This document shows positions 1 to 64,000 of a stretch of DNA of 64,000 bases, piece by piece (position 1 is the first letter of the stretch; every line of letters starts with the position of its first letter). The notes below the pieces were generated by a model that was given only the letters and a program-made list of their open reading frames with translations, had not been told where the DNA came from and did no database searches. The position numbers were made by a program, and so were the translations under genes. Source of the stretch: Hamadaea flava (lineage in GTDB: Bacteria; Actinomycetota; Actinomycetes; Mycobacteriales; Micromonosporaceae); assembly GCF_024172085.1 (NCBI RefSeq), contig NZ_JAMZDZ010000001.1:6510001-6574000 (forward strand), read 5' to 3'.

Positions 1-298
1 CTTCGAGCAACTCGCCCAGGCCCAGCTGCTCGGCCGGGCCGGCGAGCCCGAGGAACGCCAGCGCGCCCGCCTCGTCCAGGCCCATCCCCGTCAGCCGGGT
101 CCGATAGCCGCCGTCGAGGCGGTAGCCGCCGGCCGGGCCCCGGACCGAGCGGACGGGCACCCCGGCGGCGGCCAGCGCCTCGACGTCCCGCTGGACCGTA
201 CGCTCACTGACCTCCAGCAAGTCGGCCAGCTCCTGACCAGTGGCCCGGCCGCGTACCTGAAGGTGCAGGAGCAGGGTCATCATCCGGGAGGCGCGCAT
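1..298 (-). CDS. WYL/DeoR-type HTH transcriptional regulator, N-terminal part
   Basis: The visible 99 residues form a winged helix-turn-helix typical of YafY-like regulators: a run of small residues, then [20 protein letters not shown] and a GGYRL wing motif. The WYL sensor domain expected downstream would lie beyond the left edge, so the gene is truncated by the window and not broken. The start is the ATG that reads leftward from 298. It is divergent from the alpha-toroid gene beginning at 364, with only 65 bp between them, so the two may share a control region. The ligand and targets cannot be read from the sequence. Confidence 0.85.
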
Positions 299-363
299 GC
301 CCCCATCTTCGCGTCTCGTCGGTCCGGCGGATTGTGTCGGTGGGTGCTGCCACACTTCGGCTC

Positions 364-1221
364 ATGACTCTCGTCGATTCCGCTCGCGCGTTCCTCGACC
401 GGGAAGGGCGGCTGGTCGAACGCCGTCTCGCCGCCGTTCTGTTCGACGGGGCGGACCCGGCCGGAGCAGTCGCCGCCGTGGCGGCGTACCGCAACGCCGA
501 CGGCGGCTTCGGCCACGGCCTCGAACCCGACAAACGCTGCCCGGCCAGCCTGCCCATCGACGTCGAGTGCGCGCTCGACGTCCTCGTCACGGCCGGGGCG
601 CCCGCGCCGGACTGGGTGCGGGCGGCCTGCGACTGGCTCGGCTCGGTGGCGACGCCCGAGGGTGCGGTGCCGTTGGCGTTCCCGGTCATCGAGCGCTATC
701 CCCGCGCCGACCACTGGTCCGACTGGACCTACGCGCCCGGCCTCAACCCGACCGCCGGCCTGGCCGGACGGCTGCACCGGCTCGGCGTCACGCATCCGTG
801 GCTCGACCAGGCCACCGAGTGGACCTTCGGCCGGCTCGAAGCCGGGTTCGCCGAAGACGCACACTCGCTGAGCGAAGTGCTCGTCTTCCTCGCGGCGGCA
901 CCCGATCGGGTACGCGCCGACGCGCTCGCCGCGCAGGTCGGCGGCTGGCTGGCGAAGCTCCAGTTCTTCCGCGCCGACCCGGACGATCCCGGCTACGGAC
1001 TCACTCCGCTGCACTTCGCGCCCACGCCCGACAGCCCGTGGCGGCCGTTGTTCACCGACGCCGCCGTCGACGGGCACCTCGACCGGCTCGCCCGCGACCA
1101 GCAGCCCGACGGCGGCTGGCCGATCACCTGGGAGCCGCCGAGCCAGGCGTCTACTGTGGAGTGGCGGGGGATCGAGACGCTCCGGGCGATGCGGGTGCTC
1201 CGGGCGTATGGCCGCCGCTGA
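364..1221 (+). CDS. Alpha-toroid (prenyltransferase/squalene-cyclase-like) protein
   Basis: A 285-residue soluble protein. Repeated motifs such as YRNADGGFGHGLEPD near residue 45 and DQQPDGGWPITWEPPS near residue 245 are of the QW/DGGW type found in terpene-cyclase-like alpha/alpha toroids. No DxDD catalytic motif was found, so catalytic activity is doubtful. The ATG at 364 is preferred to a GTG at 334 because the conserved-looking part begins there (MTLVDSARAFLDREG). It is divergent from a WYL-type regulator. Actinobacteria carry many such proteins of unknown role; no substrate is proposed. Confidence 0.75.
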   Translation: MTLVDSARAFLDREGRLVERRLAAVLFDGADPAGAVAAVAAYRNADGGFGHGLEPDKRCPASLPIDVECALDVLVTAGAPAPDWVRAACDWLGSVATPEGAVPLAFPVIERYPRADHWSDWTYAPGLNPTAGLAGRLHRLGVTHPWLDQATEWTFGRLEAGFAEDAHSLSEVLVFLAAAPDRVRADALAAQVGGWLAKLQFFRADPDDPGYGLTPLHFAPTPDSPWRPLFTDAAVDGHLDRLARDQQPDGGWPITWEPPSQASTVEWRGIETLRAMRVLRAYGRR

Positions 1222-1290
1222 CCGCCGAGCGAACGACAGCGGCGCCGCCCAGAGGGACGGCGCCGCTGTTCCGGTAAAGCTGCTCGGGGC

Positions 1291-1485
1291 TCAGATGTTG
1301 TTGTCCCAGCCCCGCTTGATCGCGCCCGACGACTGCGGCAGGCCGACGCGCAGCACGTCCCACCGGCGCGCGGGCTCCTCCGAAGACTTCAGAGTCACCT
1401 GGTCGCCGACGCGGACACGCGGCTCGACCCAGCAGGTGAGGTAGCGAGAGTCCGACCGAAGATCGACTTGAACCAGCATCGTCAT
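1291..1485 (-). CDS. Small conserved-looking hypothetical protein
   Basis: A 64-residue protein starting MTMLVQVDLRSDSRYLTC and containing VRVGDQVTLKSSEEPARRWD, which resembles a small beta-barrel or SH3-like fold. An in-frame start three codons upstream, at 1494, is also possible. It is convergent with the gene ending at 1221 and divergent from the methyltransferase. No signal peptide or membrane segment is seen. The composition is protein-like and not like an antisense shadow. Function unknown. Confidence 0.65.
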   Translation of the reverse strand: MTMLVQVDLRSDSRYLTCWVEPRVRVGDQVTLKSSEEPARRWDVLRVGLPQSSGAIKRGWDNNI

Positions 1486-1590
1486 GACGATCACGGTAAG
1501 CGCCCCCCACCCCCCACGTCACCCGACTTTCCCCACCCCCGTTCCGGGCGGGTGGCCGGCGGTGCGGGCCTGAGCTGGGATGATCGGGGA

Positions 1591-2295
1591 GTGGGGCACT
1601 CGTACGCCGTCACCGCCGAGTTCTACGACCTGCTGCAGGCCGCCGAGTTCAGCCGCCTCGCCGAGCGGCTGCTCGGGCGCTGGCTGGGTACGCCGACCGT
1701 CGGCATCCTCGATGTCGGGGCGGGGACCGGGCTGGCCACCGCGCTCCTGGCGGAGCGGGCCGGGGTCGTCGTGCACGCCGTCGAGCCCAGCGCTCCCATG
1801 CGCGCCGTCCTGCTCAGCCGGTTGGCCGGGATGCCGCACCTGCTGGACCGTATCCGGGTTCATGCGATGGGCGTACAAGACGTGGGATTGACGGCGGTCG
1901 CTGACTTCGCGTGGTGCGTGAACACCATGGCGTGCCTCGACCCGGTGGAGCGGGCCGAGGTGCTGGCGGCGATCCGCGTGGCGCTGGTGCCCGGCGGGCG
2001 GCTGGTGGTGCAGCGGCCGCCGCACCGCCTGGAACCGCCCTGGGAGCTGCCGTCCCGGCGGCTCGGCGACGACCGATACACCGGGCAGGTGACCTGCGCG
2101 GACGCCGGGCCGGACCGGGCGCGGTGGCGGTTCACCTATCGCGTGACCCACGACGACCGGCTCGTACGCGAGGCGCGCGAGAGCTTCGAGGTGTACCTCG
2201 CCGAGCCGGCGGCGTTCACCGGCGAGCTGCGGGCGGCCGGGTTCGACCCGATCGCGCAGGACGAGCCGGAGATCGTGATCGCCCGGGCCGGCTAG
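1591..2295 (+). CDS. Class I SAM-dependent methyltransferase
   Basis: A 234-residue protein. The SAM-binding motif I is clear (ILDVGAGTGLATALLAERAG, about residues 35-54), followed by the acidic end of strand 2 (VHAVEPSAPMR). The GTG at 1591 is chosen because homology to the fold begins there; the open frame upstream is Pro/Arg-rich and unlike protein. Its stop overlaps that of the convergent acetyltransferase by 4 bp. The methyl acceptor cannot be inferred. Confidence 0.85.
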   Translation: MGHSYAVTAEFYDLLQAAEFSRLAERLLGRWLGTPTVGILDVGAGTGLATALLAERAGVVVHAVEPSAPMRAVLLSRLAGMPHLLDRIRVHAMGVQDVGLTAVADFAWCVNTMACLDPVERAEVLAAIRVALVPGGRLVVQRPPHRLEPPWELPSRRLGDDRYTGQVTCADAGPDRARWRFTYRVTHDDRLVREARESFEVYLAEPAAFTGELRAAGFDPIAQDEPEIVIARAG

Positions 2296-2780
2296 ACCCC
2301 GGCGACGCTGCTGCGCCGTTCGAGGAGCAGGACGTCCCGCCACCCGCGTACGCCGTGCCGCCCGACCCGCTCCCGAGTGCCGATCACCCGGAAGCCGGCG
2401 CGTTCGTGCAGCCGGAGGCTGGCGGTGTTCTCGGGGAAGACCCCGGACTGGACGGTCCAGATCCCGGCCGCCTCGGTCGACTCGAACAACGCCGTGAGCA
2501 GTGCGATCCCGACGCCGTTGCCGCGCGCGGCGGAGTCGACGTAGACCGAGTGCTCCACGACTCCGGCGTACACCGGGCGGGCGGAGACCGCGGAGACGGC
2601 GACCCAGCCGACGATGCGCCCGGACAGCTCGGCCACGTGCCGGTGCTCAGGCAGTCGACTCGCGTCGAAACGCTCCCAGGTGGGTGCGTCGATCTCGAAG
2701 CTGGCCTCGCCGGTGTCCAGCCCCGCCTGGTAGATGCGCAGGACGTCGTCGGCGTCCGCCGGGGTCATGGCTCGGATCAT
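2292..2780 (-). CDS. GNAT acetyltransferase, phosphinothricin acetyltransferase-like
   Basis: A 162-residue GNAT protein starting MIRAMTPADADDVLRIYQAG. The acetyl-CoA loop is visible as VDSAARGNGVGIALL, and the C-terminal NTASLRLHERAGFRVIGT motif is typical of the PAT/YncA subfamily that N-acetylates small amines such as phosphinothricin or methionine sulfoximine. An alternative start lies at 2792. It is divergent from ligD and convergent with the methyltransferase. The substrate is inferred only from family resemblance. Confidence 0.85.
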   Translation of the reverse strand: MIRAMTPADADDVLRIYQAGLDTGEASFEIDAPTWERFDASRLPEHRHVAELSGRIVGWVAVSAVSARPVYAGVVEHSVYVDSAARGNGVGIALLTALFESTEAAGIWTVQSGVFPENTASLRLHERAGFRVIGTRERVGRHGVRGWRDVLLLERRSSVAGV

Positions 2781-2867
2781 GTGATCACCCATGTTCCCGC
2801 AGCCTGCCGCGTACGCGGTCGCGCTGTCAACGCGTTTGACGCGTGGATCACTGGGTAGACTCGGTCC

Positions 2868-4484
2868 GTGCCGTCGTCGCGGTCCGCTTCGGTTGAGGGG
2901 AAGCGCGAGAAGCTTGCGCCTTACCGCCGCAAGCGGGACTTCGCGCGTACGCCTGAGCCGTCGGGCGAGGCGCGCGGGCGCGATCAGGCCGCCGGTCTGC
3001 GGTTCGTCGTCCAGCGCCACCGGGCCCGCAACCTGCACTACGACTTCCGGCTGGAGATCGACGGAGTCGGCGTGAGCTGGGCCGTCCCCAAGGGACCGAC
3101 GCAGGACCCGGGCGTACGCCGCGCCGCCTTCCACGTCGAGGACCACCCGCTGGAGTACTTCGACTTCGAGGGCGTCATCCCACGCGGGGAATACGGCGGC
3201 GGCGACGTGATCGTCTGGGACGCCGGCACCTGGGAGCCGGCCAAGGAGGAGAACCCGGGCCAGGCCGTAGCCGACGGAGAGCTGCACGTCGACCTCCACG
3301 GCGAGAAGCTGCACGGCCGGTTCGTGCTGGTGCGTACGAAGAGGGGCGCGTCGGGCAAGGAAGAGTGGCTGCTGCTGAAGAAGCGCGACGACGACGCGGT
3401 CAACGGCTGGAATCCCGAGGACCATCCGAAGTCGGTCCGCTCCGGACGGACGAACGACCAGGTCAAAGCCGATCCGGACAAGATGTGGCGGTCCGGTGAG
3501 CCGATCGCCCGGGCGGCCGTCCCGCTCAAGACATCACCGGTGACGGCGGACGAACTGGCCGCGTTGGACGCCCTGGGCTCGTCGGGCCAGTGGGACGTCT
3601 TCGGGCGTACGCTCAAAGTCACCAACCTGGACAAGGTCCTGTTCCCGGCGCTGGGGCGGCAGAAGCCGGTGACGAAGCGGGATCTGCTCCGCTATACCGC
3701 CGAGATCGCGCCGATCGCGTTGCCCTACCTCACCGGCCGGGCGATGAACCTCCATCGCTATCCCAACGGGGCCGACAGCAAAGGCTTCTGGCACAAGCAA
3801 CTGCCCGATCACGCGCCGGAATGGCTGCCGCGCTGGGAGAACCCCGACGCCGATCCCGGTGAGACGACGACCTATCTCGTGGTGGACGAGGCGGCCGCGC
3901 TGGTCTGGGCGGCCAACTACGGCGGGCTCGAATGGCATGCCTGGACCTCCCGGGTCGACAGACCCGACCGGCCCACGTACGCCCTGATCGACCTCGACCC
4001 GGGCGAGAAGACGAGCTGGGCCGACCTGGTGATGCTGGCCAAGCTGCATCGGGACGCCCTGGAGCACCTCGGCGTGACCGGGCGCCCGAAACTCAGCGGC
4101 CGTCGCGGCATCCAGATCTGGGTGCCGATCCGCCCGGGGCCGACCTATGACGACACCCGGGCCTGGGTCGAGCAGCTCTCGAAGACCGTCGGCGCGCTCG
4201 TGCCCGACCTCGTCAGTTTCAGATGGCAGAAGGACGACCGGGGTGGGCTGGCCCGGCTGGACTACACCCAGAACGCGATCAACAAGACCCTGGTCGCGCC
4301 CTACAGCCCCCGTCCGGCGGCGGGAGCGCCGGTGTCGACCCCGATCGACTGGGACGAGCTGGACGACAAGCGGCTGCGGCCGGACAAGTTCACCATCCGG
4401 ACGCTGCCGAAACGGCTGGCGGAGAAGGGCGACCTGTTCGCCGACGTGCTCACCTTCACCCAGCGACTGCCGAAGTTCCGCTGA
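2868..4484 (+). CDS. ligD: LigD: DNA 3'-phosphoesterase plus primase-polymerase (no ligase domain)
   Basis: A 538-residue two-domain end-joining protein. The phosphoesterase domain spans about residues 40-180, with VVQRHRARNLHYDFRLEIDG and EGVIPRGEYGGGDVIVWD motifs. The archaeo-eukaryotic primase-type polymerase spans about 245-535, with the metal-binding DLDPG near residue 374 and a third aspartate in ARLDYTQN near residue 464. The ATP-dependent ligase domain of mycobacterial LigD is absent, as is usual in actinobacteria that split LigD. The GTG at 2868 begins the characteristic Lys/Arg-rich N terminus. A second polymerase-type LigD gene lies at 7971. Ku and the ligase are not in this window. 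Confidence 0.92.
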   Translation: MPSSRSASVEGKREKLAPYRRKRDFARTPEPSGEARGRDQAAGLRFVVQRHRARNLHYDFRLEIDGVGVSWAVPKGPTQDPGVRRAAFHVEDHPLEYFDFEGVIPRGEYGGGDVIVWDAGTWEPAKEENPGQAVADGELHVDLHGEKLHGRFVLVRTKRGASGKEEWLLLKKRDDDAVNGWNPEDHPKSVRSGRTNDQVKADPDKMWRSGEPIARAAVPLKTSPVTADELAALDALGSSGQWDVFGRTLKVTNLDKVLFPALGRQKPVTKRDLLRYTAEIAPIALPYLTGRAMNLHRYPNGADSKGFWHKQLPDHAPEWLPRWENPDADPGETTTYLVVDEAAALVWAANYGGLEWHAWTSRVDRPDRPTYALIDLDPGEKTSWADLVMLAKLHRDALEHLGVTGRPKLSGRRGIQIWVPIRPGPTYDDTRAWVEQLSKTVGALVPDLVSFRWQKDDRGGLARLDYTQNAINKTLVAPYSPRPAAGAPVSTPIDWDELDDKRLRPDKFTIRTLPKRLAEKGDLFADVLTFTQRLPKFR

Positions 4485-4962
4485 CGACCTTGCCGTAGCG
4501 GTGGCAGGCGACCGCGAGCGTCCCGGCCGCGACCTCGGCCTGGTAGGTGACCATGCCGTCGTCGCTCCAGCCGCATCGCTCGTAGAAGCGGCGAGCCCGG
4601 TGATTGCCGTCCACCACGGCGAGCCACGCCCGGTCGTGGCCGCCCGCGGCCACCTGGCGCTCGGCCTCGGCCAGCAGACTCGCGGCGACCCCGCCGCCAC
4701 GATGGGTCGCGGCCACGTAGACCTGCTCCACCTCGTCGGCGACGACCATGACGAATCCGGCGATCTCGCCTGCCGCGTTCACCGCGACCGTCGTGGCAGC
4801 CACCCGATCGCCGGCCCGCCGGCGGAACGCGTCAGGAGTGCGTACGGCGACGAGTTCGTCGGGGACGTTGCCGAGATGGCCGTCGGCCCAGCCCTTGATC
4901 CAGATCTCCGCCACCGTGGCGGCGTCCTCGGCTCGGGCGGGTCGGATCGCGTACGCCGGCAT
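4456..4962 (-). CDS. GNAT family N-acetyltransferase
   Basis: A 168-residue protein with a complete GNAT core: YAIRPARAEDAATVAEIWIKG at the N terminus, the acetyl-CoA loop VAATHRGGGVAASLLAEAE, and DGNHRARRFYERCGW at the C terminus. Its last 29 bp overlap the end of ligD on the opposite strand, so the two are convergent and their 3' ends share sequence. It is divergent from the YjbR-like gene. The substrate is unknown. Confidence 0.85.
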   Translation of the reverse strand: MPAYAIRPARAEDAATVAEIWIKGWADGHLGNVPDELVAVRTPDAFRRRAGDRVAATTVAVNAAGEIAGFVMVVADEVEQVYVAATHRGGGVAASLLAEAERQVAAGGHDRAWLAVVDGNHRARRFYERCGWSDDGMVTYQAEVAAGTLAVACHRYGKVVSGTSAVAG

Positions 4963-5011
4963 CGACCGACCATAACAAGGAATGTCGGTGGTGGCCGGTA
5001 GCTTCGGATTC

Positions 5012-5395
5012 GTGAGCGCGCCTGGTGACGTCCCCGAGGAGATCCTGCTCCGGCTGCGGGCGATCTGCCGTGCCCTGCCCGAGGCCTACGAGGAACCGGC
5101 CTGGATCGGCGTCCGCTGGCGGATCCGGCAACGGACCGTCGCGCACGTCTACCTCCGGGACGCCGAGGACGATTGCGTGATGACCTTCCGGGCACCGGGC
5201 GAGGAGATCGTCGCCTTGGTCCAGAGTGGACAATCGTTCTATCGGGCGGACTGGGGCGACAACGTCGTGGGCATGATCTTCACCGACGACGTCGACTGGA
5301 TCGAGGTCGCCGAGCTGCTCACCGAGAGCTACCGGCTCATGGCGCCGAAGCGGCTCGCCGCCCTCGTCGACGGGCCGCCGCTGCTCTCCGATTAG
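5012..5395 (+). CDS. MmcQ/YjbR family protein
   Basis: About 127 residues, with PEEILLRLRAICRALPEAYE followed by an alternating strand pattern and a C-terminal ESYRLMAPKRLAALVD helix, as in the YjbR/CyaY-like fold. Proteins of this family are often called DNA-binding on structural grounds, but their role is unclear. The GTG at 5012 sits about 6 bp after a -10-like TAGCTT and suggests a leaderless mRNA; an upstream ATG at 4982 is possible. It is divergent from the acetyltransferase. Confidence 0.7.
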   Translation: MSAPGDVPEEILLRLRAICRALPEAYEEPAWIGVRWRIRQRTVAHVYLRDAEDDCVMTFRAPGEEIVALVQSGQSFYRADWGDNVVGMIFTDDVDWIEVAELLTESYRLMAPKRLAALVDGPPLLSD

Positions 5396-5423
5396 TCCGG
5401 CCGGGCCGGGGAAAGGGTGGCGC

Positions 5424-5609
5424 ATGGATACCATCGCCACCCTCGCCCATGACCTCGACGTCACCACTGAGGACGTTCAGGCGTACGTGCAGGAGCTGAT
5501 CCGCCGCGACGGCGAGCCGGCTGTCATCGCAGCGAAACGGGACGTCTCCACCGAGACCGCCCTCACCGACACCGCGGCCCACCAGGTCCGCGTCCAGCTG
5601 ACGCACTGA
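5424..5609 (+). CDS. Small hypothetical protein
   Basis: A 61-residue soluble protein, MDTIATLAHDLDVTTEDVQA, with a helix-turn-helix-like rhythm followed by a short tail. It starts 28 bp after the YjbR-like gene and could be co-transcribed with it. A weak purine-rich ribosome site (GGGGAAAGG) precedes the ATG. The family was not recognised, and there is no cysteine cluster, signal peptide or membrane segment. Confidence 0.6.
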   Translation: MDTIATLAHDLDVTTEDVQAYVQELIRRDGEPAVIAAKRDVSTETALTDTAAHQVRVQLTH

Positions 5610-5627
5610 GGACCCGAGCGCGGCACC

Positions 5628-6458
5628 TTACAGGTCGGTCGCCAGGGCGACGTGCTTCCACTGCTCCAGCTCGCGCCGGACCAGGTCGAGCTTCGCCTCG
5701 ATCCGGGCGATCGCGTCGGCCCCGAGCTGCAGTCGCAACGGCGGCTCGGCCACCTCGGTCACGTCGATGATGGCGTTGGCCGCCTTCACCGGGTCGCCGG
5801 CCTGCTTGCCGTCGTTCGCGCCCATGCTCTGCCGGACCGGTCCCGCGCCCGCCTCGTAATCGGCGATCGTCGCGGGTTCGGTCCGCAGGCTCGCGGGGTT
5901 GAGGAAGTCGGTGCGGAAGCCGCCCGGTTCCACGATCGTCACGCGTACGCCGAGCGGGGCGAGCTCGCCCTGCAACGCCTCGGAGAGGGCTTCGACGGCG
6001 AACTTCGTCGCACCGTAGAGGCCGACGCCGGGCGCGGTGGCGAAGCCGCCGACCGAGCTGAGGTTGAGCACGTGCCCGGAGCGCTGCGCCCGGAGCACCG
6101 GCAGAGTCGCCTTGAGCGTGTTGATCACGCCGAACACGTTCACCTCGAAGAGGTCGCGGGCGGCCTCGTCGGAGACCTCCTCGACCGCGCCGACCAGGCC
6201 GTAGCCGGCGTTGTTGACGACGACGTCGAGGCGGCCGAAGCGCTCGACGGTCGCCTCGACGGCGGCCCGGAGCTGGGCGGGGTCGGTGACGTCGGCGGTC
6301 AGGGCCAGCAGGTTCGCCGGTTCCTCCGGGTACGCCTTAGCTACCGCGGCGGCGTCCCGGGCGGTCGCGGCGACCTGGTGTCCCCGCTCGAGGGCGGCGC
6401 GGACGATCTCGGCGCCGAGCCCGCGGGACGCACCGGTGACGAAGAAGACTTTGCTCAT
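5628..6458 (-). CDS. Short-chain dehydrogenase/reductase
   Basis: A 276-residue classical SDR. It has the dinucleotide-binding TGASRGLG at residues 8-15, the NNAG motif near residue 88, the catalytic serine in NLSSVGG and YGATK as the catalytic Tyr/Lys pair. The arginine at the end of strand 2 (ATARD) suggests NADPH preference. It is transcribed away from the MerR gene at 6529, and an inverted repeat between them fits MerR control. This arrangement, MerR beside an oxidoreductase, is common in actinobacteria. The substrate is unknown. Confidence 0.9.
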   Translation of the reverse strand: MSKVFFVTGASRGLGAEIVRAALERGHQVAATARDAAAVAKAYPEEPANLLALTADVTDPAQLRAAVEATVERFGRLDVVVNNAGYGLVGAVEEVSDEAARDLFEVNVFGVINTLKATLPVLRAQRSGHVLNLSSVGGFATAPGVGLYGATKFAVEALSEALQGELAPLGVRVTIVEPGGFRTDFLNPASLRTEPATIADYEAGAGPVRQSMGANDGKQAGDPVKAANAIIDVTEVAEPPLRLQLGADAIARIEAKLDLVRRELEQWKHVALATDL

Positions 6459-6474
6459 CTGCCGAAGGTAGAAG

Positions 6475-6490
6475 CTAGAGTCGGCTCTAG
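6475..6490. promoter_or_regulatory. Probable MerR operator between the SDR and MerR genes
   Basis: A perfect inverted repeat CTAGAG-TCGG-CTCTAG lies in the 70-bp divergent gap. MerR-family proteins bind such dyads inside the promoter spacer. The position, 17 bp before the SDR start and 39 bp before the MerR start, suits control of one or both genes. Confidence 0.65.
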
Positions 6491-6528
6491 ATCAAGCACG
6501 AATCGCCACCGATGTGACAGGGGTCGCA

Positions 6529-6981
6529 ATGGATCTGACCATCGGCGAGGTCGCCGAGCGCAGCGGGCTCAGCGTCCACGCGCTGCGGTTCTACGAGAAG
6601 GAGGGGTTGTTCGCCAACCCCGTACGCCGCACGGCCACCGGCCGCCGTGTCTACCACTCCGAAGACGTGGAATGGCTCGCCGTATGCACGAAGCTGCGTT
6701 CCTCGGGGATGTCGCTGGCGGCGATCCGGCAGTACGTCGAGCTGGCCCGGCAGGGCGCGGGCAACGAGAAGGAGCGCCTCAGCCTGCTCCGGGCGCACGA
6801 GGAGCAGGTGCTGGCGCGGATCCGCGAGCTCCATGAGTGCCTGTCCGTCATCCGGTACAAGGTCGGGATCTACGAGTCCGCGCTCGATCGCGGCGAGGCG
6901 AACGAGCTGTGGAACCCTTCGCACACCGAGCCGGTCGGCCTCACCGGCACGACAGAAGACTGCCACCGCGCCGCTGTGTGA
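6529..6981 (+). CDS. MerR family transcriptional regulator
   Basis: A 150-residue regulator with the full MerR winged helix (MDLTIGEVAERSGLSVHALR, then FYEKEGLFANPVRRTATGRR) and a long coiled-coil dimerisation helix around residues 80-120. The ATG at 6529 is preferred to 6514 because the domain begins there. The short C-terminal tail contains one cysteine and no metal-binding cluster, so a stress- or small-molecule-responsive role is more likely than metal sensing. It probably regulates the divergent SDR through the dyad at 6475-6490. Confidence 0.88.
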   Translation: MDLTIGEVAERSGLSVHALRFYEKEGLFANPVRRTATGRRVYHSEDVEWLAVCTKLRSSGMSLAAIRQYVELARQGAGNEKERLSLLRAHEEQVLARIRELHECLSVIRYKVGIYESALDRGEANELWNPSHTEPVGLTGTTEDCHRAAV

Positions 6982-6994
6982 GCAGGAGCAGCCC

Positions 6995-7921
6995 CTAGAA
7001 CCAGCCGCGCCAGAACTGGAAGATCTGGTAGCCGTAGTAGATGCCGTTGACCGGTGTGCCGGAGCTGTTGGTGATCCAGAGCGTCAGGTCGCCGAAGCCT
7101 TCGCGTACCGGGGGCAGGTAGAGCAGCAGGAAGACCACGAGTAGCCCGAACGGGCGGATCTTGCGGCCGATCTCCTGTACGCGTTCGGGCAGATAGTGCT
7201 CGATCATCCCGTACCCGTCGAGGCCCGGGATCGGCAGCAGGTTCAACGCCGCGCTCGCCACCTGCAGGTACGCCAGCAACGTCAGCCCGGCCCAGAAGAC
7301 CGCGTGCGGCTCGCCGAGGTCGTAGATCCCGTCCGGGCCGAGCACCGCGAGCGCCGTGAGCAGCAGGCCGGCCGCGACGATGTTCACCGCCGGGCCCGCC
7401 ATCGAGACCAGGGCGTCCCGGTGCCGGCTGCGCAGCCGGTCCGACTCGACCTGCACCGCCCCGCCCGGCAGTGGCAGACCGCCCGTGAGCAGCGCGAACA
7501 ACGGCAGGAGGAAGGTCAGCACCGGGTGGCCGTACTTCAGCGGGTTCAGCCGCAGATAGCCCTTCTCCGCGATGGTGTCGTCGCCGCCCCGGTGAGCGAC
7601 CAGGGCGTGGGCGTACTCGTGAAGGCACAGCGTGACGAGCCAGCCGGTCAGGATGAAAGTGAACACGGCGGCCTGGCGCGGCACGACGCCCGACCACATC
7701 GCCCAGCCGCTCGCCCCGGCCAACGCCACGAGCAGCAGGAACAGCCACGACACCCCGGCCCGCCGGCGGCGTACCCGGGGGATGCGGCGCAGCGCGCGCC
7801 GGCGCTCCCGGGCGACGTCCGCCTCGATGGCGCGGGCGCGTTCGTCCCAGCCGCCCTCGGCCGCGAGCCGCTGCAGCGGGTCGTCGAGCGGCTCGAGGTA
7901 GTCCTCCCCAGCGTCGGTCAC
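6995..7921 (-). CDS. Site-2 protease family (M50) membrane metalloprotease
   Basis: A 308-residue membrane protein. A basic cytoplasmic N terminus of about 55 residues precedes several hydrophobic segments. The zinc ligands are present as CLHEYAHALVAH (HExxH near residue 101), and the third ligand site is NLLPIPGLDG near residue 230, both hallmarks of intramembrane site-2 proteases. SMAGPAVNIVAAG is a typical neighbouring motif. No PDZ domain is seen, so it belongs to the short YwhC-like group. It is convergent with the MerR gene and divergent from the primase gene. The substrate is unknown. Confidence 0.88.
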   Translation of the reverse strand: MTDAGEDYLEPLDDPLQRLAAEGGWDERARAIEADVARERRRALRRIPRVRRRRAGVSWLFLLLVALAGASGWAMWSGVVPRQAAVFTFILTGWLVTLCLHEYAHALVAHRGGDDTIAEKGYLRLNPLKYGHPVLTFLLPLFALLTGGLPLPGGAVQVESDRLRSRHRDALVSMAGPAVNIVAAGLLLTALAVLGPDGIYDLGEPHAVFWAGLTLLAYLQVASAALNLLPIPGLDGYGMIEHYLPERVQEIGRKIRPFGLLVVFLLLYLPPVREGFGDLTLWITNSSGTPVNGIYYGYQIFQFWRGWF

Positions 7922-7970
7922 GAGGCGTGAGGCTACCCCAAATGTCTGGGGTTCTGGTTACCCTCGGGGC

Positions 7971-8936
7971 ATGGGCGAGGAGCGGGCCGGCGTCGCGCTG
8001 ACCAACCTAAACCAGTCCCTGTTCGAGGGGGCCGAGGCGACCAAGCGCGACCTCGTGGACTACCTGGACGCCGTGCGCGAGCGCATTCTGCCGGTGCTGC
8101 GCGACCGGCCGCTGTCGGTGATCCGGGTGCTGCGCGGCCAGAAACCGTTCATGCAGAAGAACGTCCCCAAGTACACGCCCGACTGGGTGAAGACCGTGTC
8201 GCTGTGGGCGGAATCGTCGCATCGCGAGGTGTCCTACGCGCTCTGCAACGACCGCCAGACCCTGTTGTGGTTCGCCAATCAACGTGCGGTCGAATACCAC
8301 CCGACGCTCGTCGTGGCGGAGCGCTGGGCGTACCCGTCGCATTTGATCCTGGATCTGGACCCGCCGGAAGGCGGCGGCTTCGCGCGGGCGGTGACCGCCG
8401 CGCACCTGGTCCGCGCGGTGCTTGAGCAGGCCGGGATGGCCGGCGCGGTGAAGACCAGCGGGGCCAAGGGGGTGCACGTGTTCGTGCCCCTCGACGGCGA
8501 GACGGGCGCGGAAGACGTCGCGGCGGCCACCCGGGCGGTCGCGGCCCGCGCGGAACGGCTCGACCCCGAGGTGGCGACGACCGCGTTCATCCGCGAGGAC
8601 CGCGCGGGCAAGGTCTTCCTCGACTCGACCCGCGCGGGTGGGGCCACTGTGGTCGCGGCCTACAGTCCGCGACTTCGCCCAGGTACGCCGGTCTCGTTCC
8701 CGGTGCCCTGGGCCGACCTCGATCGGGTGACCCCGGCGGACTTCACGGTACGCACGGCGCTCCCGCTGCTGGCCGAAGCCGATCCGTGGGCCGAACTGAT
8801 GCCGCCGCCGCAGAAGCTGGACCCGGGGCTGGTCGAGGAGGGGCACACCATTCCGATACCTCGTCTGTTGGCACTACAGTACGGTCGTGAGCGGAAAAAG
8901 CGCAAGCAGCAGAGCGGCGATTTACGGACGGAATAG
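7971..8936 (+). CDS. LigD-type primase-polymerase whose 3' end is replaced by an integrated element
   Basis: A 321-residue stand-alone LigD polymerase domain. LILDLDPPEGG (DxD near residue 126) and VFLDSTRAGG (third metal aspartate near residue 219) are intact, so the catalytic core should be functional. The last 28 codons, from 8850, read into the mobile element. The chromosomal 3' end that belongs here is found at 22135-22206. The element-encoded tail (PRLLALQYGRERKKRKQQ) resembles the displaced tail (ARVQAMHEGKRRARAKRE) in spacing and charge, so the protein is probably still functional. The final 50 bp are shared, in another frame, with the start of the integrase gene. Confidence 0.9.
   Translation: MGEERAGVALTNLNQSLFEGAEATKRDLVDYLDAVRERILPVLRDRPLSVIRVLRGQKPFMQKNVPKYTPDWVKTVSLWAESSHREVSYALCNDRQTLLWFANQRAVEYHPTLVVAERWAYPSHLILDLDPPEGGGFARAVTAAHLVRAVLEQAGMAGAVKTSGAKGVHVFVPLDGETGAEDVAAATRAVAARAERLDPEVATTAFIREDRAGKVFLDSTRAGGATVVAAYSPRLRPGTPVSFPVPWADLDRVTPADFTVRTALPLLAEADPWAELMPPPQKLDPGLVEEGHTIPIPRLLALQYGRERKKRKQQSGDLRTE
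8850..8857. other. Left attachment-site core (attL) of the integrated element
   Basis: The octamer ATTCCGAT lies inside the primase codons for Ile-Pro-Ile and recurs at 22135-22142. Joining the chromosomal sequence left of this copy to that right of the second copy restores an uninterrupted reading frame ending in TGA at 22206. That is strong evidence that this is the crossover region. The integrase start is 30 bp to the right, the usual position of attP beside a serine integrase gene. Confidence 0.85.
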
Positions 8937-10383
8937 CTCGGCCAAGCAGAAGTCGATCAATGACCAGCAGGCGGAGAACCGTGCCTTCGCTGAGGCGAAC
9001 GGCTGGACGGTCGTGGCTGAGCTGGACGATCCGTCGTCAGCATCGCGGTACGCGACCAAGTCGCGCACGAACTGGGCTCGCCTGCTGGAGCTACTCCCTT
9101 CGATCGATGTCGTGGTCTTGTGGGAGCCAAGCAGGGGCGATAGAACGTTGGCGACCTGGGTGGCCTTCCTCGACGCATGCCGGGAGCACCAGGTGCGCGT
9201 CGCCGCCGTGTCGCACAGCCGGGTCTACGACCCGCGGAACCCGCGCGATTACCGCAGCCTTGCTGAGGACGGCGTGGATTCGGCGTACGAGTCGGACAAG
9301 ACGTCGGGGCGCGTCCGGCGAGGCCACGCCACAGCGGCGTCTGCTGGCCGACCGCATGCGCCGACCACCTACGGCTACGTCCGCAGATACGACCCGGCCA
9401 CCCGCGCGTTCCTGGAACAGTTGCCGCATCCGGAACACGCCGCCGTGGTGCGCGACATCATCGTCTCGGTGGGCAGGGGCGAACCGCTACACCAGGTCAC
9501 CCACCGACTCAACGCCTCCCGCACGGCGACGCCGCGAGGCGGGGCAGCGTGGTACCACTCGACTATCCGCGGGATTGCGGGCAACCAGGCGTATCGACCT
9601 CACCCCGACGACCCGGCCCGCGGCGTACGGATGCACAACGGCGATCTCCATATCGGGCAGTGGCCGCCCCTGGTCACTGAATCCGAATGGCAGGCGGCAC
9701 AGGCGGTTCTGGGCGGCAATAGTGAGACGGCCCGCCGGGCACGGAGGAACAGCGCGCCGGGCCAGATCAAGTACCTGTTGTCAGGCAACTCGGCCGTGAT
9801 GACTGCAGCGTGCGGGTCCATGCTGTCCGGGTTCTGCGCGACCGACGGCCGCGGTGCGACCTACGGCTGCAAGATGGATCGCTGCGCCAGCGCGCCCATG
9901 CCGGAGGTGGACGAGTACGTGACCCGGCTGGTCGTCGCCAGGCTGGCCCGCCAGGACGCGAGAAGGCTTTGGGTGGTCGACGACGTCGCATCCCGCGCGG
10001 CGGAGGAGGAACTTAGCCAGCTGCGCGCAGAGCTTGAAGCGGCACGGCAGTCGTTCTACCGGCCAGGCGGAATCTCTGCGGAAGCTTTGGCGGGCAAAGA
10101 GGCGGCGATGGTGCCGGCAATCGAGGACGCCCGCCGCCGGGCTCAGCCGGCCGGAGCGCCGCTCGCCCTGCTTGAGTTGATAGAGGCGGGCAAGTTCGGC
10201 ACGGAGCGCGTACAGGCCGCATGGGAGGCGTTCCCGTTGCCGGCCCGGCGCGAAGTCATCGCAGGACTGTTCGGGGCACTGACACTCGGGCCCGCCACGG
10301 TGCGGCTGACCCGCTGGACCCCGCCAGCGGAACGGCTTGCGGTCGTGGCCGACCGGATCAGCCACGAGTGGAGCCACGCGTGA
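8887..10383 (+). CDS. Large serine recombinase (integrase)
   Basis: A 498-residue site-specific recombinase. The N-terminal resolvase-fold catalytic domain has YGRNSSAKQKSINDQQ, with the nucleophile most likely Ser17 after Arg15, and the arginine-rich active-site segment WEPSRGDRTLATW near residue 78. The recombinase domain follows (about 165-265). A zinc-ribbon region follows around residues 295-335, with several cysteines (ACGSMLSGFC, YGCKMDRCA), and a coiled coil around 370-420. It should catalyse attP x attB integration by a 2-bp-staggered Ser-linked mechanism. The GTG start lies inside the hybrid primase gene. Confidence 0.93.
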   Translation: MSGKSASSRAAIYGRNSSAKQKSINDQQAENRAFAEANGWTVVAELDDPSSASRYATKSRTNWARLLELLPSIDVVVLWEPSRGDRTLATWVAFLDACREHQVRVAAVSHSRVYDPRNPRDYRSLAEDGVDSAYESDKTSGRVRRGHATAASAGRPHAPTTYGYVRRYDPATRAFLEQLPHPEHAAVVRDIIVSVGRGEPLHQVTHRLNASRTATPRGGAAWYHSTIRGIAGNQAYRPHPDDPARGVRMHNGDLHIGQWPPLVTESEWQAAQAVLGGNSETARRARRNSAPGQIKYLLSGNSAVMTAACGSMLSGFCATDGRGATYGCKMDRCASAPMPEVDEYVTRLVVARLARQDARRLWVVDDVASRAAEEELSQLRAELEAARQSFYRPGGISAEALAGKEAAMVPAIEDARRRAQPAGAPLALLELIEAGKFGTERVQAAWEAFPLPARREVIAGLFGALTLGPATVRLTRWTPPAERLAVVADRISHEWSHA

Positions 10384-10727
10384 TGACGACCTATTGGTTT
10401 CCGTCCGAGGCGGGCGACGGATATAACCCGGTCGAGGCTGATGACGCTGACGTGACTTGGATCGATGTGCATTGCAAAGCCTGTGGCGCCGCAAGCACGC
10501 GCCGCCTTGCTCGGTTCGTCCAGCTCCATGAAGGTGGCCCGGTCGGGATCAAGCCGTTCACGGTGGACGGCCAACCGAGAGGCCCCTGGTTCAAGGTGGC
10601 GGGCAACGTGATCCGCTTCAGGCTCAAGTGCTCGCGCGGCCACGATACGAACTGCACCGTGGCGGAGGCGGCGGATCTCCTTGCAGCCCGGCGGCGAGGA
10701 GCCCTGCCGACCAGAGTTGCACGCTGA
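10383..10727 (+). CDS. Hypothetical element protein with paired cysteines
   Basis: A 114-residue protein beginning MTTYWFPSEAGDGYNPVEAD. It contains CKAC in the N-terminal half and CSRGHDTNC in the C-terminal half, which together could form a zinc ribbon. The ATG overlaps the integrase stop (TGATG), so translation is coupled to the integrase. A GTG one codon upstream, at 10380, is an alternative. Its place directly after the integrase would suit a directionality factor or a DNA-binding accessory, but that is speculation. Confidence 0.65.
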   Translation: MTTYWFPSEAGDGYNPVEADDADVTWIDVHCKACGAASTRRLARFVQLHEGGPVGIKPFTVDGQPRGPWFKVAGNVIRFRLKCSRGHDTNCTVAEAADLLAARRRGALPTRVAR

Positions 10728-10849
10728 CTCCCAGTTGGGTTTAGACTCAGCAACGAGCAAGGTCGCTGTGCCGACTGTGGGCACGCATCAACCGTTCGAT
10801 AGCTGCGAATCGCGGCAGGACGGGTGGTCCGTGACGCCCAGGAGCGCCA

Positions 10850-11041
10850 GTGCCTCGCATCCAGGATCTGCCGACAGTCGAAGAGCGCCGGTCTGCGACC
10901 GAAGACGCCCGACGTAAGGCCCGTTTCAAGTTCGCTGAGCAGCGCATCCGCAAAATCGTCGACGCTGCGCCACCGCTAACCGAAGAGCAGCGCCGGCAGC
11001 TCGCCGCTCTGCTTGCGCTGCCAGCTGGCGGCGCGCGATGA
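10850..11041 (+). CDS. Small element protein with the APPL motif (copy 1)
   Basis: A 63-residue, mostly helical, highly charged protein, MPRIQDLPTVEERRSATEDA, ending in IVDAAPPLTEEQRRQLAALL. The same C-terminal pattern (V-x-x-A-P-P-L, then Arg and LL) recurs in the next gene and in the leftward gene at 17932-18078. The GTG start follows a 122-bp gap with no clear gene. Its last 4 bp overlap the next start (ATGA). Function unknown. Confidence 0.65.
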   Translation: MPRIQDLPTVEERRSATEDARRKARFKFAEQRIRKIVDAAPPLTEEQRRQLAALLALPAGGAR

Positions 11042-11208
11042 ACCGTGAGCCCGATGACCTGGCCGAGCGCCAGGCGCTAGACCGCGTCGAGGCGAAGATC
11101 GCCGCCGCCGTCAGGACGGCACCGCCGCTCCGCGATGACTTGGCCTCCCGATTGGCCACACTGATCCGCACCTCGCCCGCCATTGGGCAGACGGGGGCGG
11201 CCGCCTGA
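11038..11208 (+). CDS. Small element protein with the APPL motif (copy 2)
   Basis: A 56-residue protein, MNREPDDLAERQALDRVEAK, followed by IAAAVRTAPPLRDDLASRLA. It overlaps the upstream gene by ATGA and the downstream gene by TGATG, so all three are probably translated as one coupled unit. It resembles its neighbour in the APPL region only. Function unknown. Confidence 0.6.
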   Translation: MNREPDDLAERQALDRVEAKIAAAVRTAPPLRDDLASRLATLIRTSPAIGQTGAAA

Positions 11209-11510
11209 TGCAGCAGATACGAGAAAGCCGCCCCAGCACCCATTCTGAGGCGGCCTCAAATTCGGTCAGCTCGACGACCACCGCCAGCGTAGCAGCGGCG
11301 GCCGACATCGCTTGGTGGGAATCGCCCGCGCTTGCGTACGCGAAAGGCATGGCCGACGGTGCCCAGTTGGCGCTGGAAGACATCGCGGCCGTGCTGATCG
11401 ACACTCTCGGCGCGGGCCGGCAACCCCACGACACCGCCAAGCCGGTCGACGTCCTCATCCGCTACTGCGACCAGCTCGCGGCGCGCGAAGGCCGGGGGTG
11501 GGTCGCGTGA
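11208..11510 (+). CDS. Hypothetical element protein
   Basis: A 100-residue protein with a Ser/Thr/Ala-rich N terminus of about 30 residues, followed by a helical part containing WWESPALAYAKGMADGAQLA. It has no signal peptide or metal motif. It is coupled on both sides: TGATG with the upstream gene and GTGA with the ATPase. It may be an accessory of the ATPase, judged only by the tight overlap. Confidence 0.6.
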   Translation: MQQIRESRPSTHSEAASNSVSSTTTASVAAAADIAWWESPALAYAKGMADGAQLALEDIAAVLIDTLGAGRQPHDTAKPVDVLIRYCDQLAAREGRGWVA

Positions 11511-12820
11511 ACCCGTTCCCTCCCAACACTTCCGAGCACGAAGCTTGGGAGCGCCAGTCCGTTGCGGGCACGGCCGCCGTCGACAAGGTCCACGAGGCGT
11601 TCAATCGCTGGCTGGGCAAGGAATACGACCTCGACGCCCTCGACGCGGTGCTGTGCACGGCCGCCGCGGAACGGCTCGACGGCGACCCCGTTTGGCTGCT
11701 GGTCGTGTCCGGCTCGGGCAACGCCAAGACCGAGACCGTCGGCGCACTGGCCGGCGCGGGAGCGGCCGTCACATCCACCGTCGCGAGCGAGGGCGCACTG
11801 CTGTCCGCGACCTCCCACAAGGACAAGGCCAAAGACGCGACCGGTGGGCTGCTGCGCAAGATCGGCGACGAGGGCCTGTTGGTCATCAAGGACTTCACGT
11901 CAATCCTGTCGATGAACCGTGACCTCCGGGCCACCGTCCTCGCCGCGCTGCGCGAGGTCTACGACGGCAAGTGGGAGCGCAACGTCGGCACCGACGGCGG
12001 GCGTACGTTGACGTGGGCCGGGCGGATCGTCCTCGTCGGTGCGGTCACCACGGCGTACGACCAAGCTCACGGTGTCATCGCCTCGATGGGCGACCGCTTC
12101 GCCTTGGTGCGTATGGACTCCACGGCTGGGCGGGCCTCCGCCGGGCGGCAGGCTCTGGCGAACGTCGGCCACGAGGTCGCGATGCGCAAAGAGCTCGCGG
12201 ACGCCGTCTCCGAAGTGATGGCCGGGCTGTACGCCAGCGCTGCGGTACTCGGCGACGAGGACATGGACGTACTGCTCACTGCGGCGGATCTGGTGACGCT
12301 GTCGCGTACCGCCGTCGAGCGTGACTTCCGGGGCGACCCGATCGAGGCGCACGCCCCGGAGATGCCGACGCGGTTCGCGAAGATGCTCGGCCAGATCCTG
12401 CGCGGCGGCCTGGCGCTCGGGATGCGGCGGTGTTGCGCCCGCCGGATTGCGCTGCGGGTCGCACGGGACTCGGTGCCGCCGCTGCGGGCCGCGATCCTCG
12501 CCGACGTCGCGAAGCACCCTGTCACCCCGACCCGCGAAGTCGTCAAGCGCGTCCAGAGGCCACGCACGACCGTCGACCGCACCCTGCAGGAACTTCACCT
12601 GATCGGCCTGCTGCAGGTTGAGGACGGCGGCTACGACACGGCGTGGCACTACAGGCTCGCCGAGGGGGTCGAGGAGTCGGCCGTACGCAGGCTCCTCCTA
12701 AATGATCATGCTTACCAGGAATGTCACAAAGGGAGCGTCACTCTTCCCTACCCGAACACCCGGTGTAGTGACAAATCTGGTGAACAAGATCAGCTTCGGG
12801 AAGCGCGGGCACCGTGGTGA
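11507..12820 (+). CDS. P-loop ATPase with C-terminal winged-helix region
   Basis: A 437-residue protein. A Walker-A-like loop VVSGSGNAKTET lies near residues 65-76, with Ala in place of the usual Gly before Lys-Thr. A Walker-B-like LLVIKDFTSIL follows near residue 126. The C-terminal third has a winged-helix look (HPVTPTREVVKRVQRPRTTV, then DRTLQELHLIGLL), as in ArsR/MarR-like DNA-binding modules. In mobile elements this layout suits a replication helicase/initiator or a DNA-packaging ATPase; the sequence does not decide between them. The GTG start overlaps the upstream stop. Confidence 0.75.
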   Translation: MNPFPPNTSEHEAWERQSVAGTAAVDKVHEAFNRWLGKEYDLDALDAVLCTAAAERLDGDPVWLLVVSGSGNAKTETVGALAGAGAAVTSTVASEGALLSATSHKDKAKDATGGLLRKIGDEGLLVIKDFTSILSMNRDLRATVLAALREVYDGKWERNVGTDGGRTLTWAGRIVLVGAVTTAYDQAHGVIASMGDRFALVRMDSTAGRASAGRQALANVGHEVAMRKELADAVSEVMAGLYASAAVLGDEDMDVLLTAADLVTLSRTAVERDFRGDPIEAHAPEMPTRFAKMLGQILRGGLALGMRRCCARRIALRVARDSVPPLRAAILADVAKHPVTPTREVVKRVQRPRTTVDRTLQELHLIGLLQVEDGGYDTAWHYRLAEGVEESAVRRLLLNDHAYQECHKGSVTLPYPNTRCSDKSGEQDQLREARAPW

Positions 12821-13278
12821 CCCAAGATCAAAAGCAGCCGGTCGGCTACGCCTCCCTAGAGATTGAAGATCCAAATCTAGCGAGCGCAGCGAGCGGCGGG
12901 TCTGGGCGGAGCCCAGGGTCTGTGACCGAGGACCTCCGCGCCCGGCAGCTTGAGCATCGCCGACCGGAAGCCCGACGCGTAACGCCACTCGACGTGCCGC
13001 GTCACGCCCGCGTCACGCCGCGAGGGCATGGGGGGCGGTCACCGGACGCCGATCCTGACGCAGTCGCCACCCCGCCGCTACTGGCGGGCATCTCCCCCCG
13101 AGATCAGACATTCGGCGACCCCGCCGATCTTGCGGAGTTGCTGCGACTGCGCGCGCTCGAGCGCAGCGCAGATTTCCAGCGCCGCCGCGCCCAGGTACAG
13201 GCCGACCGGGCTGCGTTCGCCGTCGCCCGGGCCGCCGGCCTACGGCGCCGGCATGCCTCACGTGAAGGAAGGAAGTGA
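12814..13278 (+). CDS. Hypothetical element protein, Arg-rich
   Basis: A 154-residue protein beginning with tandem GTG codons at 12814 and 12817 that overlap the ATPase 3' end. The first 95 residues are low-complexity and polar. The C-terminal part (DPADLAELLRLRALERSADF, then RRRAQVQADRAAFAVARAAG) is a probable amphipathic helix. It ends one base before the tape-measure-like gene and lies in the position where tail-assembly chaperones often sit, but no such similarity is evident. Confidence 0.5.
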   Translation: MVTQDQKQPVGYASLEIEDPNLASAASGGSGRSPGSVTEDLRARQLEHRRPEARRVTPLDVPRHARVTPRGHGGRSPDADPDAVATPPLLAGISPRDQTFGDPADLAELLRLRALERSADFQRRRAQVQADRAAFAVARAAGLRRRHASREGRK

Positions 13279-13279
13279 C

Positions 13280-15157
13280 ATGGCCACCTCGACTGAAGAG
13301 TTGCGTTTCCGGGCGACCGGGCAGGACGCCGGCGCGGGTCGGATGTTCGACAAACTCGGCGACAAGGCCGACGACGCCAAGGACGAGGTCAAGGGCTTCG
13401 ACCGGCAGCTCGGCAAGCTGGACGAGCAGCTCGACCTGACGAAACTGCACCTTGCGGTGCTGCTGGACGAGTTCGACCGGACCGGCGACAAGACTCTGTT
13501 CAAGGACATCCGCAAAGACCGGTCGACGATCTCGTTCCTGGAGAAGCTGCGCAAGGAGATGCGCGGCGTCGGCGACGACGCTGAGGAAGTCGCGCCGGTC
13601 ATCCGCCGCAACCTGCTCGGCAGCCTGCGCGACGCACTGTCCAGCCTGCCGTCGGAGCTGAAAGGCTCGCTGATCATTGGCGCGGCCGGCACGGGTGCCG
13701 TGATGGCACCGTTGCTGGGCGCGGCGATCGGCGGTGCAGTGCTCGGCGGTGTCGGGACGGGCGGCATCATCGGCGGGATCGCGCTCGCAGCGCAGGACGA
13801 CCGGGTGGCTGCGGCCGGTAAGGAACTCGGCCAGCATCTACTCGGCCAGCTCCAGTCCAACGGTCAGTCGTTCGTCGCCCCGCTGCTCGTCGCTATCGGC
13901 GAGGTAGACGATGCCACCACTGGACTCCTCGCCGATGTCGGCGACGAATTCCGCGGCCTGTCCAAGCTCGTCGTACCGCTCTCCCAAGGTCTGGGCGGGC
14001 TCATCCGCAACCTCGGCCCCGGTCTGTCGGACGCCCTGGAAGCGTCAGAGCCCATCATTCGCGCCGTGTCTGAAGAGCTGCCCGAACTCGGCGATTCGAT
14101 CTCCTACATGCTTCAGGCGATCTCCAGCCAGTCCGACGGCGCCACGTTGGGCTGGATCTCCCTGCTGAATATCGTCGAGGAAGGCGTCGAGGGCTTCGGC
14201 AACATCGTCGGGGCGTTGAGTGCGACCTACGAGTGGCTGGTCCGCACAACGCATGCGGTGGCCGAAGGCGAGGCCGGCTTCCTGGGGATCGCCGCAGCGA
14301 TCGCGCCGTTCGGTCTGGCGACCGGCTGGGTGGACGACCAGACGCAGTCCCTGATCGAAGATCTGGACAAAGCCAAAGCGTCCAACGACACACTCGTGGG
14401 CGGCTTCGACGACCTGGCAAATTCGACCGACCGGGCGCGTCGGGCGATGGTCGACTTCTCGCAATCGGTCGAGGACCAATTCGATCCGACGGCGAACCTG
14501 ATCCACCGGCTGCAAGACGTCAAGGACCGCCAGCGTGAGTACAGCGAGGCGGTCAGGGAGCACGGTAGGAACAGCCGCGAGGCGAAAGAGGCGAACCTCG
14601 CGCTTGCGCAGGCGATCCTGGCCGCCAGCTCCGCCAGCGCCGCGGCCGCGGGCACCTTCGACGGCAAGCTCACCCCGGCGCTGCGCGCCACGCTCAAGGC
14701 CGGCGGGTTGACCGACGCGCAGCTGGCCGACATTGAGAAGCAGGCTCTCGCGGCGCACCGCGCGCTCGACAAGTACGCCGACGTCTACAAGGCGCGGGCG
14801 ATCCTCGAGTTCTCCGAGTACCGCGCCGGTGAGCGCAACCCCTCCGGACGGGCGTCCGGTGGCCCTGTAGAGGCAGGACGCACGTACCTGGTCGGGGAGA
14901 ACGGGCCTGAGTTGGTGACGCCGACCGCGAGCGGCTACGTCCACACCGCCCAGCAGACGCAGGCGATGCTCAGCAGCGGCACCGGCGATGTGGGCGCCGG
15001 CAGCGGATCGGTTCAAGTTGCGGTCACCGTCTCGCTCGACCCATCCCTGATCGGCCACAGCCGCGACCTGGCCGCCTCACTTGTCCAGATGCTGCGGTAC
15101 GAGACACGCACGACGGCCGGCGGCGACGTCCAGGTCATGTTCGGGCAGGCGCGATGA
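13280..15157 (+). CDS. Phage tail tape-measure-like protein
   Basis: A 625-residue protein. Its N terminus (ELRFRATGQDAGAGRMFDKL) and charged helical segments are followed by a hydrophobic Gly/Ala-rich stretch at about residues 130-180, typical of tape-measure proteins. Near residues 524-550 it carries the common tape-measure signature RASGGPVEAGRTYLVGENGP followed by ELVTP. It is short for this family, in which length sets tail length, and would specify a short tail if functional. It is preceded by a good ribosome site (GAAGGAAG). No other tail gene is recognised nearby, which is odd. Confidence 0.85.
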   Translation: MATSTEELRFRATGQDAGAGRMFDKLGDKADDAKDEVKGFDRQLGKLDEQLDLTKLHLAVLLDEFDRTGDKTLFKDIRKDRSTISFLEKLRKEMRGVGDDAEEVAPVIRRNLLGSLRDALSSLPSELKGSLIIGAAGTGAVMAPLLGAAIGGAVLGGVGTGGIIGGIALAAQDDRVAAAGKELGQHLLGQLQSNGQSFVAPLLVAIGEVDDATTGLLADVGDEFRGLSKLVVPLSQGLGGLIRNLGPGLSDALEASEPIIRAVSEELPELGDSISYMLQAISSQSDGATLGWISLLNIVEEGVEGFGNIVGALSATYEWLVRTTHAVAEGEAGFLGIAAAIAPFGLATGWVDDQTQSLIEDLDKAKASNDTLVGGFDDLANSTDRARRAMVDFSQSVEDQFDPTANLIHRLQDVKDRQREYSEAVREHGRNSREAKEANLALAQAILAASSASAAAAGTFDGKLTPALRATLKAGGLTDAQLADIEKQALAAHRALDKYADVYKARAILEFSEYRAGERNPSGRASGGPVEAGRTYLVGENGPELVTPTASGYVHTAQQTQAMLSSGTGDVGAGSGSVQVAVTVSLDPSLIGHSRDLAASLVQMLRYETRTTAGGDVQVMFGQAR

Positions 15158-15456
15158 CCGAGACCGACGGCGTGGCCGAGCTTGTGCAGAGGATCCAGAG
15201 CCGCGCCCAAGACATCGTCGCCGACTGCCTCAAGCGGCTCCCGGCGGACGACGTGATGCGACGGCTGCGCTGGTGCGACGCGAACCATTCGGCGGTGACG
15301 TTGCGCCCAGACGGCGAGGATTACGAGATCCACTGGGGCGGCGAGCGCATCGCCATCGTGCCAAAGCGAATCCTGACCGACCCAGACGTAACCACCTTCG
15401 CGATCACCGGCGAGCTGCCCACCGTTCCCGACGACCTCTCGGAGCTGACCGAATGA
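15154..15456 (+). CDS. Hypothetical element protein
   Basis: A 100-residue acidic protein, MTETDGVAELVQRIQSRAQD. The central part (YEIHWGGERIAIVPKRIL) looks like two beta strands. It overlaps the tape-measure stop by ATGA and the following membrane protein by ATGA, so all three are translationally coupled. No family was recognised. Confidence 0.65.
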   Translation: MTETDGVAELVQRIQSRAQDIVADCLKRLPADDVMRRLRWCDANHSAVTLRPDGEDYEIHWGGERIAIVPKRILTDPDVTTFAITGELPTVPDDLSELTE

Positions 15457-15671
15457 CTGCCCTCGACCGCGTCGACGTCGACGCCATCCGCACCCGGGCC
15501 GCGCAGATCAACTTCCGCCGGCTGCTGTTGACCCTCATCGTCGGACTGTTCTGGCTGATCGGCTTCGCCGCCCGACGCGCCTTCGTCGCAGCCGCCTACC
15601 TCGCAGCCGCCGTCCAAGTCGGCTGGCGCGAAGCAGGACCACCCGACACAGACCAGCGGGAAATCCGCTGA
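15453..15671 (+). CDS. Small membrane protein
   Basis: A 72-residue protein with one or two hydrophobic helices (LLLTLIVGLFWLIGFA and FVAAAYLAAAVQVGW) separated by Ala-Arg-Arg. The size and the two possible helices would suit a holin, but there is no endolysin gene beside it, so this is only a possibility. Its stop is followed by a large hairpin. Confidence 0.65.
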   Translation: MTALDRVDVDAIRTRAAQINFRRLLLTLIVGLFWLIGFAARRAFVAAAYLAAAVQVGWREAGPPDTDQREIR

Positions 15672-15676
15672 AAGCC

Positions 15677-15731
15677 GCCCGGCCGGCGGTGCTCGCTGGA
15701 CTCCCGAGCACGAACCTCCCGCCGGCCGGGC
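15677..15731 (+). terminator. Nested hairpin between membrane protein and prohead protease genes
   Basis: A perfect 13-bp outer stem (GCCCGGCCGGCGG at 15677-15689 with its complement at 15719-15731) encloses a second stem at 15690-15695/15705-15710. There is no T-tract. It may terminate, attenuate or protect the mRNA ahead of the protease gene, which has its own strong ribosome site. Confidence 0.55.
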
Positions 15732-15767
15732 ACACCTCCAAATGCCAGAGCTACGAAAGGAGCACCC

Positions 15768-17222
15768 ATGAGAGCCACGTCAAGCACCGTCCGCCGGGTC
15801 ACCGGCCAGTGCACGCGGTCGTACCAGTTCGAAACCGCCGCCACCGGTGACGGCCGCACCCTTGAGGGTTACGCGGCCGTGTTCAACTCGCCCACGCTGA
15901 TCCGCGACGCGCAGGGTGACTTCTACGAGACGATCCTGCCCGGCGCGTTCACGCGGTCGCTGGCGCAGCGAACCCCTGTCCTGCAATGGGATCACGGCAA
16001 AGACCCGCGGATCGGCCAGGTGCCGATCGGGAAGATCGAGGAGATCCGCGAGGACGCTCGAGGCCTGTTCGTCCGCGCCCGCCTGTTCGCGCACCCCGAC
16101 GTCGACCGCGTCCGCGAAGCCATCGCCGAGGGCGCCGTGACGGGCATGAGCTTCCGGTTCACCGTCCCCGACGGCGGCGACGACTGGACCCACTCCGACG
16201 GGTTCGAGCGCCGGGCGGTTCGCGACGCGACTGCCTACGAACTAGGCCCCGTCGTGTTCCCCGCATACGACACGACGTCGGTGTCCGTACGAGGGGCGCT
16301 GTCCACGATGCCGGAGGCGCGCCGGATGGACCGCAAGATCGAGGCGTACGTCGCCGTCTGGGGTGAGGTACGCAGCGGCGAACCGGACGGCGGCGCACTG
16401 TGGACGATCAAGGACGCCGACACGTTCCGAGACTGGCTGAAGCGCGGACCGCACCGTGTGCCGATCCTGGTCAACCACGGCCGGGACTACGCCGACGACC
16501 GGGCCTCGAGCGTGCTGTCGAAACCGTGCGGCTGGTGGCACCAGTTCACGGTCGACGAAACGGGGCTGCGGGCGACCGGCTACCTCGACGACACACCGCT
16601 CGGGGTGCAGGTTGCCGAGCGGATCCGCTCGGGCGAGCTGAGCAGCTGCTCGTATCGAGGCGGGATCCGGGACTGCGCGCCGGCGGGAGTACGCGACGGC
16701 GAGGAGCGCGTGCGGCTGCGCGCCGTCGACGTCTCCGAGGCGGGGCCGACGTCGAACCCCGCCGACCCTCGCGCGGTCATCCTCACGCTGGGCGGCCGCC
16801 CGGTTCGCGGCCGCGCCGCAACGGTTCGCGCCGCGTTCACCGAACCCGAACTGCGGGCAGTCCTCCGCGCCCTCGGCACGACCCTGGACAAGGAGCGCCG
16901 CCATGTCCAGGCCGACCGTGACCGGCGGCGTTTCTCGGCCGAGGACGGCGCAGCACGGGCCGAGCGAATCGCCCTCGTCCTGCGGCGCAAGCGACACGAC
17001 GCCAACCTGCAGTTCCAGTACGCCCGCGGTGCCCTGGCCCAGTCCGGCGACTTCCGCAGGGCGCTGGACCTCCAGCGGGAAGCGGACGCCGTCGAGCGCG
17101 ACCTCATGGAACAGCTCTACTACGACCGGGAAGCGTTCGCGATGCTGGCCGAACGGCTCGGCATCCCGCCGAAGGCGAACATCATCGGCGAGGCCCGGAA
17201 GCAGTGGTCGACGCGCCGCTGA
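15768..17222 (+). CDS. Prohead-protease-like protein with two tandem protease domains
   Basis: A 484-residue protein. Domain 1 (about 20-175) matches HK97-type prohead proteases: RTLEGYAAVFNSPT, a histidine in QWDHGKDP (His76), a serine in VTGMSFRF (Ser128) and ELGPVVFPAYDTTSVSV. Domain 2 (about 188-345) repeats the same plan: KIEAYVAVWGEV, His237 in LVNHGRDY, Ser295 in SSCSYRGG and VSEAGPTSNPADPRAVIL. A helical, Arg-rich C-terminal region (365-484) follows and could be a scaffold. Normal prohead proteases carry one such domain of about 180-220 residues. No major capsid gene follows, contrary to the usual phage order. Ribosome site AAAGGAG. Confidence 0.82.
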   Translation: MRATSSTVRRVTGQCTRSYQFETAATGDGRTLEGYAAVFNSPTLIRDAQGDFYETILPGAFTRSLAQRTPVLQWDHGKDPRIGQVPIGKIEEIREDARGLFVRARLFAHPDVDRVREAIAEGAVTGMSFRFTVPDGGDDWTHSDGFERRAVRDATAYELGPVVFPAYDTTSVSVRGALSTMPEARRMDRKIEAYVAVWGEVRSGEPDGGALWTIKDADTFRDWLKRGPHRVPILVNHGRDYADDRASSVLSKPCGWWHQFTVDETGLRATGYLDDTPLGVQVAERIRSGELSSCSYRGGIRDCAPAGVRDGEERVRLRAVDVSEAGPTSNPADPRAVILTLGGRPVRGRAATVRAAFTEPELRAVLRALGTTLDKERRHVQADRDRRRFSAEDGAARAERIALVLRRKRHDANLQFQYARGALAQSGDFRRALDLQREADAVERDLMEQLYYDREAFAMLAERLGIPPKANIIGEARKQWSTRR

Positions 17223-17246
17223 GCCGGCCGGTACGCGTAACGCAAC

Positions 17247-17279
17247 AGGGGTCCGCCGCAGTACGCGATGGACCCCTTT
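17247..17279 (+). terminator. Probable Rho-independent terminator of the rightward module
   Basis: AGGGGTCC at 17247-17254 pairs with GGACCCCT at 17270-17277 across a 15-nt loop and is followed by TTT. It lies 25 bp after the protease stop, between the convergent halves of the element. Confidence 0.7.
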
Positions 17280-17385
17280 CGTCGAGTTGATCAAGTCCCA
17301 GACCCGTACACATTGCGAGAAGGGGGTCGGCGGGGTGGAGAGCCACGGCCAAGATTACGTCCCAGGGGTACCCCCGCCCTCCCGG

Positions 17386-17847
17386 CTACAGGTAGCCAGC
17401 GCGTACGCAGACGGTCTGCATCCGGATGGATTGAGTGGTCACGTCGAGGGTCCGTGCTACCTCGTCGGACGCGCCTCTCGCTGCCTCGGCCATCTCGAAC
17501 GAGTCCCACAGCAGGTTCGCCGCGACGGTCACCGCGGAGTCGGATGACTGGCTGGCGGCGAAGACGATCTGCCGCAGCGTCTCGCGGTCACTGAGCTTGT
17601 CGTCGGTCTGGGCTTTGACGTTCCATTCGCACGCGTGGCGGGCGTTCAAGTCCCGGGTATCGGGCATGCCCCCCGTACTGGTCGCAGCAGCGGACGGCGT
17701 CCCTGTGGGCTGCGGTTCGGCAGTCGGCGAACCCGTGCGGCTGGTAGCGAAGATGACGCCTGTTGTCGCACCTGCAGCGATGACGGCGACGACCAGGAGC
17801 AGCAGCCACATCCGAGGGCGCCGCTTCGCTGCGGGGGTCTCGATCAT
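17386..17847 (-). CDS. Membrane-anchored extracytoplasmic protein
   Basis: A 153-residue protein with a short basic N terminus, one transmembrane helix (MWLLLLVVAVIAAGATTGVI), a Thr/Ser/Pro/Ala-rich linker, and a small outer domain with two cysteines (RHACEWN and QTVCVRAG) that could form a disulfide. It is the last gene of the leftward module. Such single-pass proteins are common in actinobacterial elements; a surface or superinfection-exclusion role is possible but unproven. Confidence 0.7.
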   Translation of the reverse strand: MIETPAAKRRPRMWLLLLVVAVIAAGATTGVIFATSRTGSPTAEPQPTGTPSAAATSTGGMPDTRDLNARHACEWNVKAQTDDKLSDRETLRQIVFAASQSSDSAVTVAANLLWDSFEMAEAARGASDEVARTLDVTTQSIRMQTVCVRAGYL

Positions 17848-17931
17848 CCGAGGACGGTACGTCCGGCGTCGCCGCCGCAGAGTCGGCTACCTGACCACGA
17901 AGGCGTCATCAGTGGGGTTACCGGGGTTCCG

Positions 17932-18078
17932 TCACGATCGCTGACGGAACCCCGCATCCGCCTTCTCGACGGCGGGCCGCAGCAGGGCCCGCAGGAGTTC
18001 ACGACGTTCGGGGCTGAGTGGCGGGGCCTGGTCGACCATCCGCTTGACGTATTCGCGCAGGGTCTCGTCGCTGGTCAT
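17932..18078 (-). CDS. 48-residue protein with the APPL motif (copy 3)
   Basis: A very short gene, MTSDETLREYVKRMVDQAPP followed by LSPERRELLRALLRP. It shares the V-x-x-A-P-P-L, Arg and LL pattern with the two small rightward genes at 10850 and 11038. Start ATG at 18078, stop TGA at 17932. The shared motif supports its being a real gene despite its size. Function unknown. Confidence 0.6.
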   Translation of the reverse strand: MTSDETLREYVKRMVDQAPPLSPERRELLRALLRPAVEKADAGFRQRS

Positions 18079-18158
18079 CGCCTGATCAACGACCTATCCG
18101 CCTGGTGACCCCGTCCATCCGCCGGGTGATCCCGGCCTGCGGTCACCTACTCGGAGGA

Positions 18159-18692
18159 TCAGTTGAAGCTGAGCGTGATCGCGCTGTTCAGCTCGGCTCG
18201 CGGGTACTGGACCTTGCCTCGATGCGCCACCTCGACGGCGTAGAACTGGCTGCCCTCCGGCACGGCGGCGATGAGGAACACGAACTCGCATCGGGTGGAT
18301 TCGGCCTTCGGCTCGCCCTTGCCGAGTTGTCCCACCGCCACGGTCTTGCCGTCGGCGTCGGTCACGACGACCTGGGTGCCCTCGCGAATGTCGTCGTATC
18401 CGCCGCGGCCCCAGCAGTTCCACGGGTCGCGGGTCCATCCGAACTCCGACGGGCTCAGCACCATCGTGCCGGCCAGCATGAAGGCCGTAGGCGCCGCGGG
18501 TGATGCCGACGCCTGCGGCGTTGCGGATCCAGCGAACTTAACGATGGCGAAGGCAATGCCGCCGGAGATCGCGAACAGCACGACCAGCGTGCCGACGATC
18601 AACGGCCACAGCGGCCGTGCGCGGCGGGTCGGCGTAGGCGGCGGGAAGACGGGCTCGGACGTCACTCGTGGCACGGTACGGAAGCGACGCAT
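18159..18692 (-). CDS. Single-pass membrane protein with extracytoplasmic domain
   Basis: A 177-residue protein. A Pro/Arg-rich cytoplasmic tail of about 28 residues is followed by a membrane helix (LWPLIVGTLVVLFAISGGIA), an Ala/Pro/Ser linker and an outer beta-rich domain with two cysteines (DPWNCWGRGG, STRCEFVF). The domain has the look of a small all-beta fold, but the family was not recognised. It may be co-transcribed with the other element membrane protein at 17386-17847. Confidence 0.72.
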   Translation of the reverse strand: MRRFRTVPRVTSEPVFPPPTPTRRARPLWPLIVGTLVVLFAISGGIAFAIVKFAGSATPQASASPAAPTAFMLAGTMVLSPSEFGWTRDPWNCWGRGGYDDIREGTQVVVTDADGKTVAVGQLGKGEPKAESTRCEFVFLIAAVPEGSQFYAVEVAHRGKVQYPRAELNSAITLSFN

Positions 18693-18747
18693 TGATCACC
18701 TTCGCCCGCTCGGCCGAACCCAGAAGGACGTTCGTTACTCGATCGGA

Positions 18748-18775
18748 CCAAGTGTGGCCCCGGGGCCACACTTGG
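18748..18775. repeat. 28-bp perfect palindrome (no loop)
   Basis: Half-site CCAAGTGTGGCCCC at 18748-18761 is followed directly by its exact complement at 18762-18775. It lies in the 148-bp gap upstream of the gene that starts at 18692. It could be a dimeric-protein site or a cruciform. Confidence 0.85.
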
Positions 18776-18813
18776 AGCGGATATCTATGGATGCCTCAGT
18801 GGCCCGCGTCGCG

Positions 18814-18837
18814 GACTTTCGCCCCGGGGCGAAAGTC
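18814..18837. repeat. 24-bp perfect palindrome (no loop)
   Basis: Half-site GACTTTCGCCCC is followed directly by its complement. The second of four consecutive perfect palindromes. It shares the CCCC/GGGG centre with the first and the fourth but has different arms. Confidence 0.85.
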
Positions 18838-18840
18838 GAA

Positions 18841-19128
18841 TCACTCTCCGTAGGCTGGTGAATTCCCGCAGATCTGCGGGAATTTTCCTCCGTCGTTGGC
18901 CTGCGCGTCGGACCTAAATGCTTCGCGCCCCGGGGCGCGAAGCGATTCATCATCTTCCTTCGATCTTCTTGGTGCGGTATCGCCGTGCGCCTGACGCTGC
19001 ACTGCGGCCTGTGCGTACATCGGTTCGCGTAACGGCGTCCGGGCGTAACGAAGCCCTGCCCAAATTTCTTCGGGGAGAGAAATGCCTGACTGGGCGGCGG
19101 GGTCAGCGTTTGCCCTGGTCACGTCCAT
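18841..19128 (-). CDS. Hypothetical element protein with palindrome-encoded tail
   Basis: A 95-residue protein whose first half (SGISLPEEIWAGLRYARTPL, then REPMYAQAAVQRQAH) looks like a normal small helical protein. The second half is polar, and its DNA consists largely of two 24-bp perfect palindromes. The start is an ATG behind a G-rich site (GGGGGGTGG). The same pattern, ordinary N terminus plus hairpin-coded tail, is seen in the genes at 19655-20284 and 21166-21492. Moderate certainty that it is expressed. Confidence 0.5.
   Translation of the reverse strand: MDVTRANADPAAQSGISLPEEIWAGLRYARTPLREPMYAQAAVQRQAHGDTAPRRSKEDDESLRAPGREAFRSDAQANDGGKFPQICGNSPAYGE
18861..18884. repeat. 24-bp perfect palindrome (no loop)
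   Basis: Half-site AATTCCCGCAGA and its exact complement, inside the last codons of the gene at 18841-19128. The centre is AGATCT, unlike the CCCCGGGG centres of its three neighbours. Confidence 0.85.
18920..18943. repeat. 24-bp perfect palindrome (no loop)
   Basis: Half-site GCTTCGCGCCCC and its exact complement, inside the gene at 18841-19128. The fourth of the series spanning 18748-18943. Confidence 0.85.
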
Positions 19129-19654
19129 GATCCACCCCCCGGGTACCCCCGATGCGCAGACGTCGGCGCGAGAGCGGAGACGCTTGCAGGCACATAGATG
19201 CGTTACGTCACGGGTTACGTCGGCACCTGAGTCAACCGCGGTTGACTCGCTGGAGAGACTGAGGGATTCCCCCCACCCCTTAGCTCACCAGGGAACAACC
19301 CGCACGCTTCGATCCCTCCAGCGGTACCAGCCCGCCCACCCGTAGGTGTGCAGGCTCCGCCAATGTGTCGACCGGGGTGATCAGACCAGGGTCGGGCCGC
19401 CCACGTCGGCCTGCTGTACGAGGGGCATGGCTGTTCGTCCACATGCCTGCGGACACGGAGACCATGCAAGGAACTCCGTAGAGCGTCGGTCGCTCAGGGC
19501 AGGGCTCTACCGATCGGGTAGAGCCCCACTCTCAACGGCCGCAAAGGGTGTCTGTCAGACCGACGCCCTTATGGGGTCGGTACTGCCAACGTCATGGCTT
19601 CTTCCCGCCGCCGGGAAGAAGGGGTCCTCGTCAAATGAGGACCCCCGCCAACAG
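19129..19654. other. 526-bp stretch without a convincing gene, rich in hairpins
   Basis: No well-supported gene. A 61-codon leftward frame at 19280-19465 (containing LITPVDTLAEPAHLRVGGLV) is possible but weak. The stretch holds a 20-bp perfect palindrome at 19229-19248 (half GAGTCAACCG), a 10-bp stem at 19502-19511/19517-19526, a 9-bp stem with one G-T pair at 19544-19552/19562-19570, and a 10-bp stem at 19598-19607/19612-19621. It also holds a 9-bp stem at 19621-19629/19637-19645, just after the stop of the leftward operon, which may be its terminator. A regulatory RNA or origin is possible. Confidence 0.6.
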
Positions 19655-20284
19655 CTAGGGCAGCGACTTTGCGGGTGCACGCAAAGTGGACTCGCCATGA
19701 AAGCCCTGGTCGCCCAGCTTGCCGGGGCCGGTAACCTGAGCGACCTGCGGTGACGTCAGTAGTGCTGACGTCATGTCCGTTTTCCCGACGCCGGGAAGGT
19801 TGTCGTAGTCGGGCCCGGCGAACAGCGGGAGTTGGGTACGCGTTGGATGCGTACCCCGGGCGATGCCTTTTCCGGGACGCGCCGGAAAAGGCTGGTCCCG
19901 GCTGCCCTCATTAGTAGTGACCCCAGGATCACTTTCGCGACGCCCCGAAAGTGATCTGGCCGTGCCGTCAGCACTGCCGGCGGCATCCTCAGAGCGCGGT
20001 GCCGGGAGGGGATGGGTGTCATCACTAATGACACCCTCAACCCCCGCTGTAACAACGGGGGTCGCCAGCGCAAGCCGCCCTTGCGCGACGAGCTGGCCGG
20101 CGCGCTGACGAGACATGCCGGGTAGCGCCCGGGCAATCTCCTCGTGCGTCATGTCGTACTGATCGGCCAGCAGTGCGGCCAGGCGGGCGCGGGTGAGGCG
20201 CGCGGCGGCAAGCTCGGCTTGCACGGTGCCAATGCGCTCTTGCGCGGCACGGAGCAGCGTCACCAGGATCTCGGCGTCCGTCAT
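19655..20284 (-). CDS. HTH-containing element protein with hairpin-coded C-terminal tail
   Basis: A 209-residue protein. Residues 1-70 (MTDAEILVTLLRAAQERIGT, then DMTHEEIARALPGMSRQRAG) look like a coiled coil followed by a helix-turn-helix. Residues 75-209 are polar and low in complexity, and their DNA carries at least seven strong hairpins (19666-20062). The ATG overlaps the upstream stop (ATGA), and it is the last gene of the six-gene leftward operon. The N-terminal part probably binds DNA and may control the element. The tail may be a by-product of the hairpins. Confidence 0.6.
   Translation of the reverse strand: MTDAEILVTLLRAAQERIGTVQAELAAARLTRARLAALLADQYDMTHEEIARALPGMSRQRAGQLVAQGRLALATPVVTAGVEGVISDDTHPLPAPRSEDAAGSADGTARSLSGRRESDPGVTTNEGSRDQPFPARPGKGIARGTHPTRTQLPLFAGPDYDNLPGVGKTDMTSALLTSPQVAQVTGPGKLGDQGFHGESTLRAPAKSLP
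19666..20062. repeat. Array of hairpins within the 3' part of the HTH gene
   Basis: Stems seen directly: 19666-19673/19680-19687 (8 bp), 19751-19759/19765-19773 (9 bp, TGACGTCAG), 19782-19787/19792-19797 (6 bp) and 19834-19841/19849-19856 (8 bp). Further right: 19865-19875/19882-19892 (11 bp, GCCTTTTCCGG), 19927-19937/19946-19956 (11 bp, GATCACTTTCG), 20014-20022/20028-20036 (9 bp) and 20040-20046/20056-20062 (7 bp). All arms differ in sequence, while loops are short (4-9 nt). They lie nearly end to end. Confidence 0.8.
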
Positions 20285-20541
20285 CGGTCCGCCTCCGCGC
20301 CCTGGTAGAGGTTGCCGTCGTTGTCGAGCGGAGCGATCCCCAAGGCGCGCAGCAGATCCGCCGCAGCCTGGTCTGCTGAGTCCTCGTCCATGTGGTAGTC
20401 CCAGCCCGCCTCGCGCGCCAGCCATATTGCGACGTGCGCGACGAGGTTGCTGACCTGGAAGGTGATGGGCTTCGCCGGGTGCTGGCCGAGCATCATGTTG
20501 GGGGCAGTACGCGGGCCGCGTACGCGGTGGTTGCGCGTCAT
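20281..20541 (-). CDS. Hypothetical element protein
   Basis: An 86-residue protein. The central part (ITFQVSNLVAHVAIWLAREA) is a helix with mixed polarity, and the C-terminal DSADQAAADLLRALGIAPLD looks like a short helical domain. It is coupled by ATGA overlaps to both neighbours. No family was recognised. It contains a small GTACGCG stem-loop at 20507-20523 near its start. Confidence 0.65.
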   Translation of the reverse strand: MTRNHRVRGPRTAPNMMLGQHPAKPITFQVSNLVAHVAIWLAREAGWDYHMDEDSADQAAADLLRALGIAPLDNDGNLYQGAEADR

Positions 20542-20825
20542 CGGTCACCCCGCATGTGTGCGACGGCGACCCGCCGTGGTCGGCGCTCACGCTCGTTCGG
20601 CCGGGCCGGTGTGCGCTTGTCGACGACCGCCTCGACGCGCGGCAGCATGTCCATCCGGGCGGTCACGAGGACGGCCTTCGGGTCGCCGACGAGCATTGCC
20701 AGCGCGTCGTCAGCGCCGAACACGATCGAGGTCACGACGTAGCGGCGCTCGGCGCAGTAGTCGAGGCACAGGTCAATCCAGCGCTGGCGGTCGGCCGCCA
20801 TCGGCACGAAGACGATCGCGTTCAT
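20538..20825 (-). CDS. Small protein resembling a resolvase-fold core
   Basis: A 95-residue protein, MNAIVFVPMAADRQRWIDLC, then RRYVVTSIVFGADDALAMLV and AVLVTARMDMLPRVEAVVD. The strand-helix order, with a long helix after strand 1 and a DxLPR-like segment, recalls the N-terminal domain of serine recombinases. The catalytic Arg-x-Ser is absent, so it would be inactive as a recombinase. Such truncated homologues occur in actinobacterial elements. It is coupled by ATGA on both sides. Confidence 0.6.
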   Translation of the reverse strand: MNAIVFVPMAADRQRWIDLCLDYCAERRYVVTSIVFGADDALAMLVGDPKAVLVTARMDMLPRVEAVVDKRTPARPNERERRPRRVAVAHMRGDR

Positions 20826-21169
20826 GCCGCACCGCCAGCCAGCGCCACCAGGTCGCTGAGCCCCGTCGAGAGCATCGAGGTCTGGCGCACGGTCAGCAGC
20901 GCCGATCTGCCGTCCGCTTCCGCCGGCTCCTCGTAGGTCAGCAGCTCGACGGACGGCGGGAGCGTCCTGCCGTCGTGGATCTGGGCTACCAGGCGGGCCC
21001 TGACGATGTACAGCTCGACGTCGGCCGGGTCCTGACGAGGTGCGCCCGGGTCGGTGACGCGTAGCTGGATCTCGTCGCCTTCGACGGTGTTGGCGCGGAC
21101 GTCGGCCGACCGGTGCTCGGCGCGCTCGGCGCAGCCTTGCCGGTCACACCACGCGGGGTGCTGACTCAT
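20822..21169 (-). CDS. Small element protein with HPAWCDRxxC motif (DUF6907-like)
   Basis: A 115-residue protein starting MSQHPAWCDRQGCAERAEHR. This N-terminal Cys/His motif followed by a strand-rich middle (EIQLRVTDPGAPRQDPADVE) and a C-terminal helix resembles the DUF6907-type proteins common in actinobacterial mobile elements; the family assignment is from memory of the pattern. ATGA overlaps couple it to both neighbours. Function unknown. Confidence 0.65.
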   Translation of the reverse strand: MSQHPAWCDRQGCAERAEHRSADVRANTVEGDEIQLRVTDPGAPRQDPADVELYIVRARLVAQIHDGRTLPPSVELLTYEEPAEADGRSALLTVRQTSMLSTGLSDLVALAGGAA

Positions 21170-21492
21170 GCGGCACCGCCGATTGCGAGCGCCGTGTCGA
21201 CGTGAGACGCCCAACCGTGGTCGTCTCGACCATGGTTGGTATCTGCGTTGTCGCCCGAACCACGCAGATCGGTGCCGTCATGGGGCAGAGCCCCACGCAA
21301 GATCGAACCGTTGGGGTCGGGGGTACTCACGGGGCGAGTACCCGGCGTACCGCCGCAGCGGCCCTCAGGGCAGACCCGCGCCAGCGCCTTGCCGCAGACG
21401 ACGCACCGGGGACGACTCGTGCCAGCCGCCATGAGGTAGCCGCCAGCGAACGCCGCGGCGCAGAGCAGGGCCAGAAGCCACCACGGGATCAT
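21166..21492 (-). CDS. Membrane/zinc-motif element protein with hairpin-coded tail
   Basis: A 108-residue protein. One membrane helix (WWLLALLCAAAFAGGYLMAA) is followed by a cysteine motif CVVCGKALARVCPEGRC that could bind zinc, then a polar tail. The DNA of the tail forms four stems: 21211-21223/21227-21239 (13 bp with one G-T), 21241-21248/21262-21269, 21281-21286/21290-21295 and 21321-21328/21336-21343. Because the tail ends exactly in an ATGA overlap with the next gene, the hairpin-bearing frame is evidently translated. Confidence 0.65.
   Translation of the reverse strand: MIPWWLLALLCAAAFAGGYLMAAGTSRPRCVVCGKALARVCPEGRCGGTPGTRPVSTPDPNGSILRGALPHDGTDLRGSGDNADTNHGRDDHGWASHVDTALAIGGAA
21211..21343. 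repeat. Cluster of four hairpins within a coding tail
   Basis: Four consecutive stems of 13, 8, 6 and 8 bp with loops of 3, 13, 3 and 7 nt occupy most of 133 bp. The best is CCAACCGTGGTCG with its near-complement 3 nt later. Arm sequences are unrelated to each other and to the arrays further left. Confidence 0.8.
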
Positions 21493-22046
21493 CGGGCACC
21501 TCCCGGGCGCCGCCGGGTCGCGTGGCGGTACAGCTGGTCGGCCGCGTCGCGGAACAGGTCCCAGCTACCGCTGTCCAGGAAGCGGCGGACCTGATCCGCC
21601 AGCTGCTCCCCGCGCACGTCGAGACGTAGCCCGGGCTCGCGATCGGGGAAGATCTCCATCTCCGACCGGCAAACCCCACACGTGACCGCAGCCTTCTCGG
21701 TGCTCGTCGTCTCGCCGGCCGTGGCACCGCAGGACCACGGGTGGCCGTACGGGAAGTGGATGGGCGGCGTGGCCGCAGGCGGCGGTTCGGGCGCCCTCAG
21801 GGACGGTAGTCCCGGCTGGGTGTAGTCGTACCCGTCGCCGCAACGCTTGCCGCTCTGGGCCTGCCCGTCCCTGTGTGCCGTGAACCCGGCCTGCCGCAGA
21901 GTCGCGCTGACCGGTTCGACGTGGGCATCGCAGACGTTGACGGACACGTCAAGCGTGCCGTGCGCCAGGCCGTCGCGGGGCGAGTACGCCTCGATTCGGA
22001 CGGTGGCGGGCTGCCCGCATGTGGGCAGGGTCGGTAGGGTGCTCAC
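21489..22046 (-). CDS. Hypothetical element protein with cysteine pairs
   Basis: A 185-residue protein and the first gene of the leftward operon, with a GTG start. Cysteine motifs include PTCGQPATV, VNVCDAHVEPV, SCGATAG and VTCGVCRSEM, consistent with one or two zinc-binding sites. A Pro-rich linker sits in the middle, and the C terminus (DVRGEQLADQVRRFLDSGSW) is helical. It overlaps the next gene by ATGA. It begins 89 bp from the right attachment core, so its promoter lies within the element end. Confidence 0.65.
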   Translation of the reverse strand: MSTLPTLPTCGQPATVRIEAYSPRDGLAHGTLDVSVNVCDAHVEPVSATLRQAGFTAHRDGQAQSGKRCGDGYDYTQPGLPSLRAPEPPPAATPPIHFPYGHPWSCGATAGETTSTEKAAVTCGVCRSEMEIFPDREPGLRLDVRGEQLADQVRRFLDSGSWDLFRDAADQLYRHATRRRPGGAR

Positions 22047-22134
22047 TAGCCGGACCTCGTTTCCGGTCAGGCCCCGGATTCACGGTGTTGGCGCACCGCC
22101 GGGGCCGCTTTATTGGGGTATCAGTCGGCTTGCT

Positions 22135-22142
22135 ATTCCGAT
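22135..22142. other. Right attachment-site core (attR) of the integrated element
   Basis: Second copy of ATTCCGAT. Sequence to its right continues the primase reading frame (ATC GCC CGA GTG CAG) to a stop at 22206, and sequence to its left is element DNA. Only these 8 bp are identical between the two ends, which is normal for serine integrase crossovers. Confidence 0.85.
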
Positions 22143-22206
22143 CGCCCGAGTGCAGGCGATGCACGAGGGAAAGCGGCGCGCCCGGGCCAAACGCGAGGCA
22201 TCCTGA
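22135..22206 (+). pseudogene. Displaced 3' end of the LigD-type primase gene
   Basis: Twenty-three codons encoding IPIARVQAMHEGKRRARAKR followed by EAS and TGA. Attached to codon 293 of the gene at 7971 they would give a 316-residue protein with the usual C terminus of stand-alone LigD polymerases (GHTIPIARVQAM). It has no start of its own and is separated from its gene by 13.3 kb of inserted DNA. Confidence 0.88.
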
Positions 22207-22220
22207 GCCTTTTCCGAGGT

Positions 22221-22236
22221 TGTAGGACTACAGTCC
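22221..22236. promoter_or_regulatory. Probable TetR operator overlapping the promoter
   Basis: Two overlapping dyads, TGTAG-GA-CTACA (22221-22232) and GGACT-AC-AGTCC (22225-22236), end 4 bp before the TetR start. The position over the -10/start region suits autorepression. Confidence 0.55.
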
Positions 22237-22240
22237 GGTT

Positions 22241-22837
22241 ATGCCTCAGGAGGCGGACCTTCTCGCAGTGCGTACGCCCGCCCGCGCCGAGCGGGCCGAC
22301 GCCGCCCGCAATCGCCGGGCGGTGCTCGACGCGGCCGCGGTCCTGTTCCGCGAACGCGGCGCGGAGTCCGTGACGATGGACGAGGTCGCCGCCAAGGCCG
22401 GCGTCGGCAAAGGCACCCTGTTCCGCCGGTTCGGCGACAAGTCCGGGCTGGCCATGGCGGTGCTGGACGAGGCGGAACGGGAGTTGCAGGAGCGCATCCT
22501 GTCCGGCCCCGCGCCGCTCGGCCCAGGTGCCGCGCCGGGTCCCCGGCTGGTCGCGTTCGCCGGGGCGTACCTGGACTTCCTGCTGGCCAACCTGGAGCTC
22601 GTCCGGATGTCGGAGACCGCCTCGCCGGGCGCCCGCTACCGCGTCGGGGCGTACCGCTTCTGGCATCTGCACGCCCGAATCCTGCTCGAAGGCACTCCGG
22701 ATCCTGATTTCGCCGCGCACGCCCTGCTCGCGGCGTTGTCCGCCGTCCACGTGTCGGCGCTCCTCGCGGAGATCGGCGAAGGGCGCGTACGCGAAGGTGT
22801 GGCCAGACTCGCCCGCTCCCTCTTCCTGCGCTCGTAA
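22241..22837 (+). CDS. TetR/AcrR family transcriptional regulator
   Basis: A 198-residue regulator with a full N-terminal HTH (NRRAVLDAAAVLFRERGAES, then VTMDEVAAKAGVGKGTLFRR) and a helical ligand-binding domain. It lies just beyond the element, 34 bp after the displaced primase end, so before insertion it followed that gene directly. An operator-like dyad overlaps its promoter. No transporter or enzyme is divergent from it, so its target is not evident; the downstream Sua5-like gene is only 9 bp away. Confidence 0.88.
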   Translation: MPQEADLLAVRTPARAERADAARNRRAVLDAAAVLFRERGAESVTMDEVAAKAGVGKGTLFRRFGDKSGLAMAVLDEAERELQERILSGPAPLGPGAAPGPRLVAFAGAYLDFLLANLELVRMSETASPGARYRVGAYRFWHLHARILLEGTPDPDFAAHALLAALSAVHVSALLAEIGEGRVREGVARLARSLFLRS

Positions 22838-22846
22838 GCTTCGGGT

Positions 22847-23467
22847 GTGGCGAAGTACTTCGACGTTCATCCGGACAACCCCCAACCACGGGCCATTCGG
22901 CAGGTCGTGGACCTGCTGAAGGAGGACGCGCTCATCGCGTACCCGACCGACTCGTGCTACGCGCTGGGCATTCAGCTCGGCAACCGGCCCGGCCTGGAGC
23001 GGATCAAGGAGATCCGGCGGCTCGACGACCGGCACCACTTCACCCTCATCTGCCGCGACTTCGCCCAGCTCGGCCAATTCGTGAAGATCAGCAACTCGGT
23101 GTTCCGCCTGGTCAAGGCGACCACCCCGGGCAGCTACACGTTCATCCTCCCGGCGACGAAGGAAGTGCCGCGGCGGCTCATGCACCCGAAGAAGCAGACC
23201 GTCGGCGTACGCATCCCGGACCACCGGGTCGCCCAGGCATTGCTGGAAGAGCTGGGCGAGCCGATCCTGTCCAGCACCCTGCTGCTGCCGGGCGAGGAGG
23301 AGCCGATGACGCAGGGCTGGGAGATCAAGGATCAGCTCGACCATCAGATCGACGCGATCATCGACTCCGGCGACTGCGGGACCGAACCGACCACAGTGGT
23401 GGATCTGTCCGGCGACGAGCCCGAGATCCTCCGGTACGGCGCCGGCGATCCGGCCCGCTTCGAATAG
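22847..23467 (+). CDS. Sua5/YciO/YrdC family protein (L-threonylcarbamoyladenylate synthase-like)
   Basis: A 206-residue protein with the Sua5/YciO core: IAYPTDSCYALGIQLGNRPG, IKEIRRLDDRHHFTLICRDF, the PGSYTFILPATKEVPRRLMH segment and VGVRIPDHRVAQALLEELGE. The family makes threonylcarbamoyl-AMP for the t6A modification of ANN-decoding tRNAs. The RRLDDRHHF segment in place of the strict KxR loop, and the absence of a C-terminal Sua5 domain, point to the YciO branch, whose exact role is less certain. GTG start 9 bp after the TetR gene. Confidence 0.88.
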   Translation: MAKYFDVHPDNPQPRAIRQVVDLLKEDALIAYPTDSCYALGIQLGNRPGLERIKEIRRLDDRHHFTLICRDFAQLGQFVKISNSVFRLVKATTPGSYTFILPATKEVPRRLMHPKKQTVGVRIPDHRVAQALLEELGEPILSSTLLLPGEEEPMTQGWEIKDQLDHQIDAIIDSGDCGTEPTTVVDLSGDEPEILRYGAGDPARFE

Positions 23468-23482
23468 CTGTTCGGTTCTTAC

Positions 23483-23529
23483 GAGAGCAGCTTTGGCTTA
23501 GGAGAGCAGCTTTGGCTTAGGAGAGCAGC
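23483..23529. repeat. 19-bp tandem repeat (2.5 copies)
   Basis: GAGAGCAGCTTTGGCTTAG occurs at 23483-23501 and 23502-23520 and again as its first 9 bp at 23521-23529. It covers the stop of the leftward gene remnant, so the last codons and stop of that remnant are duplicated downstream. Confidence 0.9.
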
Positions 23530-23690
23530 GTGGTGACGGCCTTCGTCGCCGCGCTCTCGTGTTTGGCGTACGCGTCCGGGAACGCCGACACCTGAACCGC
23601 CTGGGCGGCGGCGGTGAGCGCCATCGTCGCCCAGCCGTCGAACCGCTGAAGCGCCTGATAGAACGCCTTCGCCGCGTACGCCGGGTCTCC
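23517..23690 (-). pseudogene. 3' remnant of a degraded gene
   Basis: Fifty-seven codons encode a protein-like segment (DPAYAAKAFYQALQRFDGWA, then AAQAVQVSAFPDAYAKHESA) that resembles the C-terminal end of secreted actinobacterial proteins in which A-A-Q-A-V-Q-x-S-x-F-P-x-x-Y-A is common. No matching N-terminal part exists: upstream the frame dissolves into the 30-bp repeats and then into antisense of the permease-prefix gene. It is interpreted as a deletion relic. Confidence 0.6.
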
Positions 23691-23765
23691 TCGACGGCGG
23701 CGTCCCGTTGGGGGTTCTCCTCGATGGCGGCGGCCCGCTGAGGGTTCTCCCCGATGGCGGTGGCG
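23683..23765. repeat. About 30-bp imperfect tandem repeat (2.8 copies)
   Basis: Units starting GGGTCTCCTCGACGGCGG, GGGTTCTCCTCGATGGCG and AGGGTTCTCCCCGATGGC run end to end from the edge of the gene remnant to the start of the next gene. They probably arose by slippage at the deletion junction. Confidence 0.75.
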
Positions 23766-23789
23766 CGGCCGGGCCGCGAGACTGAGGAC

Positions 23790-24437
23790 GTGGCCAGTGC
23801 TGTCGATGACTACGTCCACGCGCTCGCCGGACGGCTCCGCGGCCCCGGGCGACTCCGGGACGGCATGCTCACCGAGGTACGCGAGGCGCTGACCGACGCG
23901 GCGGACGCCTACCGCGACGCCGGTCTTACCGGGACAGCGGCGGAGGACCGCGCGGTCGCCGAGTTCGGCCCGGTCCGGGCACTCGCCCCGCAGTTCCAGG
24001 AGGTGCTGGCAGCGGCCCGGGGACGGCGTACGGCGTGGCTGCTCCTGATCGTGCTGGGCGTCCACCATGGACTCGCCGAGCTGATCGGCCGGACCGGCGC
24101 TTGGCAACAGGACTGGGGTTCGGCCGAACCGAGCGCGCTCTACCTCGGATTCGCGCGATTCACCGACTTCTTCGTCCAGGCTGCGCTGGCGGCAGCGATC
24201 GCGGCGGTCGTCGCGATGGGCTGGGGCACTCGCCGCCTCGGCCTCCGGCCCACCCTCGTACGCACCACCGCAGCCGTGGCCGCGATCGCCGTCGTGGGCA
24301 CCCTCACCGCCGGTACGCTGCTCACCCTGTCCGCCCCAGGCGGCTCGGCAGTGGGGGAGCTGCTGTGGGCCGCGCCGTTCGCGGCCGTGCTCGTGTCGGC
24401 CCGGCGCACCTGGTACGCCGCCCGCCTCGCCTCCTGA
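23790..24437 (+). CDS. Membrane protein with permease-prefix domain (PadR-associated)
   Basis: About 215 residues. The N-terminal part (VDDYVHALAGRLRGPGRLRD, then AVAEFGPVRALAPQFQEVLA) is the helical 'permease prefix' seen in actinobacterial membrane proteins encoded beside PadR regulators. Four hydrophobic segments follow (for instance TAWLLLIVLGVHHGLAELIG). A GTG at 23790 is preferred because the ATG at 23754 lies in the tandem repeat. A PadR gene lies convergently at 24747-25067. Function unknown. Confidence 0.7.
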   Translation: MASAVDDYVHALAGRLRGPGRLRDGMLTEVREALTDAADAYRDAGLTGTAAEDRAVAEFGPVRALAPQFQEVLAAARGRRTAWLLLIVLGVHHGLAELIGRTGAWQQDWGSAEPSALYLGFARFTDFFVQAALAAAIAAVVAMGWGTRRLGLRPTLVRTTAAVAAIAVVGTLTAGTLLTLSAPGGSAVGELLWAAPFAAVLVSARRTWYAARLAS

Positions 24438-24509
24438 CGCCGCCCCGCTCGCTCTCCCGGCGGCCGCCCCCTTCCGGCGGGCGCCTTCCTTTGCGCGCGG
24501 GCGACTTCG

Positions 24510-24570
24510 TTGGCGGCGTGCCTTCCTTGGCGGCGCGCTTTCTTTGGCGGCGCGCCTTCTTTGGCAGCGG
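24510..24570. repeat. 17-bp tandem repeat (3.6 copies)
   Basis: TTGGCGGCGTGCCTTCC, TTGGCGGCGCGCTTTCT, TTGGCGGCGCGCCTTCT and a partial copy. It abuts the left arm of the long hairpin at 24569. It lies in the 309-bp convergent gap 24438-24746, which holds no gene. Confidence 0.9.
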
Positions 24571-24623
24571 ATCAGGGATCTGCGTCGAATCTTGATCCAA
24601 GATCACAGGCATATCCCTGATCC
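24569..24623. terminator. Long intergenic hairpin, probable bidirectional terminator
   Basis: GGATCAGGGAT (24569-24579) pairs with ATCCCTGATCC (24613-24623), and an inner 6-bp stem ATCTTG/CAAGAT fills much of the loop. It lies between convergent genes. It belongs to the family of GATCAGGG/GATCACGG-armed hairpins seen at several other 3' ends in this window. Confidence 0.75.
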
Positions 24624-24624
24624 A

Positions 24625-24711
24625 GCGCTCAACGCGTCCGGCGCTCAACGCGTCCGGCGCTCAACGCGTCCAGCGCTCAACGCGTCCGGCGTTCGACGCG
24701 TCCGGCGTTCG
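24625..24711. repeat. 16-bp tandem repeat (5.4 copies)
   Basis: GCGCTCAACGCGTCCG repeated five times with few changes, plus a partial copy, starting 2 bp after the right arm of the hairpin at 24569-24623. Confidence 0.92.
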
Positions 24712-24746
24712 GGAACGACGAGCGCCGGGGGCGAGTGCGGTAGGGG

Positions 24747-25067
24747 TCAGGTGAGCCGGAGTACGGATTCGACCGCAGTCGTGAACTGCTGCCAGTCCTG
24801 TTTGTCGGCGGCGAGCGTACGCCGCCCCGCCGCGGTCAGTTCGTAGGTGCGCCGCTGCCGCCCGGAGTCGCCCGCCCACGCGCCTTGAACCAGGCCGGCC
24901 GTCTCCAGCCGGCGGAGCGCCGGATAGAGCGAACCGGTCGGATAGCTCAGTACGCCGCCGCTTCGCAGGGCGAGTTCCTGGCTGATGGCGTACCCGTGGC
25001 GTGGGCCGTCTTCGAGGACGGCCAACAGCAATGTTTCCAGATGGCCGCGAAAGAGGTCCTGACGCAC
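24747..25067 (-). CDS. PadR family transcriptional regulator
   Basis: A 106-residue short PadR protein: MRQDLFRGHLETLLLAVLED, then GPRHGYAISQELALRSGGVL and TGSLYPALRRLETAGLVQGA. The winged helix and C-terminal dimerisation helix are complete. It is divergent from the secreted hydrolase-like gene at 25142, and the 74-bp gap holds palindromes typical of PadR sites (TACAT...ATGTA). It probably represses itself and that neighbour. Confidence 0.92.
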   Translation of the reverse strand: MRQDLFRGHLETLLLAVLEDGPRHGYAISQELALRSGGVLSYPTGSLYPALRRLETAGLVQGAWAGDSGRQRRTYELTAAGRRTLAADKQDWQQFTTAVESVLRLT

Positions 25068-25091
25068 GCAGACAGTCTACATGCGTAGGGT

Positions 25092-25118
25092 GTATGGTCA
25101 TACCGTCTACATGTAGAC
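25092..25118. promoter_or_regulatory. Probable PadR operators
   Basis: Two dyads lie between the divergent genes: GTATG-GT-CATAC at 25092-25103 and the perfect 14-bp palindrome GTCTACATGTAGAC at 25105-25118. Further TACAT half-sites flank them. They cover the space between both starts. Confidence 0.65.
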
Positions 25119-25141
25119 CGCCTACATAAGGAGACGCTTTC

Positions 25142-26779
25142 ATGCACCTCTTGCGCATCGCGCTGACCGCCGTCCTGCTATCCACCACGACGGCTACGAC
25201 AGGTACATCCGCGGCAGCCGCGATCACGACGGCAGCGACGCCGACAATCGCGGCAGCCGCGACCACGACGGCGACAGGAACGACGACGGCGGCGATCAAA
25301 GCGACGACGGCAGCGACGACGACCTCGGCTGGAGTCACCCAGGCGACGGCGGAGACCGGGCTGACGGAGACCGGGCTGAACTGGACGACGTGCGGCCCGA
25401 AGACCGACCAGACCGCTCAGTGCGCGACGTTGCGCGTACCGCTGGACTGGTCGCGGCCGTCTGGCCGGAAGATCACCCTCGCCGTCGCTCGGCATCCGGC
25501 CACCGACCAGGCCCGCAAGATCGGCACGCTGTTCTTCCGGCCGGGCGCCGGAGTGCTGGCCGTCAACCAGGTCGCCACCCCGTCACACGGTGGCCTCGGC
25601 CTGCTGCCGGAGTTGGCCGAGCGATTCGACCTCGTCGGGATCGACTCCCGTGGCGGCGGGCTCGACTTGTCCTACGGGACCGCCGACGCGAACGTCCACA
25701 GTGCCTCGTTGGGCTGCGACCGCGCCTTCAACGACCCGGCGGTCAGCCGCTTCCCGGCTGACCCCGCCGGTTACGCAGAGCTCCGCCGGCACAACCAGGC
25801 GGCGGCAGCCAGCTGCGACCAGGATCTGATCCGTCATCTCGACGCGGAGACACAGGCCCGGGATGCCGAGGCGTTCCGGGTGGCGCTGGGGGAACCGCAG
25901 CTGACCTGGTTCGCCTGGACCTACGCGAGCCTCATCGCCCAGACCTACGCCCAGCTCTTCCCCGGCCGGATCCGGGCCTTGGTGCTGGACAGCCCCCTCG
26001 ACCACACCGTGCCGACCGCGACCTACGTACGCACCCAGGTCCGTGAGACGGAGGCGGCGTTCAACCGATTCGTCGCGTGGTGTGGCAGCGATCCGAGCTG
26101 CGCCCTGTACGGGCAGGACATTCCCGCGATCTACGACGAGGTCGTCGAACGGGCGAATCGAGAGCCACTGCCGGTGGCCGGGCTCGATCACGCGATGACG
26201 GGTGAGGAGATCGGCTACATCGCGATGTACGTACTGGAGAACGGCACGGTTCCGGCCGGATACGGCGGCTGGTCCGATCTGGCGGCGGCGCTCGGAGCGC
26301 TGCGGACCGGGGACACCACCGGGTGGGCCGGCGCGTACGCGGGTACGCTCGCGCCCCCGTACTACCACCCGTATCGGGCCAGCGGCTGTGTCGACTTCCC
26401 GCGCGACATCACCGGGTACGCCGAATTCCAAGCACTGCGCCGGGAGATCCGCCGGCTCGCCCCGCATACCGGCGGCGTATCCGACTCATGGGACTACGTC
26501 AGCGGCTGCCAGGGCTGGCCGGTTCCGTCGGTCGCGCCGCGCCGGCCGGTCATCGTCCACAATGCACCGCCGACGTTGCTCGTGGTGACACGGCACAACC
26601 CGCTCGCGCCCTACGACCTCGCGATCCGGGTGGCCGGCCAGATCGAGGGCAGCTCGACGCTGACCTACGAAGGCGACGCGCACATCGCGTTCTTCAACTC
26701 GCACTGCGTACGCGACGCCGAGCTGGCGTTCCTCACCACTGCGACGCCGGGAGTCGCCGCCTGCGCCGACGGCGCCTAG
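25142..26779 (+). CDS. Secreted alpha/beta-hydrolase-like protein, probably catalytically inactive
   Basis: A 545-residue protein with a signal peptide, a Thr/Ala-rich stretch of about 60 residues, then the fold of actinobacterial tripeptidyl aminopeptidases (LNWTTCGPKTDQTAQCATLR, VPLDWSRPSGRKITLAVARH). The catalytic motif is altered: where the family has G-x-S-x-G there is FAWTYASL, with Thr260 for Ser and Ala for both Gly. The oxyanion-hole motif HGGPGGSG-type is RPGAGVLAVNQ, and the C-terminal histidine region reads GDAHIAFFNSHC. It therefore looks like a pseudoenzyme or a strongly changed enzyme. It is divergent from PadR. Confidence 0.8.
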   Translation: MHLLRIALTAVLLSTTTATTGTSAAAAITTAATPTIAAAATTTATGTTTAAIKATTAATTTSAGVTQATAETGLTETGLNWTTCGPKTDQTAQCATLRVPLDWSRPSGRKITLAVARHPATDQARKIGTLFFRPGAGVLAVNQVATPSHGGLGLLPELAERFDLVGIDSRGGGLDLSYGTADANVHSASLGCDRAFNDPAVSRFPADPAGYAELRRHNQAAAASCDQDLIRHLDAETQARDAEAFRVALGEPQLTWFAWTYASLIAQTYAQLFPGRIRALVLDSPLDHTVPTATYVRTQVRETEAAFNRFVAWCGSDPSCALYGQDIPAIYDEVVERANREPLPVAGLDHAMTGEEIGYIAMYVLENGTVPAGYGGWSDLAAALGALRTGDTTGWAGAYAGTLAPPYYHPYRASGCVDFPRDITGYAEFQALRREIRRLAPHTGGVSDSWDYVSGCQGWPVPSVAPRRPVIVHNAPPTLLVVTRHNPLAPYDLAIRVAGQIEGSSTLTYEGDAHIAFFNSHCVRDAELAFLTTATPGVAACADGA

Positions 26780-26867
26780 CCGAGCGGAAGTTGATCAGGC
26801 CGGCGCGGAGTTGATCAGGGTGCTGTGGACACGACGCGCCGGTCGATCACGACCGTTAGTTCATGAT

Positions 26868-26911
26868 CGCGCAGAAAAAACGGCGCGCAGAAAACGGCGC
26901 GCAGAAAAACG
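26868..26911. repeat. About 15-bp tandem repeat (3 copies)
   Basis: Units of GCGCGCAGAAAACG with A-tract length variation, in the 155-bp convergent gap between the hydrolase-like gene and the GntR gene. The gap also holds three TTGATCAG/CGATCACG motifs without a clear stem. Confidence 0.8.
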
Positions 26912-26934
26912 GGGGGAGAGAGAAAAGCAGGGGG

Positions 26935-27666
26935 TTAGGTGGGGCGCCAGGTGAGGGAGAGGGTGGTGGCGGCGCGGTCGGCGGTGATCTGCATCATGCT
27001 GCCGAGGATCGTCGCCCGGTCCGCCACCAGGGCCGTCCCGTCCGGCGTGTAGGTGATCCGGTCGCTGACCAGCACCGGCACGCCTTCGTCGTCGTCGAGG
27101 TGCCGGGCCACGTCCGCGTCCAGCGTCGCCGGCCGGATCGTCTCGGCGGCGCGGGCGACTGCGACCCCCTGGTCGGCCAGGGCCGCGTACAGGCTCACGC
27201 TGGTGAAATCCACGTCGCGCAAGCGGTCCGCCTGCGGCTCGCGTACCCAGGAGATCTGATGGATGGCGCGGCGGCCGGCGAATGCGCGGACCCGTTCCAG
27301 CCGCAGGCCGGTCTCGGTTTCGCGGATCCGCAGCCGCGCCGCGATGCGCGCGGGCACGCGGCGCTGCGCGCAGGAGATCACCGTCGTGCGGACCTCGTGG
27401 CCCTGGTCGCGCAGATCGTCGGCGAAGCTCCGCAAAGATCCCAACTGGTACGCCAAATGGGGCGGTGCGACAAAGGTGCCTTTGCCGGGCTGCTGGACGA
27501 TGAGCCCTTCGGCGCTCAGTTCCCGCAGGGCCTGACGCAGCGTCATCAAGGTGACCCCGTACGCCTGGCTCAGTTCCCGTTGGGCGGGCAGCGCCTCGCC
27601 GGGGGAGTAGCGGCCGTCGCGGATCTTGGCGGCGAGGTCGCCTGCGATTTCCCGATACCGCGCCAC
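26935..27666 (-). CDS. GntR/HutC family regulator with UTRA domain
   Basis: A 243-residue regulator. The N-terminal GntR winged helix (YREIAGDLAAKIRDGRYSPG, then TLMTLRQALRELSAEGLIVQ) is followed by a UTRA effector domain (about residues 85-230) that binds small ligands such as sugars or amino-acid derivatives. The GTG at 27666 is chosen; an upstream ATG at 27714 would put the first codons inside a terminator-like hairpin. It lies downstream of trpBA on the same strand, but the hairpin separates them. Target unknown. Confidence 0.85.
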   Translation of the reverse strand: MARYREIAGDLAAKIRDGRYSPGEALPAQRELSQAYGVTLMTLRQALRELSAEGLIVQQPGKGTFVAPPHLAYQLGSLRSFADDLRDQGHEVRTTVISCAQRRVPARIAARLRIRETETGLRLERVRAFAGRRAIHQISWVREPQADRLRDVDFTSVSLYAALADQGVAVARAAETIRPATLDADVARHLDDDEGVPVLVSDRITYTPDGTALVADRATILGSMMQITADRAATTLSLTWRPT

Positions 27667-27695
27667 GCCGCCCCCTTCGCCGTCCGTCGTCGGCA

Positions 27696-27754
27696 GCAGA
27701 TCACGGGTACGCATGCCTCACCGAGCGGATTCGGCAGGCATAACCGTGATCTGC
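27696..27754 (-). terminator. Long hairpin after trpA
   Basis: GCAGATCACGG (27696-27706) pairs with CCGTGATCTGC (27744-27754), with a further ATGCCT/AGGCAT pairing inside. It lies 14 bp after the trpA stop and before the GntR start. It is a member of the GATCACGG-armed family. Confidence 0.7.
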
Positions 27755-27768
27755 GGCTGTTGGGAGGA

Positions 27769-28482
27769 TCATCGCACGTCGAGTGCGGCGCGCAGTGTTC
27801 CGACGAAGGCGCCGAGGGTGGCGGGACTGGCGCCGTCGAGGATTCGTCGCATGACGGCGGCTCCGACGATCACCCCGTCGGCGACCTCGGCGGCTTCGGC
27901 CGCCTGTTCCGGGCTGGAGATGCCGAAGCCGATCAGGATGGGCAGGTCGGTGATTTGCTTGAGCCGGGTGGCGAGGGTGGCGGCCGACGGGGCGAGGCGG
28001 TCGCGTTCGCCGGTGATGCCCATGACCGAGACGGCGTAGACGAAGCCCTGGCTGCGTTTGCCGATCTCGGCCAGCCGGTCGTCCGGGGTGGCGGGGGAGG
28101 CGAGCAGGCTGACCGCGATCCCGGGGACCTGCAACTGATCCAGTTCGTCGAGGGGGAGGTCGGGCACGATCAGCCCGGTGACCCCGGCGGCCGTCAGCGC
28201 GTCCCCGAACCCCGGCCGGAGGGCGAGGTTGGCGTACGTGCTGGCCACGAGGGGGATGGTCACCGGGTCGGCGGCCACCTCGGCCAGGATCGAGCCGGGC
28301 GTCGCGCCCCGGGCGAGCGCGGCGTCCGAGGCCTCCTGGATGGTCGGACCGTCCACTGTGGGGTCAGAGAACGGCAGACCGACCTCGATCAGATCGGCCC
28401 CGGCGTCCTCGAACGCCCGCAGGTACGCCGTCCAGCCCGCGACGACGCCGCCGGTGATGTAGGGCATGAGCAGCTTCGTCAC
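27769..28482 (-). CDS. trpA: Tryptophan synthase alpha subunit
   Basis: A 237-residue TIM-barrel enzyme that cleaves indole-3-glycerol phosphate and passes indole to TrpB. Catalytic residues are present: the Glu in LIEVGLPFSDP and the Asp in DPTVDGPTIQE. The phosphate-binding GFGISSPEQ is also intact. The GTG start overlaps the trpB stop (GTGA), and the protein is about 15-20 residues shorter at the N terminus than most TrpA, lacking the first helix. trpA and trpB stand alone here without trpE, trpD or trpC. Confidence 0.95.
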   Translation of the reverse strand: MTKLLMPYITGGVVAGWTAYLRAFEDAGADLIEVGLPFSDPTVDGPTIQEASDAALARGATPGSILAEVAADPVTIPLVASTYANLALRPGFGDALTAAGVTGLIVPDLPLDELDQLQVPGIAVSLLASPATPDDRLAEIGKRSQGFVYAVSVMGITGERDRLAPSAATLATRLKQITDLPILIGFGISSPEQAAEAAEVADGVIVGAAVMRRILDGASPATLGAFVGTLRAALDVR

Positions 28483-29660
28483 AGGTCCGCCTCCGCGATC
28501 AGGGTGGTGATGTCCTTGTCGCCCCGGCCGGAGAGGGTGACCAGGACGGTCGAGCCGCTGGGGAGGTCGGGCGTACCGGCGGCGCGGGCGACCCAGGCGA
28601 GCGCGTGCGCCGACTCGATGGCGGGCAGGATGCCCTCGGCCCGGGCCATCCGGACGGCCGCCGCGATCGCCTCGGAGTCGGACACGGTGACATAGCGGGC
28701 GCGCCCGAGATCGCGCAGGTACGCGTGTTCCGGCCCGACGCCGGGGTAGTCCAGCCCGGCCGCGATCGAGTGCGCCTCCTGGATCTGCCCGTGCTCGTCC
28801 TGGAGGAACAGCGACTGGAACCCGTGCAGTACGCCGAGCGCCCCGTGCGAGGCGCCGGAGCCGCCTTCGGCCTCGACTCCGATCAGCCGGGCGGAGGTGT
28901 CGACGAATCCGGCGAACGTGCCGGCCGCATTGCTGCCGCCGCCGACGCAGGCGACGACGTAGTCCGGAACGGCGCTCGCCAGCTCGGCTGCGCACTGCCG
29001 CCGAGCCTCGTCGCCGATGACGCGTTGGAACTCGCGGACCATCGTCGGATAGGGGTGCGGGCCGATGACCGAGCCGACGCAGTAGTACGCCTCGTCGGTG
29101 TCGGTGACCCAGTGGCGCATCGCCTCACTGGTCGCGTCCTTCAGCGTACGGCTGCCGGTGGTGACCGGAATGACCTCGGCGCCCAGCAGCCGCATCCGGA
29201 AGACGTTGTGCGCCTGGCGTTCGACGTCCCGTTCGCCCATGAACACCTTCACCGGCAGACCCAGCAACGCCCCGGCGGTGGCGGTCGCGACGCCGTGCAT
29301 GCCGGCCCCGGTCTCCGCGATCAGCCGCGTACGCCCCATGCGCCGGGCCAGCAACGCCTGACCGAGGACGTTGTTGATCTTGTGTGATCCGGTGTGCGTC
29401 AGGTCTTCCCGCTTGAGCAGCACGGTCACGCCGAGTTCGGCCGACAGCCGCAGGGCCGGCGTCAGCGGAGTGGGGCGGCCCGCGTACGCCGACAGCAGCG
29501 CACTGAGGCTGCCGCGGAAGCCGGGATCGGCCCACGCCTCGGCGAACGCCTCCGCCACCGCCTGGCAGGCGGGGATGAGGGATTCCGGGATGTAGCGCCC
29601 GCCGTATTGGCCGAATCGGCCGAGCACCCCGGTGCTCGGCGATACTGTTATAGAACTCAT
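28479..29660 (-). CDS. trpB: Tryptophan synthase beta subunit
   Basis: A 393-residue PLP enzyme that condenses indole and serine to tryptophan. Motifs: FGQYGGRYIPESLIPA at the N terminus, the PLP lysine in THTGSHKINN near residue 95, GGGSNAAGTFAGF for phosphate binding, and the EAEGGSGASHGALG region. The start at 29660 is chosen over 29696. Two GTTATAGAAC repeats overlap the start and promoter, suggesting specific repression. It forms an operon with trpA. Confidence 0.96.
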   Translation of the reverse strand: MSSITVSPSTGVLGRFGQYGGRYIPESLIPACQAVAEAFAEAWADPGFRGSLSALLSAYAGRPTPLTPALRLSAELGVTVLLKREDLTHTGSHKINNVLGQALLARRMGRTRLIAETGAGMHGVATATAGALLGLPVKVFMGERDVERQAHNVFRMRLLGAEVIPVTTGSRTLKDATSEAMRHWVTDTDEAYYCVGSVIGPHPYPTMVREFQRVIGDEARRQCAAELASAVPDYVVACVGGGSNAAGTFAGFVDTSARLIGVEAEGGSGASHGALGVLHGFQSLFLQDEHGQIQEAHSIAAGLDYPGVGPEHAYLRDLGRARYVTVSDSEAIAAAVRMARAEGILPAIESAHALAWVARAAGTPDLPSGSTVLVTLSGRGDKDITTLIAEADL

Positions 29661-29676
29661 GGAACAGTTATAGAAC
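29647..29676 (-). promoter_or_regulatory. Direct-repeat operator at the trpBA start
   Basis: The decamer GTTATAGAAC (plus-strand reading) occurs at 29647-29656 and 29667-29676, exactly 20 bp apart, i.e. about two helix turns. One copy covers codons 2-4 of trpB, and the other overlaps a -10-like TATAAC. The AT-rich repeats stand out in this GC-rich DNA. Confidence 0.6.
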
Positions 29677-29713
29677 AGTTGAGTGCGGCGGGGCAAGCCG
29701 GTAGGTTCTCGAC

Positions 29714-30475
29714 GTGATCTATCGGCTGTACGCCCAGCGACTGCGCTCCCGGTTGCGTCCGGAGCAACTGCCCCGGCATGTCGCGATCGTGATGGACGGC
29801 AACCGCCGCTGGGCGCGGCAGCAGGGGTTCGAGAACCCCAACATCGGTCACCGCTACGGCGCCGAGCACGTGGACGAGGTGCTGGACTGGTGCGCCGGGC
29901 TGGGCATTCCGGCCGTCACGGTCTACGTCTGCTCCGGCGACAACCTGCGCAAGCGCGACTCGGACGAGGTCGCCCACCTGATGCGCATGATCGAGGAGGT
30001 CGTCGCCGAACGGCTGCGCCACCCGGAGGGCCAGTGGCGGCTGCACGTCGCCGGCCGGCTGGACGACGTGCCCGAGTCGACGCGCGCCGCGCTGAAGCGG
30101 GCGGTCGACGAGACCCGGGACCGGGACGCGCCGTTCGACTTGACGATCGCGATCGGCTACGACGGCCGCGAGGAGATCGTCGACGCGGTCCGGTCGCTGA
30201 TCGACGTGCAGGCGCGGCTCGGCGTGACCCCCGAGGAACTCGCCGAGCGGATCAGCCCGGAGGACATCGCCGCCCACCTCTACACGAGCGGCCTGCCCGA
30301 TCCCGACCTCGTCATCCGGACCAGCGGCGAGATCCGGCTCTCCGGCTTCCTGATCTGGCAGGCGGCGTACTCCGAGCTGTACTTCTGCGACGTGTACTGG
30401 CCCGGGTTCCGCTACATCGACTTCCTGCGGGCGCTGCGGTCGTACGCCCGGCGGCAGCGCCGATTCGGCGCCTGA
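29714..30475 (+). CDS. Cis-prenyltransferase (isoprenyl diphosphate synthase, UppS family)
   Basis: A 253-residue soluble enzyme that adds isopentenyl units in cis. Hallmarks: IVMDGNRRWARQQGFENPNI with the catalytic Asp, GHRYGAEHVDEV, and RTSGEIRLSGFLIWQAAYSE with the Arg-x-Ser-x-Glu motif. The FENPNIGHRYGAEH segment resembles the short-chain Z-farnesyl diphosphate synthase branch, so the product may be Z,E-farnesyl diphosphate and not the C50-C55 lipid carrier. The chain length is not certain. It is divergent from trpBA. Confidence 0.9.
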   Translation: MIYRLYAQRLRSRLRPEQLPRHVAIVMDGNRRWARQQGFENPNIGHRYGAEHVDEVLDWCAGLGIPAVTVYVCSGDNLRKRDSDEVAHLMRMIEEVVAERLRHPEGQWRLHVAGRLDDVPESTRAALKRAVDETRDRDAPFDLTIAIGYDGREEIVDAVRSLIDVQARLGVTPEELAERISPEDIAAHLYTSGLPDPDLVIRTSGEIRLSGFLIWQAAYSELYFCDVYWPGFRYIDFLRALRSYARRQRRFGA

Positions 30476-30479
30476 CCCG

Positions 30480-31034
30480 TCACGCGTACGCGCGGCGCAG
30501 GCGGGCGAAGGCGCGCTCGTCGCTCGGAGCGTCCACGAAGGACTTGATCCGCTCGGCGCAGTCGCGGGGGCTCAGCTCGCTGGTGTCGACCTCGACGTCG
30601 TACACGGCGTCGCGATGCACCAGCGGATAGTGCGACTCCGCCTTGCCGATCGCGCGGTCGCCGCGGGCCGCCTCGCGTCGCTGCAACTCCGGCAGCGGGC
30701 AGTAGACCTTGACGAACACGACGTCGGCTGGGAAAAGCTCCACACACTCCCGCAGCCACGACGGCTTCCGGAGCACATGGTCCAGCACCACGTCGTTGCC
30801 GCCCTCGGCCATTCCGGCCGCTGCCCGGTGGTAGCCCGCGGCCAGCCGCTGGAGCGTCGCCTCCAGCTCGTCCGCGCTCATCGGGCGCTGGTGGCGCATC
30901 GAGTTCAGGGCGTCCACCGGCATGAAGTAGTACGGCCGGTCGAGCAGCGGCAGCAGTTCGCGGGCGATGCTCGTCTTGCCCGCGCTCGAGGTGCCGTTGA
31001 GGAGGATGATCTGGCCGGTCCGCGGGCGTTCCAT
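30480..31034 (-). CDS. Chloramphenicol phosphotransferase-like P-loop kinase
   Basis: A 184-residue kinase with Walker A in [20 protein letters not shown] and an acidic strand-end [27 protein letters not shown] and [20 protein letters not shown] match the CPT family, which phosphorylates chloramphenicol's 3-hydroxyl in its producer, although most homologues have unknown targets. Start ATG at 31034. It is convergent with the prenyltransferase and 55 bp from the divergent deformylase. Confidence 0.82.
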
Positions 31035-31089
31035 GATCACGACCTTACAACTGCTACTTTTCTTGAAGTCCGTCAAGGAAGGGGAACCG

Positions 31090-31737
31090 ATGGCCGAGCA
31101 GCCCGTCGACCGCCGTGTACGCGTACTCGGCCAGCCGGTCGACGAGTATCCGGAGGTCCCGCCGGAGGCGGCGCGGGGCGAGGTGCTCCGGGTCACCGTC
31201 GTCGGCGAGGAGATCCTTCACCGGCCCTGCCAGGACGTGACCGAGTTCGGCACCCCGGAGCTGGCGAAGCTCGTCGACGACATGTTCGCCACACAGCTCG
31301 TCGCCCAGGGCGTCGGCCTGGCGGCGAACCAGGTCGACGTCGACCTGCGGCTGTTCGTCTACGACTGCCCCGACGACGACGGCGTACGCCACGTCGGGCA
31401 CATCTGCAATCCTGTGCTGGACGAGCTGCCCCCGGCCGCGCGCCGGCTGGTCGAGCACGACGAGGGCTGCCTGTCCGTTCCCGGCCCGTACGCCCCGGTG
31501 TCGCGGCCGGACCGGGCGATCGTGCGTGGCCAGGACAAGGACGGCAATCCGCTGGTCATCGAGGGCTTCGGCTACTTCGCGCGGTGCCTTCAGCACGAGA
31601 CCGACCACCTCAACGGCAAGCTCTACATCGACCGCCTCGGCAGCCGTCAGCGCAAGGGCGTCCTCAAGGAGATGGAGACCCGCAAGGACGAGGTCTTCGC
31701 GCGCCGCGCCGAGAAAGCCGCCGCCCTCGGCAAGTAG
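31090..31737 (+). CDS. def: Peptide deformylase
   Basis: A 215-residue metalloenzyme that removes the formyl group from nascent proteins. All three motifs are present: GVGLAANQ near residue 74, EGCLSVPG near residue 125 with the metal cysteine, and QHETDHLNG near residue 168 with the two metal histidines. The N-terminal extension of about 30 residues and the Lys/Arg/Ala-rich tail are typical of actinobacterial copies. The ECF42-like promoter of the following exporter begins 3 bp after its stop. Confidence 0.95.
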
Positions 31738-31740
31738 CCG

Positions 31741-31767
31741 TGTAGAGAACCGCGCCGCGGCTCCGAC
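31741..31767 (+). promoter_or_regulatory. ECF42-type promoter of the DHA2 exporter gene
   Basis: TGTAGA (31741-31746), 17 bp, then CGAC (31764-31767). It aligns without gaps to the promoter of the YCII/ECF pair at 39419, with a shared segment CGGCTCCGACCC-x-CTCGTGA. Known ECF42 promoters have TGTCGA and CGA(C/T)C; one base of the -35 differs here. A small hairpin CCCCTC/GAGGGG (31781-31797) lies in the leader. Confidence 0.65.
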
Positions 31768-31816
31768 CCGCTCGTGACAGCCCCTCGAAAGGAGGGGACA
31801 CGAGAGGGGGAACACG

Positions 31817-33268
31817 ATGAACGAGCACCGCGCCGGCTGGCGGGAATGGGCCGGTCTCGGCGTACTCGCGCTGCCGACGCTGCTGGTCTCGATCGACGTC
31901 TTCGTCATGTTGCTGGCCCTGCCGCACATCTCGGAGGCGCTCGGCGCCACGAGCACCCAGCAGCTCTGGATCATGGACATCTACGGGTTCATGCTCTCCG
32001 GCTTCATGATCACCATGGGTACGCTCGGCGACCGCATCGGACGGCGCAAGCTGCTCCTGATCGGCTCGGCCGCGTTCGGCCTCGCCTCGGTGCTGGCCGC
32101 GTTCTCCACCAGCCCGCTGACCCTGATCGCCTCCCGCGCCCTGCTCGGCGTGGCCGGCTCGACCCTCGCGCCCTGCGCCCTGGCCCTGATCACGGCGATG
32201 TTCCGCGATCCGAAGCAGCGCGGTCTGGCGATCGGGCTGTGGCTGGTCTGCTTCATGGGCGGGGCGGCCGTCGGGCCGGTCGTCGGCGGCGTACTCCTGG
32301 AGAACTTCTGGTGGGGCTCGGTCTTCCTGCTGGGCGTGCCGGCGATGATCCTGCTGATGATCCTCGGGCCGCTGATCCTGCCCGAGCACCGCGACGAAAG
32401 CGCGGGCCGGCTGGACTTCCGCAGCGTGGCCCTCTCCCTCGCCGCGATCCTCCCGATCGTCTACGGCCTGAAGGAACTCGCGCGTGTGGGCCCCGAGCCG
32501 ATCCCGTTCCTTGCGCTGGCCGGTGGGTTCGCCTTCGGCATCGCATTCGTACGCCGGCAGCGGCGCCTCGCCGACCCGCTGCTGGATCTGCGGCTGTTCG
32601 GCAATCGTGCGTTCAGCACGGCGCTGGGCTGCATGTTCGCCGGGACGATGCTGATGGGCGCGCTGATGATGTTCATCTCGCAGCACCTGCAGCTCGTCGG
32701 CGGCCTCTCGCCGTTGCGTGCCGGGCTGTGGATGCTGCCGGGCGTGGCCGCCTCGGGGATCGCGTTCTTCGTCTCGCCGCTGCTGGCCCGGCGCATCCGG
32801 CCGGCGTACCTGATCGGCGGGGGCATCGGGCTCTCGTGCGTCGGGCTGCTCGTCCTGACGCAGGTGCCTGCCCATGCCGCGCCTGCCCTGGTGGCGATCG
32901 GGTTCGCGTTGACCAATCTGGGCGCCGGGCCGTTCGTCACGCTCGGCACGGACCTGGTCGTCGGCAACGCCCCGCCGGCGAAGGCGGGCTCGGCGGCGGC
33001 GCTCAACGAGACCAGCGGCGAGTTCGGCTTCGCGCTCGGCATCGCCCTGCTCGGCAGCCTCGCGACCGCCGTCTACCGCTCGTCCACGCCGCCGGCCGCC
33101 GGGGAGACACTGGCCGATGCCGTGCTGGGCGGTGACGGTTCGGTGATCGCGGCGGCGCGGTCGGCGTTCGTGACCGGGATGCACCTGGCGGCCCTGGTGA
33201 GCGCCGTGATCCTCGCCGGGGTGGCGGTCGCCGTCGTCTTCCTGCTCCGCCCGACGACCTCCCACTAG
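31817..33268 (+). CDS. MFS drug exporter, DHA2 family (14 TM)
   Basis: A 483-residue membrane protein with about 14 hydrophobic segments. The MFS motif A is visible as GTLGDRIGRRKLLLIGSAAF, and motif C-like GPVVGGVLLENFWWGSVFLL marks it as a drug:proton antiporter of the QacA/SmvA type. It starts behind GAGGGGG. Its promoter matches that of the YCII/ECF sigma pair, so it is probably induced by that sigma factor. A long hairpin ends the unit. The substrate is unknown; quaternary ammonium or dye-like compounds are typical of the family. Confidence 0.92.
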   Translation: MNEHRAGWREWAGLGVLALPTLLVSIDVFVMLLALPHISEALGATSTQQLWIMDIYGFMLSGFMITMGTLGDRIGRRKLLLIGSAAFGLASVLAAFSTSPLTLIASRALLGVAGSTLAPCALALITAMFRDPKQRGLAIGLWLVCFMGGAAVGPVVGGVLLENFWWGSVFLLGVPAMILLMILGPLILPEHRDESAGRLDFRSVALSLAAILPIVYGLKELARVGPEPIPFLALAGGFAFGIAFVRRQRRLADPLLDLRLFGNRAFSTALGCMFAGTMLMGALMMFISQHLQLVGGLSPLRAGLWMLPGVAASGIAFFVSPLLARRIRPAYLIGGGIGLSCVGLLVLTQVPAHAAPALVAIGFALTNLGAGPFVTLGTDLVVGNAPPAKAGSAAALNETSGEFGFALGIALLGSLATAVYRSSTPPAAGETLADAVLGGDGSVIAAARSAFVTGMHLAALVSAVILAGVAVAVVFLLRPTTSH

Positions 33269-33274
33269 TTTGCC

Positions 33275-33333
33275 GCAGATCACGGATACGCAGCCTTCCG
33301 AGGGCGTCGCAAGCCTGCGTATCCGTGATCTGC
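33275..33333. terminator. Long hairpin after the exporter gene
   Basis: A 19-bp perfect stem, GCAGATCACGGATACGCAG (33275-33293) with its complement at 33315-33333. It lies 7 bp after the exporter stop and 18 bp before the next gene on the same strand. A member of the GATCACGG-armed family. Confidence 0.8.
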
Positions 33334-33350
33334 CGGAGTAGGGTGCGGTC

Positions 33351-34193
33351 GTGATCAGACTCGGTGCGGTCTTCCTTCCCCAGTGGGCGCCAGAACGGCT
33401 CCGCCCGGTCGCCGAGGCGGCCGATCAGGCCGGCCTGGACGAGCTGTGGCTGTGGGAGGACTGCTTCTGGGAGAGCGGCATCGCGACGGCGTCCGCCGCA
33501 CTGGCCTGGACCTCCCGGCTGACGGTCGGCGTCGGGCTGCTGCCGGTGCCGCTGCGCAACGTCGCGATCACCGCGATGGAGGTCGCCACGCTGCACCGGT
33601 TGTTCCCGGGGCGCGTACAGGTCGGGATCGGGCACGGGGTGCAGGACTGGATGGCCCAGGTCGGCGCGAAGGTCGACTCTCCCGTGACCCTGTTGCGGGA
33701 GTACCTCGACGCGCTGAAAGCGTTGCTGCGCGGGGAGACCGTGACGACCCACGGGCGGTACGTCCACCTGGACGAGGTCACTCTCGTGTGGCCCCCGGCG
33801 GATGCCTCGATCTTCGTCGGCGCGGTCGGACCCCGGACGCTGCGACTGTCCGGTTCGGACGCCGACGGCACCATCCTCACCGGCGGGACGACGCCCACGC
33901 GTACGCGCGAGGCCCGGCAGCTGATCGGAGCCGACGACAAGCCGGCCGTGGTCTACCTGCACGCGGCGGCCGGACCGGATGCCGGCGTACGCCTAGAGGC
34001 CGAACGGGTCCGCTGGGGCTACGAGTCCCTGGACGACGTGGCGGTCTTCGGGGACGCCGCCACCGTCGCGGCGGGCGTACGCCGTTGGGCCGACGCCGGG
34101 GCGACCACCGTCGTGTTGCAGCCGACGCCGGACGACCCCGATCCCGAGGGGTTCATGCGGTTCGTCGCCCGGGACGTCAAGCCCCTGCTGTAG
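33351..34193 (+). CDS. LLM-class F420/flavin-dependent oxidoreductase
   Basis: A 280-residue luciferase-like TIM-barrel protein: LGAVFLPQWAPERLRPVAEA, DELWLWEDCFWESGIATASA, LTVGVGLLPVPLRNVAITAM and the phosphate-binding VQVGIGHGVQDWM. Actinobacterial members of this size usually use coenzyme F420. GTG start 18 bp after the hairpin. Its last 17 bp overlap the convergent TetR gene. Substrate unknown. Confidence 0.88.
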   Translation: MIRLGAVFLPQWAPERLRPVAEAADQAGLDELWLWEDCFWESGIATASAALAWTSRLTVGVGLLPVPLRNVAITAMEVATLHRLFPGRVQVGIGHGVQDWMAQVGAKVDSPVTLLREYLDALKALLRGETVTTHGRYVHLDEVTLVWPPADASIFVGAVGPRTLRLSGSDADGTILTGGTTPTRTREARQLIGADDKPAVVYLHAAAGPDAGVRLEAERVRWGYESLDDVAVFGDAATVAAGVRRWADAGATTVVLQPTPDDPDPEGFMRFVARDVKPLL

Positions 34194-34794
34194 GCGCTTT
34201 CGCGGTCCACAGCAGCGCTTTCTCCACCGCCGCCCACATCCGGCGCTGCATCTCGGCGGGGTCGTCGAGTGCGCCCGGCTCGTCGAGGAGCATCTGCAGC
34301 GCAGCCGACACCGCGCCGATGAACGCGCCGACCGTCGCGGCGGCCTCCACCGGGTTCAGCTCGTCGGCGTACGCCTGGTGCAGGTGGCCGGCGATCTCCA
34401 TGAGCGAGTCGAGCTGCACCTGCAACGCCCGGCCCCGGACGGCCGGGGTGGAGTGCATCAGCTGCAGCCGTAGCTGCGCCATCGTGCCGACCATCTCGGT
34501 GTTGCCGGTGTTGACCTCGTGCAGCGTCCGGACCAGCACCTCGACCGGGCGTTCGCCCGGCTGCCGGTTGTCGATGGCGGCGATCGCCGCGGCCACGCGC
34601 AGGTCGGCCTCCGGGAAGAGCAGCTCCTCCTTGCTGGCGAAGTAGCTGAAGAACGTCCGGGTGCCGATGTCGGCCGCCGCCGAGATGTCGGCGATCGTCG
34701 TGCCGTCGTATCCGCGCTCGCTGAACAGCTCGGTGGCGGCGTCGATGATCGCCTGCCGCGTCCGCGCGCGTTTGCGTTCCCGCAGCGTCTCCAT
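34177..34794 (-). CDS. TetR/AcrR family transcriptional regulator
   Basis: A 205-residue regulator: TRQAIIDAATELFSERGYDG followed by TTIADISAAADIGTRTFFSY, a textbook TetR HTH, then a helical ligand domain. The ATG at 34794 is chosen over 34812. It is divergent from an FAD monooxygenase with a 74-bp gap that contains a 15-bp palindrome, so it most likely represses that gene and itself; the ligand may be the monooxygenase substrate. Confidence 0.92.
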   Translation of the reverse strand: METLRERKRARTRQAIIDAATELFSERGYDGTTIADISAAADIGTRTFFSYFASKEELLFPEADLRVAAAIAAIDNRQPGERPVEVLVRTLHEVNTGNTEMVGTMAQLRLQLMHSTPAVRGRALQVQLDSLMEIAGHLHQAYADELNPVEAAATVGAFIGAVSAALQMLLDEPGALDDPAEMQRRMWAAVEKALLWTAKAPTAGA

Positions 34795-34840
34795 GCCGAC
34801 AGCGTACTGCACCCAACGCCGATCTGCACTGGTTGCAATT

Positions 34841-34855
34841 CTGCACTGAGTGCAG
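34841..34855. promoter_or_regulatory. Probable TetR operator between regulator and monooxygenase
   Basis: CTGCACT-G-AGTGCAG is a perfect palindrome around one base, 14 bp before the monooxygenase start. Extra TGCACT and TTGCA half-sites lie to its left. Confidence 0.65.
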
Positions 34856-34868
34856 TTATGGTCGTGGC

Positions 34869-35978
34869 ATGACGAACCGAACCGTTCTGATCTCGGGCGC
34901 CGGCGTGGCCGGCCCCACCCTTGCGTACTGGCTGGCCCGGCACGGCTTCCAGCCGACGGTCGTGGAGCGGGCGGGCGAGCTGCGCTCCAGCGGCAACCCG
35001 ATCGACGTCCGTGGACCGGCGATGACGGTGGCGAAGCGGATGGGCGTCGTCCCGGCGCTCCAGGCGGCGTCGACCGCCGTCACCGAGCTGAGCTTCGTCA
35101 ACGCGACCGGCCGCCAGGTCGGGCGGATGCCGATGCCGCCGAAGTCGGAGTCGATCGAACTGCCCCGCATGGATCTCGCGACGATCCTCCTGAATGCCGC
35201 CCGTGACGAGGCCGAGTTCGTCTTCGGCGACTCGATCAAGACCCTCCAGCCGGACGCCGACGGCGTCGAGGTCACCTTCGACAAGGGCGCACCGCGCCGG
35301 TTCGACCTGGTCGTCGGGGCCGACGGCGTGCACTCGTGGACTCGGCGGCTCGTCTTCGGCGACGAGAGCCGGTTCGTCGAGCAATTGGGCATGTGGGTGG
35401 CCACGCTGGCGATCGACGGCCTCGGCCTCGATCCCCGGCAGGTGGTGATGTACAACGAGCCCAACCGGTCCCTGTCGCTGCACCCCGGCAGCGGCAAGCC
35501 GATCGCCGCCTTCATCTGGCGCGCGCCCGCCGACCCCGGCTACGACTACCGGGACGCAGCCGATCACAAGCGCCGGGTCGTCGAGGCGTACGCCGGAGCC
35601 GGATGGCGGGTGCCGGAGCTGCTGCGGCACGTACGCGAGACCGACGACCTCTACTTCGACGCCGTCGGCCGGGTCCGGCTCGACCGCTGGTCGGCCGGCC
35701 GAGTGGTGCTGCTCGGTGACGCGGCTTCCTCGGTGTCCCTGTTCGGCGACGGTTCGACGCTGGCGATGGCGGGCGCGGCGACGCTGGCCGACTCGTTGGC
35801 GGCGAACCCGGCCGACCACGAGACGGCGTTCCGGGCGTACGAGGCCGAGCACCGCAAGCTGGTCGAGCCGAAGCAGAACGGGGTCGGCATGGCGTCTACC
35901 CTGCTCGTCCCGTCGACGCGGCTGGCCATCACCCTCCGCAACACCGCGTCCAAAGTTCTGGCCGCGGTGCGCCGTTGA
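34869..35978 (+). CDS. FAD-dependent monooxygenase (aromatic hydroxylase type)
   Basis: A 369-residue class A flavoprotein monooxygenase. The FAD-binding GxGxxG is VLISGAGVAGPTLAYWLARH, the DG motif is LVVGADGVHSWTRRLVFGDE, and the GD motif is VVLLGDAASSVSLFGDGSTL. Such enzymes hydroxylate aromatic or polyketide-like molecules with NAD(P)H, and several inactivate drugs such as tetracyclines or rifamycin. TetR control from the divergent gene fits an inducible detoxification role. Its TGA lies inside the palindrome shared with the convergent gene. Confidence 0.9.
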   Translation: MTNRTVLISGAGVAGPTLAYWLARHGFQPTVVERAGELRSSGNPIDVRGPAMTVAKRMGVVPALQAASTAVTELSFVNATGRQVGRMPMPPKSESIELPRMDLATILLNAARDEAEFVFGDSIKTLQPDADGVEVTFDKGAPRRFDLVVGADGVHSWTRRLVFGDESRFVEQLGMWVATLAIDGLGLDPRQVVMYNEPNRSLSLHPGSGKPIAAFIWRAPADPGYDYRDAADHKRRVVEAYAGAGWRVPELLRHVRETDDLYFDAVGRVRLDRWSAGRVVLLGDAASSVSLFGDGSTLAMAGAATLADSLAANPADHETAFRAYEAEHRKLVEPKQNGVGMASTLLVPSTRLAITLRNTASKVLAAVRR

Positions 35979-36036
35979 TCATGGTGTCTCCATCCTCGCC
36001 ACGCCGTCGAGACCACGGTTAACTCCATGATCAACG
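35973..36036. terminator. Palindromic junction of two convergent genes
   Basis: CGTTGATCATGG (35973-35984) and its complement CCATGATCAACG (36025-36036). The self-complementary TGATCA at 35976-35981 supplies the stop codon of both the rightward monooxygenase and the leftward GGDEF-EAL gene. It resembles the GATCA-armed terminator family. Confidence 0.65.
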
Positions 36037-38069
36037 AGAACGGCGGCGGGGGTGGGGTGGGTGGGTGGCAGGGGTGGGGCTTGGCGGGCGAGCCAGGCGG
36101 GGATCATGTCGCCGGGCATCGGCCGGGCCACCAGGAACCCCTGGGCCAGCGTGCACCCGGTGCCGGCCAGCATCTGCCGGGTGTACTCGTTCTCCACGCC
36201 CTCGGCCACCGCCCGCAGTCCGAGGGCCCGGGCGAGTTCCACAGTAGAGCGGACGATCGCCGCGTCGTCGCTGTTGCGGGCCATGCCGCCGACGAACGAC
36301 TGGTCGATCTTGATCTCGGTCAGCGGCAGCTTCCGCAGGTGCTGCAACGAGGAGTAACCGGTGCCGAAGTCGTCGAGGGCCACCCCGACGCCCAGCGCGG
36401 CCAGCCGTTCCACTGTGGCGTGCGCGCGCGAGGCGTCCGACATGAGGGCGCTCTCGGTGATCTCCACCTGGATCAGCTCCGGCGGTACGCCGTGCAGCGC
36501 GAGCCGGCGGGCGAGCTGGTCGACGATCTCGCCGCCGTGCAGATCCCGGGCGCTGACGTTGAGCGACGCCCGCAGGTTCAGCCCGTCGGCCCGCCACTGG
36601 GCGACCTGCTGCACCACCTCGTCGATGACCCGTGTGGTCAGCAGCTGCATGACCGCGGTGTGCTCGGCGACCTGGAGGAGTTCGGCGGTGGGGACCGGGC
36701 CCCGCCCCGGGTGCCGCCAGCGCAGCAGCGCCTCGACGCCGATCGGCTCGCCGGTCGTCAGCGACACCTGCGGCTGGTAGTGCAGGGTCACCTGCTCGCG
36801 CTTGGTCTCCAGGGCCTGCCGGAAGTCGGTGAGCAGACCGAGCTGCTGCGGGCTGGTGTGCCCCGACGCCGGGTCGTAGACGGCGGCGGTGTCGCCGCGC
36901 CGCTTCGCCTCGTACATCGCGAGGTCGGCGTGCCGCATCAGGGTCGCGAAGTCCTCGCCGTGCTGCGGGTAGACCGCGATCCCGACCGACCCCGTGATAT
37001 CGATCGGCAGCCCGTCCAGCCGCAGCGGCTCGGCGAGCGCGGCCAGCAGCCGCCCCGCGATCAGCTCGGCCTGGGTGACGTCGTGCAGGTTCGTGGCCAG
37101 TATCGCGAACTCGTCGCCACCGAGCCGCCCGATCACCCCGTCGACCGGCTCTTCGCGCTGGAGCCGCTGCGCGACCGACACCAGCAGCCGGTCGCCGACC
37201 TCGTGCCCCAGCGCGTCGTTGACGTGCTTGAACCGGTCGAGGTCCAGCATCAGCAGCGCGATGTGCGGTCCCTCGCGGGTGGCCACCATGTCGGTGAAGC
37301 GGCGCTGCAACGCCCGCCGGTTGGCCAGGCCGGTGAGCGGGTCGACCCGCGCCACCCGGGCACGCTCGGCCGACAGCCGCGCCATCCGCTGGACGGCGTA
37401 CAGGGGGACGAAGATCAGCAGGACGAACGCCTCGTTGATGTGCGCCGCCACGGCCAGCACCGGGCTCAGCAACAACAGCGACGCCTTGAACAGGGTCTGA
37501 TAAGGCAGGCTCTCGGTCACCCGGCGTGAGCGGGCCGGTCCCAGCCGCAGGCGGGCCGCGATCCAGACCATCAAGTTGTACGCCAAGAGCCAGGCCAGCG
37601 CCGATCCCGCGATGGTGACCGCGTCCCCGAGGCGTTCCGCCGTCGCGGTCTTGTGGAACGGGTCGGGATCGCCGATCACGATCACCAGGTACGCCGCTCC
37701 TAATGCGACGGCGTACTCCCCGGCGACCAGGGCCGCCTGGCCCATCGTGTGTTTGAGCTTGGTCGCCACCACGAAGACGGCGATCGACTGCGCGACGATC
37801 GCCGGTCCGAGTCCCCAGCACAGCAGGATCGCGAAGCTGAAACAGAGGCTGGGACACACGACCGCGGTGTAGAGCCGGTCGCCCGCGACGAACGCCGACG
37901 CGGCCGCGAGCACGCAGAGCCCGGTCATCAGCCAGCAGGCCGGCGTCGTCGCGTACGCGGAGACCGCTTGACCCACGTGTGTCGTGAGCAGAGCTGTCGC
38001 CGCCCCGACGACCACCACGACGAACCAGCCGTAGAGCCGGGGCCGCGCCGGACGCCGATTCCTGGGCAT
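35979..38069 (-). CDS. Membrane GGDEF-EAL protein (cyclic di-GMP turnover)
   Basis: A 696-residue protein. About seven to eight hydrophobic segments occupy residues 1-230 (a MASE-like membrane sensor). The GGDEF domain follows (RVDPLTGLANRRALQRRF; intact GGDEF near residue 317), then the EAL domain (VEALLRW near residue 445, DDFGTGYSSL, EGVENE). Both catalytic motifs are complete, so it may make and degrade cyclic di-GMP; which dominates cannot be told. The start at 38069 is chosen; 38084 is possible. The last codons run through the palindromic junction with the convergent gene. Confidence 0.93.
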   Translation of the reverse strand: MPRNRRPARPRLYGWFVVVVVGAATALLTTHVGQAVSAYATTPACWLMTGLCVLAAASAFVAGDRLYTAVVCPSLCFSFAILLCWGLGPAIVAQSIAVFVVATKLKHTMGQAALVAGEYAVALGAAYLVIVIGDPDPFHKTATAERLGDAVTIAGSALAWLLAYNLMVWIAARLRLGPARSRRVTESLPYQTLFKASLLLLSPVLAVAAHINEAFVLLIFVPLYAVQRMARLSAERARVARVDPLTGLANRRALQRRFTDMVATREGPHIALLMLDLDRFKHVNDALGHEVGDRLLVSVAQRLQREEPVDGVIGRLGGDEFAILATNLHDVTQAELIAGRLLAALAEPLRLDGLPIDITGSVGIAVYPQHGEDFATLMRHADLAMYEAKRRGDTAAVYDPASGHTSPQQLGLLTDFRQALETKREQVTLHYQPQVSLTTGEPIGVEALLRWRHPGRGPVPTAELLQVAEHTAVMQLLTTRVIDEVVQQVAQWRADGLNLRASLNVSARDLHGGEIVDQLARRLALHGVPPELIQVEITESALMSDASRAHATVERLAALGVGVALDDFGTGYSSLQHLRKLPLTEIKIDQSFVGGMARNSDDAAIVRSTVELARALGLRAVAEGVENEYTRQMLAGTGCTLAQGFLVARPMPGDMIPAWLARQAPPLPPTHPTPAAVLVDHGVNRGLDGVARMETP

Positions 38070-38188
38070 AGTCAGCGCTACCACCGAACCCCCTCAACCG
38101 GTGTGCCGCCCAACATGTCCGGAAAGCGTAGCTCAGACCATCCGTCGAGAATAGGGGTATTGATTCGGACATTGGCGCTTGTAACGCG

Positions 38189-38223
38189 ACGGCGCCGGAC
38201 CTTTCACCAAGGTCCGGCGCCGT
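38189..38223 (-). terminator. Terminator hairpin after the amidase gene
   Basis: A perfect 15-bp stem, ACGGCGCCGGACCTT (38189-38203) with its complement at 38209-38223, and a 5-nt loop, 58 bp after the amidase stop. The arms are unrelated to the GATCACGG family. Confidence 0.75.
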
Positions 38224-38280
38224 ACTCCTCCTCCCACCGGAGGGCTTCGTCACAAAGGAATCACTGACTGATCGCCGTGA

Positions 38281-39282
38281 TCAGACCCTCGTGAGCCGAA
38301 CCGCGTCGGCGATCACGTATCCGGTGCCCGAAGTCCACCGGCTGACGGCCACCGCGTTGTAATCGCCGGCGTTGAACGTGTACGTCCCCAGGTTGACCCA
38401 GGTTCCGCCGTTGGCCTGCTGGCTTATGTTGACGCTTTGATTACCCGACGCGGTCACCATGACGAACGGTGTGGAGTTGTTGTATCCGGATAGGGCTGGA
38501 TAATAGGTCTCCACTTTGTACGTGGCGGTCGCCGGGATGTTGAACTTGTACCAGGCGGCGTCGGAGATCGCCTCCGGGTTGGCGAACCGGTAGTCCGCGC
38601 CGTACCGCTGCGCGGAGTAGGTCGAGGTGCCCCAGTTCGCCGAGGCGGTGAACCGGCCCGACGTGGTGTTGTCCACGACCTGCTGCCAGGACGGCGGCGT
38701 CGACCCGTTCACGTAGGACATGAACGTGGACCAGTTCCAGTAGGACCCGGGGTCGGTGTGCGTCGCGCCCGGCACCTCGTTGTGACCGATGATGTGCGCC
38801 CGGTCCTTCGGGATGCCGTACTTGTCGCAGAGGTAGCGCACCAGGTTCGCCGACGCCTGGTACATCGCGGCGCTGGTCCAGTTCGGGTCGTCGATGAAGC
38901 CCTCGTGCTCGATGCCGATCGACTGGGTGTTGTAGGTCCAGTTGCCGGCGTGCCAGGCGATGTCCTTGTCCCGGACCGTCTGGGTCACCGCGCCGCCCTT
39001 GGAAACGACGTAGTGCGCGCTGACGCCGGCCGACGCGTTCTGGAACCAGTTGATCGTGCCGGAGTAGGACCCCTGCGCGGTGTGGATGACGATGTAGTTG
39101 ATCGGATAACTGGACTCACGGCTCGACGCGGTGTAGTTGCTCGTGCTCGCCGGAACCCAAGCCGCCGCTGGATAGTCGGTGCTCGCGTGCGCGACGCCGG
39201 GGGCCACCAGTACGGTGCCGAGCCCGACGGCGAGGGTGCCGACGGCGGTGGCCGCTCGGCGGAGAAGGGACAGCTGGGCCAC
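38281..39282 (-). CDS. Secreted N-acetylmuramoyl-L-alanine amidase with C-terminal golvesin-like domain
   Basis: A 333-residue cell-wall hydrolase. A signal peptide (about 1-35, AGVAHAS-type cleavage region) precedes an Amidase_2 domain (about 45-195). Its zinc-site histidines are in INYIVIHTAQGSYSGT and IIGHNEVPGATHTDPGSYW, and its conserved middle is SIGIEHEG. A beta-rich C-terminal domain (about 205-333) ends in SGTGYVIADAVRLTRV, a golvesin-like pattern probably used for binding. The GTG at 39282 has an excellent AGGAGG ribosome site; longer starts do not. Confidence 0.9.
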   Translation of the reverse strand: MAQLSLLRRAATAVGTLAVGLGTVLVAPGVAHASTDYPAAAWVPASTSNYTASSRESSYPINYIVIHTAQGSYSGTINWFQNASAGVSAHYVVSKGGAVTQTVRDKDIAWHAGNWTYNTQSIGIEHEGFIDDPNWTSAAMYQASANLVRYLCDKYGIPKDRAHIIGHNEVPGATHTDPGSYWNWSTFMSYVNGSTPPSWQQVVDNTTSGRFTASANWGTSTYSAQRYGADYRFANPEAISDAAWYKFNIPATATYKVETYYPALSGYNNSTPFVMVTASGNQSVNISQQANGGTWVNLGTYTFNAGDYNAVAVSRWTSGTGYVIADAVRLTRV

Positions 39283-39418
39283 AAGTCCTCCTGGGGGTAA
39301 GGCCGGAGCTTGCATGAGTGATGAGAAATACTCAGACATGTCGAAGTCTTCTGTCAAGGCTTAACGGGAACTTCTCCTGAGGCGTGAGTGATTAACCGCA
39401 GATTTCCCGGCGGTAAGG

Positions 39419-39445
39419 TGTCGAGGAAGCGGTCCCGGCTCCGAC
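39419..39445 (+). promoter_or_regulatory. ECF42-type promoter of the YCII/sigma pair
   Basis: TGTCGA (39419-39424), a 17-bp spacer, then CGAC (39442-39445). This matches the promoter known for ECF42-group sigma factors, which control the YCII/DGPF-type gene beside them. Confidence 0.75.
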
Positions 39446-39495
39446 CCCCTCGTGAGACCGCCGAACCACGGCGTACGCGCGAACGAGGAGAGACC

Positions 39496-39858
39496 GTGAA
39501 GTATCTGCTGATCATCACCATGAACCCGACCGTGTTCGAGACGCTGTCGGAGGCCGACCGGGAAGCCGTCTTCGCCGGGCACGACGCCCTGATCAAGGAG
39601 CTGAACGAGACCGGGGAGATGGTCGGGTTCGCCGCGCTCGCCGATCCGTCGGCGACCAAGACCGTCCGCGTACGCGACGGCGTGCCGGCCGTCACCGACG
39701 GGCCGTACGTCGAGGCGAAGGAGTTCCTGGCCGGCTACTACATGGTCGACTGCGAATCGACCGAGCGGGCGGTCGAGCTGGCTGCCAAGATCCCCGACGC
39801 CACCTTCAACGCCATCGAGGTCCGGCCGCTCATGGAGCCCGGCGGGCTGGAGATGTGA
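39496..39858 (+). CDS. YCII-related (DGPF-type) protein
   Basis: A 120-residue ferredoxin-like-fold protein: MKYLLIITMNPTVFETLSEA and DGPYVEAKEFLAGYYMVDCE. The DGPY-E-KEF motif is the DGPF signature of proteins genetically tied to ECF42 sigma factors. Their biochemical role is unknown. The GTG start at 39496 lies behind GAGGAGAG. It overlaps the sigma gene (GTGA), and its promoter is of the ECF42 type, so the pair is probably self-activating. Confidence 0.9.
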   Translation: MKYLLIITMNPTVFETLSEADREAVFAGHDALIKELNETGEMVGFAALADPSATKTVRVRDGVPAVTDGPYVEAKEFLAGYYMVDCESTERAVELAAKIPDATFNAIEVRPLMEPGGLEM

Positions 39859-41099
39859 CGGTTCCCGCCGCCGCCGAGGACCTGCTGCGCCGGTTGACGC
39901 CGCAGGTCCTCGGCGTGGTCGCCCGCCGCTACGGCGACTTCGCCGAGGCCGAGGACGCCGTCCAGGAGGCGTTGCTGGCGGCCACGCTGCAATGGCCGGA
40001 GCAGGGCGTACCGGAGAATCCGAAGGCGTGGCTGGTGACGGTCGCGTCGCGCCGGATGACGGACCAGATTCGCAGTGAGTCGGCCCGGCGCCGCCGTGAG
40101 GAGGCCGTGTACGCCCAGTCGCCGCCGGACGAGCTGGTCGCGGCGGCCGCCGACGAGGTGACCGAGCACCGCGACGACACCCTCATGCTGCTGCTGTTGT
40201 GCTGCCATCCGGCGCTCTCCCCGCCGTCCCAGCTGGCCCTCACCCTCCGGGCGGTCGGCGGCCTGACCACGGCCGAGATCGCCGGGGCCTTCCTGGTGCC
40301 CGAGGCGACCATGGCGCAGCGCATCAGCCGGGCCAAACAGAAGATCAAGTCGGCCGGCAGCACCTTCCAGGCTCCGCCCGCCCACGAGGTGCCCGAGCGC
40401 ATGCGGGTCGTCCTGCACGTGCTCTACCTGATGTTCAACGAGGGGTACGCCGCGACCTCCGGCCCGGACCTCCTGCGGGCCGAGCTGACCGGGGAGGCGA
40501 TCCGGCTCACCCGGGCCTTGCACCAGATCCGGCCCGACGACGGCGAAGTCGCCGGGCTGCTCGCGTTGATGCTGCTCACCGAGGCTCGGCGCGGTGCGCG
40601 TACGGGGCCGGACGGGGATCTGATCCCGCTGGCCGAACAGGACCGGGGCAAGTGGGACGCCGAGCGCATCGCCGAGGGCGTCGACCTCGTCACGCGTACG
40701 CTCGCCGCCGCCCGGATCGGCCCGTATCAGGTGCAGGCGGCGATCGCGGCGGTCCACGACGAGGCGCCCCGGGCCGAGGACACCGATTGGAAGCAGATCC
40801 TGTCGCTGTACCAGCTGCTCGACGTGCTCGCCCCGAATCCGGTCGTCCTGCTCAACCAGGCGGTCGCGGCGGCCATGGTGCACGGTCCCGAAGCGGGCCT
40901 CGCCCTGCTCGACCGCCTCGCCGAGGACGAGCGGCTGACGGGCCACCACCGGCTGGCCGCCGTCCGGGCGCACCTGCTCGAAATGGCCGGCGACGACGAC
41001 GGCGCGCGCTCGGCGTACCAGTTGGCGGCGAAACGCACGACGAGCCTGCCGGAGCGCCGCTATCTGGAGTCGCGCGTGGCTCGCCTGGGCGGCCGCTGA
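39855..41099 (+). CDS. ECF42-group RNA polymerase sigma factor with C-terminal helical extension
   Basis: A 414-residue sigma factor. Region 2 (RRYGDFAEAEDAVQEALLAA, then PKAWLVTVASRRMTDQIRSE) and region 4 (LTLRAVGGLTTAEIAGAFLV, PEATMAQRISRAKQKIKSAG) occupy residues 1-175. The remaining 240 residues are helical and TPR-like (FNEGYAATSGPDLLRAELTG, ALLDRLAEDERLTGHHRLAA), the extension typical of ECF42. No anti-sigma gene is present, in line with control through the extension. Two matching promoters exist in this window. Confidence 0.93.
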   Translation: MTVPAAAEDLLRRLTPQVLGVVARRYGDFAEAEDAVQEALLAATLQWPEQGVPENPKAWLVTVASRRMTDQIRSESARRRREEAVYAQSPPDELVAAAADEVTEHRDDTLMLLLLCCHPALSPPSQLALTLRAVGGLTTAEIAGAFLVPEATMAQRISRAKQKIKSAGSTFQAPPAHEVPERMRVVLHVLYLMFNEGYAATSGPDLLRAELTGEAIRLTRALHQIRPDDGEVAGLLALMLLTEARRGARTGPDGDLIPLAEQDRGKWDAERIAEGVDLVTRTLAAARIGPYQVQAAIAAVHDEAPRAEDTDWKQILSLYQLLDVLAPNPVVLLNQAVAAAMVHGPEAGLALLDRLAEDERLTGHHRLAAVRAHLLEMAGDDDGARSAYQLAAKRTTSLPERRYLESRVARLGGR

Positions 41100-41139
41100 C
41101 CGTGCGTTTCCCGTGTTCCGGCCCGGGTAATCCCGGACG

Positions 41140-42093
41140 GTGACCGATGTGCAGCCGCCACCGCCGGACGCCGGGCCGGCGGGGCCGACGAAACTGGGAC
41201 GGGGTCGTCTGTTCGCCGCGCTGAAGCGCGTCGCGAAGGAGTTCTCCGACGACCACCTGACCGTGTGGGCTGCCGCCTTGACCTACTACGGCGTGCTGTC
41301 GTTGTTCCCGGGGCTGCTGGCATTGGTCGCCGGGCTGGGGCTGATCAGCGACTACGCCTTCCAGCGCATGCTGACCGAGGTGCTGCCGCTGGTGCCGGCG
41401 GGTGCGCGCGACATCGTCACAGGGGCCGCCGACACGGTACGCCAGGGGCAGGGCCGGGCCGGGCTCGCCGCCGTGCTGGGAGTCGGCATCGCGATCTGGT
41501 CGGCGTCGGGCTACATCGGCGCGTTCATGCAAGCCTCGAACGTCATCTACGACGTACGCGAGGGCCGGCCGATCTGGAAGACGCTGCCGATCCGGCTCGC
41601 CGTGACGATCGTGATCGGCGTCCTGCTCATCGCCAGCATCCTGATCGTGGTGCTCAGCGGCCAGGTCGCCACCCGGCTCGGCGAGGTGCTCGGGCTCGGC
41701 TCGGCCTCGGTGACCGCCTGGAACATCGCGAAGTGGCCGGTGCTGGTGGTCCTGGTCGCGCTGATGTTCGCGATCCTCTACTGGGCCTCGCCGAACGCCC
41801 GGCAAGGCGGGTTCCGGTGGATCAGCCCCGGCGGCTTCCTGGCGGTGCTCCTCTGGATTCTCGCATCTGTCCTGTTCGGACTGTATGCGGCGAACTTCGG
41901 CTCCTACAACAAGACGTACGGGGCATTGGGCGGCGTCGTGGTCTTCCTGATCTGGCTCTGGCTCAGCAATCTGGCCATCCTGATCGGCGCCGAGCTGGAC
42001 GCCGAACTCGAGCGCGGCCGGGCCATCGCCGCCGGGCATCCTGCGGACAAGGAGCCCTACCTCCAGCTCCGGGACACCCGCAAACTTCGCTGA
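41140..42093 (+). CDS. YihY/BrkB family inner-membrane protein
   Basis: A 317-residue membrane protein with about six hydrophobic segments. Typical motifs: VWAAALTYYGVLSLFPGLLA, SASGYIGAFMQASNVIYDVR, and NFGSYNKTYGALGGVVVFLI followed by WLWLSNLAILIGAELDAELE. The family was once called ribonuclease BN; it is now viewed as a membrane protein of unknown, possibly transport, function. GTG start 40 bp after the sigma gene, perhaps in the same transcript. Confidence 0.93.
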   Translation: MTDVQPPPPDAGPAGPTKLGRGRLFAALKRVAKEFSDDHLTVWAAALTYYGVLSLFPGLLALVAGLGLISDYAFQRMLTEVLPLVPAGARDIVTGAADTVRQGQGRAGLAAVLGVGIAIWSASGYIGAFMQASNVIYDVREGRPIWKTLPIRLAVTIVIGVLLIASILIVVLSGQVATRLGEVLGLGSASVTAWNIAKWPVLVVLVALMFAILYWASPNARQGGFRWISPGGFLAVLLWILASVLFGLYAANFGSYNKTYGALGGVVVFLIWLWLSNLAILIGAELDAELERGRAIAAGHPADKEPYLQLRDTRKLR

Positions 42094-42193
42094 CCTGCTT
42101 TCTTTATTGCTTATATTGACTGTCTTACGAAGTGGGCAATAGCCTTCAGTCGATCGTTCGGTTCCTGCCGTCCCACCGGAAGGATTCCCCCCA

Positions 42194-44329
42194 ATGAACG
42201 TTCGGCTTCGACGCGGGCTGGCCACGGCGGCCACCGGCGTCTTGATTCTCGGACTGGCGCCCGCCACCCCGGCGGCCGCCGCACCCTCCTATCGCGACTC
42301 CCGGCTGCCGGTGAGCCAGCGCGTCAAGGACCTGCTGGCCCGCATGACGCTGGAGGAGAAGATCGGCCAGATGACGCAGGCCGAGCGGGCCGCCGTCGCG
42401 AGCGATCCGACGCTGGTCGCGCAGTGGCAGCTCGGCTCGGTCCTGTCCGGCGGTGGCTCGACGCCGGCCGGCAACACGCCCGAGGACTGGGTCGCGATGG
42501 TCAACGAGTTCCAGGCCCAGGCGCTGAGCACCCGGCTCGGCATCCCGATGATCTACGGCATCGACGCCGTGCACGGCCATGGCAACGTCTACGGCGCCAC
42601 CGTCTTCCCGCACAACATCGGCCTCGGTGCGACCCGCGATCCCGCGCTGGTCGAGCGGATCGGGCACGCCAACGCCGAGGAGGTCCGGGCGACCGGCATC
42701 CCGTGGAGCTTCTCCCCGTGCATCTGCGTCACCCGGGACGAGCGCTGGGGCCGGTCCTACGAGTCCTTCGGCGAGGACCCGGCACTGGTCGTGCGGATGG
42801 GCACGATGATCGACGGCCAGCAGGGGCACAGCGTCTCCCAGCTCGCCAGCGACGATCGCGTACTGTCCACCGCCAAGCACTTCGCCGGTGACGGCGACAC
42901 CGAGTACGACGCCGCCGTGGCCGCCGCGAACCTGGGCAAGCCGTGGTGGGAGCAGCGCTACACCATCGACCAAGGCGTCACGGTCACGAGCCGGTCCGAC
43001 TTCGCCAAGATCGACCTCGCGCCCTACGTGGTCGCCGTCGGCAAGTACGACGTCGGCACGGTCATGCCGTCGTTCTCCAGTGTGGACTGGACTGAGGACG
43101 GCGTCGGCAATCCGCTGAAGATGCACGCCCACCAAGAGCTGCTCACCGGATACCTCAAGGGCAAGCTCGGCTTCGACGGGTTCGTGATCTCCGACTGGGA
43201 GGGCATCCACCAGATCCCCGACCCGGCCGAGCCGGCCAACGGCGGGCTCACCGCGTACAAGGTGCGTACGGGGGTCAACGCCGGCATCGACATGTTCATG
43301 GAGCCCAACTCGGCCCCGCAGTTCGAGCAGCTGCTGCTGGCCGAGGTCACCGCCGGGAACGTCAGCGTGGCTCGGATCGACGACGCGGTCTCCCGCATCC
43401 TGCGCAAGAAGTTCGAGCTGGGCCTGTTCGAGCACCCGTACGCGAGCCTCGACAACGTGGTGCGGGTCGGCAGCGCCGCACACCGGGCACTGGCCCGCCA
43501 GGCGGTCGCCGAGTCGCAGGTGCTGCTGAAGAACTCCGGCAGGGCGCTGCCGATCCGGAAGTCGGCCAAGGTCTACGTCGCCGGGCGCAACGCCGACGAC
43601 ATCGGCAACCAGGCCGGCGGCTGGACCATCAGCTGGCAGGGCAACTCCGGGGCCAACACGCCGGGCACCACCATCCTCGACGGCATCCGCTCGGTGGCGT
43701 CGGACGTGGCCTACAGCGCGGACGCCTCGGCCCCGACCGACGGCGCCGACGTCGGCATCGTGGTCGTCGGCGAGACCCCCTACGCCGAAGGCTACGGCGA
43801 CGTCGGCGGCCCCGAATGCGGCTGGTGCACCGTTCCGCAGCAGGAGGAGAAGTCGCTGTCGTTGCAGCCCGCTGACAAGGCCGCGATCGACAAGGTGTGC
43901 GCCGCCATCGCCACCTGCGTCGTCGTGATCGTCTCCGGGCGTACGCAGCTCGTGACGGACCAGCTCGGCGAGATGGACGCACTGGTCGCCGGGTGGCTGC
44001 CGGGCAGCGAAGGCGGCGGCGTGGCGGACGTCCTGTTCGGCCGCAAGCCGTTCACCGGACGGCTCCCGGTGAGCTGGCCGGCCTCGGCCGACCAGGTGCC
44101 GATCAACGTCGGCGACGCGACCTATGAACCGCTCTTCCCGTACGGCTGGGGACTGCGTACGGCGACGCCGGGCGACTCGTTGGACGCGTTGCGGGCGGTC
44201 GCGCAGAACGCGGTGATCGCCGGGCGGGCCCGGCCGGGGTGGCAGAAGCTCATCGCCGACGCCGAGCACGCGGCTCAGTCCGGTGACACGGTGACGGCGG
44301 TGCGGCTGCTGGCGCGGGTTCCCCGCTAG
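42194..44329 (+). CDS. Secreted GH3 family beta-glucosidase / exo-beta-glucanase
   Basis: A 711-residue glycosidase with a signal peptide (LATAATGVLILGLAPATPAA, then an Ala-rich cleavage region). The GH3 N-terminal barrel spans about 40-380: IYGIDAVHGHGNVYGATVFP, LSTAKHFAGDGDTEYD, and the nucleophile Asp in FDGFVISDWEGIHQI near residue 334. The C-terminal sandwich domain includes QVLLKNSGRALPIRKSAKVY and FTGRLPVSWPASADQVP. It resembles plant and bacterial exo-1,3/1,4-beta-glucanases. The last 40 residues form an extra helical tail. Extracellular glucan degradation is the likely role. Confidence 0.93.
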   Translation: MNVRLRRGLATAATGVLILGLAPATPAAAAPSYRDSRLPVSQRVKDLLARMTLEEKIGQMTQAERAAVASDPTLVAQWQLGSVLSGGGSTPAGNTPEDWVAMVNEFQAQALSTRLGIPMIYGIDAVHGHGNVYGATVFPHNIGLGATRDPALVERIGHANAEEVRATGIPWSFSPCICVTRDERWGRSYESFGEDPALVVRMGTMIDGQQGHSVSQLASDDRVLSTAKHFAGDGDTEYDAAVAAANLGKPWWEQRYTIDQGVTVTSRSDFAKIDLAPYVVAVGKYDVGTVMPSFSSVDWTEDGVGNPLKMHAHQELLTGYLKGKLGFDGFVISDWEGIHQIPDPAEPANGGLTAYKVRTGVNAGIDMFMEPNSAPQFEQLLLAEVTAGNVSVARIDDAVSRILRKKFELGLFEHPYASLDNVVRVGSAAHRALARQAVAESQVLLKNSGRALPIRKSAKVYVAGRNADDIGNQAGGWTISWQGNSGANTPGTTILDGIRSVASDVAYSADASAPTDGADVGIVVVGETPYAEGYGDVGGPECGWCTVPQQEEKSLSLQPADKAAIDKVCAAIATCVVVIVSGRTQLVTDQLGEMDALVAGWLPGSEGGGVADVLFGRKPFTGRLPVSWPASADQVPINVGDATYEPLFPYGWGLRTATPGDSLDALRAVAQNAVIAGRARPGWQKLIADAEHAAQSGDTVTAVRLLARVPR

Positions 44330-44337
44330 CGGTTCCT

Positions 44338-44396
44338 GCAGATCGCGGATGTCCATGCCTTCGCGGCACTCGGAGGCATGGACATCCGTGATCTGC
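44338..44396. terminator. Long hairpin between convergent genes
   Basis: A 22-bp stem with one G-T pair: GCAGATCGCGGATGTCCATG at the left (44338-44359) and its complement at 44375-44396, loop 15 nt. It lies 8 bp after the GH3 stop and 2 bp before the end of the oxidase gene. It belongs to the GATCACGG-armed family. Confidence 0.8.
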
Positions 44397-44398
44397 CG

Positions 44399-45634
44399 CT
44401 ACAGCGAAGGACCGAGGAGGGAGTCGAGGAGGTCGTTGCGGAACTTGCCCCGCGGGTCCAGGTCTCGGGTCAGCGCGGCGAAGTCGCCGAGCCGCGGATA
44501 CAGCTCGGCCAACCGCTCCGGCGGCGTGCGGTGCACCTTGCCCCAATGGGGGCGGGCGGCGTACGGGGCGAGGCGGTCCTCCAACCGGGCCAGGACCGGC
44601 TGAACCGCGGCGGCGTCCGGTTTCCAGGTGAAATGGAAAGCCACGGTGTCCCGGCCGGAGCTGGGGCTCAGCCACAGCTCGTCGGCGGCGATCGCGCGGA
44701 TCTCCGCGATCAGCAGCACCGGCGCGATGTGCCCGCGGATCGCGGCGACCGCGTCCAGCGCCTCGACGGCGCGGTCGGCTGGGACGAAGTACTCCGACTG
44801 GAGTTCGTCGCCGTGGCTCGGAGTGAACTCGAGCCGGAAGTGCGGCAGCCGTTCGTGCCACGGACCCGGTACGCCGAGCTGTGGCGTACACCATTCAGCA
44901 GGGCCGCCCGGGATCGGATGCCGGGGCCCGTCGGCGGGCATCGCACCGAACAGCTCGGTGGGCGCACCGTTGACGGACTTCACCCAGACCTGGTCGACGT
45001 CCTCTCCGGTCCAGGAGGTGAACAGGCTGACGCTGTACGCCGAGCGCATGATCTCGGCGAAGTGCGCCCGGGCGACGGGACCGGGCAGGTTCTCGAAGAC
45101 CGACTGGCTCACCTCGTACGCCGGGGAGATCCGCAAGGTGAGCGCCGAGACCACGCCCAGCGCGCCGAGGGCCACGACCGAACCGGGAAAGCGATCGTCC
45201 CCTTCGGACACCTCGACGATCGACCCGTCCGCGGTGACGATCTCGACCGCGGTCACCTCGGCCGACAGACTGCGATTGCCGGCCCCGGAGCCGTGCGTAC
45301 CGGTCGAGACGGCGCCGGCGACCGAGATGTGGGGCAACGACGCCAGATTGCCTAAGGCGTACCCGTTGGTCCAAAGGTGTTGGGAGAGTTCGCCGTAGCG
45401 GACGCCGCCCGAGACGCGGATCTGATGCCCGGCGGAGTCGATCTCCATGAGGGCGGGCAGCGCGGCCGGGCTGATCAGCTCGCCGGACGTGTCGGCGAGG
45501 CGGTTGAACGAGTGGCCGGTGCCCAGCGGCCGTACGCGATCCGCCCGCGTGACCAGTGCCCGCAGTTCGTCGAGCGTGCTCGGCCGATGCACGGCGCGCG
45601 CGGCGTAGGTCACGTTGCCGGCCCAGTTGGTGAT
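44399..45634 (-). CDS. FAD-dependent alditol oxidase-like protein (VAO family)
   Basis: A 411-residue flavoprotein. RPLGTGHSFNRLADTSGELI carries the histidine that covalently holds FAD in the alditol/xylitol oxidase group. SLPHISVAGAVSTGTHGSGA and NRSLSAEVTAVEIVTADGSI are the FAD-domain motifs, and the C-terminal HWGKVHRTPPERLAELYPRL resembles sugar-lactone and alditol oxidases. It would oxidise polyols such as xylitol or sorbitol with O2, giving H2O2. Start ATG at 45634. It is divergent from the small gene at 45691 and convergent with the GH3 gene. Confidence 0.9.
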   Translation of the reverse strand: MTNWAGNVTYAARAVHRPSTLDELRALVTRADRVRPLGTGHSFNRLADTSGELISPAALPALMEIDSAGHQIRVSGGVRYGELSQHLWTNGYALGNLASLPHISVAGAVSTGTHGSGAGNRSLSAEVTAVEIVTADGSIVEVSEGDDRFPGSVVALGALGVVSALTLRISPAYEVSQSVFENLPGPVARAHFAEIMRSAYSVSLFTSWTGEDVDQVWVKSVNGAPTELFGAMPADGPRHPIPGGPAEWCTPQLGVPGPWHERLPHFRLEFTPSHGDELQSEYFVPADRAVEALDAVAAIRGHIAPVLLIAEIRAIAADELWLSPSSGRDTVAFHFTWKPDAAAVQPVLARLEDRLAPYAARPHWGKVHRTPPERLAELYPRLGDFAALTRDLDPRGKFRNDLLDSLLGPSL

Positions 45635-45690
45635 CATGCCGCCGAGCCTACCGACGCATATTGCGGGCATCCCGGGGTACGCCGCTCGAC

Positions 45691-45960
45691 ATGAAGACCA
45701 CCTGGAAACCGCATACCAAACACGGCGACCTGACCAAGCGCTCCGACCTGCCCGAGTCGGTCTACGCCTTCCCCGACAAGCGGAAGGAGCCGTTGACCGA
45801 CGCCGACCACGTACGCAACGCGCTGGCGCGGTTCGATCAGGTCGAGGACGTCAGCGACGACGACCGCGACCTGGCCTTCGCCAACATCAAGAAGGCCGCG
45901 CAGCACTATCACGTGGACATGGAGGAGACGGACTGGCACCAGCTGGGCAAGCCGCGGTAG
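45691..45960 (+). CDS. Small soluble protein, DUF6582-like
   Basis: An 89-residue protein: MKTTWKPHTKHGDLTKRSDL, then PESVYAFPDKRKEPLTDADH and VRNALARFDQVEDVSDDDRD. The pattern of a conserved YAFP-x-x-RKEPL followed by a helix matches small proteins of the DUF6582 type (from memory). The start at 45691 is chosen because homology begins there. Role unknown; the basic surface and small helical domain suggest nucleic-acid or protein binding. Confidence 0.8.
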   Translation: MKTTWKPHTKHGDLTKRSDLPESVYAFPDKRKEPLTDADHVRNALARFDQVEDVSDDDRDLAFANIKKAAQHYHVDMEETDWHQLGKPR

Positions 45961-45984
45961 TGCTCGCCCAACCGTGCCGTGGGT

Positions 45985-46680
45985 TCAGGCCGCGGTGCTC
46001 ACTCGCGACTTGGCCAGTTCCACGCGGGCGGCCTGTTCTGCGGTGGCCGCCCGCAAATGGTCGGTGAGCCCGGCCAGTTCGAGCAGATACTCGGTGTCCG
46101 CCTCGGACGGCGGCGACAGCCGGGCCACCTCGTAAGCGGCGGTGATGTCCGGGACCTCGGCCCCCGCGAGCGCGGCGACCTGACGGGGCCGCCAGCCGTG
46201 GTGGGCGACCAGGTTCGCCCCGACGACGTCCCGCGCCGCCTCGGCGGTGTCGTGGAAGGTGCGTACCTGCTGCAGCCGACCCTCCTCCGCCATGAGCCGC
46301 TCCAGCGCGTCGCCTTCGTGGGCGAGCGGCTTCTCCTCAGAGTTCTGGATCTTGGCGGCGGCCAGGGAGTGCAGTTCGCGGAGTTCTTCGACCGTCTGCT
46401 GGGCCGGGTAGAGCAGGCGCTCCGCGTCCGGCACCGCGCCGGACGGCTCGGTCCAGGTCACGATGGTCTCCGCCCAGTCCGTGTGATGGCGTACGCCGCG
46501 GATCGCGTGGGCGACCTCGCTCAGCGTCCAGCCTTCCTCGCGGACGAGGTGGGCGGCGATGGCGTCTCGTTCAGTCAGCGACCGGCGGTACGCGCTGCGG
46601 ATCTCGGTCAGCGAGCGGTAGCCGTCGGCGAGGGGGTCCTTCATCGTCAGCGTGGCCTGCCGGAGGGCTTCGATCTCCAT
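45985..46680 (-). CDS. Hypothetical helical protein with an internal duplication
   Basis: A 231-residue soluble protein containing two copies of one pattern: TERDAIAAHLVREEGWTLSE followed by VAHAIRG (about residues 36-62) and AARDVVGANLVAHHGWRPRQ followed by VAALAGA (about 148-174). Each repeat looks like a helix-turn-helix with G-W at the turn, so the protein may bind DNA as an internal dimer. The rest is helical and charged. It is convergent with the DUF6582-like gene. No family recognised. Confidence 0.7.
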   Translation of the reverse strand: MEIEALRQATLTMKDPLADGYRSLTEIRSAYRRSLTERDAIAAHLVREEGWTLSEVAHAIRGVRHHTDWAETIVTWTEPSGAVPDAERLLYPAQQTVEELRELHSLAAAKIQNSEEKPLAHEGDALERLMAEEGRLQQVRTFHDTAEAARDVVGANLVAHHGWRPRQVAALAGAEVPDITAAYEVARLSPPSEADTEYLLELAGLTDHLRAATAEQAARVELAKSRVSTAA

Positions 46681-46776
46681 TAGCCCACCGTAGCTACGTG
46701 CTTGCTCTCAGTAACACCCCTCGCCGCGGTGGCCTTTCTCACCGCCCCCACGCGGTTTCGGGCGCTGGGCTGCTTT

Positions 46777-46845
46777 GCGCGCTGGATCAGGGTTCTCGGC
46801 CGAATCTTGGCCCAAGATCCGACCCGGATCCCTGATCCAGCGCGC
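46777..46845. terminator. Long hairpin after the lyase/transporter operon
   Basis: A 16-bp perfect stem GCGCGCTGGATCAGGG (46777-46792) with its complement at 46830-46845, and an inner ATCTTG/CAAGAT stem. It lies 20 bp after the last gene of the leftward operon. Family member of the GATCAGGG type. Confidence 0.8.
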
Positions 46846-46864
46846 CGGGGAAGCGCGGAAACGG

Positions 46865-47797
46865 TCAGAGGAGGGCGGCGTCGGCGAGGAACTTGCCCAC
46901 CCGGGCCACCTCGTCCGCGTCGAGCGGAATCTGGGGCAAAGCGGTCGTCGGGTGGTCGATGACGCCACGGAGGTGCAGAGCGGCCTTGAACGCCCCGAGC
47001 GCCGACGAACTGCGGCCCATGTGCGGACCGCCCACGGCGACCAGCCCGAACAGGCGGAACAGCCGCTCCTGCTCGGTTCGCGCCGCCACCCAGTCCCCGG
47101 CGCGGGCGTGCTGGTAGAGGCGTACGTAGCCGTGCGGGTCGACGTTGCCGAGGCCGGGCACCACGCCGTCGGCGCCCATCCAGAGCGCCGAGTCGACGGT
47201 CAGTTCCGAACCGGTGAACACGGCGAACCCGGGCAGGTCCCGGTCCCGGCGGCCGAGCAGCACCTGACGGAAGCCGCCCTCGTCGCCGCTGGAGTCCTTG
47301 AGCCCGGCGAGTACCCCCTCGGCGGCCAGCTCCAGCAGCAGGTCGGCGGTCAGCTTGCTGTGCACGGAGACGGGCAGGTCGTAGGCGTACACCGGGACGC
47401 CGGCCTGCGCGGAGATCGCCTTGAAGTGCCAGGCGATCTCGTTCGGGTGCGTACGCGTGTAGAACGGAGCGGTGGCGACCAGCGCGTCAGCGCCCGCCTC
47501 GACCGCCGTGCGTACGTGGTCGAGCACCCGCAGCGCCGTCATGTCGATGACCCCGGCGAGGACCGGGACCTGTCCGCCGACGTGGTTGATCACGGTGTCC
47601 AGGACGACCTTGCGGTGCCCGTCCGGCAGGAACGCCACCTCCGACGACGAGCCGAGAATGAACAACCCGTCCACGCCGCCGTCCATCAAGTGGTCGACGA
47701 GCCGGATCAACGACCCCTTGTCGACCTCGTAGTCGGGCGTGAGAGGGGTGCAGACCGGGGGGATGACGCCGGAGAGTGCCGTGGCGGCGGTGGTCAT
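46865..47797 (-). CDS. DapA/NanA superfamily lyase (candidate N-acetylneuraminate lyase)
   Basis: A 310-residue class I aldolase. The Schiff-base lysine is in VLAGLKDSSGDEGG, the catalytic tyrosine in PVYAYDLPVS, and the carboxylate-binding loop is ILGSSSEVAFL in place of the usual GTTGE. Family members cleave or make bonds to pyruvate: dihydrodipicolinate, sialic acid or sugar acids. Its place as last gene of a transporter operon beside two sialidases argues for sialic acid cleavage to N-acetylmannosamine and pyruvate. nanE and nanK are not in the window. It overlaps the ATPase gene by ATGA. Confidence 0.85.
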   Translation of the reverse strand: MTTAATALSGVIPPVCTPLTPDYEVDKGSLIRLVDHLMDGGVDGLFILGSSSEVAFLPDGHRKVVLDTVINHVGGQVPVLAGVIDMTALRVLDHVRTAVEAGADALVATAPFYTRTHPNEIAWHFKAISAQAGVPVYAYDLPVSVHSKLTADLLLELAAEGVLAGLKDSSGDEGGFRQVLLGRRDRDLPGFAVFTGSELTVDSALWMGADGVVPGLGNVDPHGYVRLYQHARAGDWVAARTEQERLFRLFGLVAVGGPHMGRSSSALGAFKAALHLRGVIDHPTTALPQIPLDADEVARVGKFLADAALL

Positions 47798-48810
47798 GAA
47801 CGCTCCTGTGCTTGGCTGATCAATTCGAGGTCGGTCGCGCCGTTGAGAACCGGGTGATGGCAACGGAAGATGTGCCCATCTTCGTCCGAAGTGGATACAG
47901 AGGGCATCTCGGCCGCGCAGACGTCGGTGGCCTTCCAGCACCGGGTCCGGAACGGGCACCCGCTGGGCGGCCGGGTCGCCGAGGGCACCGGCCCGACCAG
48001 GGGGATCGGGTCGATGGGGGAGAGCAGTCCGGGCGTGGCCGAGAAGAGCGCCCGGGTATAGGGGTGCCGGGCGCCGCCGGGGACCGCCAGGGCCGGCGCC
48101 TCCTCGACGATGCGGCCGAGATACATCGTCACGACGCGGTCGCTCATCCGGCGTACGGTCGAGATGTCGTGCGAGACGAAGACCATGGCCAGGTTGAGCT
48201 GTTTCTTCAGATCCAGCAGGAGGTTGAGGATCTGGGCCCGGACCGAGACGTCCAGCGCGCTGGTCGGCTCGTCGGCGATGAGCAGCTTCGGTCCCAGCGC
48301 CAGGGCCCGGGCGATCGCCACCCGCTGCCGCTGGCCGCCGGAGACCTGGCTCGGCAGCACGTTCGCCACGCTCGCCGGGAGGCCGACGAGATCGAGCAGT
48401 TCGCTGACCCGCTTCTCGCGCTCGCGTACGGTGCCGACGCCGTGGACGTCCAGCGGGTCGCGGAGCACCTGCCGGATGGGCAGCCGCCGGTTCAACGCGG
48501 TCGACGGGTCCTGGAAGACCAACCCCGTCTGTCGCCCGACGGCGATGCGGCGGCGACCGGTCGGCAGCTTCCACAGGTCCTCGCCGCCGAAGGCCACAGT
48601 GCCCTGCGTCGGCTTCTGCAGACCCACGAGTACGCGGGCCAGCGTGGACTTGCCGCAGCCGGACTCGCCGACGACGCCGACCGTCTCCCCGGCCGAGACG
48701 GTCAGGTCCGCCGCGGTCAGCGCGTACACGCGATCGCGGGTGAACAGGCCGCCCGAGCGGGCCTTGTGCACGACGTGCACGTCCTTGAGGGCTACCAACG
48801 GTGTGCTCAC
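47794..48810 (-). CDS. Oligopeptide-type ABC transporter ATPase (DppF-like)
   Basis: A 338-residue ATPase: Walker A in VVGESGCGKSTLARVLVGLQ, Q-loop in LVFQDPSTALNRR, signature VSGGQRQRVAIARALALGPK, and Walker B LLIADEPTSALDV. The C-terminal oligo_HPY region (GCPFRTRCWKATDVC) has the cysteine pattern common in peptide-type transporters. It overlaps both neighbours (GTGA, ATGA), so all are one operon. Confidence 0.95.
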   Translation of the reverse strand: MSTPLVALKDVHVVHKARSGGLFTRDRVYALTAADLTVSAGETVGVVGESGCGKSTLARVLVGLQKPTQGTVAFGGEDLWKLPTGRRRIAVGRQTGLVFQDPSTALNRRLPIRQVLRDPLDVHGVGTVREREKRVSELLDLVGLPASVANVLPSQVSGGQRQRVAIARALALGPKLLIADEPTSALDVSVRAQILNLLLDLKKQLNLAMVFVSHDISTVRRMSDRVVTMYLGRIVEEAPALAVPGGARHPYTRALFSATPGLLSPIDPIPLVGPVPSATRPPSGCPFRTRCWKATDVCAAEMPSVSTSDEDGHIFRCHHPVLNGATDLELISQAQERS

Positions 48811-50834
48811 AGCGCCTCCCCCGACAGGGCCGCGGCGCCGACCGAGGCGACCGCTGGATGGTGACAGGCGACCTCGTGGCCGGGTTCCCCGGTGAGGGTG
48901 GGTCGCTCGGCCCGGCAGATCTCGGTCGCCATCGGGCAGCGGTCGGCGAACCGGCAGCCGCTCGGGAAGTCGGCGGGCGACGGGACGACACCGCGGATCT
49001 GGGTCAGCCGTTCCGCACCGGCCTCCAGCGAGAGCACCGATCCGAGCAGGCCCCGGGCGTAGTGGTGAGCGGGTGCGCCGACCAGCCGCGCGGTCACCCC
49101 GGTCTCCACGATCTGCCCGCCGTACATCACGACCACCCGGTCGGTCACATCCGCGACCAACGCCAGGTCGTGCGACACCAGGATCAGGGCGAAGCCCAGC
49201 TCCGCGCGCAGACGCAGGAGCAACTGGATCACCTGAGCCTGCACGGTCACGTCCAGCGCCGTGGTGGGCTCGTCCGCGATGATCAGCTTCGGGTCGCGGG
49301 ACAGCGCCATCGCGATCAGCACCCGCTGCCGCTGGCCGCCCGACAACTCGTGCGGATAGGACGAGAGGGTACGCGCGGGGTCCAGCCCCACCAGCTCCAG
49401 CAGCTCGGCGGGCGTACGCCGGCGTTGCTGTTCAGGTTGCCGACCCGCCGTCCTCCCAGCTGACGCCGGATCGAGCGGGGGTCGGCGCCAGCGCCGGACG
49501 ACCTGCTTGAGTTGGGACTTGATCGTCATCGCCGGGTTGAGCGACGAGAGCGCGTCCTGGTAGATCATCGCGATGTCGTGGCCCATCAGCTTGCGGCGGG
49601 CCGACTTCGGCATCGTGAGCAGGTCGCGCCCGCCGAAGGAGACCGTCCCGCTGATCCGGGCGCCCCGGGGTTGCAGCCCCATGACGGTCAGCGCGGTCAG
49701 GGACTTGCCACAGCCGGACTCGCCGACCAAGCCGAGCACCTCACCCGGGCGTACGTCGAAGGAGATCCCGTCGACGATGTCGACCCCGTTGTGCCGCCCC
49801 TCGAAGCCGATCCGGAGATCGCGTACCTCGAGGACGGGTTCGCCGGTCGGCAGCGGCCGGGCGCGGGCGGCCAGTCGCTGGGCGGCCTCAGCCAAGCCGG
49901 GCAGCTCGACGACCTGGCCGCTGCCCGGCGTCGCCGCCTCCAGCCGGTCCACGTCGGACCGACCTTGGGTGGGGATCGACGGACGGGCGGCCGGCGCGGC
50001 CCAGGCGTCGGAGACGCCCTCAGCGAGGATGTTGAGCGCCAGCACGGTGATCAGGATCAGCAGACCCGGGAACACCGTCGCCCACCAGCCGCCGAGCAGC
50101 ACCATGTTGCGGCCGTCGGCGATGACCGAACCCCACGACGGGTCCGGCGGGCGTACGCCGGCGCCGATGAACGACAGCGACGCCTCGAACACGATCGCGT
50201 CGGCCACCATGACGGTGCAGAAGACGAGGATCGGGGCGGCGCAGTTGATCGCCACGTGCTTGAGCAGGATGTGCGGCGTACGCGCTCCGATGACCCGTTC
50301 GGCGGCGACGTAGTCCTCGCCGTACTGGGCGAGCACGTTGGCACGGACGACCCGGGCGACCGACGGCGTGTAGAGGAACGCGATCGCCAGGACGAGTACG
50401 GGGATGCTGCCACCGAAGACGGCGACCAGGACCGCCGCGAGCGCGATGCCCGGGAAGGCCATGACGACGTCGAGCGTCCGCATGATGCCCTCGTCGAGCG
50501 CCCGCCGCGAGGTCGCCGCGATCGCGCCGATCAGCGCGCCGAGGACCAGGGCGATCGCGGTCGCGCCGAGGCCGATGATGAGCGACCAGCGGGCACCGTA
50601 GAGCAGTCGGGTGAAGATGTCCCGGTTGGCGCTGTCGAGACCCATCCAATGGTCCGCGGTGGGTCCGCCGCCGTCCGCCTCTTGCACATACGGCGAATGC
50701 GGGGCGAGCACCGGAGCCAGGATCGCGGCCAGCGCGATGAGGACGACGATCGCTACGGAGATCCAGGAGGGGAGACCGAGCCGGCGGAACTGGATTCCCG
50801 GCCGGGAGAGGCGTCTAGCCAGACCACTACGCAT
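48807..50834 (-). CDS. Fused ABC permease-ATPase (DppC-DppD type)
   Basis: A 675-residue fusion. Residues 1-300 form a permease of the DppC type (PSWISVAIVVLIALAAILAP; EAA-loop region ERVIGARTPHILLKHVAINC). Residues 340-675 form the partner ATPase (Walker A VGESGCGKSLTALTVMGLQP, signature LSGGQRQRVLIAMALSRDPK, Walker B LIIADEPTTALDV, cysteine motif GCRFADRCPMATEIC). The linker at 300-340 is Pro/Ala-rich. Such fusions are known in actinobacteria. No frameshift is needed to join the domains. The start overlaps the upstream permease stop (TGATG). Confidence 0.93.
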   Translation of the reverse strand: MRSGLARRLSRPGIQFRRLGLPSWISVAIVVLIALAAILAPVLAPHSPYVQEADGGGPTADHWMGLDSANRDIFTRLLYGARWSLIIGLGATAIALVLGALIGAIAATSRRALDEGIMRTLDVVMAFPGIALAAVLVAVFGGSIPVLVLAIAFLYTPSVARVVRANVLAQYGEDYVAAERVIGARTPHILLKHVAINCAAPILVFCTVMVADAIVFEASLSFIGAGVRPPDPSWGSVIADGRNMVLLGGWWATVFPGLLILITVLALNILAEGVSDAWAAPAARPSIPTQGRSDVDRLEAATPGSGQVVELPGLAEAAQRLAARARPLPTGEPVLEVRDLRIGFEGRHNGVDIVDGISFDVRPGEVLGLVGESGCGKSLTALTVMGLQPRGARISGTVSFGGRDLLTMPKSARRKLMGHDIAMIYQDALSSLNPAMTIKSQLKQVVRRWRRPPLDPASAGRTAGRQPEQQRRRTPAELLELVGLDPARTLSSYPHELSGGQRQRVLIAMALSRDPKLIIADEPTTALDVTVQAQVIQLLLRLRAELGFALILVSHDLALVADVTDRVVVMYGGQIVETGVTARLVGAPAHHYARGLLGSVLSLEAGAERLTQIRGVVPSPADFPSGCRFADRCPMATEICRAERPTLTGEPGHEVACHHPAVASVGAAALSGEAL

Positions 50835-51793
50835 CAGCCGGCGCTCCTCAGTCGGGGGTTCACGAGCAGGTAGAGGATGTCGACGACGAGGTTCACGACC
50901 ACGAAGCCGACCGCGATGGTGAGCACGACGCCCTGCACCACCGCCGGGTCGCCGTCGCGTACGCCGTTGATCATCAGCTGGCCCATGCCGGGCAGCGAGT
51001 AGATCGTCTCGATGACGACCGCGCCGCCGAGCAGGTAGCCGATTCGCAAACCGAGCACGGTCAGCGGATTGATCAGCGCGTTGCGCAGCACGTTGCGCCC
51101 GATGACCACGATCGGCGGCAGCCCGCTGCCGATCGCCGTACGCACATAGTCCTTGTCCAGCTCTTCCACCATCGAGGTGCGGATGGTCCGGGTGAGCTGG
51201 GCGGCGACCGGCAACGACAGCGACAACGCGGGCAGCGTCAGGGATTGCAGCCAGCCGCCGATCGAGTCGGCCGGGTTGATGTATCCGCTGGTCGGGAACC
51301 AGCCGCGGTCGACGGCCAGCCACTGGATCATCAGCAGCGCGAGCCAGAAGCCCGGCGCGGCCACCCCGACGAGGGAGACGAGCCGGATCAGCTGGTCCGG
51401 CCAGCGATCGCGGAAGATCGCCGCGACCACGCCGAAGACCGTCGCGAGCACGACGGCGATGGCCAGGCCGAGGAAGGTCAGTTGCAGGGTGAGCGGCAAC
51501 GCCGTCATCACCGAGTCCAGGACCGGCGCCTTGGTCAGCACGCTCGTTCCCATGTCACCGTGCAGCAGGTCGCCGACGAACCGCAGATACCGCACCGGCA
51601 TCGGGTCGAGCAGGCCGTTCTCCACCTGGAACTGGTGGATCTGGTCCTGCGTCGGGTTGGCGCCCTGGAAGTAGGCGTACTCCGGCTTGTTGTTGGAGAA
51701 CCGCATGACGATGAACACGAATGCGATGACGCCGAGCAACAGCGGGATGAGGATCAGGATGCGGCGTACCAACATCCGGGCGATGACCGCCAC
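50834..51793 (-). CDS. Oligopeptide-type ABC transporter permease (DppB-like)
   Basis: A 319-residue membrane protein with six hydrophobic segments, starting VRRILILIPLLLGVIAFVFI. The conserved EAA-type loop is VRTAIGSGLPPIVVIGRNVL, followed by NALINPLTVLGLRIGYLLGG and VVIETIYSLPGMGQLMINGV. It pairs with the fused permease-ATPase downstream. It follows the binding-protein gene after a structured 117-bp gap. Confidence 0.95.
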   Translation of the reverse strand: MAVIARMLVRRILILIPLLLGVIAFVFIVMRFSNNKPEYAYFQGANPTQDQIHQFQVENGLLDPMPVRYLRFVGDLLHGDMGTSVLTKAPVLDSVMTALPLTLQLTFLGLAIAVVLATVFGVVAAIFRDRWPDQLIRLVSLVGVAAPGFWLALLMIQWLAVDRGWFPTSGYINPADSIGGWLQSLTLPALSLSLPVAAQLTRTIRTSMVEELDKDYVRTAIGSGLPPIVVIGRNVLRNALINPLTVLGLRIGYLLGGAVVIETIYSLPGMGQLMINGVRDGDPAVVQGVVLTIAVGFVVVNLVVDILYLLVNPRLRSAG

Positions 51794-51813
51794 CGCGGGC
51801 CTCCTTTCGTGTG

Positions 51814-51886
51814 GCGGTCACCGGCCGCGCGCCGTGGAGCGCTTGCGCGATACGCAAGAACTGCACTCAGCGCGCGACCGGTGACC
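51814..51886 (-). other. Intercistronic stem-loop after the binding-protein gene
   Basis: CGGTCACCGG (51814-51823) pairs with CCGGTGACCG (51877-51886), enclosing a second hairpin CTTGCG/CGCAAG (51841-51857). Such structures behind the first gene of an ABC operon often raise binding-protein mRNA relative to permease mRNA. Confidence 0.6.
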
Positions 51887-51910
51887 GGCGAGCCTCCCCA
51901 GGTCCGCGTC

Positions 51911-53539
51911 TCAGCCCTGGCGAGTGGCCTGGAGCAGGTTGATCCCCGGGTACGCCTGCGGCCGGACGCCGCTCAGCTTCTTCGAGTCCCAAGCCGTCAT
52001 CAGCTCGGTGTGCACGACCGGGTAGAGCACCGCCTGCTCGGCGATGATGTCGAGGTACGCGTGCACGAGGTCGAGCTTCTTGGTGGGGCTGGGCTCCTGC
52101 GTCGCGGCGTCCATCTTGGCGAAGAGATCCTTGGCGACCGGGCTCTGGTCCCACTTGGTGTACTTCATCCACGTCCCACCGGACGTGTAGTTGTATCGAA
52201 GGATCAGGTCGGCATCGAGACCGAACTGGTTCGGGTTCGACGCGGCCGCCACCACCTGGTAGCTCTGCGACTGGTCCATCTTCGTGAACAGCGCGGCCGT
52301 GTCCTGCGGCTCCAGCGTGGTCTTCACGCCGATCGCCTCCCAGGAGTTGGCGATCGTCGGCAGGCAGTCGGCGATCCAGCTGACGTTGACCGCCATCAGG
52401 GTCACCGTCAGGTTGGTGACGCCGGCCGCCTTCAGCAGCGCCTTCGCCTTGTCCGGGTCGTAGGCATAGACCGTCTTCGCCTTCGCGTACGACGGGTTCT
52501 GCTCGTTCAGGAAGCTCGACGAGGCCGCGCCGTGGCCCTTCAACGCGACGTCGATCATCTTCTTCGTGTCGATCGCGTAGAACAGCGCCTGGCGTACGCG
52601 GATGTCGTCGAACGGCTTCTGCGCGGTGTTGAACATCAAGAACATGTGGTTCATGCCCTTGCCGCCCTCGACCGTCAGACCGCCCTTCTGGAGCTGGTCG
52701 ATGTTCGCGTACGGGATGTTGTCGGCGATCTGCGCCTCGGCGCTGCCGCCGGAGATCTTCGCGACCCGGGCCGGCGCGTCCACGATGGACAGCCAGTTCA
52801 TCTTCTTGACGGTGGCCTTGCGCGGCCCGTTGTAGTCGGCGAACGCCTCGAAGGTGCTGTTCGACTTCGGGTTGTGCGCGGTCTGCTTGTAGGGGCCGGA
52901 GCCGACCGCCTTGCCGTTCTTGGCCGCGTCCCAGCCGCCGGCCGCGCCGAAGATGTGCTTCGGCATGATCTTGGCGATGGTGAGGCGGGGCAGCGCGTCC
53001 GGGAACGCGAACTTGAAGACCAGCTCGACGGTCTTGTCGTCGACCTTCTTGACCTCCTTCAACCAGGAGGCGAAGAAGGAGTAGATCAGCGTGGACTTGT
53101 CGAGCGCGCGCTCGAAGGTGAACAGCACGTCGTCGACGGTCACCGGCTGGCCGTCGTGCCACTTGGCGCCGTCGCGCAGGGTGAACTTCCAGCTCGTGGC
53201 GTTCACGTCGGCGGGCAGCGCGGTGGCCAGCGCCGGGTAGGGGTCACGGGTGATCGGGTCGGTGTCGACCAGACCCTCGTAGATGTGGTTGTTCGCGGCC
53301 ATCGTGAAGGCCGAGGCCGTCATCGACGGGTCCCAGCTCTGGTTGTTGCCGTATCCGATGACCGCGGTGATGAGGTCCTTGTCGCCGCCGGCCCCGGCGG
53401 TGCTCGTCGAAGCGGGTCCACTGCATGCGCCGAGAGCGGCCGAGATGGCCGCGGCGGCGCTCACCGTCCCGCTGATACGCAGGAAGTCGCGGCGGTTGCC
53501 GCTGAGGTTGAGAGCTGGCCGAGAAACCGGGGCGCTCAC
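51911..53539 (-). CDS. Family-5 extracytoplasmic solute-binding lipoprotein
   Basis: A 542-residue lipoprotein. The signal combines a twin-arginine motif (NRRDFLRIS) with a lipobox (AALGAC, Cys near residue 36), implying Tat export and lipid anchoring. The mature part matches peptide/nickel-type binding proteins (SWKFTLRDGAKWHDGQPVTV, DDIRVRQALFYAIDTKKMID). In some bacteria this class imports sialic acid (the Sat system), which fits the neighbouring sialidases; peptides or other glycans are alternatives. The GTG start has an AGGAGG site. Operator-like palindromes precede it. Confidence 0.93.
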   Translation of the reverse strand: MSAPVSRPALNLSGNRRDFLRISGTVSAAAAISAALGACSGPASTSTAGAGGDKDLITAVIGYGNNQSWDPSMTASAFTMAANNHIYEGLVDTDPITRDPYPALATALPADVNATSWKFTLRDGAKWHDGQPVTVDDVLFTFERALDKSTLIYSFFASWLKEVKKVDDKTVELVFKFAFPDALPRLTIAKIMPKHIFGAAGGWDAAKNGKAVGSGPYKQTAHNPKSNSTFEAFADYNGPRKATVKKMNWLSIVDAPARVAKISGGSAEAQIADNIPYANIDQLQKGGLTVEGGKGMNHMFLMFNTAQKPFDDIRVRQALFYAIDTKKMIDVALKGHGAASSSFLNEQNPSYAKAKTVYAYDPDKAKALLKAAGVTNLTVTLMAVNVSWIADCLPTIANSWEAIGVKTTLEPQDTAALFTKMDQSQSYQVVAAASNPNQFGLDADLILRYNYTSGGTWMKYTKWDQSPVAKDLFAKMDAATQEPSPTKKLDLVHAYLDIIAEQAVLYPVVHTELMTAWDSKKLSGVRPQAYPGINLLQATRQG

Positions 53540-53589
53540 GGTGCCTCCTATTGGGGGTGGGTTTCGGCTTATTGTGATCCTCGGACATT

Positions 53590-53611
53590 GGACGTCCCAC
53601 ATCCCATGTCC
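53590..53611. promoter_or_regulatory. GntR-type operator in the transporter/GntR divergent region
   Basis: GGACGTCCCACATCCCATGT followed by CC contains two overlapping versions of the GGACAT-N3-ATGTCC site. It lies 51 bp before the binding-protein start and 58 bp before the first GntR start. Confidence 0.65.
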
Positions 53612-53668
53612 TGTAGAGTGCACGTTAGGGGTCGATCCCGTCCCCGGTCAAGAGGAGATGACCTGGAG

Positions 53669-54445
53669 ATGTCCGCGATGTTTCAGGCCGATCGGAACGG
53701 GGACGGTCAGCCCACCAAGGTACCCGCGAATCGCGTTCCCGCTGCTAGGGGCCGTCGAAGCCGATCCGTCGAGGTGCAGGAGGCGGTGAAGGGGATCATC
53801 CTTCAGCGCGGCCTGAGCACCGGGGACCCGCTCCCGACCGAGTCCGAGTTGATGCAAGAACTAGGCATTGGGCGCAATTCCGTCCGAGAAGCCCTGAAAG
53901 TTCTGCAAGCCGTCGGGATTGTCGATATTCGGCACGGATTCGGGATGTTCGTCGGACGCATGTCGTTGAGCGGGCTGGTGGACGAGCTGGCCTTCCACAG
54001 CCGGATGACCATGCCCGAGGAACGCAACCACCTCGGTCACCTCATCGAGATCCGCGAGGTGCTGGAGAGCGGCCTGGTCGTGCTCCTGATCGAGCAGGGG
54101 ACCACGGCGCCGCAGCTGACCGACGCGCTGGACGCCATCGTGCAGATGGAGGCCGAGGCGGCGGGCGGCGAGGCGATCGCGCCCGAGACGGACCGCCGGT
54201 TCCACGACGTCCTCTACCGGCCGCTCGCCAACCCGCTCGTGGGTCAGCTGCTCGGCGCGTTCTGGGAGGTCTACCACCAGCTCCGCGACGACCTCGGCGC
54301 GCCCGACGAGGCACCGGCCGACGTGGCCCGCAAACACCGGGACATCTACGAGGCCGTGCTGGCCGGCGACCCCTCCGCGGCGGCGGCCGCGATGCGGGCG
54401 CACTTCGCCGGCGTACGCTCCCGGCTCGCCCGCATCGCAGCCTGA
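53669..54445 (+). CDS. GntR family regulator, FCD (FadR-like) subfamily, copy 1
   Basis: A 258-residue regulator. After a basic N-terminal extension of about 30 residues comes the winged helix (PLPTESELMQELGIGRNSVR, then EALKVLQAVGIVDIRHGFGM) and an FCD helical effector domain (about 110-255) with metal-type histidines (HLIEIREVLESG, DRRFHDVLYRPLANP, HRDIYEAVLAGD, MRAHFAGVRSRL). It is divergent from the transporter operon. FCD proteins often sense sugar acids; sialic acid or a breakdown product is a reasonable guess. Confidence 0.92.
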   Translation: MSAMFQADRNGDGQPTKVPANRVPAARGRRSRSVEVQEAVKGIILQRGLSTGDPLPTESELMQELGIGRNSVREALKVLQAVGIVDIRHGFGMFVGRMSLSGLVDELAFHSRMTMPEERNHLGHLIEIREVLESGLVVLLIEQGTTAPQLTDALDAIVQMEAEAAGGEAIAPETDRRFHDVLYRPLANPLVGQLLGAFWEVYHQLRDDLGAPDEAPADVARKHRDIYEAVLAGDPSAAAAAMRAHFAGVRSRLARIAA

Positions 54446-54456
54446 CGCTGCTACGA

Positions 54457-54528
54457 AAAGCGCTGGATCAGGGATCCGGGTCGAAATCTTGCGGAAAGAT
54501 TCGACCGAGATCCCTGATCCAGCGCTTT
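54457..54528. terminator. 72-nt near-perfect hairpin between convergent genes
   Basis: A 20-bp perfect outer stem, AAAGCGCTGGATCAGGGATC (54457-54476) with its complement at 54509-54528, continued by an 11-bp inner stem with one bulged A and a short GCGG loop. It lies between the GntR and sialidase stops. The most complete member of the GATCAGGG family. Confidence 0.85.
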
Positions 54529-54552
54529 CAGGTGATGCGGATGGGTGATGGG

Positions 54553-55740
54553 TCAGCGAAGGGACTGGACCGGGACGCGGTGGAACTCGATGCGCTCGTT
54601 CGCGCCGAAGTCACCGGTCTCGTACAGGACGCCGACGGTGTTGGCGTCGACCTGAACCAGATCCGAGTACGCCGCCGGCAGGCCCGACAGCGCCAGCGCC
54701 GGCGTGAAGGTGATGCCGGAGTCGTGGCTGATCCGGATCGTCAGCACCGCACGAGCGGCCGGGTCGGCCGGGCCGGCGTACAGCAAAGGCGCGTTCGGGC
54801 CGCGAAGTTGCAGCACCGTGCCCTCGACGACGGGTCCGGCGATGGTGCCCTGCGGGTGGAACGGCTTCACCAGTGTCGCGCCGCCGTCCGTGCTGTACGC
54901 GTCGGCACGCGTACCGGGGGCGGTGCCGTTGTGGTCACGGGTGTTGAAGTAGACCCGGCCGTCCGGCAACTGCGTCGCGGTGGTCTCGTTCACGTTGACG
55001 TAGTTGTCCGGGTTGTCGTCGACGTACCCGATCTGCCAGGTCGCGCCGTCGTCGTCGCTGTACAGCGAGTGCCCGCCGTAGTACTTCGCCTCGGCTCCGG
55101 TGTCGGCGGACCCCGCCGGGGGAGCGATCGAGTGGTTCGCCGGGACGACCAGGCGACCCTTGTGCGCCCCGACGGTCAGCCGGGTGGCGTGGCCGGGCGC
55201 CGTCGCGTACCAGCGCCAGTTGGTGAGCTTGGTCTGCGCGGTGATGTCGGTGGGCGCGGACCAGGTGGCCCCGTCGTCGTCACTGTGCTGGACGAAGACG
55301 CGCCGGGACTGCTCCGCGGTGACCTCGCCCCGCAGGATCATGGCCTCGGTCGCGGTGCCCGCGTTGAAGGTCGTGAGCAGGACGATCCGCCCGCCGGTGG
55401 TGACGACGGGGGCCGGGTTGCCCGCGGTGTTGCTCGCGTTGTCGTGCACCACCTGGAGCGGCCCCCACGTGCAGCCGCCGTCGGTGGAGCGCTTGAGGAC
55501 GGTGTCGATGTTGCCCGCGTCGCCCAGGCCGCCGACGCGGCCCTCGGCGAACGCGAGGACGTCGCCGTTGGCGGCGGTGATCACGGCTGGGATGCGGAAC
55601 GCGCTGTAGCCCTCGGTGTTCGCCGTGTACGGCGTCGAGGTGACGCATTTCGCCTGTTCAGAAGCGGTGGCTGGCATGACGCTCGCAGTCAGGGCACCGG
55701 CGGCGAGCAGGCCGGCCCCGGTGAGTTTCCAGAGACGCAA
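54553..55740 (-). CDS. Secreted GH33 exo-sialidase (copy 1)
   Basis: A 395-residue sialidase with a signal peptide (GLLAAGALTASVMPATASEQ). The FRIP motif (YSAFRIPAVITAANGDVLAF, near residue 47) bears the first catalytic arginine. Five Asp-boxes mark the six-bladed propeller: STDGGCTW, SDDDGATW twice, STDGGATL and SHDSGITF. It should release terminal sialic acids outside the cell. No carbohydrate-binding module is present. It is divergent from the second sialidase, and three operator palindromes lie between them. Confidence 0.94.
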   Translation of the reverse strand: MRLWKLTGAGLLAAGALTASVMPATASEQAKCVTSTPYTANTEGYSAFRIPAVITAANGDVLAFAEGRVGGLGDAGNIDTVLKRSTDGGCTWGPLQVVHDNASNTAGNPAPVVTTGGRIVLLTTFNAGTATEAMILRGEVTAEQSRRVFVQHSDDDGATWSAPTDITAQTKLTNWRWYATAPGHATRLTVGAHKGRLVVPANHSIAPPAGSADTGAEAKYYGGHSLYSDDDGATWQIGYVDDNPDNYVNVNETTATQLPDGRVYFNTRDHNGTAPGTRADAYSTDGGATLVKPFHPQGTIAGPVVEGTVLQLRGPNAPLLYAGPADPAARAVLTIRISHDSGITFTPALALSGLPAAYSDLVQVDANTVGVLYETGDFGANERIEFHRVPVQSLR

Positions 55741-55760
55741 GGGTGGACTCCCTCCGAACG

Positions 55761-55775
55761 GGACATGGGATGTCC
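55761..55775. promoter_or_regulatory. Perfect GntR-type operator before sialidase 1
   Basis: GGACAT-GGG-ATGTCC, a perfect palindrome around three bases, 21 bp upstream of the sialidase 1 start codon. Confidence 0.75.
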
Positions 55776-55829
55776 CACGTTCCAGGCACGTTAAGCCTGG
55801 ATTTCGGAACGGTCAAGACCAACTCTGGT

Positions 55830-55858
55830 GGACATCCCACGTCGGACATAGGATGTCC
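55830..55858. promoter_or_regulatory. Tandem GntR-type operators before sialidase 2
   Basis: GGACATCCCACGTC (55830-55843, imperfect) followed directly by GGACAT-AGG-ATGTCC (55844-55858, perfect). They end 33 bp before the sialidase 2 start codon. Confidence 0.75.
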
Positions 55859-55890
55859 GGCAATCCACTCCGTCTCCCGAAAGGCACGAG

Positions 55891-57744
55891 ATGAGGTACG
55901 CACGCCGCGCGGCCGCCCTGGTCGGCGCGCTGGTGCTCCTGGCCACCGGGTTAGCGGCTCCGGCCGGCGCCCAGGATCAGAGCACACCCTTCTTCGACGA
56001 GCAGGTCGTCTATCCGCAGAAGAGCATGGGCTACTTCTGCTTCCGCATTCCCGCCCTGGTCCGGGCGGCCAACGGTGACGTCCTCGCGTTCGCCGAGGGT
56101 CGCGTCAAGGACTGCGGCGACGACGAGGACATCGACATCGTGTTGCGGCGGTCCACCGACAACGGGCAGACCTGGGGTCCGCTGCAGGTGGTGTCCGAGG
56201 GCAACGGCAGCACCCACGGCAACCCGGTCCCGATCGTGGACCAGAACACGGGCCGCGTCGTGCTCGTGAGTACGCACAACGGACCGGCCCCCTGCGCGAA
56301 CGGTTGCCTGCGCCTGCCCTTCGTGCAGGTCAGCGACGACAACGGGGCCACCTGGTCGGGCGCCCGGGAGATGACCGAGGGCACGAAGCCGGAATGGAAC
56401 TTCTGGTACGCCACCGGCCCGATGCACGGCATCCAGCTGACCCACGGCCCGCACGCGGGACGGCTGATCGTCGGCGCCAACCACGAGAGCTACGACGGGG
56501 TCGGCGACCACCTCTACGGCACGCACCTGCTCTACAGCGACGACAGCGGCGTGACCTGGCACATCGGGGCGACCAGCGCGTTCACCGACGGCACGATCAT
56601 CGCCCAGGAGGTGACCGTCGCCGAACTGCCGGACGGCCGGATCTACGCGCTCGCCCGGGAACGCGGCACCGACCCCGGCCACCGCGCGGTGGCGTACAGC
56701 AGTGACGGGGGCGAGACCTTCGACCGCCCCTTCTCGACGATCGGGCTGTCGATGCCCGACGTGCAGGGCTCGGTCCTGCTCTCCGGCGATCGTCTGCTGC
56801 TGTCCGCGCCGGCCCATCCGGTCGCTCGCGAGGTCATGTCGGTACGCGCCTCGGACGACGGCGGGCGTACCTATCAGCCCTGGCAGGAAGGCAAGGTCTT
56901 CTGGTGGGGGCCGTCGGCGTACTCGGACCTGGTCGCGCTGGCCGGCGACCTGACCGGTCTCGCTTATGAGGCCGGAGCCGGGACCCCCTACGAATCCATC
57001 CGGTGGGCTCGGTTCAACGACGCGTACCTGGCGACGCCGAACGGGACACCGCCGGGGATTCCCGGGCCGCCGGCTCCCGGCCCGACGACGCCGGACGCGT
57101 CGCACTCGGCGAACGTCGCCTACGTCCGTGGCGGCGCGGCGACGGTGGCTGACGGCCGCTTCGGCGGCGGGCTCGCCCTGGACGGCGTGGACGACCGGAT
57201 CGAGGTTCCGTTCGACGAGTCGATCGACCTCGGCGGGGACGACTTCACGCTGATGACCTGGTTCCGGTACAGCGACACCGCCGGCAACCACTCGCTGCTG
57301 TGGGCGTACCGGACGGGGAGCGGCACGACTCCGCAGATCTGGCTGCGGGCCGAACCGGGCTCCAACCGGATCCGGGCGCTCATCATGGTCGACCGCTTCA
57401 ACGTCACCGTGCAGTCGGTCGGGGCATACAACGACGGGGCCTGGCACCACGTCGTGCTCCAGCGGGTGAACGGCCGGTTCGTGCTGGGGATCGACGGGAC
57501 GACGGTCGCCTCGGCCGCCGTGCCGCCCGGCTCGGTGACCGACGGCAAGGAGTTCGGCGTCGTCGGCCTCCACGTCGGACAGCGGGTCGACGGGGCCGAC
57601 CGGTTCCGCGGCACCCTCGACGAGGTACGCGTCTACCAGCGCGCCCTGTCGGCCACGGAACTCGACCTCATCCGTACGCGCAACCTGCCGATCGGCGGCC
57701 GACTGGGACTGCGCCTGACCCTCGACTGCGTCACTTCCGCCTGA
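55891..57744 (+). CDS. Secreted GH33 exo-sialidase with C-terminal LamG/concanavalin-like domain (copy 2)
   Basis: A 617-residue protein with a signal peptide (LVGALVLLATGLAAPAGAQD). The catalytic propeller (about 35-385) has CFRIPALVRAANGDVLAFAE near residue 50 and Asp-boxes STDNGQTW, SDDNGATW, SDDSGVTW, SSDGGETF and ASDDGGRTY. A Pro-rich linker leads to a LamG-like domain (about 410-610; GGLALDGVDDRIEVPFDESI, DEVRVYQRALSATELDLIRT) that probably binds glycans. It is paired divergently with sialidase 1 and shares its operators. Confidence 0.94.
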   Translation: MRYARRAAALVGALVLLATGLAAPAGAQDQSTPFFDEQVVYPQKSMGYFCFRIPALVRAANGDVLAFAEGRVKDCGDDEDIDIVLRRSTDNGQTWGPLQVVSEGNGSTHGNPVPIVDQNTGRVVLVSTHNGPAPCANGCLRLPFVQVSDDNGATWSGAREMTEGTKPEWNFWYATGPMHGIQLTHGPHAGRLIVGANHESYDGVGDHLYGTHLLYSDDSGVTWHIGATSAFTDGTIIAQEVTVAELPDGRIYALARERGTDPGHRAVAYSSDGGETFDRPFSTIGLSMPDVQGSVLLSGDRLLLSAPAHPVAREVMSVRASDDGGRTYQPWQEGKVFWWGPSAYSDLVALAGDLTGLAYEAGAGTPYESIRWARFNDAYLATPNGTPPGIPGPPAPGPTTPDASHSANVAYVRGGAATVADGRFGGGLALDGVDDRIEVPFDESIDLGGDDFTLMTWFRYSDTAGNHSLLWAYRTGSGTTPQIWLRAEPGSNRIRALIMVDRFNVTVQSVGAYNDGAWHHVVLQRVNGRFVLGIDGTTVASAAVPPGSVTDGKEFGVVGLHVGQRVDGADRFRGTLDEVRVYQRALSATELDLIRTRNLPIGGRLGLRLTLDCVTSA

Positions 57745-57761
57745 CAACCCCTGAATGAGCA

Positions 57762-57820
57762 GCAGATCAGGGATATGCGTGCTTCCGAGCGCCTCGGAAG
57801 GCTGCATATCCCTGATCTGC
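57762..57820. terminator. Two-part long hairpin between convergent genes
   Basis: A 17-bp perfect stem GCAGATCAGGGATATGC (57762-57778) with its complement at 57804-57820, and an inner 8-bp stem CTTCCGAG/CTCGGAAG. It lies between the sialidase 2 and GntR 2 stops. Member of the GATCAGGG family. Confidence 0.85.
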
Positions 57821-57832
57821 ACCCCAAAGGGG

Positions 57833-58507
57833 TTAGGGGGTGGATTCGGCGCGGGCGATGCGCGCCTTCACTCCCCGGAAGTGCTGGCGCATCGCGTCGG
57901 ACGCGGCGACCGGGTCCTGGGCGCGCAGCGCGTCGACGATGCGGCGGTGGTTGGCGACGATGTCCTCCATCACCGAGTCGGGCGCGCCGAGGATCGGCTC
58001 GACCTGGTGGTAGACCTGCCAGAACAGGTCGATGAGCTGGAGCACCAGTTCGTTGCCGCTGCTCTCGTAGAGCAGGGCGTGGAAGGCCCGGTCGGCCTCC
58101 AGGTCGGTCTGCATCGCGGTGACCAGGGCGTCCAATGCGGACAGCCGGGACGCGTTGGTGGAGCCGGCGACCCGGGCGATCAGGCCGGTCTCCAGGATCT
58201 CGCGGATCTCGACGAGATCGTGCAGCGCCTTGACCGCGCCCTGGGAGCCGGATCGGATCCGGAACTCCAGCGACGGGCTCAGGACGTCGAGGGAGGCCTT
58301 GCCGACGAACGTGCCGAAGCCGTGCCGGATCTCGACGATCCCGAGCGCCTGAAGGGCCCGGACCGCTTCGCGTACGCTGTTGCGGCTGGCCCCGAGCAGG
58401 TCCATGAGCTGCGGTTCGGTCGGCATCGCCTCGCCCGGCACGAGGCCGCGGTCGTGGATCAACGCCACGATCCGGTCCTGAACGGTTTCCCCGCTGCGCC
58501 TGGCCAT
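57833..58507 (-). CDS. GntR family regulator, FCD subfamily, copy 2
   Basis: A 224-residue regulator: ETVQDRIVALIHDRGLVPGE, MPTEPQLMDLLGASRNSVRE and AVRALQALGIVEIRHGFGTF, followed by an FCD domain (DLVEIREILETGLIARVAGS, DRAFHALLYESSGNELVLQL, MRQHFRGVKARI). It is clearly related to copy 1 at 53669 (same RNSVREA recognition helix and IRHGFG wing), so the two may bind the same operator. It is divergent from the GH42 gene with an imperfect dyad before its own start. Confidence 0.92.
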   Translation of the reverse strand: MARRSGETVQDRIVALIHDRGLVPGEAMPTEPQLMDLLGASRNSVREAVRALQALGIVEIRHGFGTFVGKASLDVLSPSLEFRIRSGSQGAVKALHDLVEIREILETGLIARVAGSTNASRLSALDALVTAMQTDLEADRAFHALLYESSGNELVLQLIDLFWQVYHQVEPILGAPDSVMEDIVANHRRIVDALRAQDPVAASDAMRQHFRGVKARIARAESTP

Positions 58508-58517
58508 CTGAATCCTC

Positions 58518-58537
58518 CCGACATCCCACCTTGTCGG
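58518..58537. promoter_or_regulatory. Imperfect operator before GntR 2
   Basis: CCGACA-N8-TGTCGG with an internal ACATCCCA, 11 bp before the GntR 2 start. It resembles the locus operator but has altered spacing. Confidence 0.45.
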
Positions 58538-58606
58538 TACAGCAATTTACACCGCGTACGCGCTTGACGGCGGGCCGTGGTTTACCTAGTTTCGACACGT
58601 GAGGCA

Positions 58607-58621
58607 GGACATCCCATGTCC
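58607..58621. promoter_or_regulatory. Perfect GntR-type operator before the GH42 gene
   Basis: GGACAT-CCC-ATGTCC, 27 bp before the beta-galactosidase start. It is the same palindrome as at the sialidases. Confidence 0.75.
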
Positions 58622-58647
58622 TACGACCGCTACTTCGTTGAGGAATC

Positions 58648-60618
58648 ATGAACCGAATCCATTACGGCGGCGACTACAACCCCGAGCAATGGTCGCCAGA
58701 GGTCTGGACCGAGGACATGAAGCTGATGACCGAGGCCGGGGTCTCCCTCGTCTCCGTCGGCATCTTCTCCTGGGCCACCGTCGAACCCGCCCCTGGCGCG
58801 TACGACTTCGGGTGGTTCGACCAGGTCATGGACAACCTGGCCCAGTACGGGGTCGGGGCGAGCCTGGCCACCATGACGGCTTCGCCGCCGCCGTGGCTGT
58901 CGGTGAAGCACCCGGAGATCCTTCCCGAGCGCGCCGACGGCACCCGGCTCTGGCCGGGCTCCCGGCAGCACTACTGCCCGTCCAGCCCGATCTATCGCGA
59001 GTACGCCGGCCGCCTGGTCGAGCAGCTCGCCCAGCGGTACGGCGACCATCCGGCGCTCAAGATCTGGCACATCGGCAACGAGTACGGCTGCCACACCCGG
59101 CAGTGCTTCTGCGACGTCTCGGCCGAGGACTTCCGGCGCTGGCTGCGTGACCGGTACGGCGACATCGACGCGCTCAACGAGAACTGGTCGACTACGTTCT
59201 GGTCGCAGCGCTACTCCGACTGGGCCGAGATCTTCCCGCCGCGGGCGATGCCGACCTTCGGCAACCCGGCGCACAAGCTGGACTTCGCTAGGTTCAGCGA
59301 CGACGCGATCCTCCAGTGCTACCTGGTCGAACGCGACATCATCCGGGCGCACACGCCGGACGTGCCGGTCACCACGAACTTCATCGGCCTGGTGCACAAG
59401 CCGATCGACTCCTACAAGTGGGCCGCCGAGCAGGACGTCGTCAGCCTCGACAGCTACCCCGACCCCTACGACCGGCGGTCGCACGTCGAGGCCGCGTTCG
59501 GCTACGACCTCATCCGCTCGGTCAAGGGCGGGCAGCCGTGGCTGCTCATGGAGCAGGCTCCGAGCGCGGTCAACTGGCGGCCCCGCAACGCACCCAAGGC
59601 CCCCGGCGTCATGCGGCTGTGGAGCTGGCAGGCCATCGCCCAGGGCGCGGACGCGGTGCTCTTCTTCCAGTGGCGCCAGGCCGTCGGCGGCGCCGAGAAA
59701 TTCCACTCGGCGATGGTCCCGCACGGTGGGGCGGACACCCGGACTCACCGGGAGGTCCAGGCCCTGGGCCGGGAACTCGCCGCGGCGTCCGAGATCGCGG
59801 ACTCACGGGTACGCGCGGAGGCCGCGATCCTCCACGACTGGGACAACTGGCGCGCGGTCGAAGGAGACGCCCATCCCGGCGTCGTCGAGTTGCTCCCGGC
59901 ACATCGGGCGCATTTCGACCCCCTCTTCGACGCGCACGTGACCGTCGACGTCGTGCATCCGGCGACGGATCTTTCGGCGTACAAGCTGGTCGTCGTCCCG
60001 AATCTGTATCTCCTGAGTCAGGTGACGGCCGCGGCGCTGACCCGCTATGTCGCGGCCGGCGGGACCCTCGTGGTCTCGTTCTTCACGGGGATCGTGGACG
60101 AGCAGGAGCGCGCCTACCTGGGCGGATATCCCGCGCCGCTGCGTGAGGTGCTGGGCCTGAAGATCGACGAGTTCTGGCCGTTGCCGGTCGGCGGCTCGAT
60201 CGGCGTGGACGGCGGCAGCGGCACGATCTGGTCGGAGTGGATCGAGACCGAGGGCGCCGAGACCGTCGCGACGTTCACCGAGGGTGAGCTGGCCGGTCGG
60301 CCGGCGATCACGCGGCACCAGTACGGCGACGGCGTCGCCTGGTACCTCGGGACGCGGCCGAACCCGGCGCTGATGCGGACCCTGCTCGACCGGGTACGCG
60401 CCGAAGCCGGGGTCGAACCGGTCCTGCCGGGGCTGCCTGACGACGTGCAGGCGATCGTCCGGCACGGTGCGGAGGCCGATTACCTGTTCCTCCTCAACCA
60501 TTCCGCGTCGGACGTGACCGTGACGTTGCCAGCACCGGCGGTCGACCTGCTCGGCTCGGACGCCTCGGTGACGTCGGTCTCGCTGACGGCTCACGGCGTC
60601 GCGGTGCTCCGGCACTGA
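58648..60618 (+). CDS. GH42 beta-galactosidase
   Basis: A 656-residue enzyme of the GH42 three-domain type. The barrel (about 1-390) has IHYGGDYNPEQWSPEVWTED, the acid/base Glu in IWHIGNEYGCH near residue 143 and the nucleophile Glu in PWLLMEQAPSAVNW near residue 300. The cysteine cluster CHTRQCFC is of the zinc-site type seen in some GH42. The trimerisation domain and a C-terminal beta domain follow. There is no signal peptide, so it acts inside the cell. It would remove galactose exposed after desialylation. The operator at 58607 puts it in the same regulon. Confidence 0.95.
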   Translation: MNRIHYGGDYNPEQWSPEVWTEDMKLMTEAGVSLVSVGIFSWATVEPAPGAYDFGWFDQVMDNLAQYGVGASLATMTASPPPWLSVKHPEILPERADGTRLWPGSRQHYCPSSPIYREYAGRLVEQLAQRYGDHPALKIWHIGNEYGCHTRQCFCDVSAEDFRRWLRDRYGDIDALNENWSTTFWSQRYSDWAEIFPPRAMPTFGNPAHKLDFARFSDDAILQCYLVERDIIRAHTPDVPVTTNFIGLVHKPIDSYKWAAEQDVVSLDSYPDPYDRRSHVEAAFGYDLIRSVKGGQPWLLMEQAPSAVNWRPRNAPKAPGVMRLWSWQAIAQGADAVLFFQWRQAVGGAEKFHSAMVPHGGADTRTHREVQALGRELAAASEIADSRVRAEAAILHDWDNWRAVEGDAHPGVVELLPAHRAHFDPLFDAHVTVDVVHPATDLSAYKLVVVPNLYLLSQVTAAALTRYVAAGGTLVVSFFTGIVDEQERAYLGGYPAPLREVLGLKIDEFWPLPVGGSIGVDGGSGTIWSEWIETEGAETVATFTEGELAGRPAITRHQYGDGVAWYLGTRPNPALMRTLLDRVRAEAGVEPVLPGLPDDVQAIVRHGAEADYLFLLNHSASDVTVTLPAPAVDLLGSDASVTSVSLTAHGVAVLRH

Positions 60619-60620
60619 GA

Positions 60621-60716
60621 TCGCTTATCGCGCTGGATCACGGTTCGCTTATCGCGCTGGATCACGGTTCGCTTATCGCGCTGGATCGCGGTTCGCTTAT
60701 CGCGTTGGATCACGGT
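60621..60716. repeat. 24-bp tandem repeat (4 copies)
   Basis: Four units, each TCGCTTATCGCGCTGGATCA followed by CGGT with one or two substitutions. Each unit contains the outer arm GGATCACGG of the hairpin that follows, as if the left arm had been multiplied. Confidence 0.92.
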
Positions 60717-60754
60717 TCCGGGTCGAATCTTGCACCATGATTCGACCCGGAACC
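60714..60754. terminator. Long hairpin after the GH42 gene
   Basis: A 16-bp perfect stem, GGTTCCGGGTCGAATC (60714-60729) with its complement at 60739-60754, loop 9 nt. It extends outward by GATCA/TGATC after one C-C mismatch. It lies between convergent genes. Confidence 0.8.
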
Positions 60755-60868
60755 CTGATCTGGTGAGGAAAGAACCCTGGTCGGGTGAGGAAAAAGAAGC
60801 CAGAAAAGGGCTCGCCCGCGTGGCCACGGGGGAAGCCATGCGGGCGAGCTACGCCGGAGACGTTACAC

Positions 60869-61813
60869 CTATGCCGCGCTCTGCGCCACGCCTGGGAACG
60901 CAGATACCGTTTCCAATTCTCGCGTTGTGAGATCAACGGCGAACATCCCACGTTCGTCGGGCGTATGGCAGATGACCTGGCCCCGGGGATTCAGGCGATC
61001 ATCGGCCGCAAAGCGTTCGGAAAGCTCGCTTTCAGCCGCTTCCGAGCCGGCGTCCGCGGCGATCAAGAGTGCGGCGATCTCGTCGGCCAGCGCCACTCGC
61101 GGATCCTCAGTGGACATCTCGTCCGCGAAGTCCCCACTCATCGCGCCGAACGCGTCCCACAGCAGGATCTCCTCACGCTGCCGGTGGGCCAGTTCGATAA
61201 GCACGTAGTCGAAGATGAACCAGGGACCGCCGACCGGCTGATCGGGCCCGATCCCGTAGTTCCACGGGTCGGCCTCGCCCTTCCGGAACGCCGTCCAGAC
61301 CTCGGCCGCCGTGACGAACGGGGCGCCCGTGGCGGGTCGCGGCATGTCCTGAACGTCGAAGGGCCAGGTCGGCCCGGGGTCGAGCTGGCTGTCGGCCCAG
61401 ACCCAGCGGTCGCCGTTCCAGTACTCCACGACGACGTGGTCATGGTGGTAGTTCTCGCGGAAGTAGTTCGCGAACCCGATCCGGCTGCGCGCCGGGATGC
61501 CGTGCTGCCGCAGGCCCGCCACGGTGAGCAGGGTGTAGTCGCGGCAGCAGCCGAGCACCCGATCGGTGACCTCGCGCGGCTCGGCGAGGGCGTACGGGTG
61601 ACGCTCCTGGTCGGTCGCCAGAATCCGTTCGACCCAGCGATTGTTGATCTCCAGGAAGTGCTCGTCGGGCAGCGTCTCACCGGAGTGTCGATAGTGGATG
61701 ACGGTGTTCCGGACGGCGGCGGTGAGCCCCGGGATGTCCGACGGCAGCGCGTCGAGCAGCGCGCCGAAGGGGCCGGGATCGGTGTACGCCGAATGGCGCG
61801 CGTACTCGTTCAT
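60869..61813 (-). CDS. Transglutaminase-like (cysteine protease fold) protein
   Basis: A 314-residue soluble protein. The catalytic Cys-His-Asp triad is visible in GCCRDYTLLTVAGLRQHGIP (Cys), YHHDHVVVEYWNGDRW (His) and VWADSQLD (Asp). Proteins of this type act as peptidases or amidases on peptides; the substrate is unknown. The start ATG at 61813 overlaps the stop of the MerR gene (ATGA), so the two are co-expressed and the enzyme may be under MerR control. Confidence 0.85.
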   Translation of the reverse strand: MNEYARHSAYTDPGPFGALLDALPSDIPGLTAAVRNTVIHYRHSGETLPDEHFLEINNRWVERILATDQERHPYALAEPREVTDRVLGCCRDYTLLTVAGLRQHGIPARSRIGFANYFRENYHHDHVVVEYWNGDRWVWADSQLDPGPTWPFDVQDMPRPATGAPFVTAAEVWTAFRKGEADPWNYGIGPDQPVGGPWFIFDYVLIELAHRQREEILLWDAFGAMSGDFADEMSTEDPRVALADEIAALLIAADAGSEAAESELSERFAADDRLNPRGQVICHTPDERGMFAVDLTTRELETVSAFPGVAQSAA

Positions 61814-62682
61814 GGGCGGATCCTCTCGATGGGCTGGGCGACGTACGCGAACGGGTCGTCGTCGCCGACGGAGTCCAGGCAGGTGAAGTAGACCTCGCGG
61901 GGTGGCCCGAACGGGCTCAGCTCGGTGTCGCGGACGAACCGCGTGACAGCGTCGTAGGCGTGCAGAATCCGGGGATACAGGCATTCGCGCTTCGTGACGG
62001 TGGCGTACGCCTGAATCTGGGCGGGCTCGACGCGAATGGTGATGTTCGCCGTCGGCTCGGCCGGCCCGGTGAACGGGATGCACACCTCGACCGGCGCCTC
62101 GCTATCCGGGGACACCGTGCCGTGGTAGATCCACCACTCCTCCCGGCCGAAGCCGAGCTGCTCGGTCTCGGTGCCGCTCGCCGTCAGGTGCCCGCGGATC
62201 TCGGCGGCGGCGGCACACATGGTGTCGACGAGGGCCGCCTGATCGACCTCGCGCCGAATCGCGGCGACCTTCGTCTCCGGGACCGACCGCGTCGCCACCC
62301 AGTACTCGGGTCGTTGCGGATCGGTGCTCAACCACTCCGACCGCAGATACTCGACCAGCTCCCGGCGTACGCGGTGCTGGTCCTCTTGGCTGTTCCACCA
62401 GCGCAGCACCCGGCGTTCGAGTCCGTCACGGGCGCCCTCGGCGACGCCGTCGAGCACCTCGGCGACGGTCGCCAACGGCATGTCGAGCCGTCGGAGCAGC
62501 GAGATCAGCTTCGCCCGGTCGAGCTGCTCCGGCGCGTACAGCCGATAGCCGTTGGCCGGGTCGACCTCGGCCGGCGGCAACAGGCCGGACAGGTCGTACA
62601 GGCGCAGCGCCTTGTGGGAGAGGCCGGTGCGGCGCCCGAACTCGCTGATCGTGAGGGCCGCACGGCGGGTGTCGCGGTGCAT
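61810..62682 (-). CDS. MerR family regulator with C-terminal effector-binding domain
   Basis: A 290-residue regulator. The winged helix is LTISEFGRRTGLSHKALRLY, then DLSGLLPPAEVDPANGYRLY, followed by a coiled coil and a GyrI/BmrR-like ligand domain (about 135-290) with strands such as EEWWIYHGTVSPDSEAPVEV. It is likely to sense a bulky organic ligand. The start is taken at 62682; 62697 is possible. Its partner gene is the transglutaminase-like enzyme; the MFS gene at 62765 is divergent. Confidence 0.9.
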   Translation of the reverse strand: MHRDTRRAALTISEFGRRTGLSHKALRLYDLSGLLPPAEVDPANGYRLYAPEQLDRAKLISLLRRLDMPLATVAEVLDGVAEGARDGLERRVLRWWNSQEDQHRVRRELVEYLRSEWLSTDPQRPEYWVATRSVPETKVAAIRREVDQAALVDTMCAAAAEIRGHLTASGTETEQLGFGREEWWIYHGTVSPDSEAPVEVCIPFTGPAEPTANITIRVEPAQIQAYATVTKRECLYPRILHAYDAVTRFVRDTELSPFGPPREVYFTCLDSVGDDDPFAYVAQPIERIRP

Positions 62683-62764
62683 GCGCCAAGTCTGCACCCG
62701 GCCCTTGGGGCAGGGTGAAGCCCCGAGTTGACCTCAACTTCGGTCGAGGGTCCATGATCGGGCG

Positions 62765-63988
62765 GTGACGACCCTCGCCGAAGCCCCGACCAGCGTCTAC
62801 CGCCGCGTTCTGGCCCGCCGCAGCCTGCGCCGCGTGCTGCCCGGCCTGGCGGTGTCCGCCCTCGGCGACGGGATGAGCATGGTGGCGGTCGCGTGGCTCG
62901 CCCTCCAGCTTGCGCCGCCCGCCCAGGCGGGCGTCTGGACCGGTCTCGCGGTCGCGGCCTACTCGCTGCCCGCGTCGGTCGGCGCCGTCGTCTTCAGCCG
63001 ACTTGTACGCCGAATGAACGGAGCGGCACTGGTGGCGGTGGACGCCGCGGTCCGCGCCGTAGTGCTGGGCACGATCGCGGCGCTGGCGTTGGCCGGAGCG
63101 TTGAGCGCGCTGGGCTTCGTCGGTCTGCTCGCCGTCTCGTCGCTGTTGCACGCCTGGGGCAACGCCGGGGCGTATACGTTGGTGGCAGAGGTGCTGCCGG
63201 CTGAGGAGCAGATCGCCGGCAACGCTCTGATCTCGACGTTCACCCAGGCCGCGCTCGTCGCCGGACCGGCGCTGGCCGGCTTCCTCACCGCCGCCACCGG
63301 GCCGGCCTGGGTCATCCTCGCCGACGCCGGTTCGTTCCTCGTGCTCGCCCTGACGGCGCTGCCCCAAGCCGGCCGGTCGACGGCGGTGCGCTCGGGTGGT
63401 GGCGGCATCGCGTGGGGCGAACTGCTGCGGCGGCCGCAGTTGCTCGGACTGGTCGCGGTGACCTGCGTCCTCTACTTCCTCTACGGTCCGGTCGAGGTCG
63501 CCCTGCCCGTGTTCGTGGCCCGGGAGCTGGACGCGTCGCCCGGGGTGCTGGGCGCGTACTGGGCCGTGTTCAGCGTGGGCGCGGTCGTCGGCGGCCTGTC
63601 GGCCGGCCTCCTCCAGCGATGGTCACTGTGGACGGTCGTGGTCGGCGTCGTCATCGGCTGGGGCTTGGCGCTGCTGCCGATCGGCCTCGCCGCCGGCATC
63701 TGGCCCGGCCTCGTCGGGTTCGCCGTGGGCGGGGTGATCTACGGGCCGTTCAACGCCATCTGCACCGCGTTGTTCCAGCGCACTTCGCCGCCGGAGCTGC
63801 TGAGCGGCGTACTGGCGGCGCGGACGGCGTTGACCATTCCGTCGGTCGCCGCCGGAACGCTGCTCGGCGGACCGGTCGTGAGCGAGATCGGGGGCCAGCG
63901 GACGCTGTTGCTGTCCGGCGTGCTCACCGTGGTGCTCGGTGTCGCCGTCGCCGTGGTCGTCCGCCGGCCCCCGCGTGGGGACGGGTGA
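62765..63988 (+). CDS. MFS transporter (12 TM)
   Basis: A 407-residue membrane protein with about 12 hydrophobic segments: VLPGLAVSALGDGMSMVAVA, VAAYSLPASVGAVVFSRLVR, ISTFTQAALVAGPALAGFLT. The VVFSRLVRRMNGAALVAVDA loop replaces the canonical MFS motif A. It resembles actinobacterial exporters of the enterobactin-exporter (EntS)-like group. It is divergent from the MerR gene with an 82-bp gap, so MerR may control it as well. The complete gene ends 12 bp before the window edge. Confidence 0.9.
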   Translation: MTTLAEAPTSVYRRVLARRSLRRVLPGLAVSALGDGMSMVAVAWLALQLAPPAQAGVWTGLAVAAYSLPASVGAVVFSRLVRRMNGAALVAVDAAVRAVVLGTIAALALAGALSALGFVGLLAVSSLLHAWGNAGAYTLVAEVLPAEEQIAGNALISTFTQAALVAGPALAGFLTAATGPAWVILADAGSFLVLALTALPQAGRSTAVRSGGGGIAWGELLRRPQLLGLVAVTCVLYFLYGPVEVALPVFVARELDASPGVLGAYWAVFSVGAVVGGLSAGLLQRWSLWTVVVGVVIGWGLALLPIGLAAGIWPGLVGFAVGGVIYGPFNAICTALFQRTSPPELLSGVLAARTALTIPSVAAGTLLGGPVVSEIGGQRTLLLSGVLTVVLGVAVAVVVRRPPRGDG

Positions 63989-64000
63989 AGCTCAGTACGC

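Follow-up and report, generated by a model that had tools for sequence, protein, structure and literature searches.

Entry into tRNA genes is a habit of the tyrosine integrases, and it is an enzyme of this class that brings prophage e14 into icd, where the prophage gives the host gene an alternative 3' end. The large serine recombinase (LSR) integrases of the phage/ICE type, such as phiC31 and Bxb1, form another class. In the case of SCC, the att repeats are described as taking in the final codons of rlmH (PMC10061031). A survey that covered 6,207 LSRs describes target sites within coding genes, among which DNA-competence genes are enriched, and its main text contains no occurrence of LigD (PMC10083194). 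Thus, a protein-gene target is normal for these enzymes, and the loci of relatives of the integrase described below also indicate that serine integrases commonly enter coding genes; the view of an earlier, sequence-only reading of this DNA, that the kind of target is unusual, does not hold. In the literature we found no work joining a serine integrase, attB and LigD, and among the titles and abstract openings on restored gene ends with serine integrases the present case was not recognised.

Here, we analysed a 64-kb stretch of Hamadaea flava DNA (the window), and it is confirmed that a mobile element of 13.3 kb inserted cleanly near the end of a DNA-repair polymerase gene. The site consists of the following parts:

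7971-8849, forward strand: body of the host primase-polymerase (LigD-Pol/Prim-PolC-like) gene, 293 codons left of the core (PF21686, family genomes)
8850-8857, forward strand: attL core ATTCCGAT, exact copy, the 8-bp overlap of two alignment blocks with relative G002
8858-8936, forward strand: new 3' end that the element gives to the polymerase gene (PRLLALQYGRERKKRKQQSGDLRTE, stop TAG), from the 321-aa ORF and 44 native tails
22135-22142, forward strand: attR core ATTCCGAT, exact copy, from the G002 alignment
22143-22206, forward strand: native 3' end of the polymerase gene, now displaced (ARVQAMHEGKRRARAKREAS, stop), from the joint translation and relatives

The core pair had been proposed from the letters alone; both copies are exact, and they are the sole two within the window. 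For such an 8-mer 0.68 copies are expected in the window, and two or more copies arose in 14 of 100 shuffles. By itself the pair is weak evidence, and the case is carried by the frame and by the relatives. When 7971-8857 is joined to 22143-22206, removing 13,285 bp, the translation runs through 316 residues with no internal stop, and right of the second core the frame continues over the displaced 21-codon gene end to its stop, both as the sequence-only reading had described. In the attP rebuilt from the element ends (CTTGCT-ATTCCGAT-ACCTCG), the core is the centre of a dyad with 11 outer pairs; among 20,000 shuffles of the arms, 210 reached this value. Dyad symmetry of the arms is present, as a modest feature, and its centring on the core suggests CC as the central dinucleotide.

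The empty site was found in relatives. The protein of G002 is 97% identical to the H. flava polymerase, and window blocks 7296-8857 and 22135-23468 align to positions 1-1571 and 1564-2897 of the G002 locus (L214); these blocks lie 13,285 bp apart in the window and abut in G002 with an 8-bp overlap. The joined flank gives a single match to G002 (2,792 columns, 91.9%) and to G003 (2,834 columns, 84.7%). The uninterrupted joint, which the sequence-only reading had suggested looking for, was detected in 267 of 354 family genomes by a DNA pattern allowing at most 2 mismatches (in the own genome it fits at attR only), and no integrase-free relative carried the 321-residue primase. The polymerase gene itself is held by 284 of the 354 (E<=1e-60, own genome counted). 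Comparison of the two lists, made by eye, left one genome (G450) with the joint pattern yet absent from the gene list, and 18 gene-positive genomes without the pattern, including G664, whose polymerase gene is split at another place. Since the alignment of each of the 18 extends to residue 314 or 315, every other gene-bearing family genome (283/283) is uninterrupted at this site; low-scoring genomes show gene splits, contig ends or 5' losses, all at other places. The core position reads ATCCCCAT in G002 and ATCCCGAT in G003, so the pre-insertion core of H. flava is not fixed to the base. An empty site in relatives and an identical short core at both ends, the marks of an LSR element, are both present.

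The target had been called a LigD-type primase, and PF21686 matches it at E 4e-79 across residues 24-273; against TIGR02778 it scores 209.9 bits (cut-off 214.7). Its best solved-structure match is mycobacterial Prim-PolC (5op0, E 1.4e-38; also 6sa0). By these matches the target is identified as a stand-alone LigD-Pol/Prim-PolC-like enzyme. Four further matches to the polymerase occur in the own genome at E<=0.001, so loss of the interrupted copy may be tolerable. The displaced native C terminus is highly conserved: after the core, AMHEGKRR is read at every one of the relative loci (58/58, with 44 different tails; some genomes were fetched twice), and the motif varied in a few genomes of a wider pattern search, e.g., G041, G560 and G582. 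The conserved C-terminal extension of Prim-PolC forms helix 8 and Loop 3; it is reported to contact DNA and to be needed for filling of 3-nt gaps, which is abolished when the extension is truncated (PMC5663958, PMC7442782). A tail can therefore matter in this superfamily; the alignment to Prim-PolC stops at residue 286, before the extension, and homology of the tail is not covered by it.

Two features had been missed by the sequence-only reading: the element brings a substitute C terminus similar to the one it displaced, and it has a start motif in common with the next host gene. The element continues the polymerase frame as PRLLALQYGRERKKRKQQSGDLRTE, giving a 321-aa ORF that overlaps the integrase gene by 50 nt in a different frame. 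A single-sequence AlphaFold model of the re-ended protein had a mean pLDDT of 36.2, too low for use. We scored the first 17 residues of the element tail on a profile of the 44 distinct native tails, where it reached 8.8 bits (native tail 58.2). This score was matched by 3 of 469,368 six-frame control windows (1/125,282 from the window and 2/344,086 from the loci), by none of 6,475 windows around related integrase starts, by 0.00016 (0.016%) of residue shuffles and by 1 of 20,000 dinucleotide shuffles. When the start motif was kept constant, the frequencies were 114, 8, 7 and 2 per 100,000 for lengths 12, 15, 17 and 18, respectively. Plain BLOSUM62 scoring was weaker (97/469,368 windows; 0.001, or 0.1%, of residue shuffles). 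As the control windows overlap and the test was made post hoc, after the resemblance had been noticed and on one element, we take the chance odds to be roughly 1/1,000 to 1/10,000. Only 5 of 17 residues are identical to the native tail. The features in common are spaced (Arg at 2, Ala at 5, Gly at 9, Arg at 12 and a Lys-rich end); the conserved H-E is missing from the element tail, and the second residue of K-R-R is replaced by E.

We favour, with a probability of roughly 55%, the reading that the element was inserted by its own LSR and that the polymerase was re-capped with a look-alike tail rather than cut off. Recombination between the element attP and an attB over the last conserved motif of the polymerase gene connects the element at 8857 and the displaced gene end at 22142, and integration shifts the last 21 sense codons (partial codon included) to the far side of the element. 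The polymerase gene is fused to a 26-codon element-encoded end keeping the spaced features of the native tail. The resemblance would have been selected, the re-ended enzyme would be made and active, its new basic tail keeping it useful, and the element should still be able to excise; re-capping should reduce the cost of carrying it.

The same fusion could arise from an ordinary disruptive insertion, in which the integrase picked a conserved coding motif and the polymerase lost its tail, the 26 codons being accidental readthrough and the likeness the product of chance and an Arg/Lys-rich reading. The existence of polymerase paralogues in the genome speaks for this possibility, as do the post hoc nature of the likeness test and its weaker outcome under BLOSUM, while the rarity of the profile score against composition-keeping controls speaks against it. 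Its further support comes from the habits of related integrases, which truncate their targets. The integrase gene is placed as follows:

8887-10383, forward strand: large serine recombinase (integrase), 498 aa (PF00239, PF07508, phrog_95)

It had been described as a serine integrase, and the Resolvase N-terminal and Recombinase domains that define LSRs are indeed found, both above cut-off (PF00239, E 2.1e-19; PF07508, E 7.2e-11), together with phrog_95 integrase (E 4.7e-55). Relatives occur in 44 of 397 order genomes at 1e-20 and in 2 of 396 phylum genomes at 1e-50 (own genome counted in both); the nearest across the 397 order genomes are about 40% identical. A second serine integrase, 35% identical, lies in the same genome (L002, G000:C1:5833025-5834284). 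Scans of IMG/VR and GTDB contigs for integrase relatives confirmed none. The nearest integrase (L033, G444) cuts a membrane-protein gene near residue 36, and the gene end is not restored. At L165 (G1058) the membrane-protein gene diverges where the L033 element interrupts its orthologue, which is possibly a second insertion at one shared attB. ORFs running into related integrases include a competence gene (L039, with L036, L038 and L052 alike by eye) and T2SSE ATPases (L048, L049). Sigma-factor ORFs precede the integrases at L042 and L044 (confirmed) and, by eye, likewise at L043, L045 and L050. All five of these sigma factors (L042-L045, L050) end at the same region-4 motif, of the GTVKDR/GTVKNR type, which is likely a repeated attB. 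These five targets end at once, which counts against re-capping. On the whole, we regard a merely disruptive insertion as possible, though doubtful.

The polymerase is in none of 29 integrase loci (flanks of about 1.5 kb, some shorter), and scans of limited reach (IMG/VR, GTDB contigs and the DNA pattern) gave no further element at this site. The DNA-pattern search of genome contigs for other interrupted polymerases returned 44 loci, none encoding the polymerase. Only half of the relative loci (36 of 72) contain the fixed part of this pattern, and the pattern skips a following A, P, S or T codon; the present case would therefore have been missed, which makes this a weak negative.

The likeness between the two tails lies at the level of the protein. 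An anchored gapped DNA alignment of the two tails reached a score attained by 14,335 of 39,768 random windows, and base matches by codon position are 7/17, 10/17 and 5/18. With phmmer, the own-genome match runs to residue 314 (671 bits; body alone 651). The DNA arms being no better than chance and codon positions 1 and 2 being favoured, we argue for a protein-level cause, as opposed to att-site binding or recent capture. Binding of similar DNA by the integrase in the attB and attP half-sites could draw on the right arms, which have 22 of 52 bases in common (4,713 of 127,896 windows reach that), but the left, non-coding arm is at chance level (12/52), identity at codon position 3 is low, and R12, K13, K14 and K16, which give much of the signal, lie at least 35 bases away from the core, farther out than a minimal att site usually extends. 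We give this explanation hardly any credence. Descent without selection, i.e., capture of a now much diverged polymerase gene end by imprecise excision in an ancestor of the element, would account for the protein-level likeness too, and with a 9-nt gap MAFFT shows one more patch of matching bases; the anchored alignment, however, is not above random windows. Recent DNA capture of the gene end is unsupported by that alignment.

The start motif also bears on capture, as it lies just past the tail in the host DNA and past the core in the element:

8873-8889, forward strand: ACTACAGTnCGGTnnTG motif ending at the integrase start codon (whole-genome pattern search)
22227-22243, forward strand: second copy of this motif, at the start of the host TetR gene; relatives G002 and G003 have it as well
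22241-22837, forward strand: host TetR-family regulator (PF00440, E 2.8e-15); in G002 and G003 its gene immediately follows that of the polymerase

Even with this point in its favour, we consider a captured tail very unlikely. The 17-nt ACTACAGTnCGGTnnTG has only two sites in the 8.86-Mb genome at up to one mismatch, those at the integrase gene and tetR, both without mismatch. Both relatives with that tetR (G002 and G003; tblastn 95% and 92%) keep the motif, and the fetched loci (1.2 Mb) contain no other copy when up to 2 mismatches are allowed and TG is kept. The pattern was built from its own two sites, post hoc, and its rarity is therefore only suggestive. A candidate operator reads GGACT-AC-AGTCC at tetR and GCACT-AC-AGTAC at the integrase gene. 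TACAGT in the motif might represent a -10 box as in leaderless genes; the motif does not recur, which speaks against a common promoter, and a promoter scan of 8700-9000 gave nothing. An extension of the re-capping reading, that the element end imitates the host locus twice, by the look-alike C terminus and by the tetR start motif, so that the host regulator and the polymerase transcript would govern the integrase gene, seems unlikely to us.

The remainder of the element carries these features:

11507-12820, forward strand: 437-aa conserved protein with a weak winged-helix-like C-terminal match below the Pfam cut-off (IMG/VR and genome relatives)
13277-15157, forward strand: tape-measure-like protein, 626 aa (phrog_34159, phrog_1538)
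15768-17222, forward strand: protein with two HK97-type prohead protease (S78) stretches (PF04586, TIGR01543)
20281-22046, reverse strand: run of small leftward ORFs without assigned function (ORF list, domain scans)

The 437-aa protein matches 3 IMG/VR loci at 53-71% and occurs in 2 of 150 other genomes; its relatives lie at L125, L126, L127 and L141, with 67% in genome G069. The 626-aa protein matches phrog_34159 (E 6.8e-38, no function annotated) and the tape measure phrog_1538 (E 9e-14). The protease matches PF04586 (E 2.7e-33) and TIGR01543, each in two stretches; the domain is thus doubled in one protein, and no capsid gene was found beside it. It precedes the tape measure in IMG/VR loci L129 and L134, an order reversed in the present element, while L120-L122 have the protease alone, plus a short tape-measure match in L121. 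Among the 19 distinct element ORFs scanned with PHROGs there was no major capsid, portal or terminase, and head-protein matches are confined to the protease domain. These 19 ORFs thus do not show the gene set of a complete prophage. By its predicted genes the element would be either a decayed prophage or a satellite, and its size and gene set would fit a phage satellite, a small integrated element that relies on the capsid of a helper phage. Its G+C content is close to that of the flanks, and composition is uninformative.

If selection has shaped the tail as a replacement, elements with a serine integrase can soften a landing in a coding gene through a protein-level substitute, with no need for the long DNA repeat used by known gene-end restorers. 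The site offers, in addition, a clean attB/attP pair within a bacterial DNA-repair gene that is conserved. Like the known LSR integrases, the present one has Resolvase and Recombinase domains, a short common core, a protein-gene target and a clean empty site, but in all 146 of 146 matching phage-collection records its identity is below 60%. It resembles SCC, which Ccr LSRs insert at rlmH, in that an LSR inserts near a gene end. SCC, however, restores that end by repeated DNA, whereas here 8 bp are in common and the further likeness is at the protein level; DNA beyond the core is no better than random windows, so end restoration by att repeats of the SCC kind does not apply. As at e14, a phage-related element would supply a host gene with an alternative 3' end, although e14 uses another integrase class and has long DNA homology at its site.
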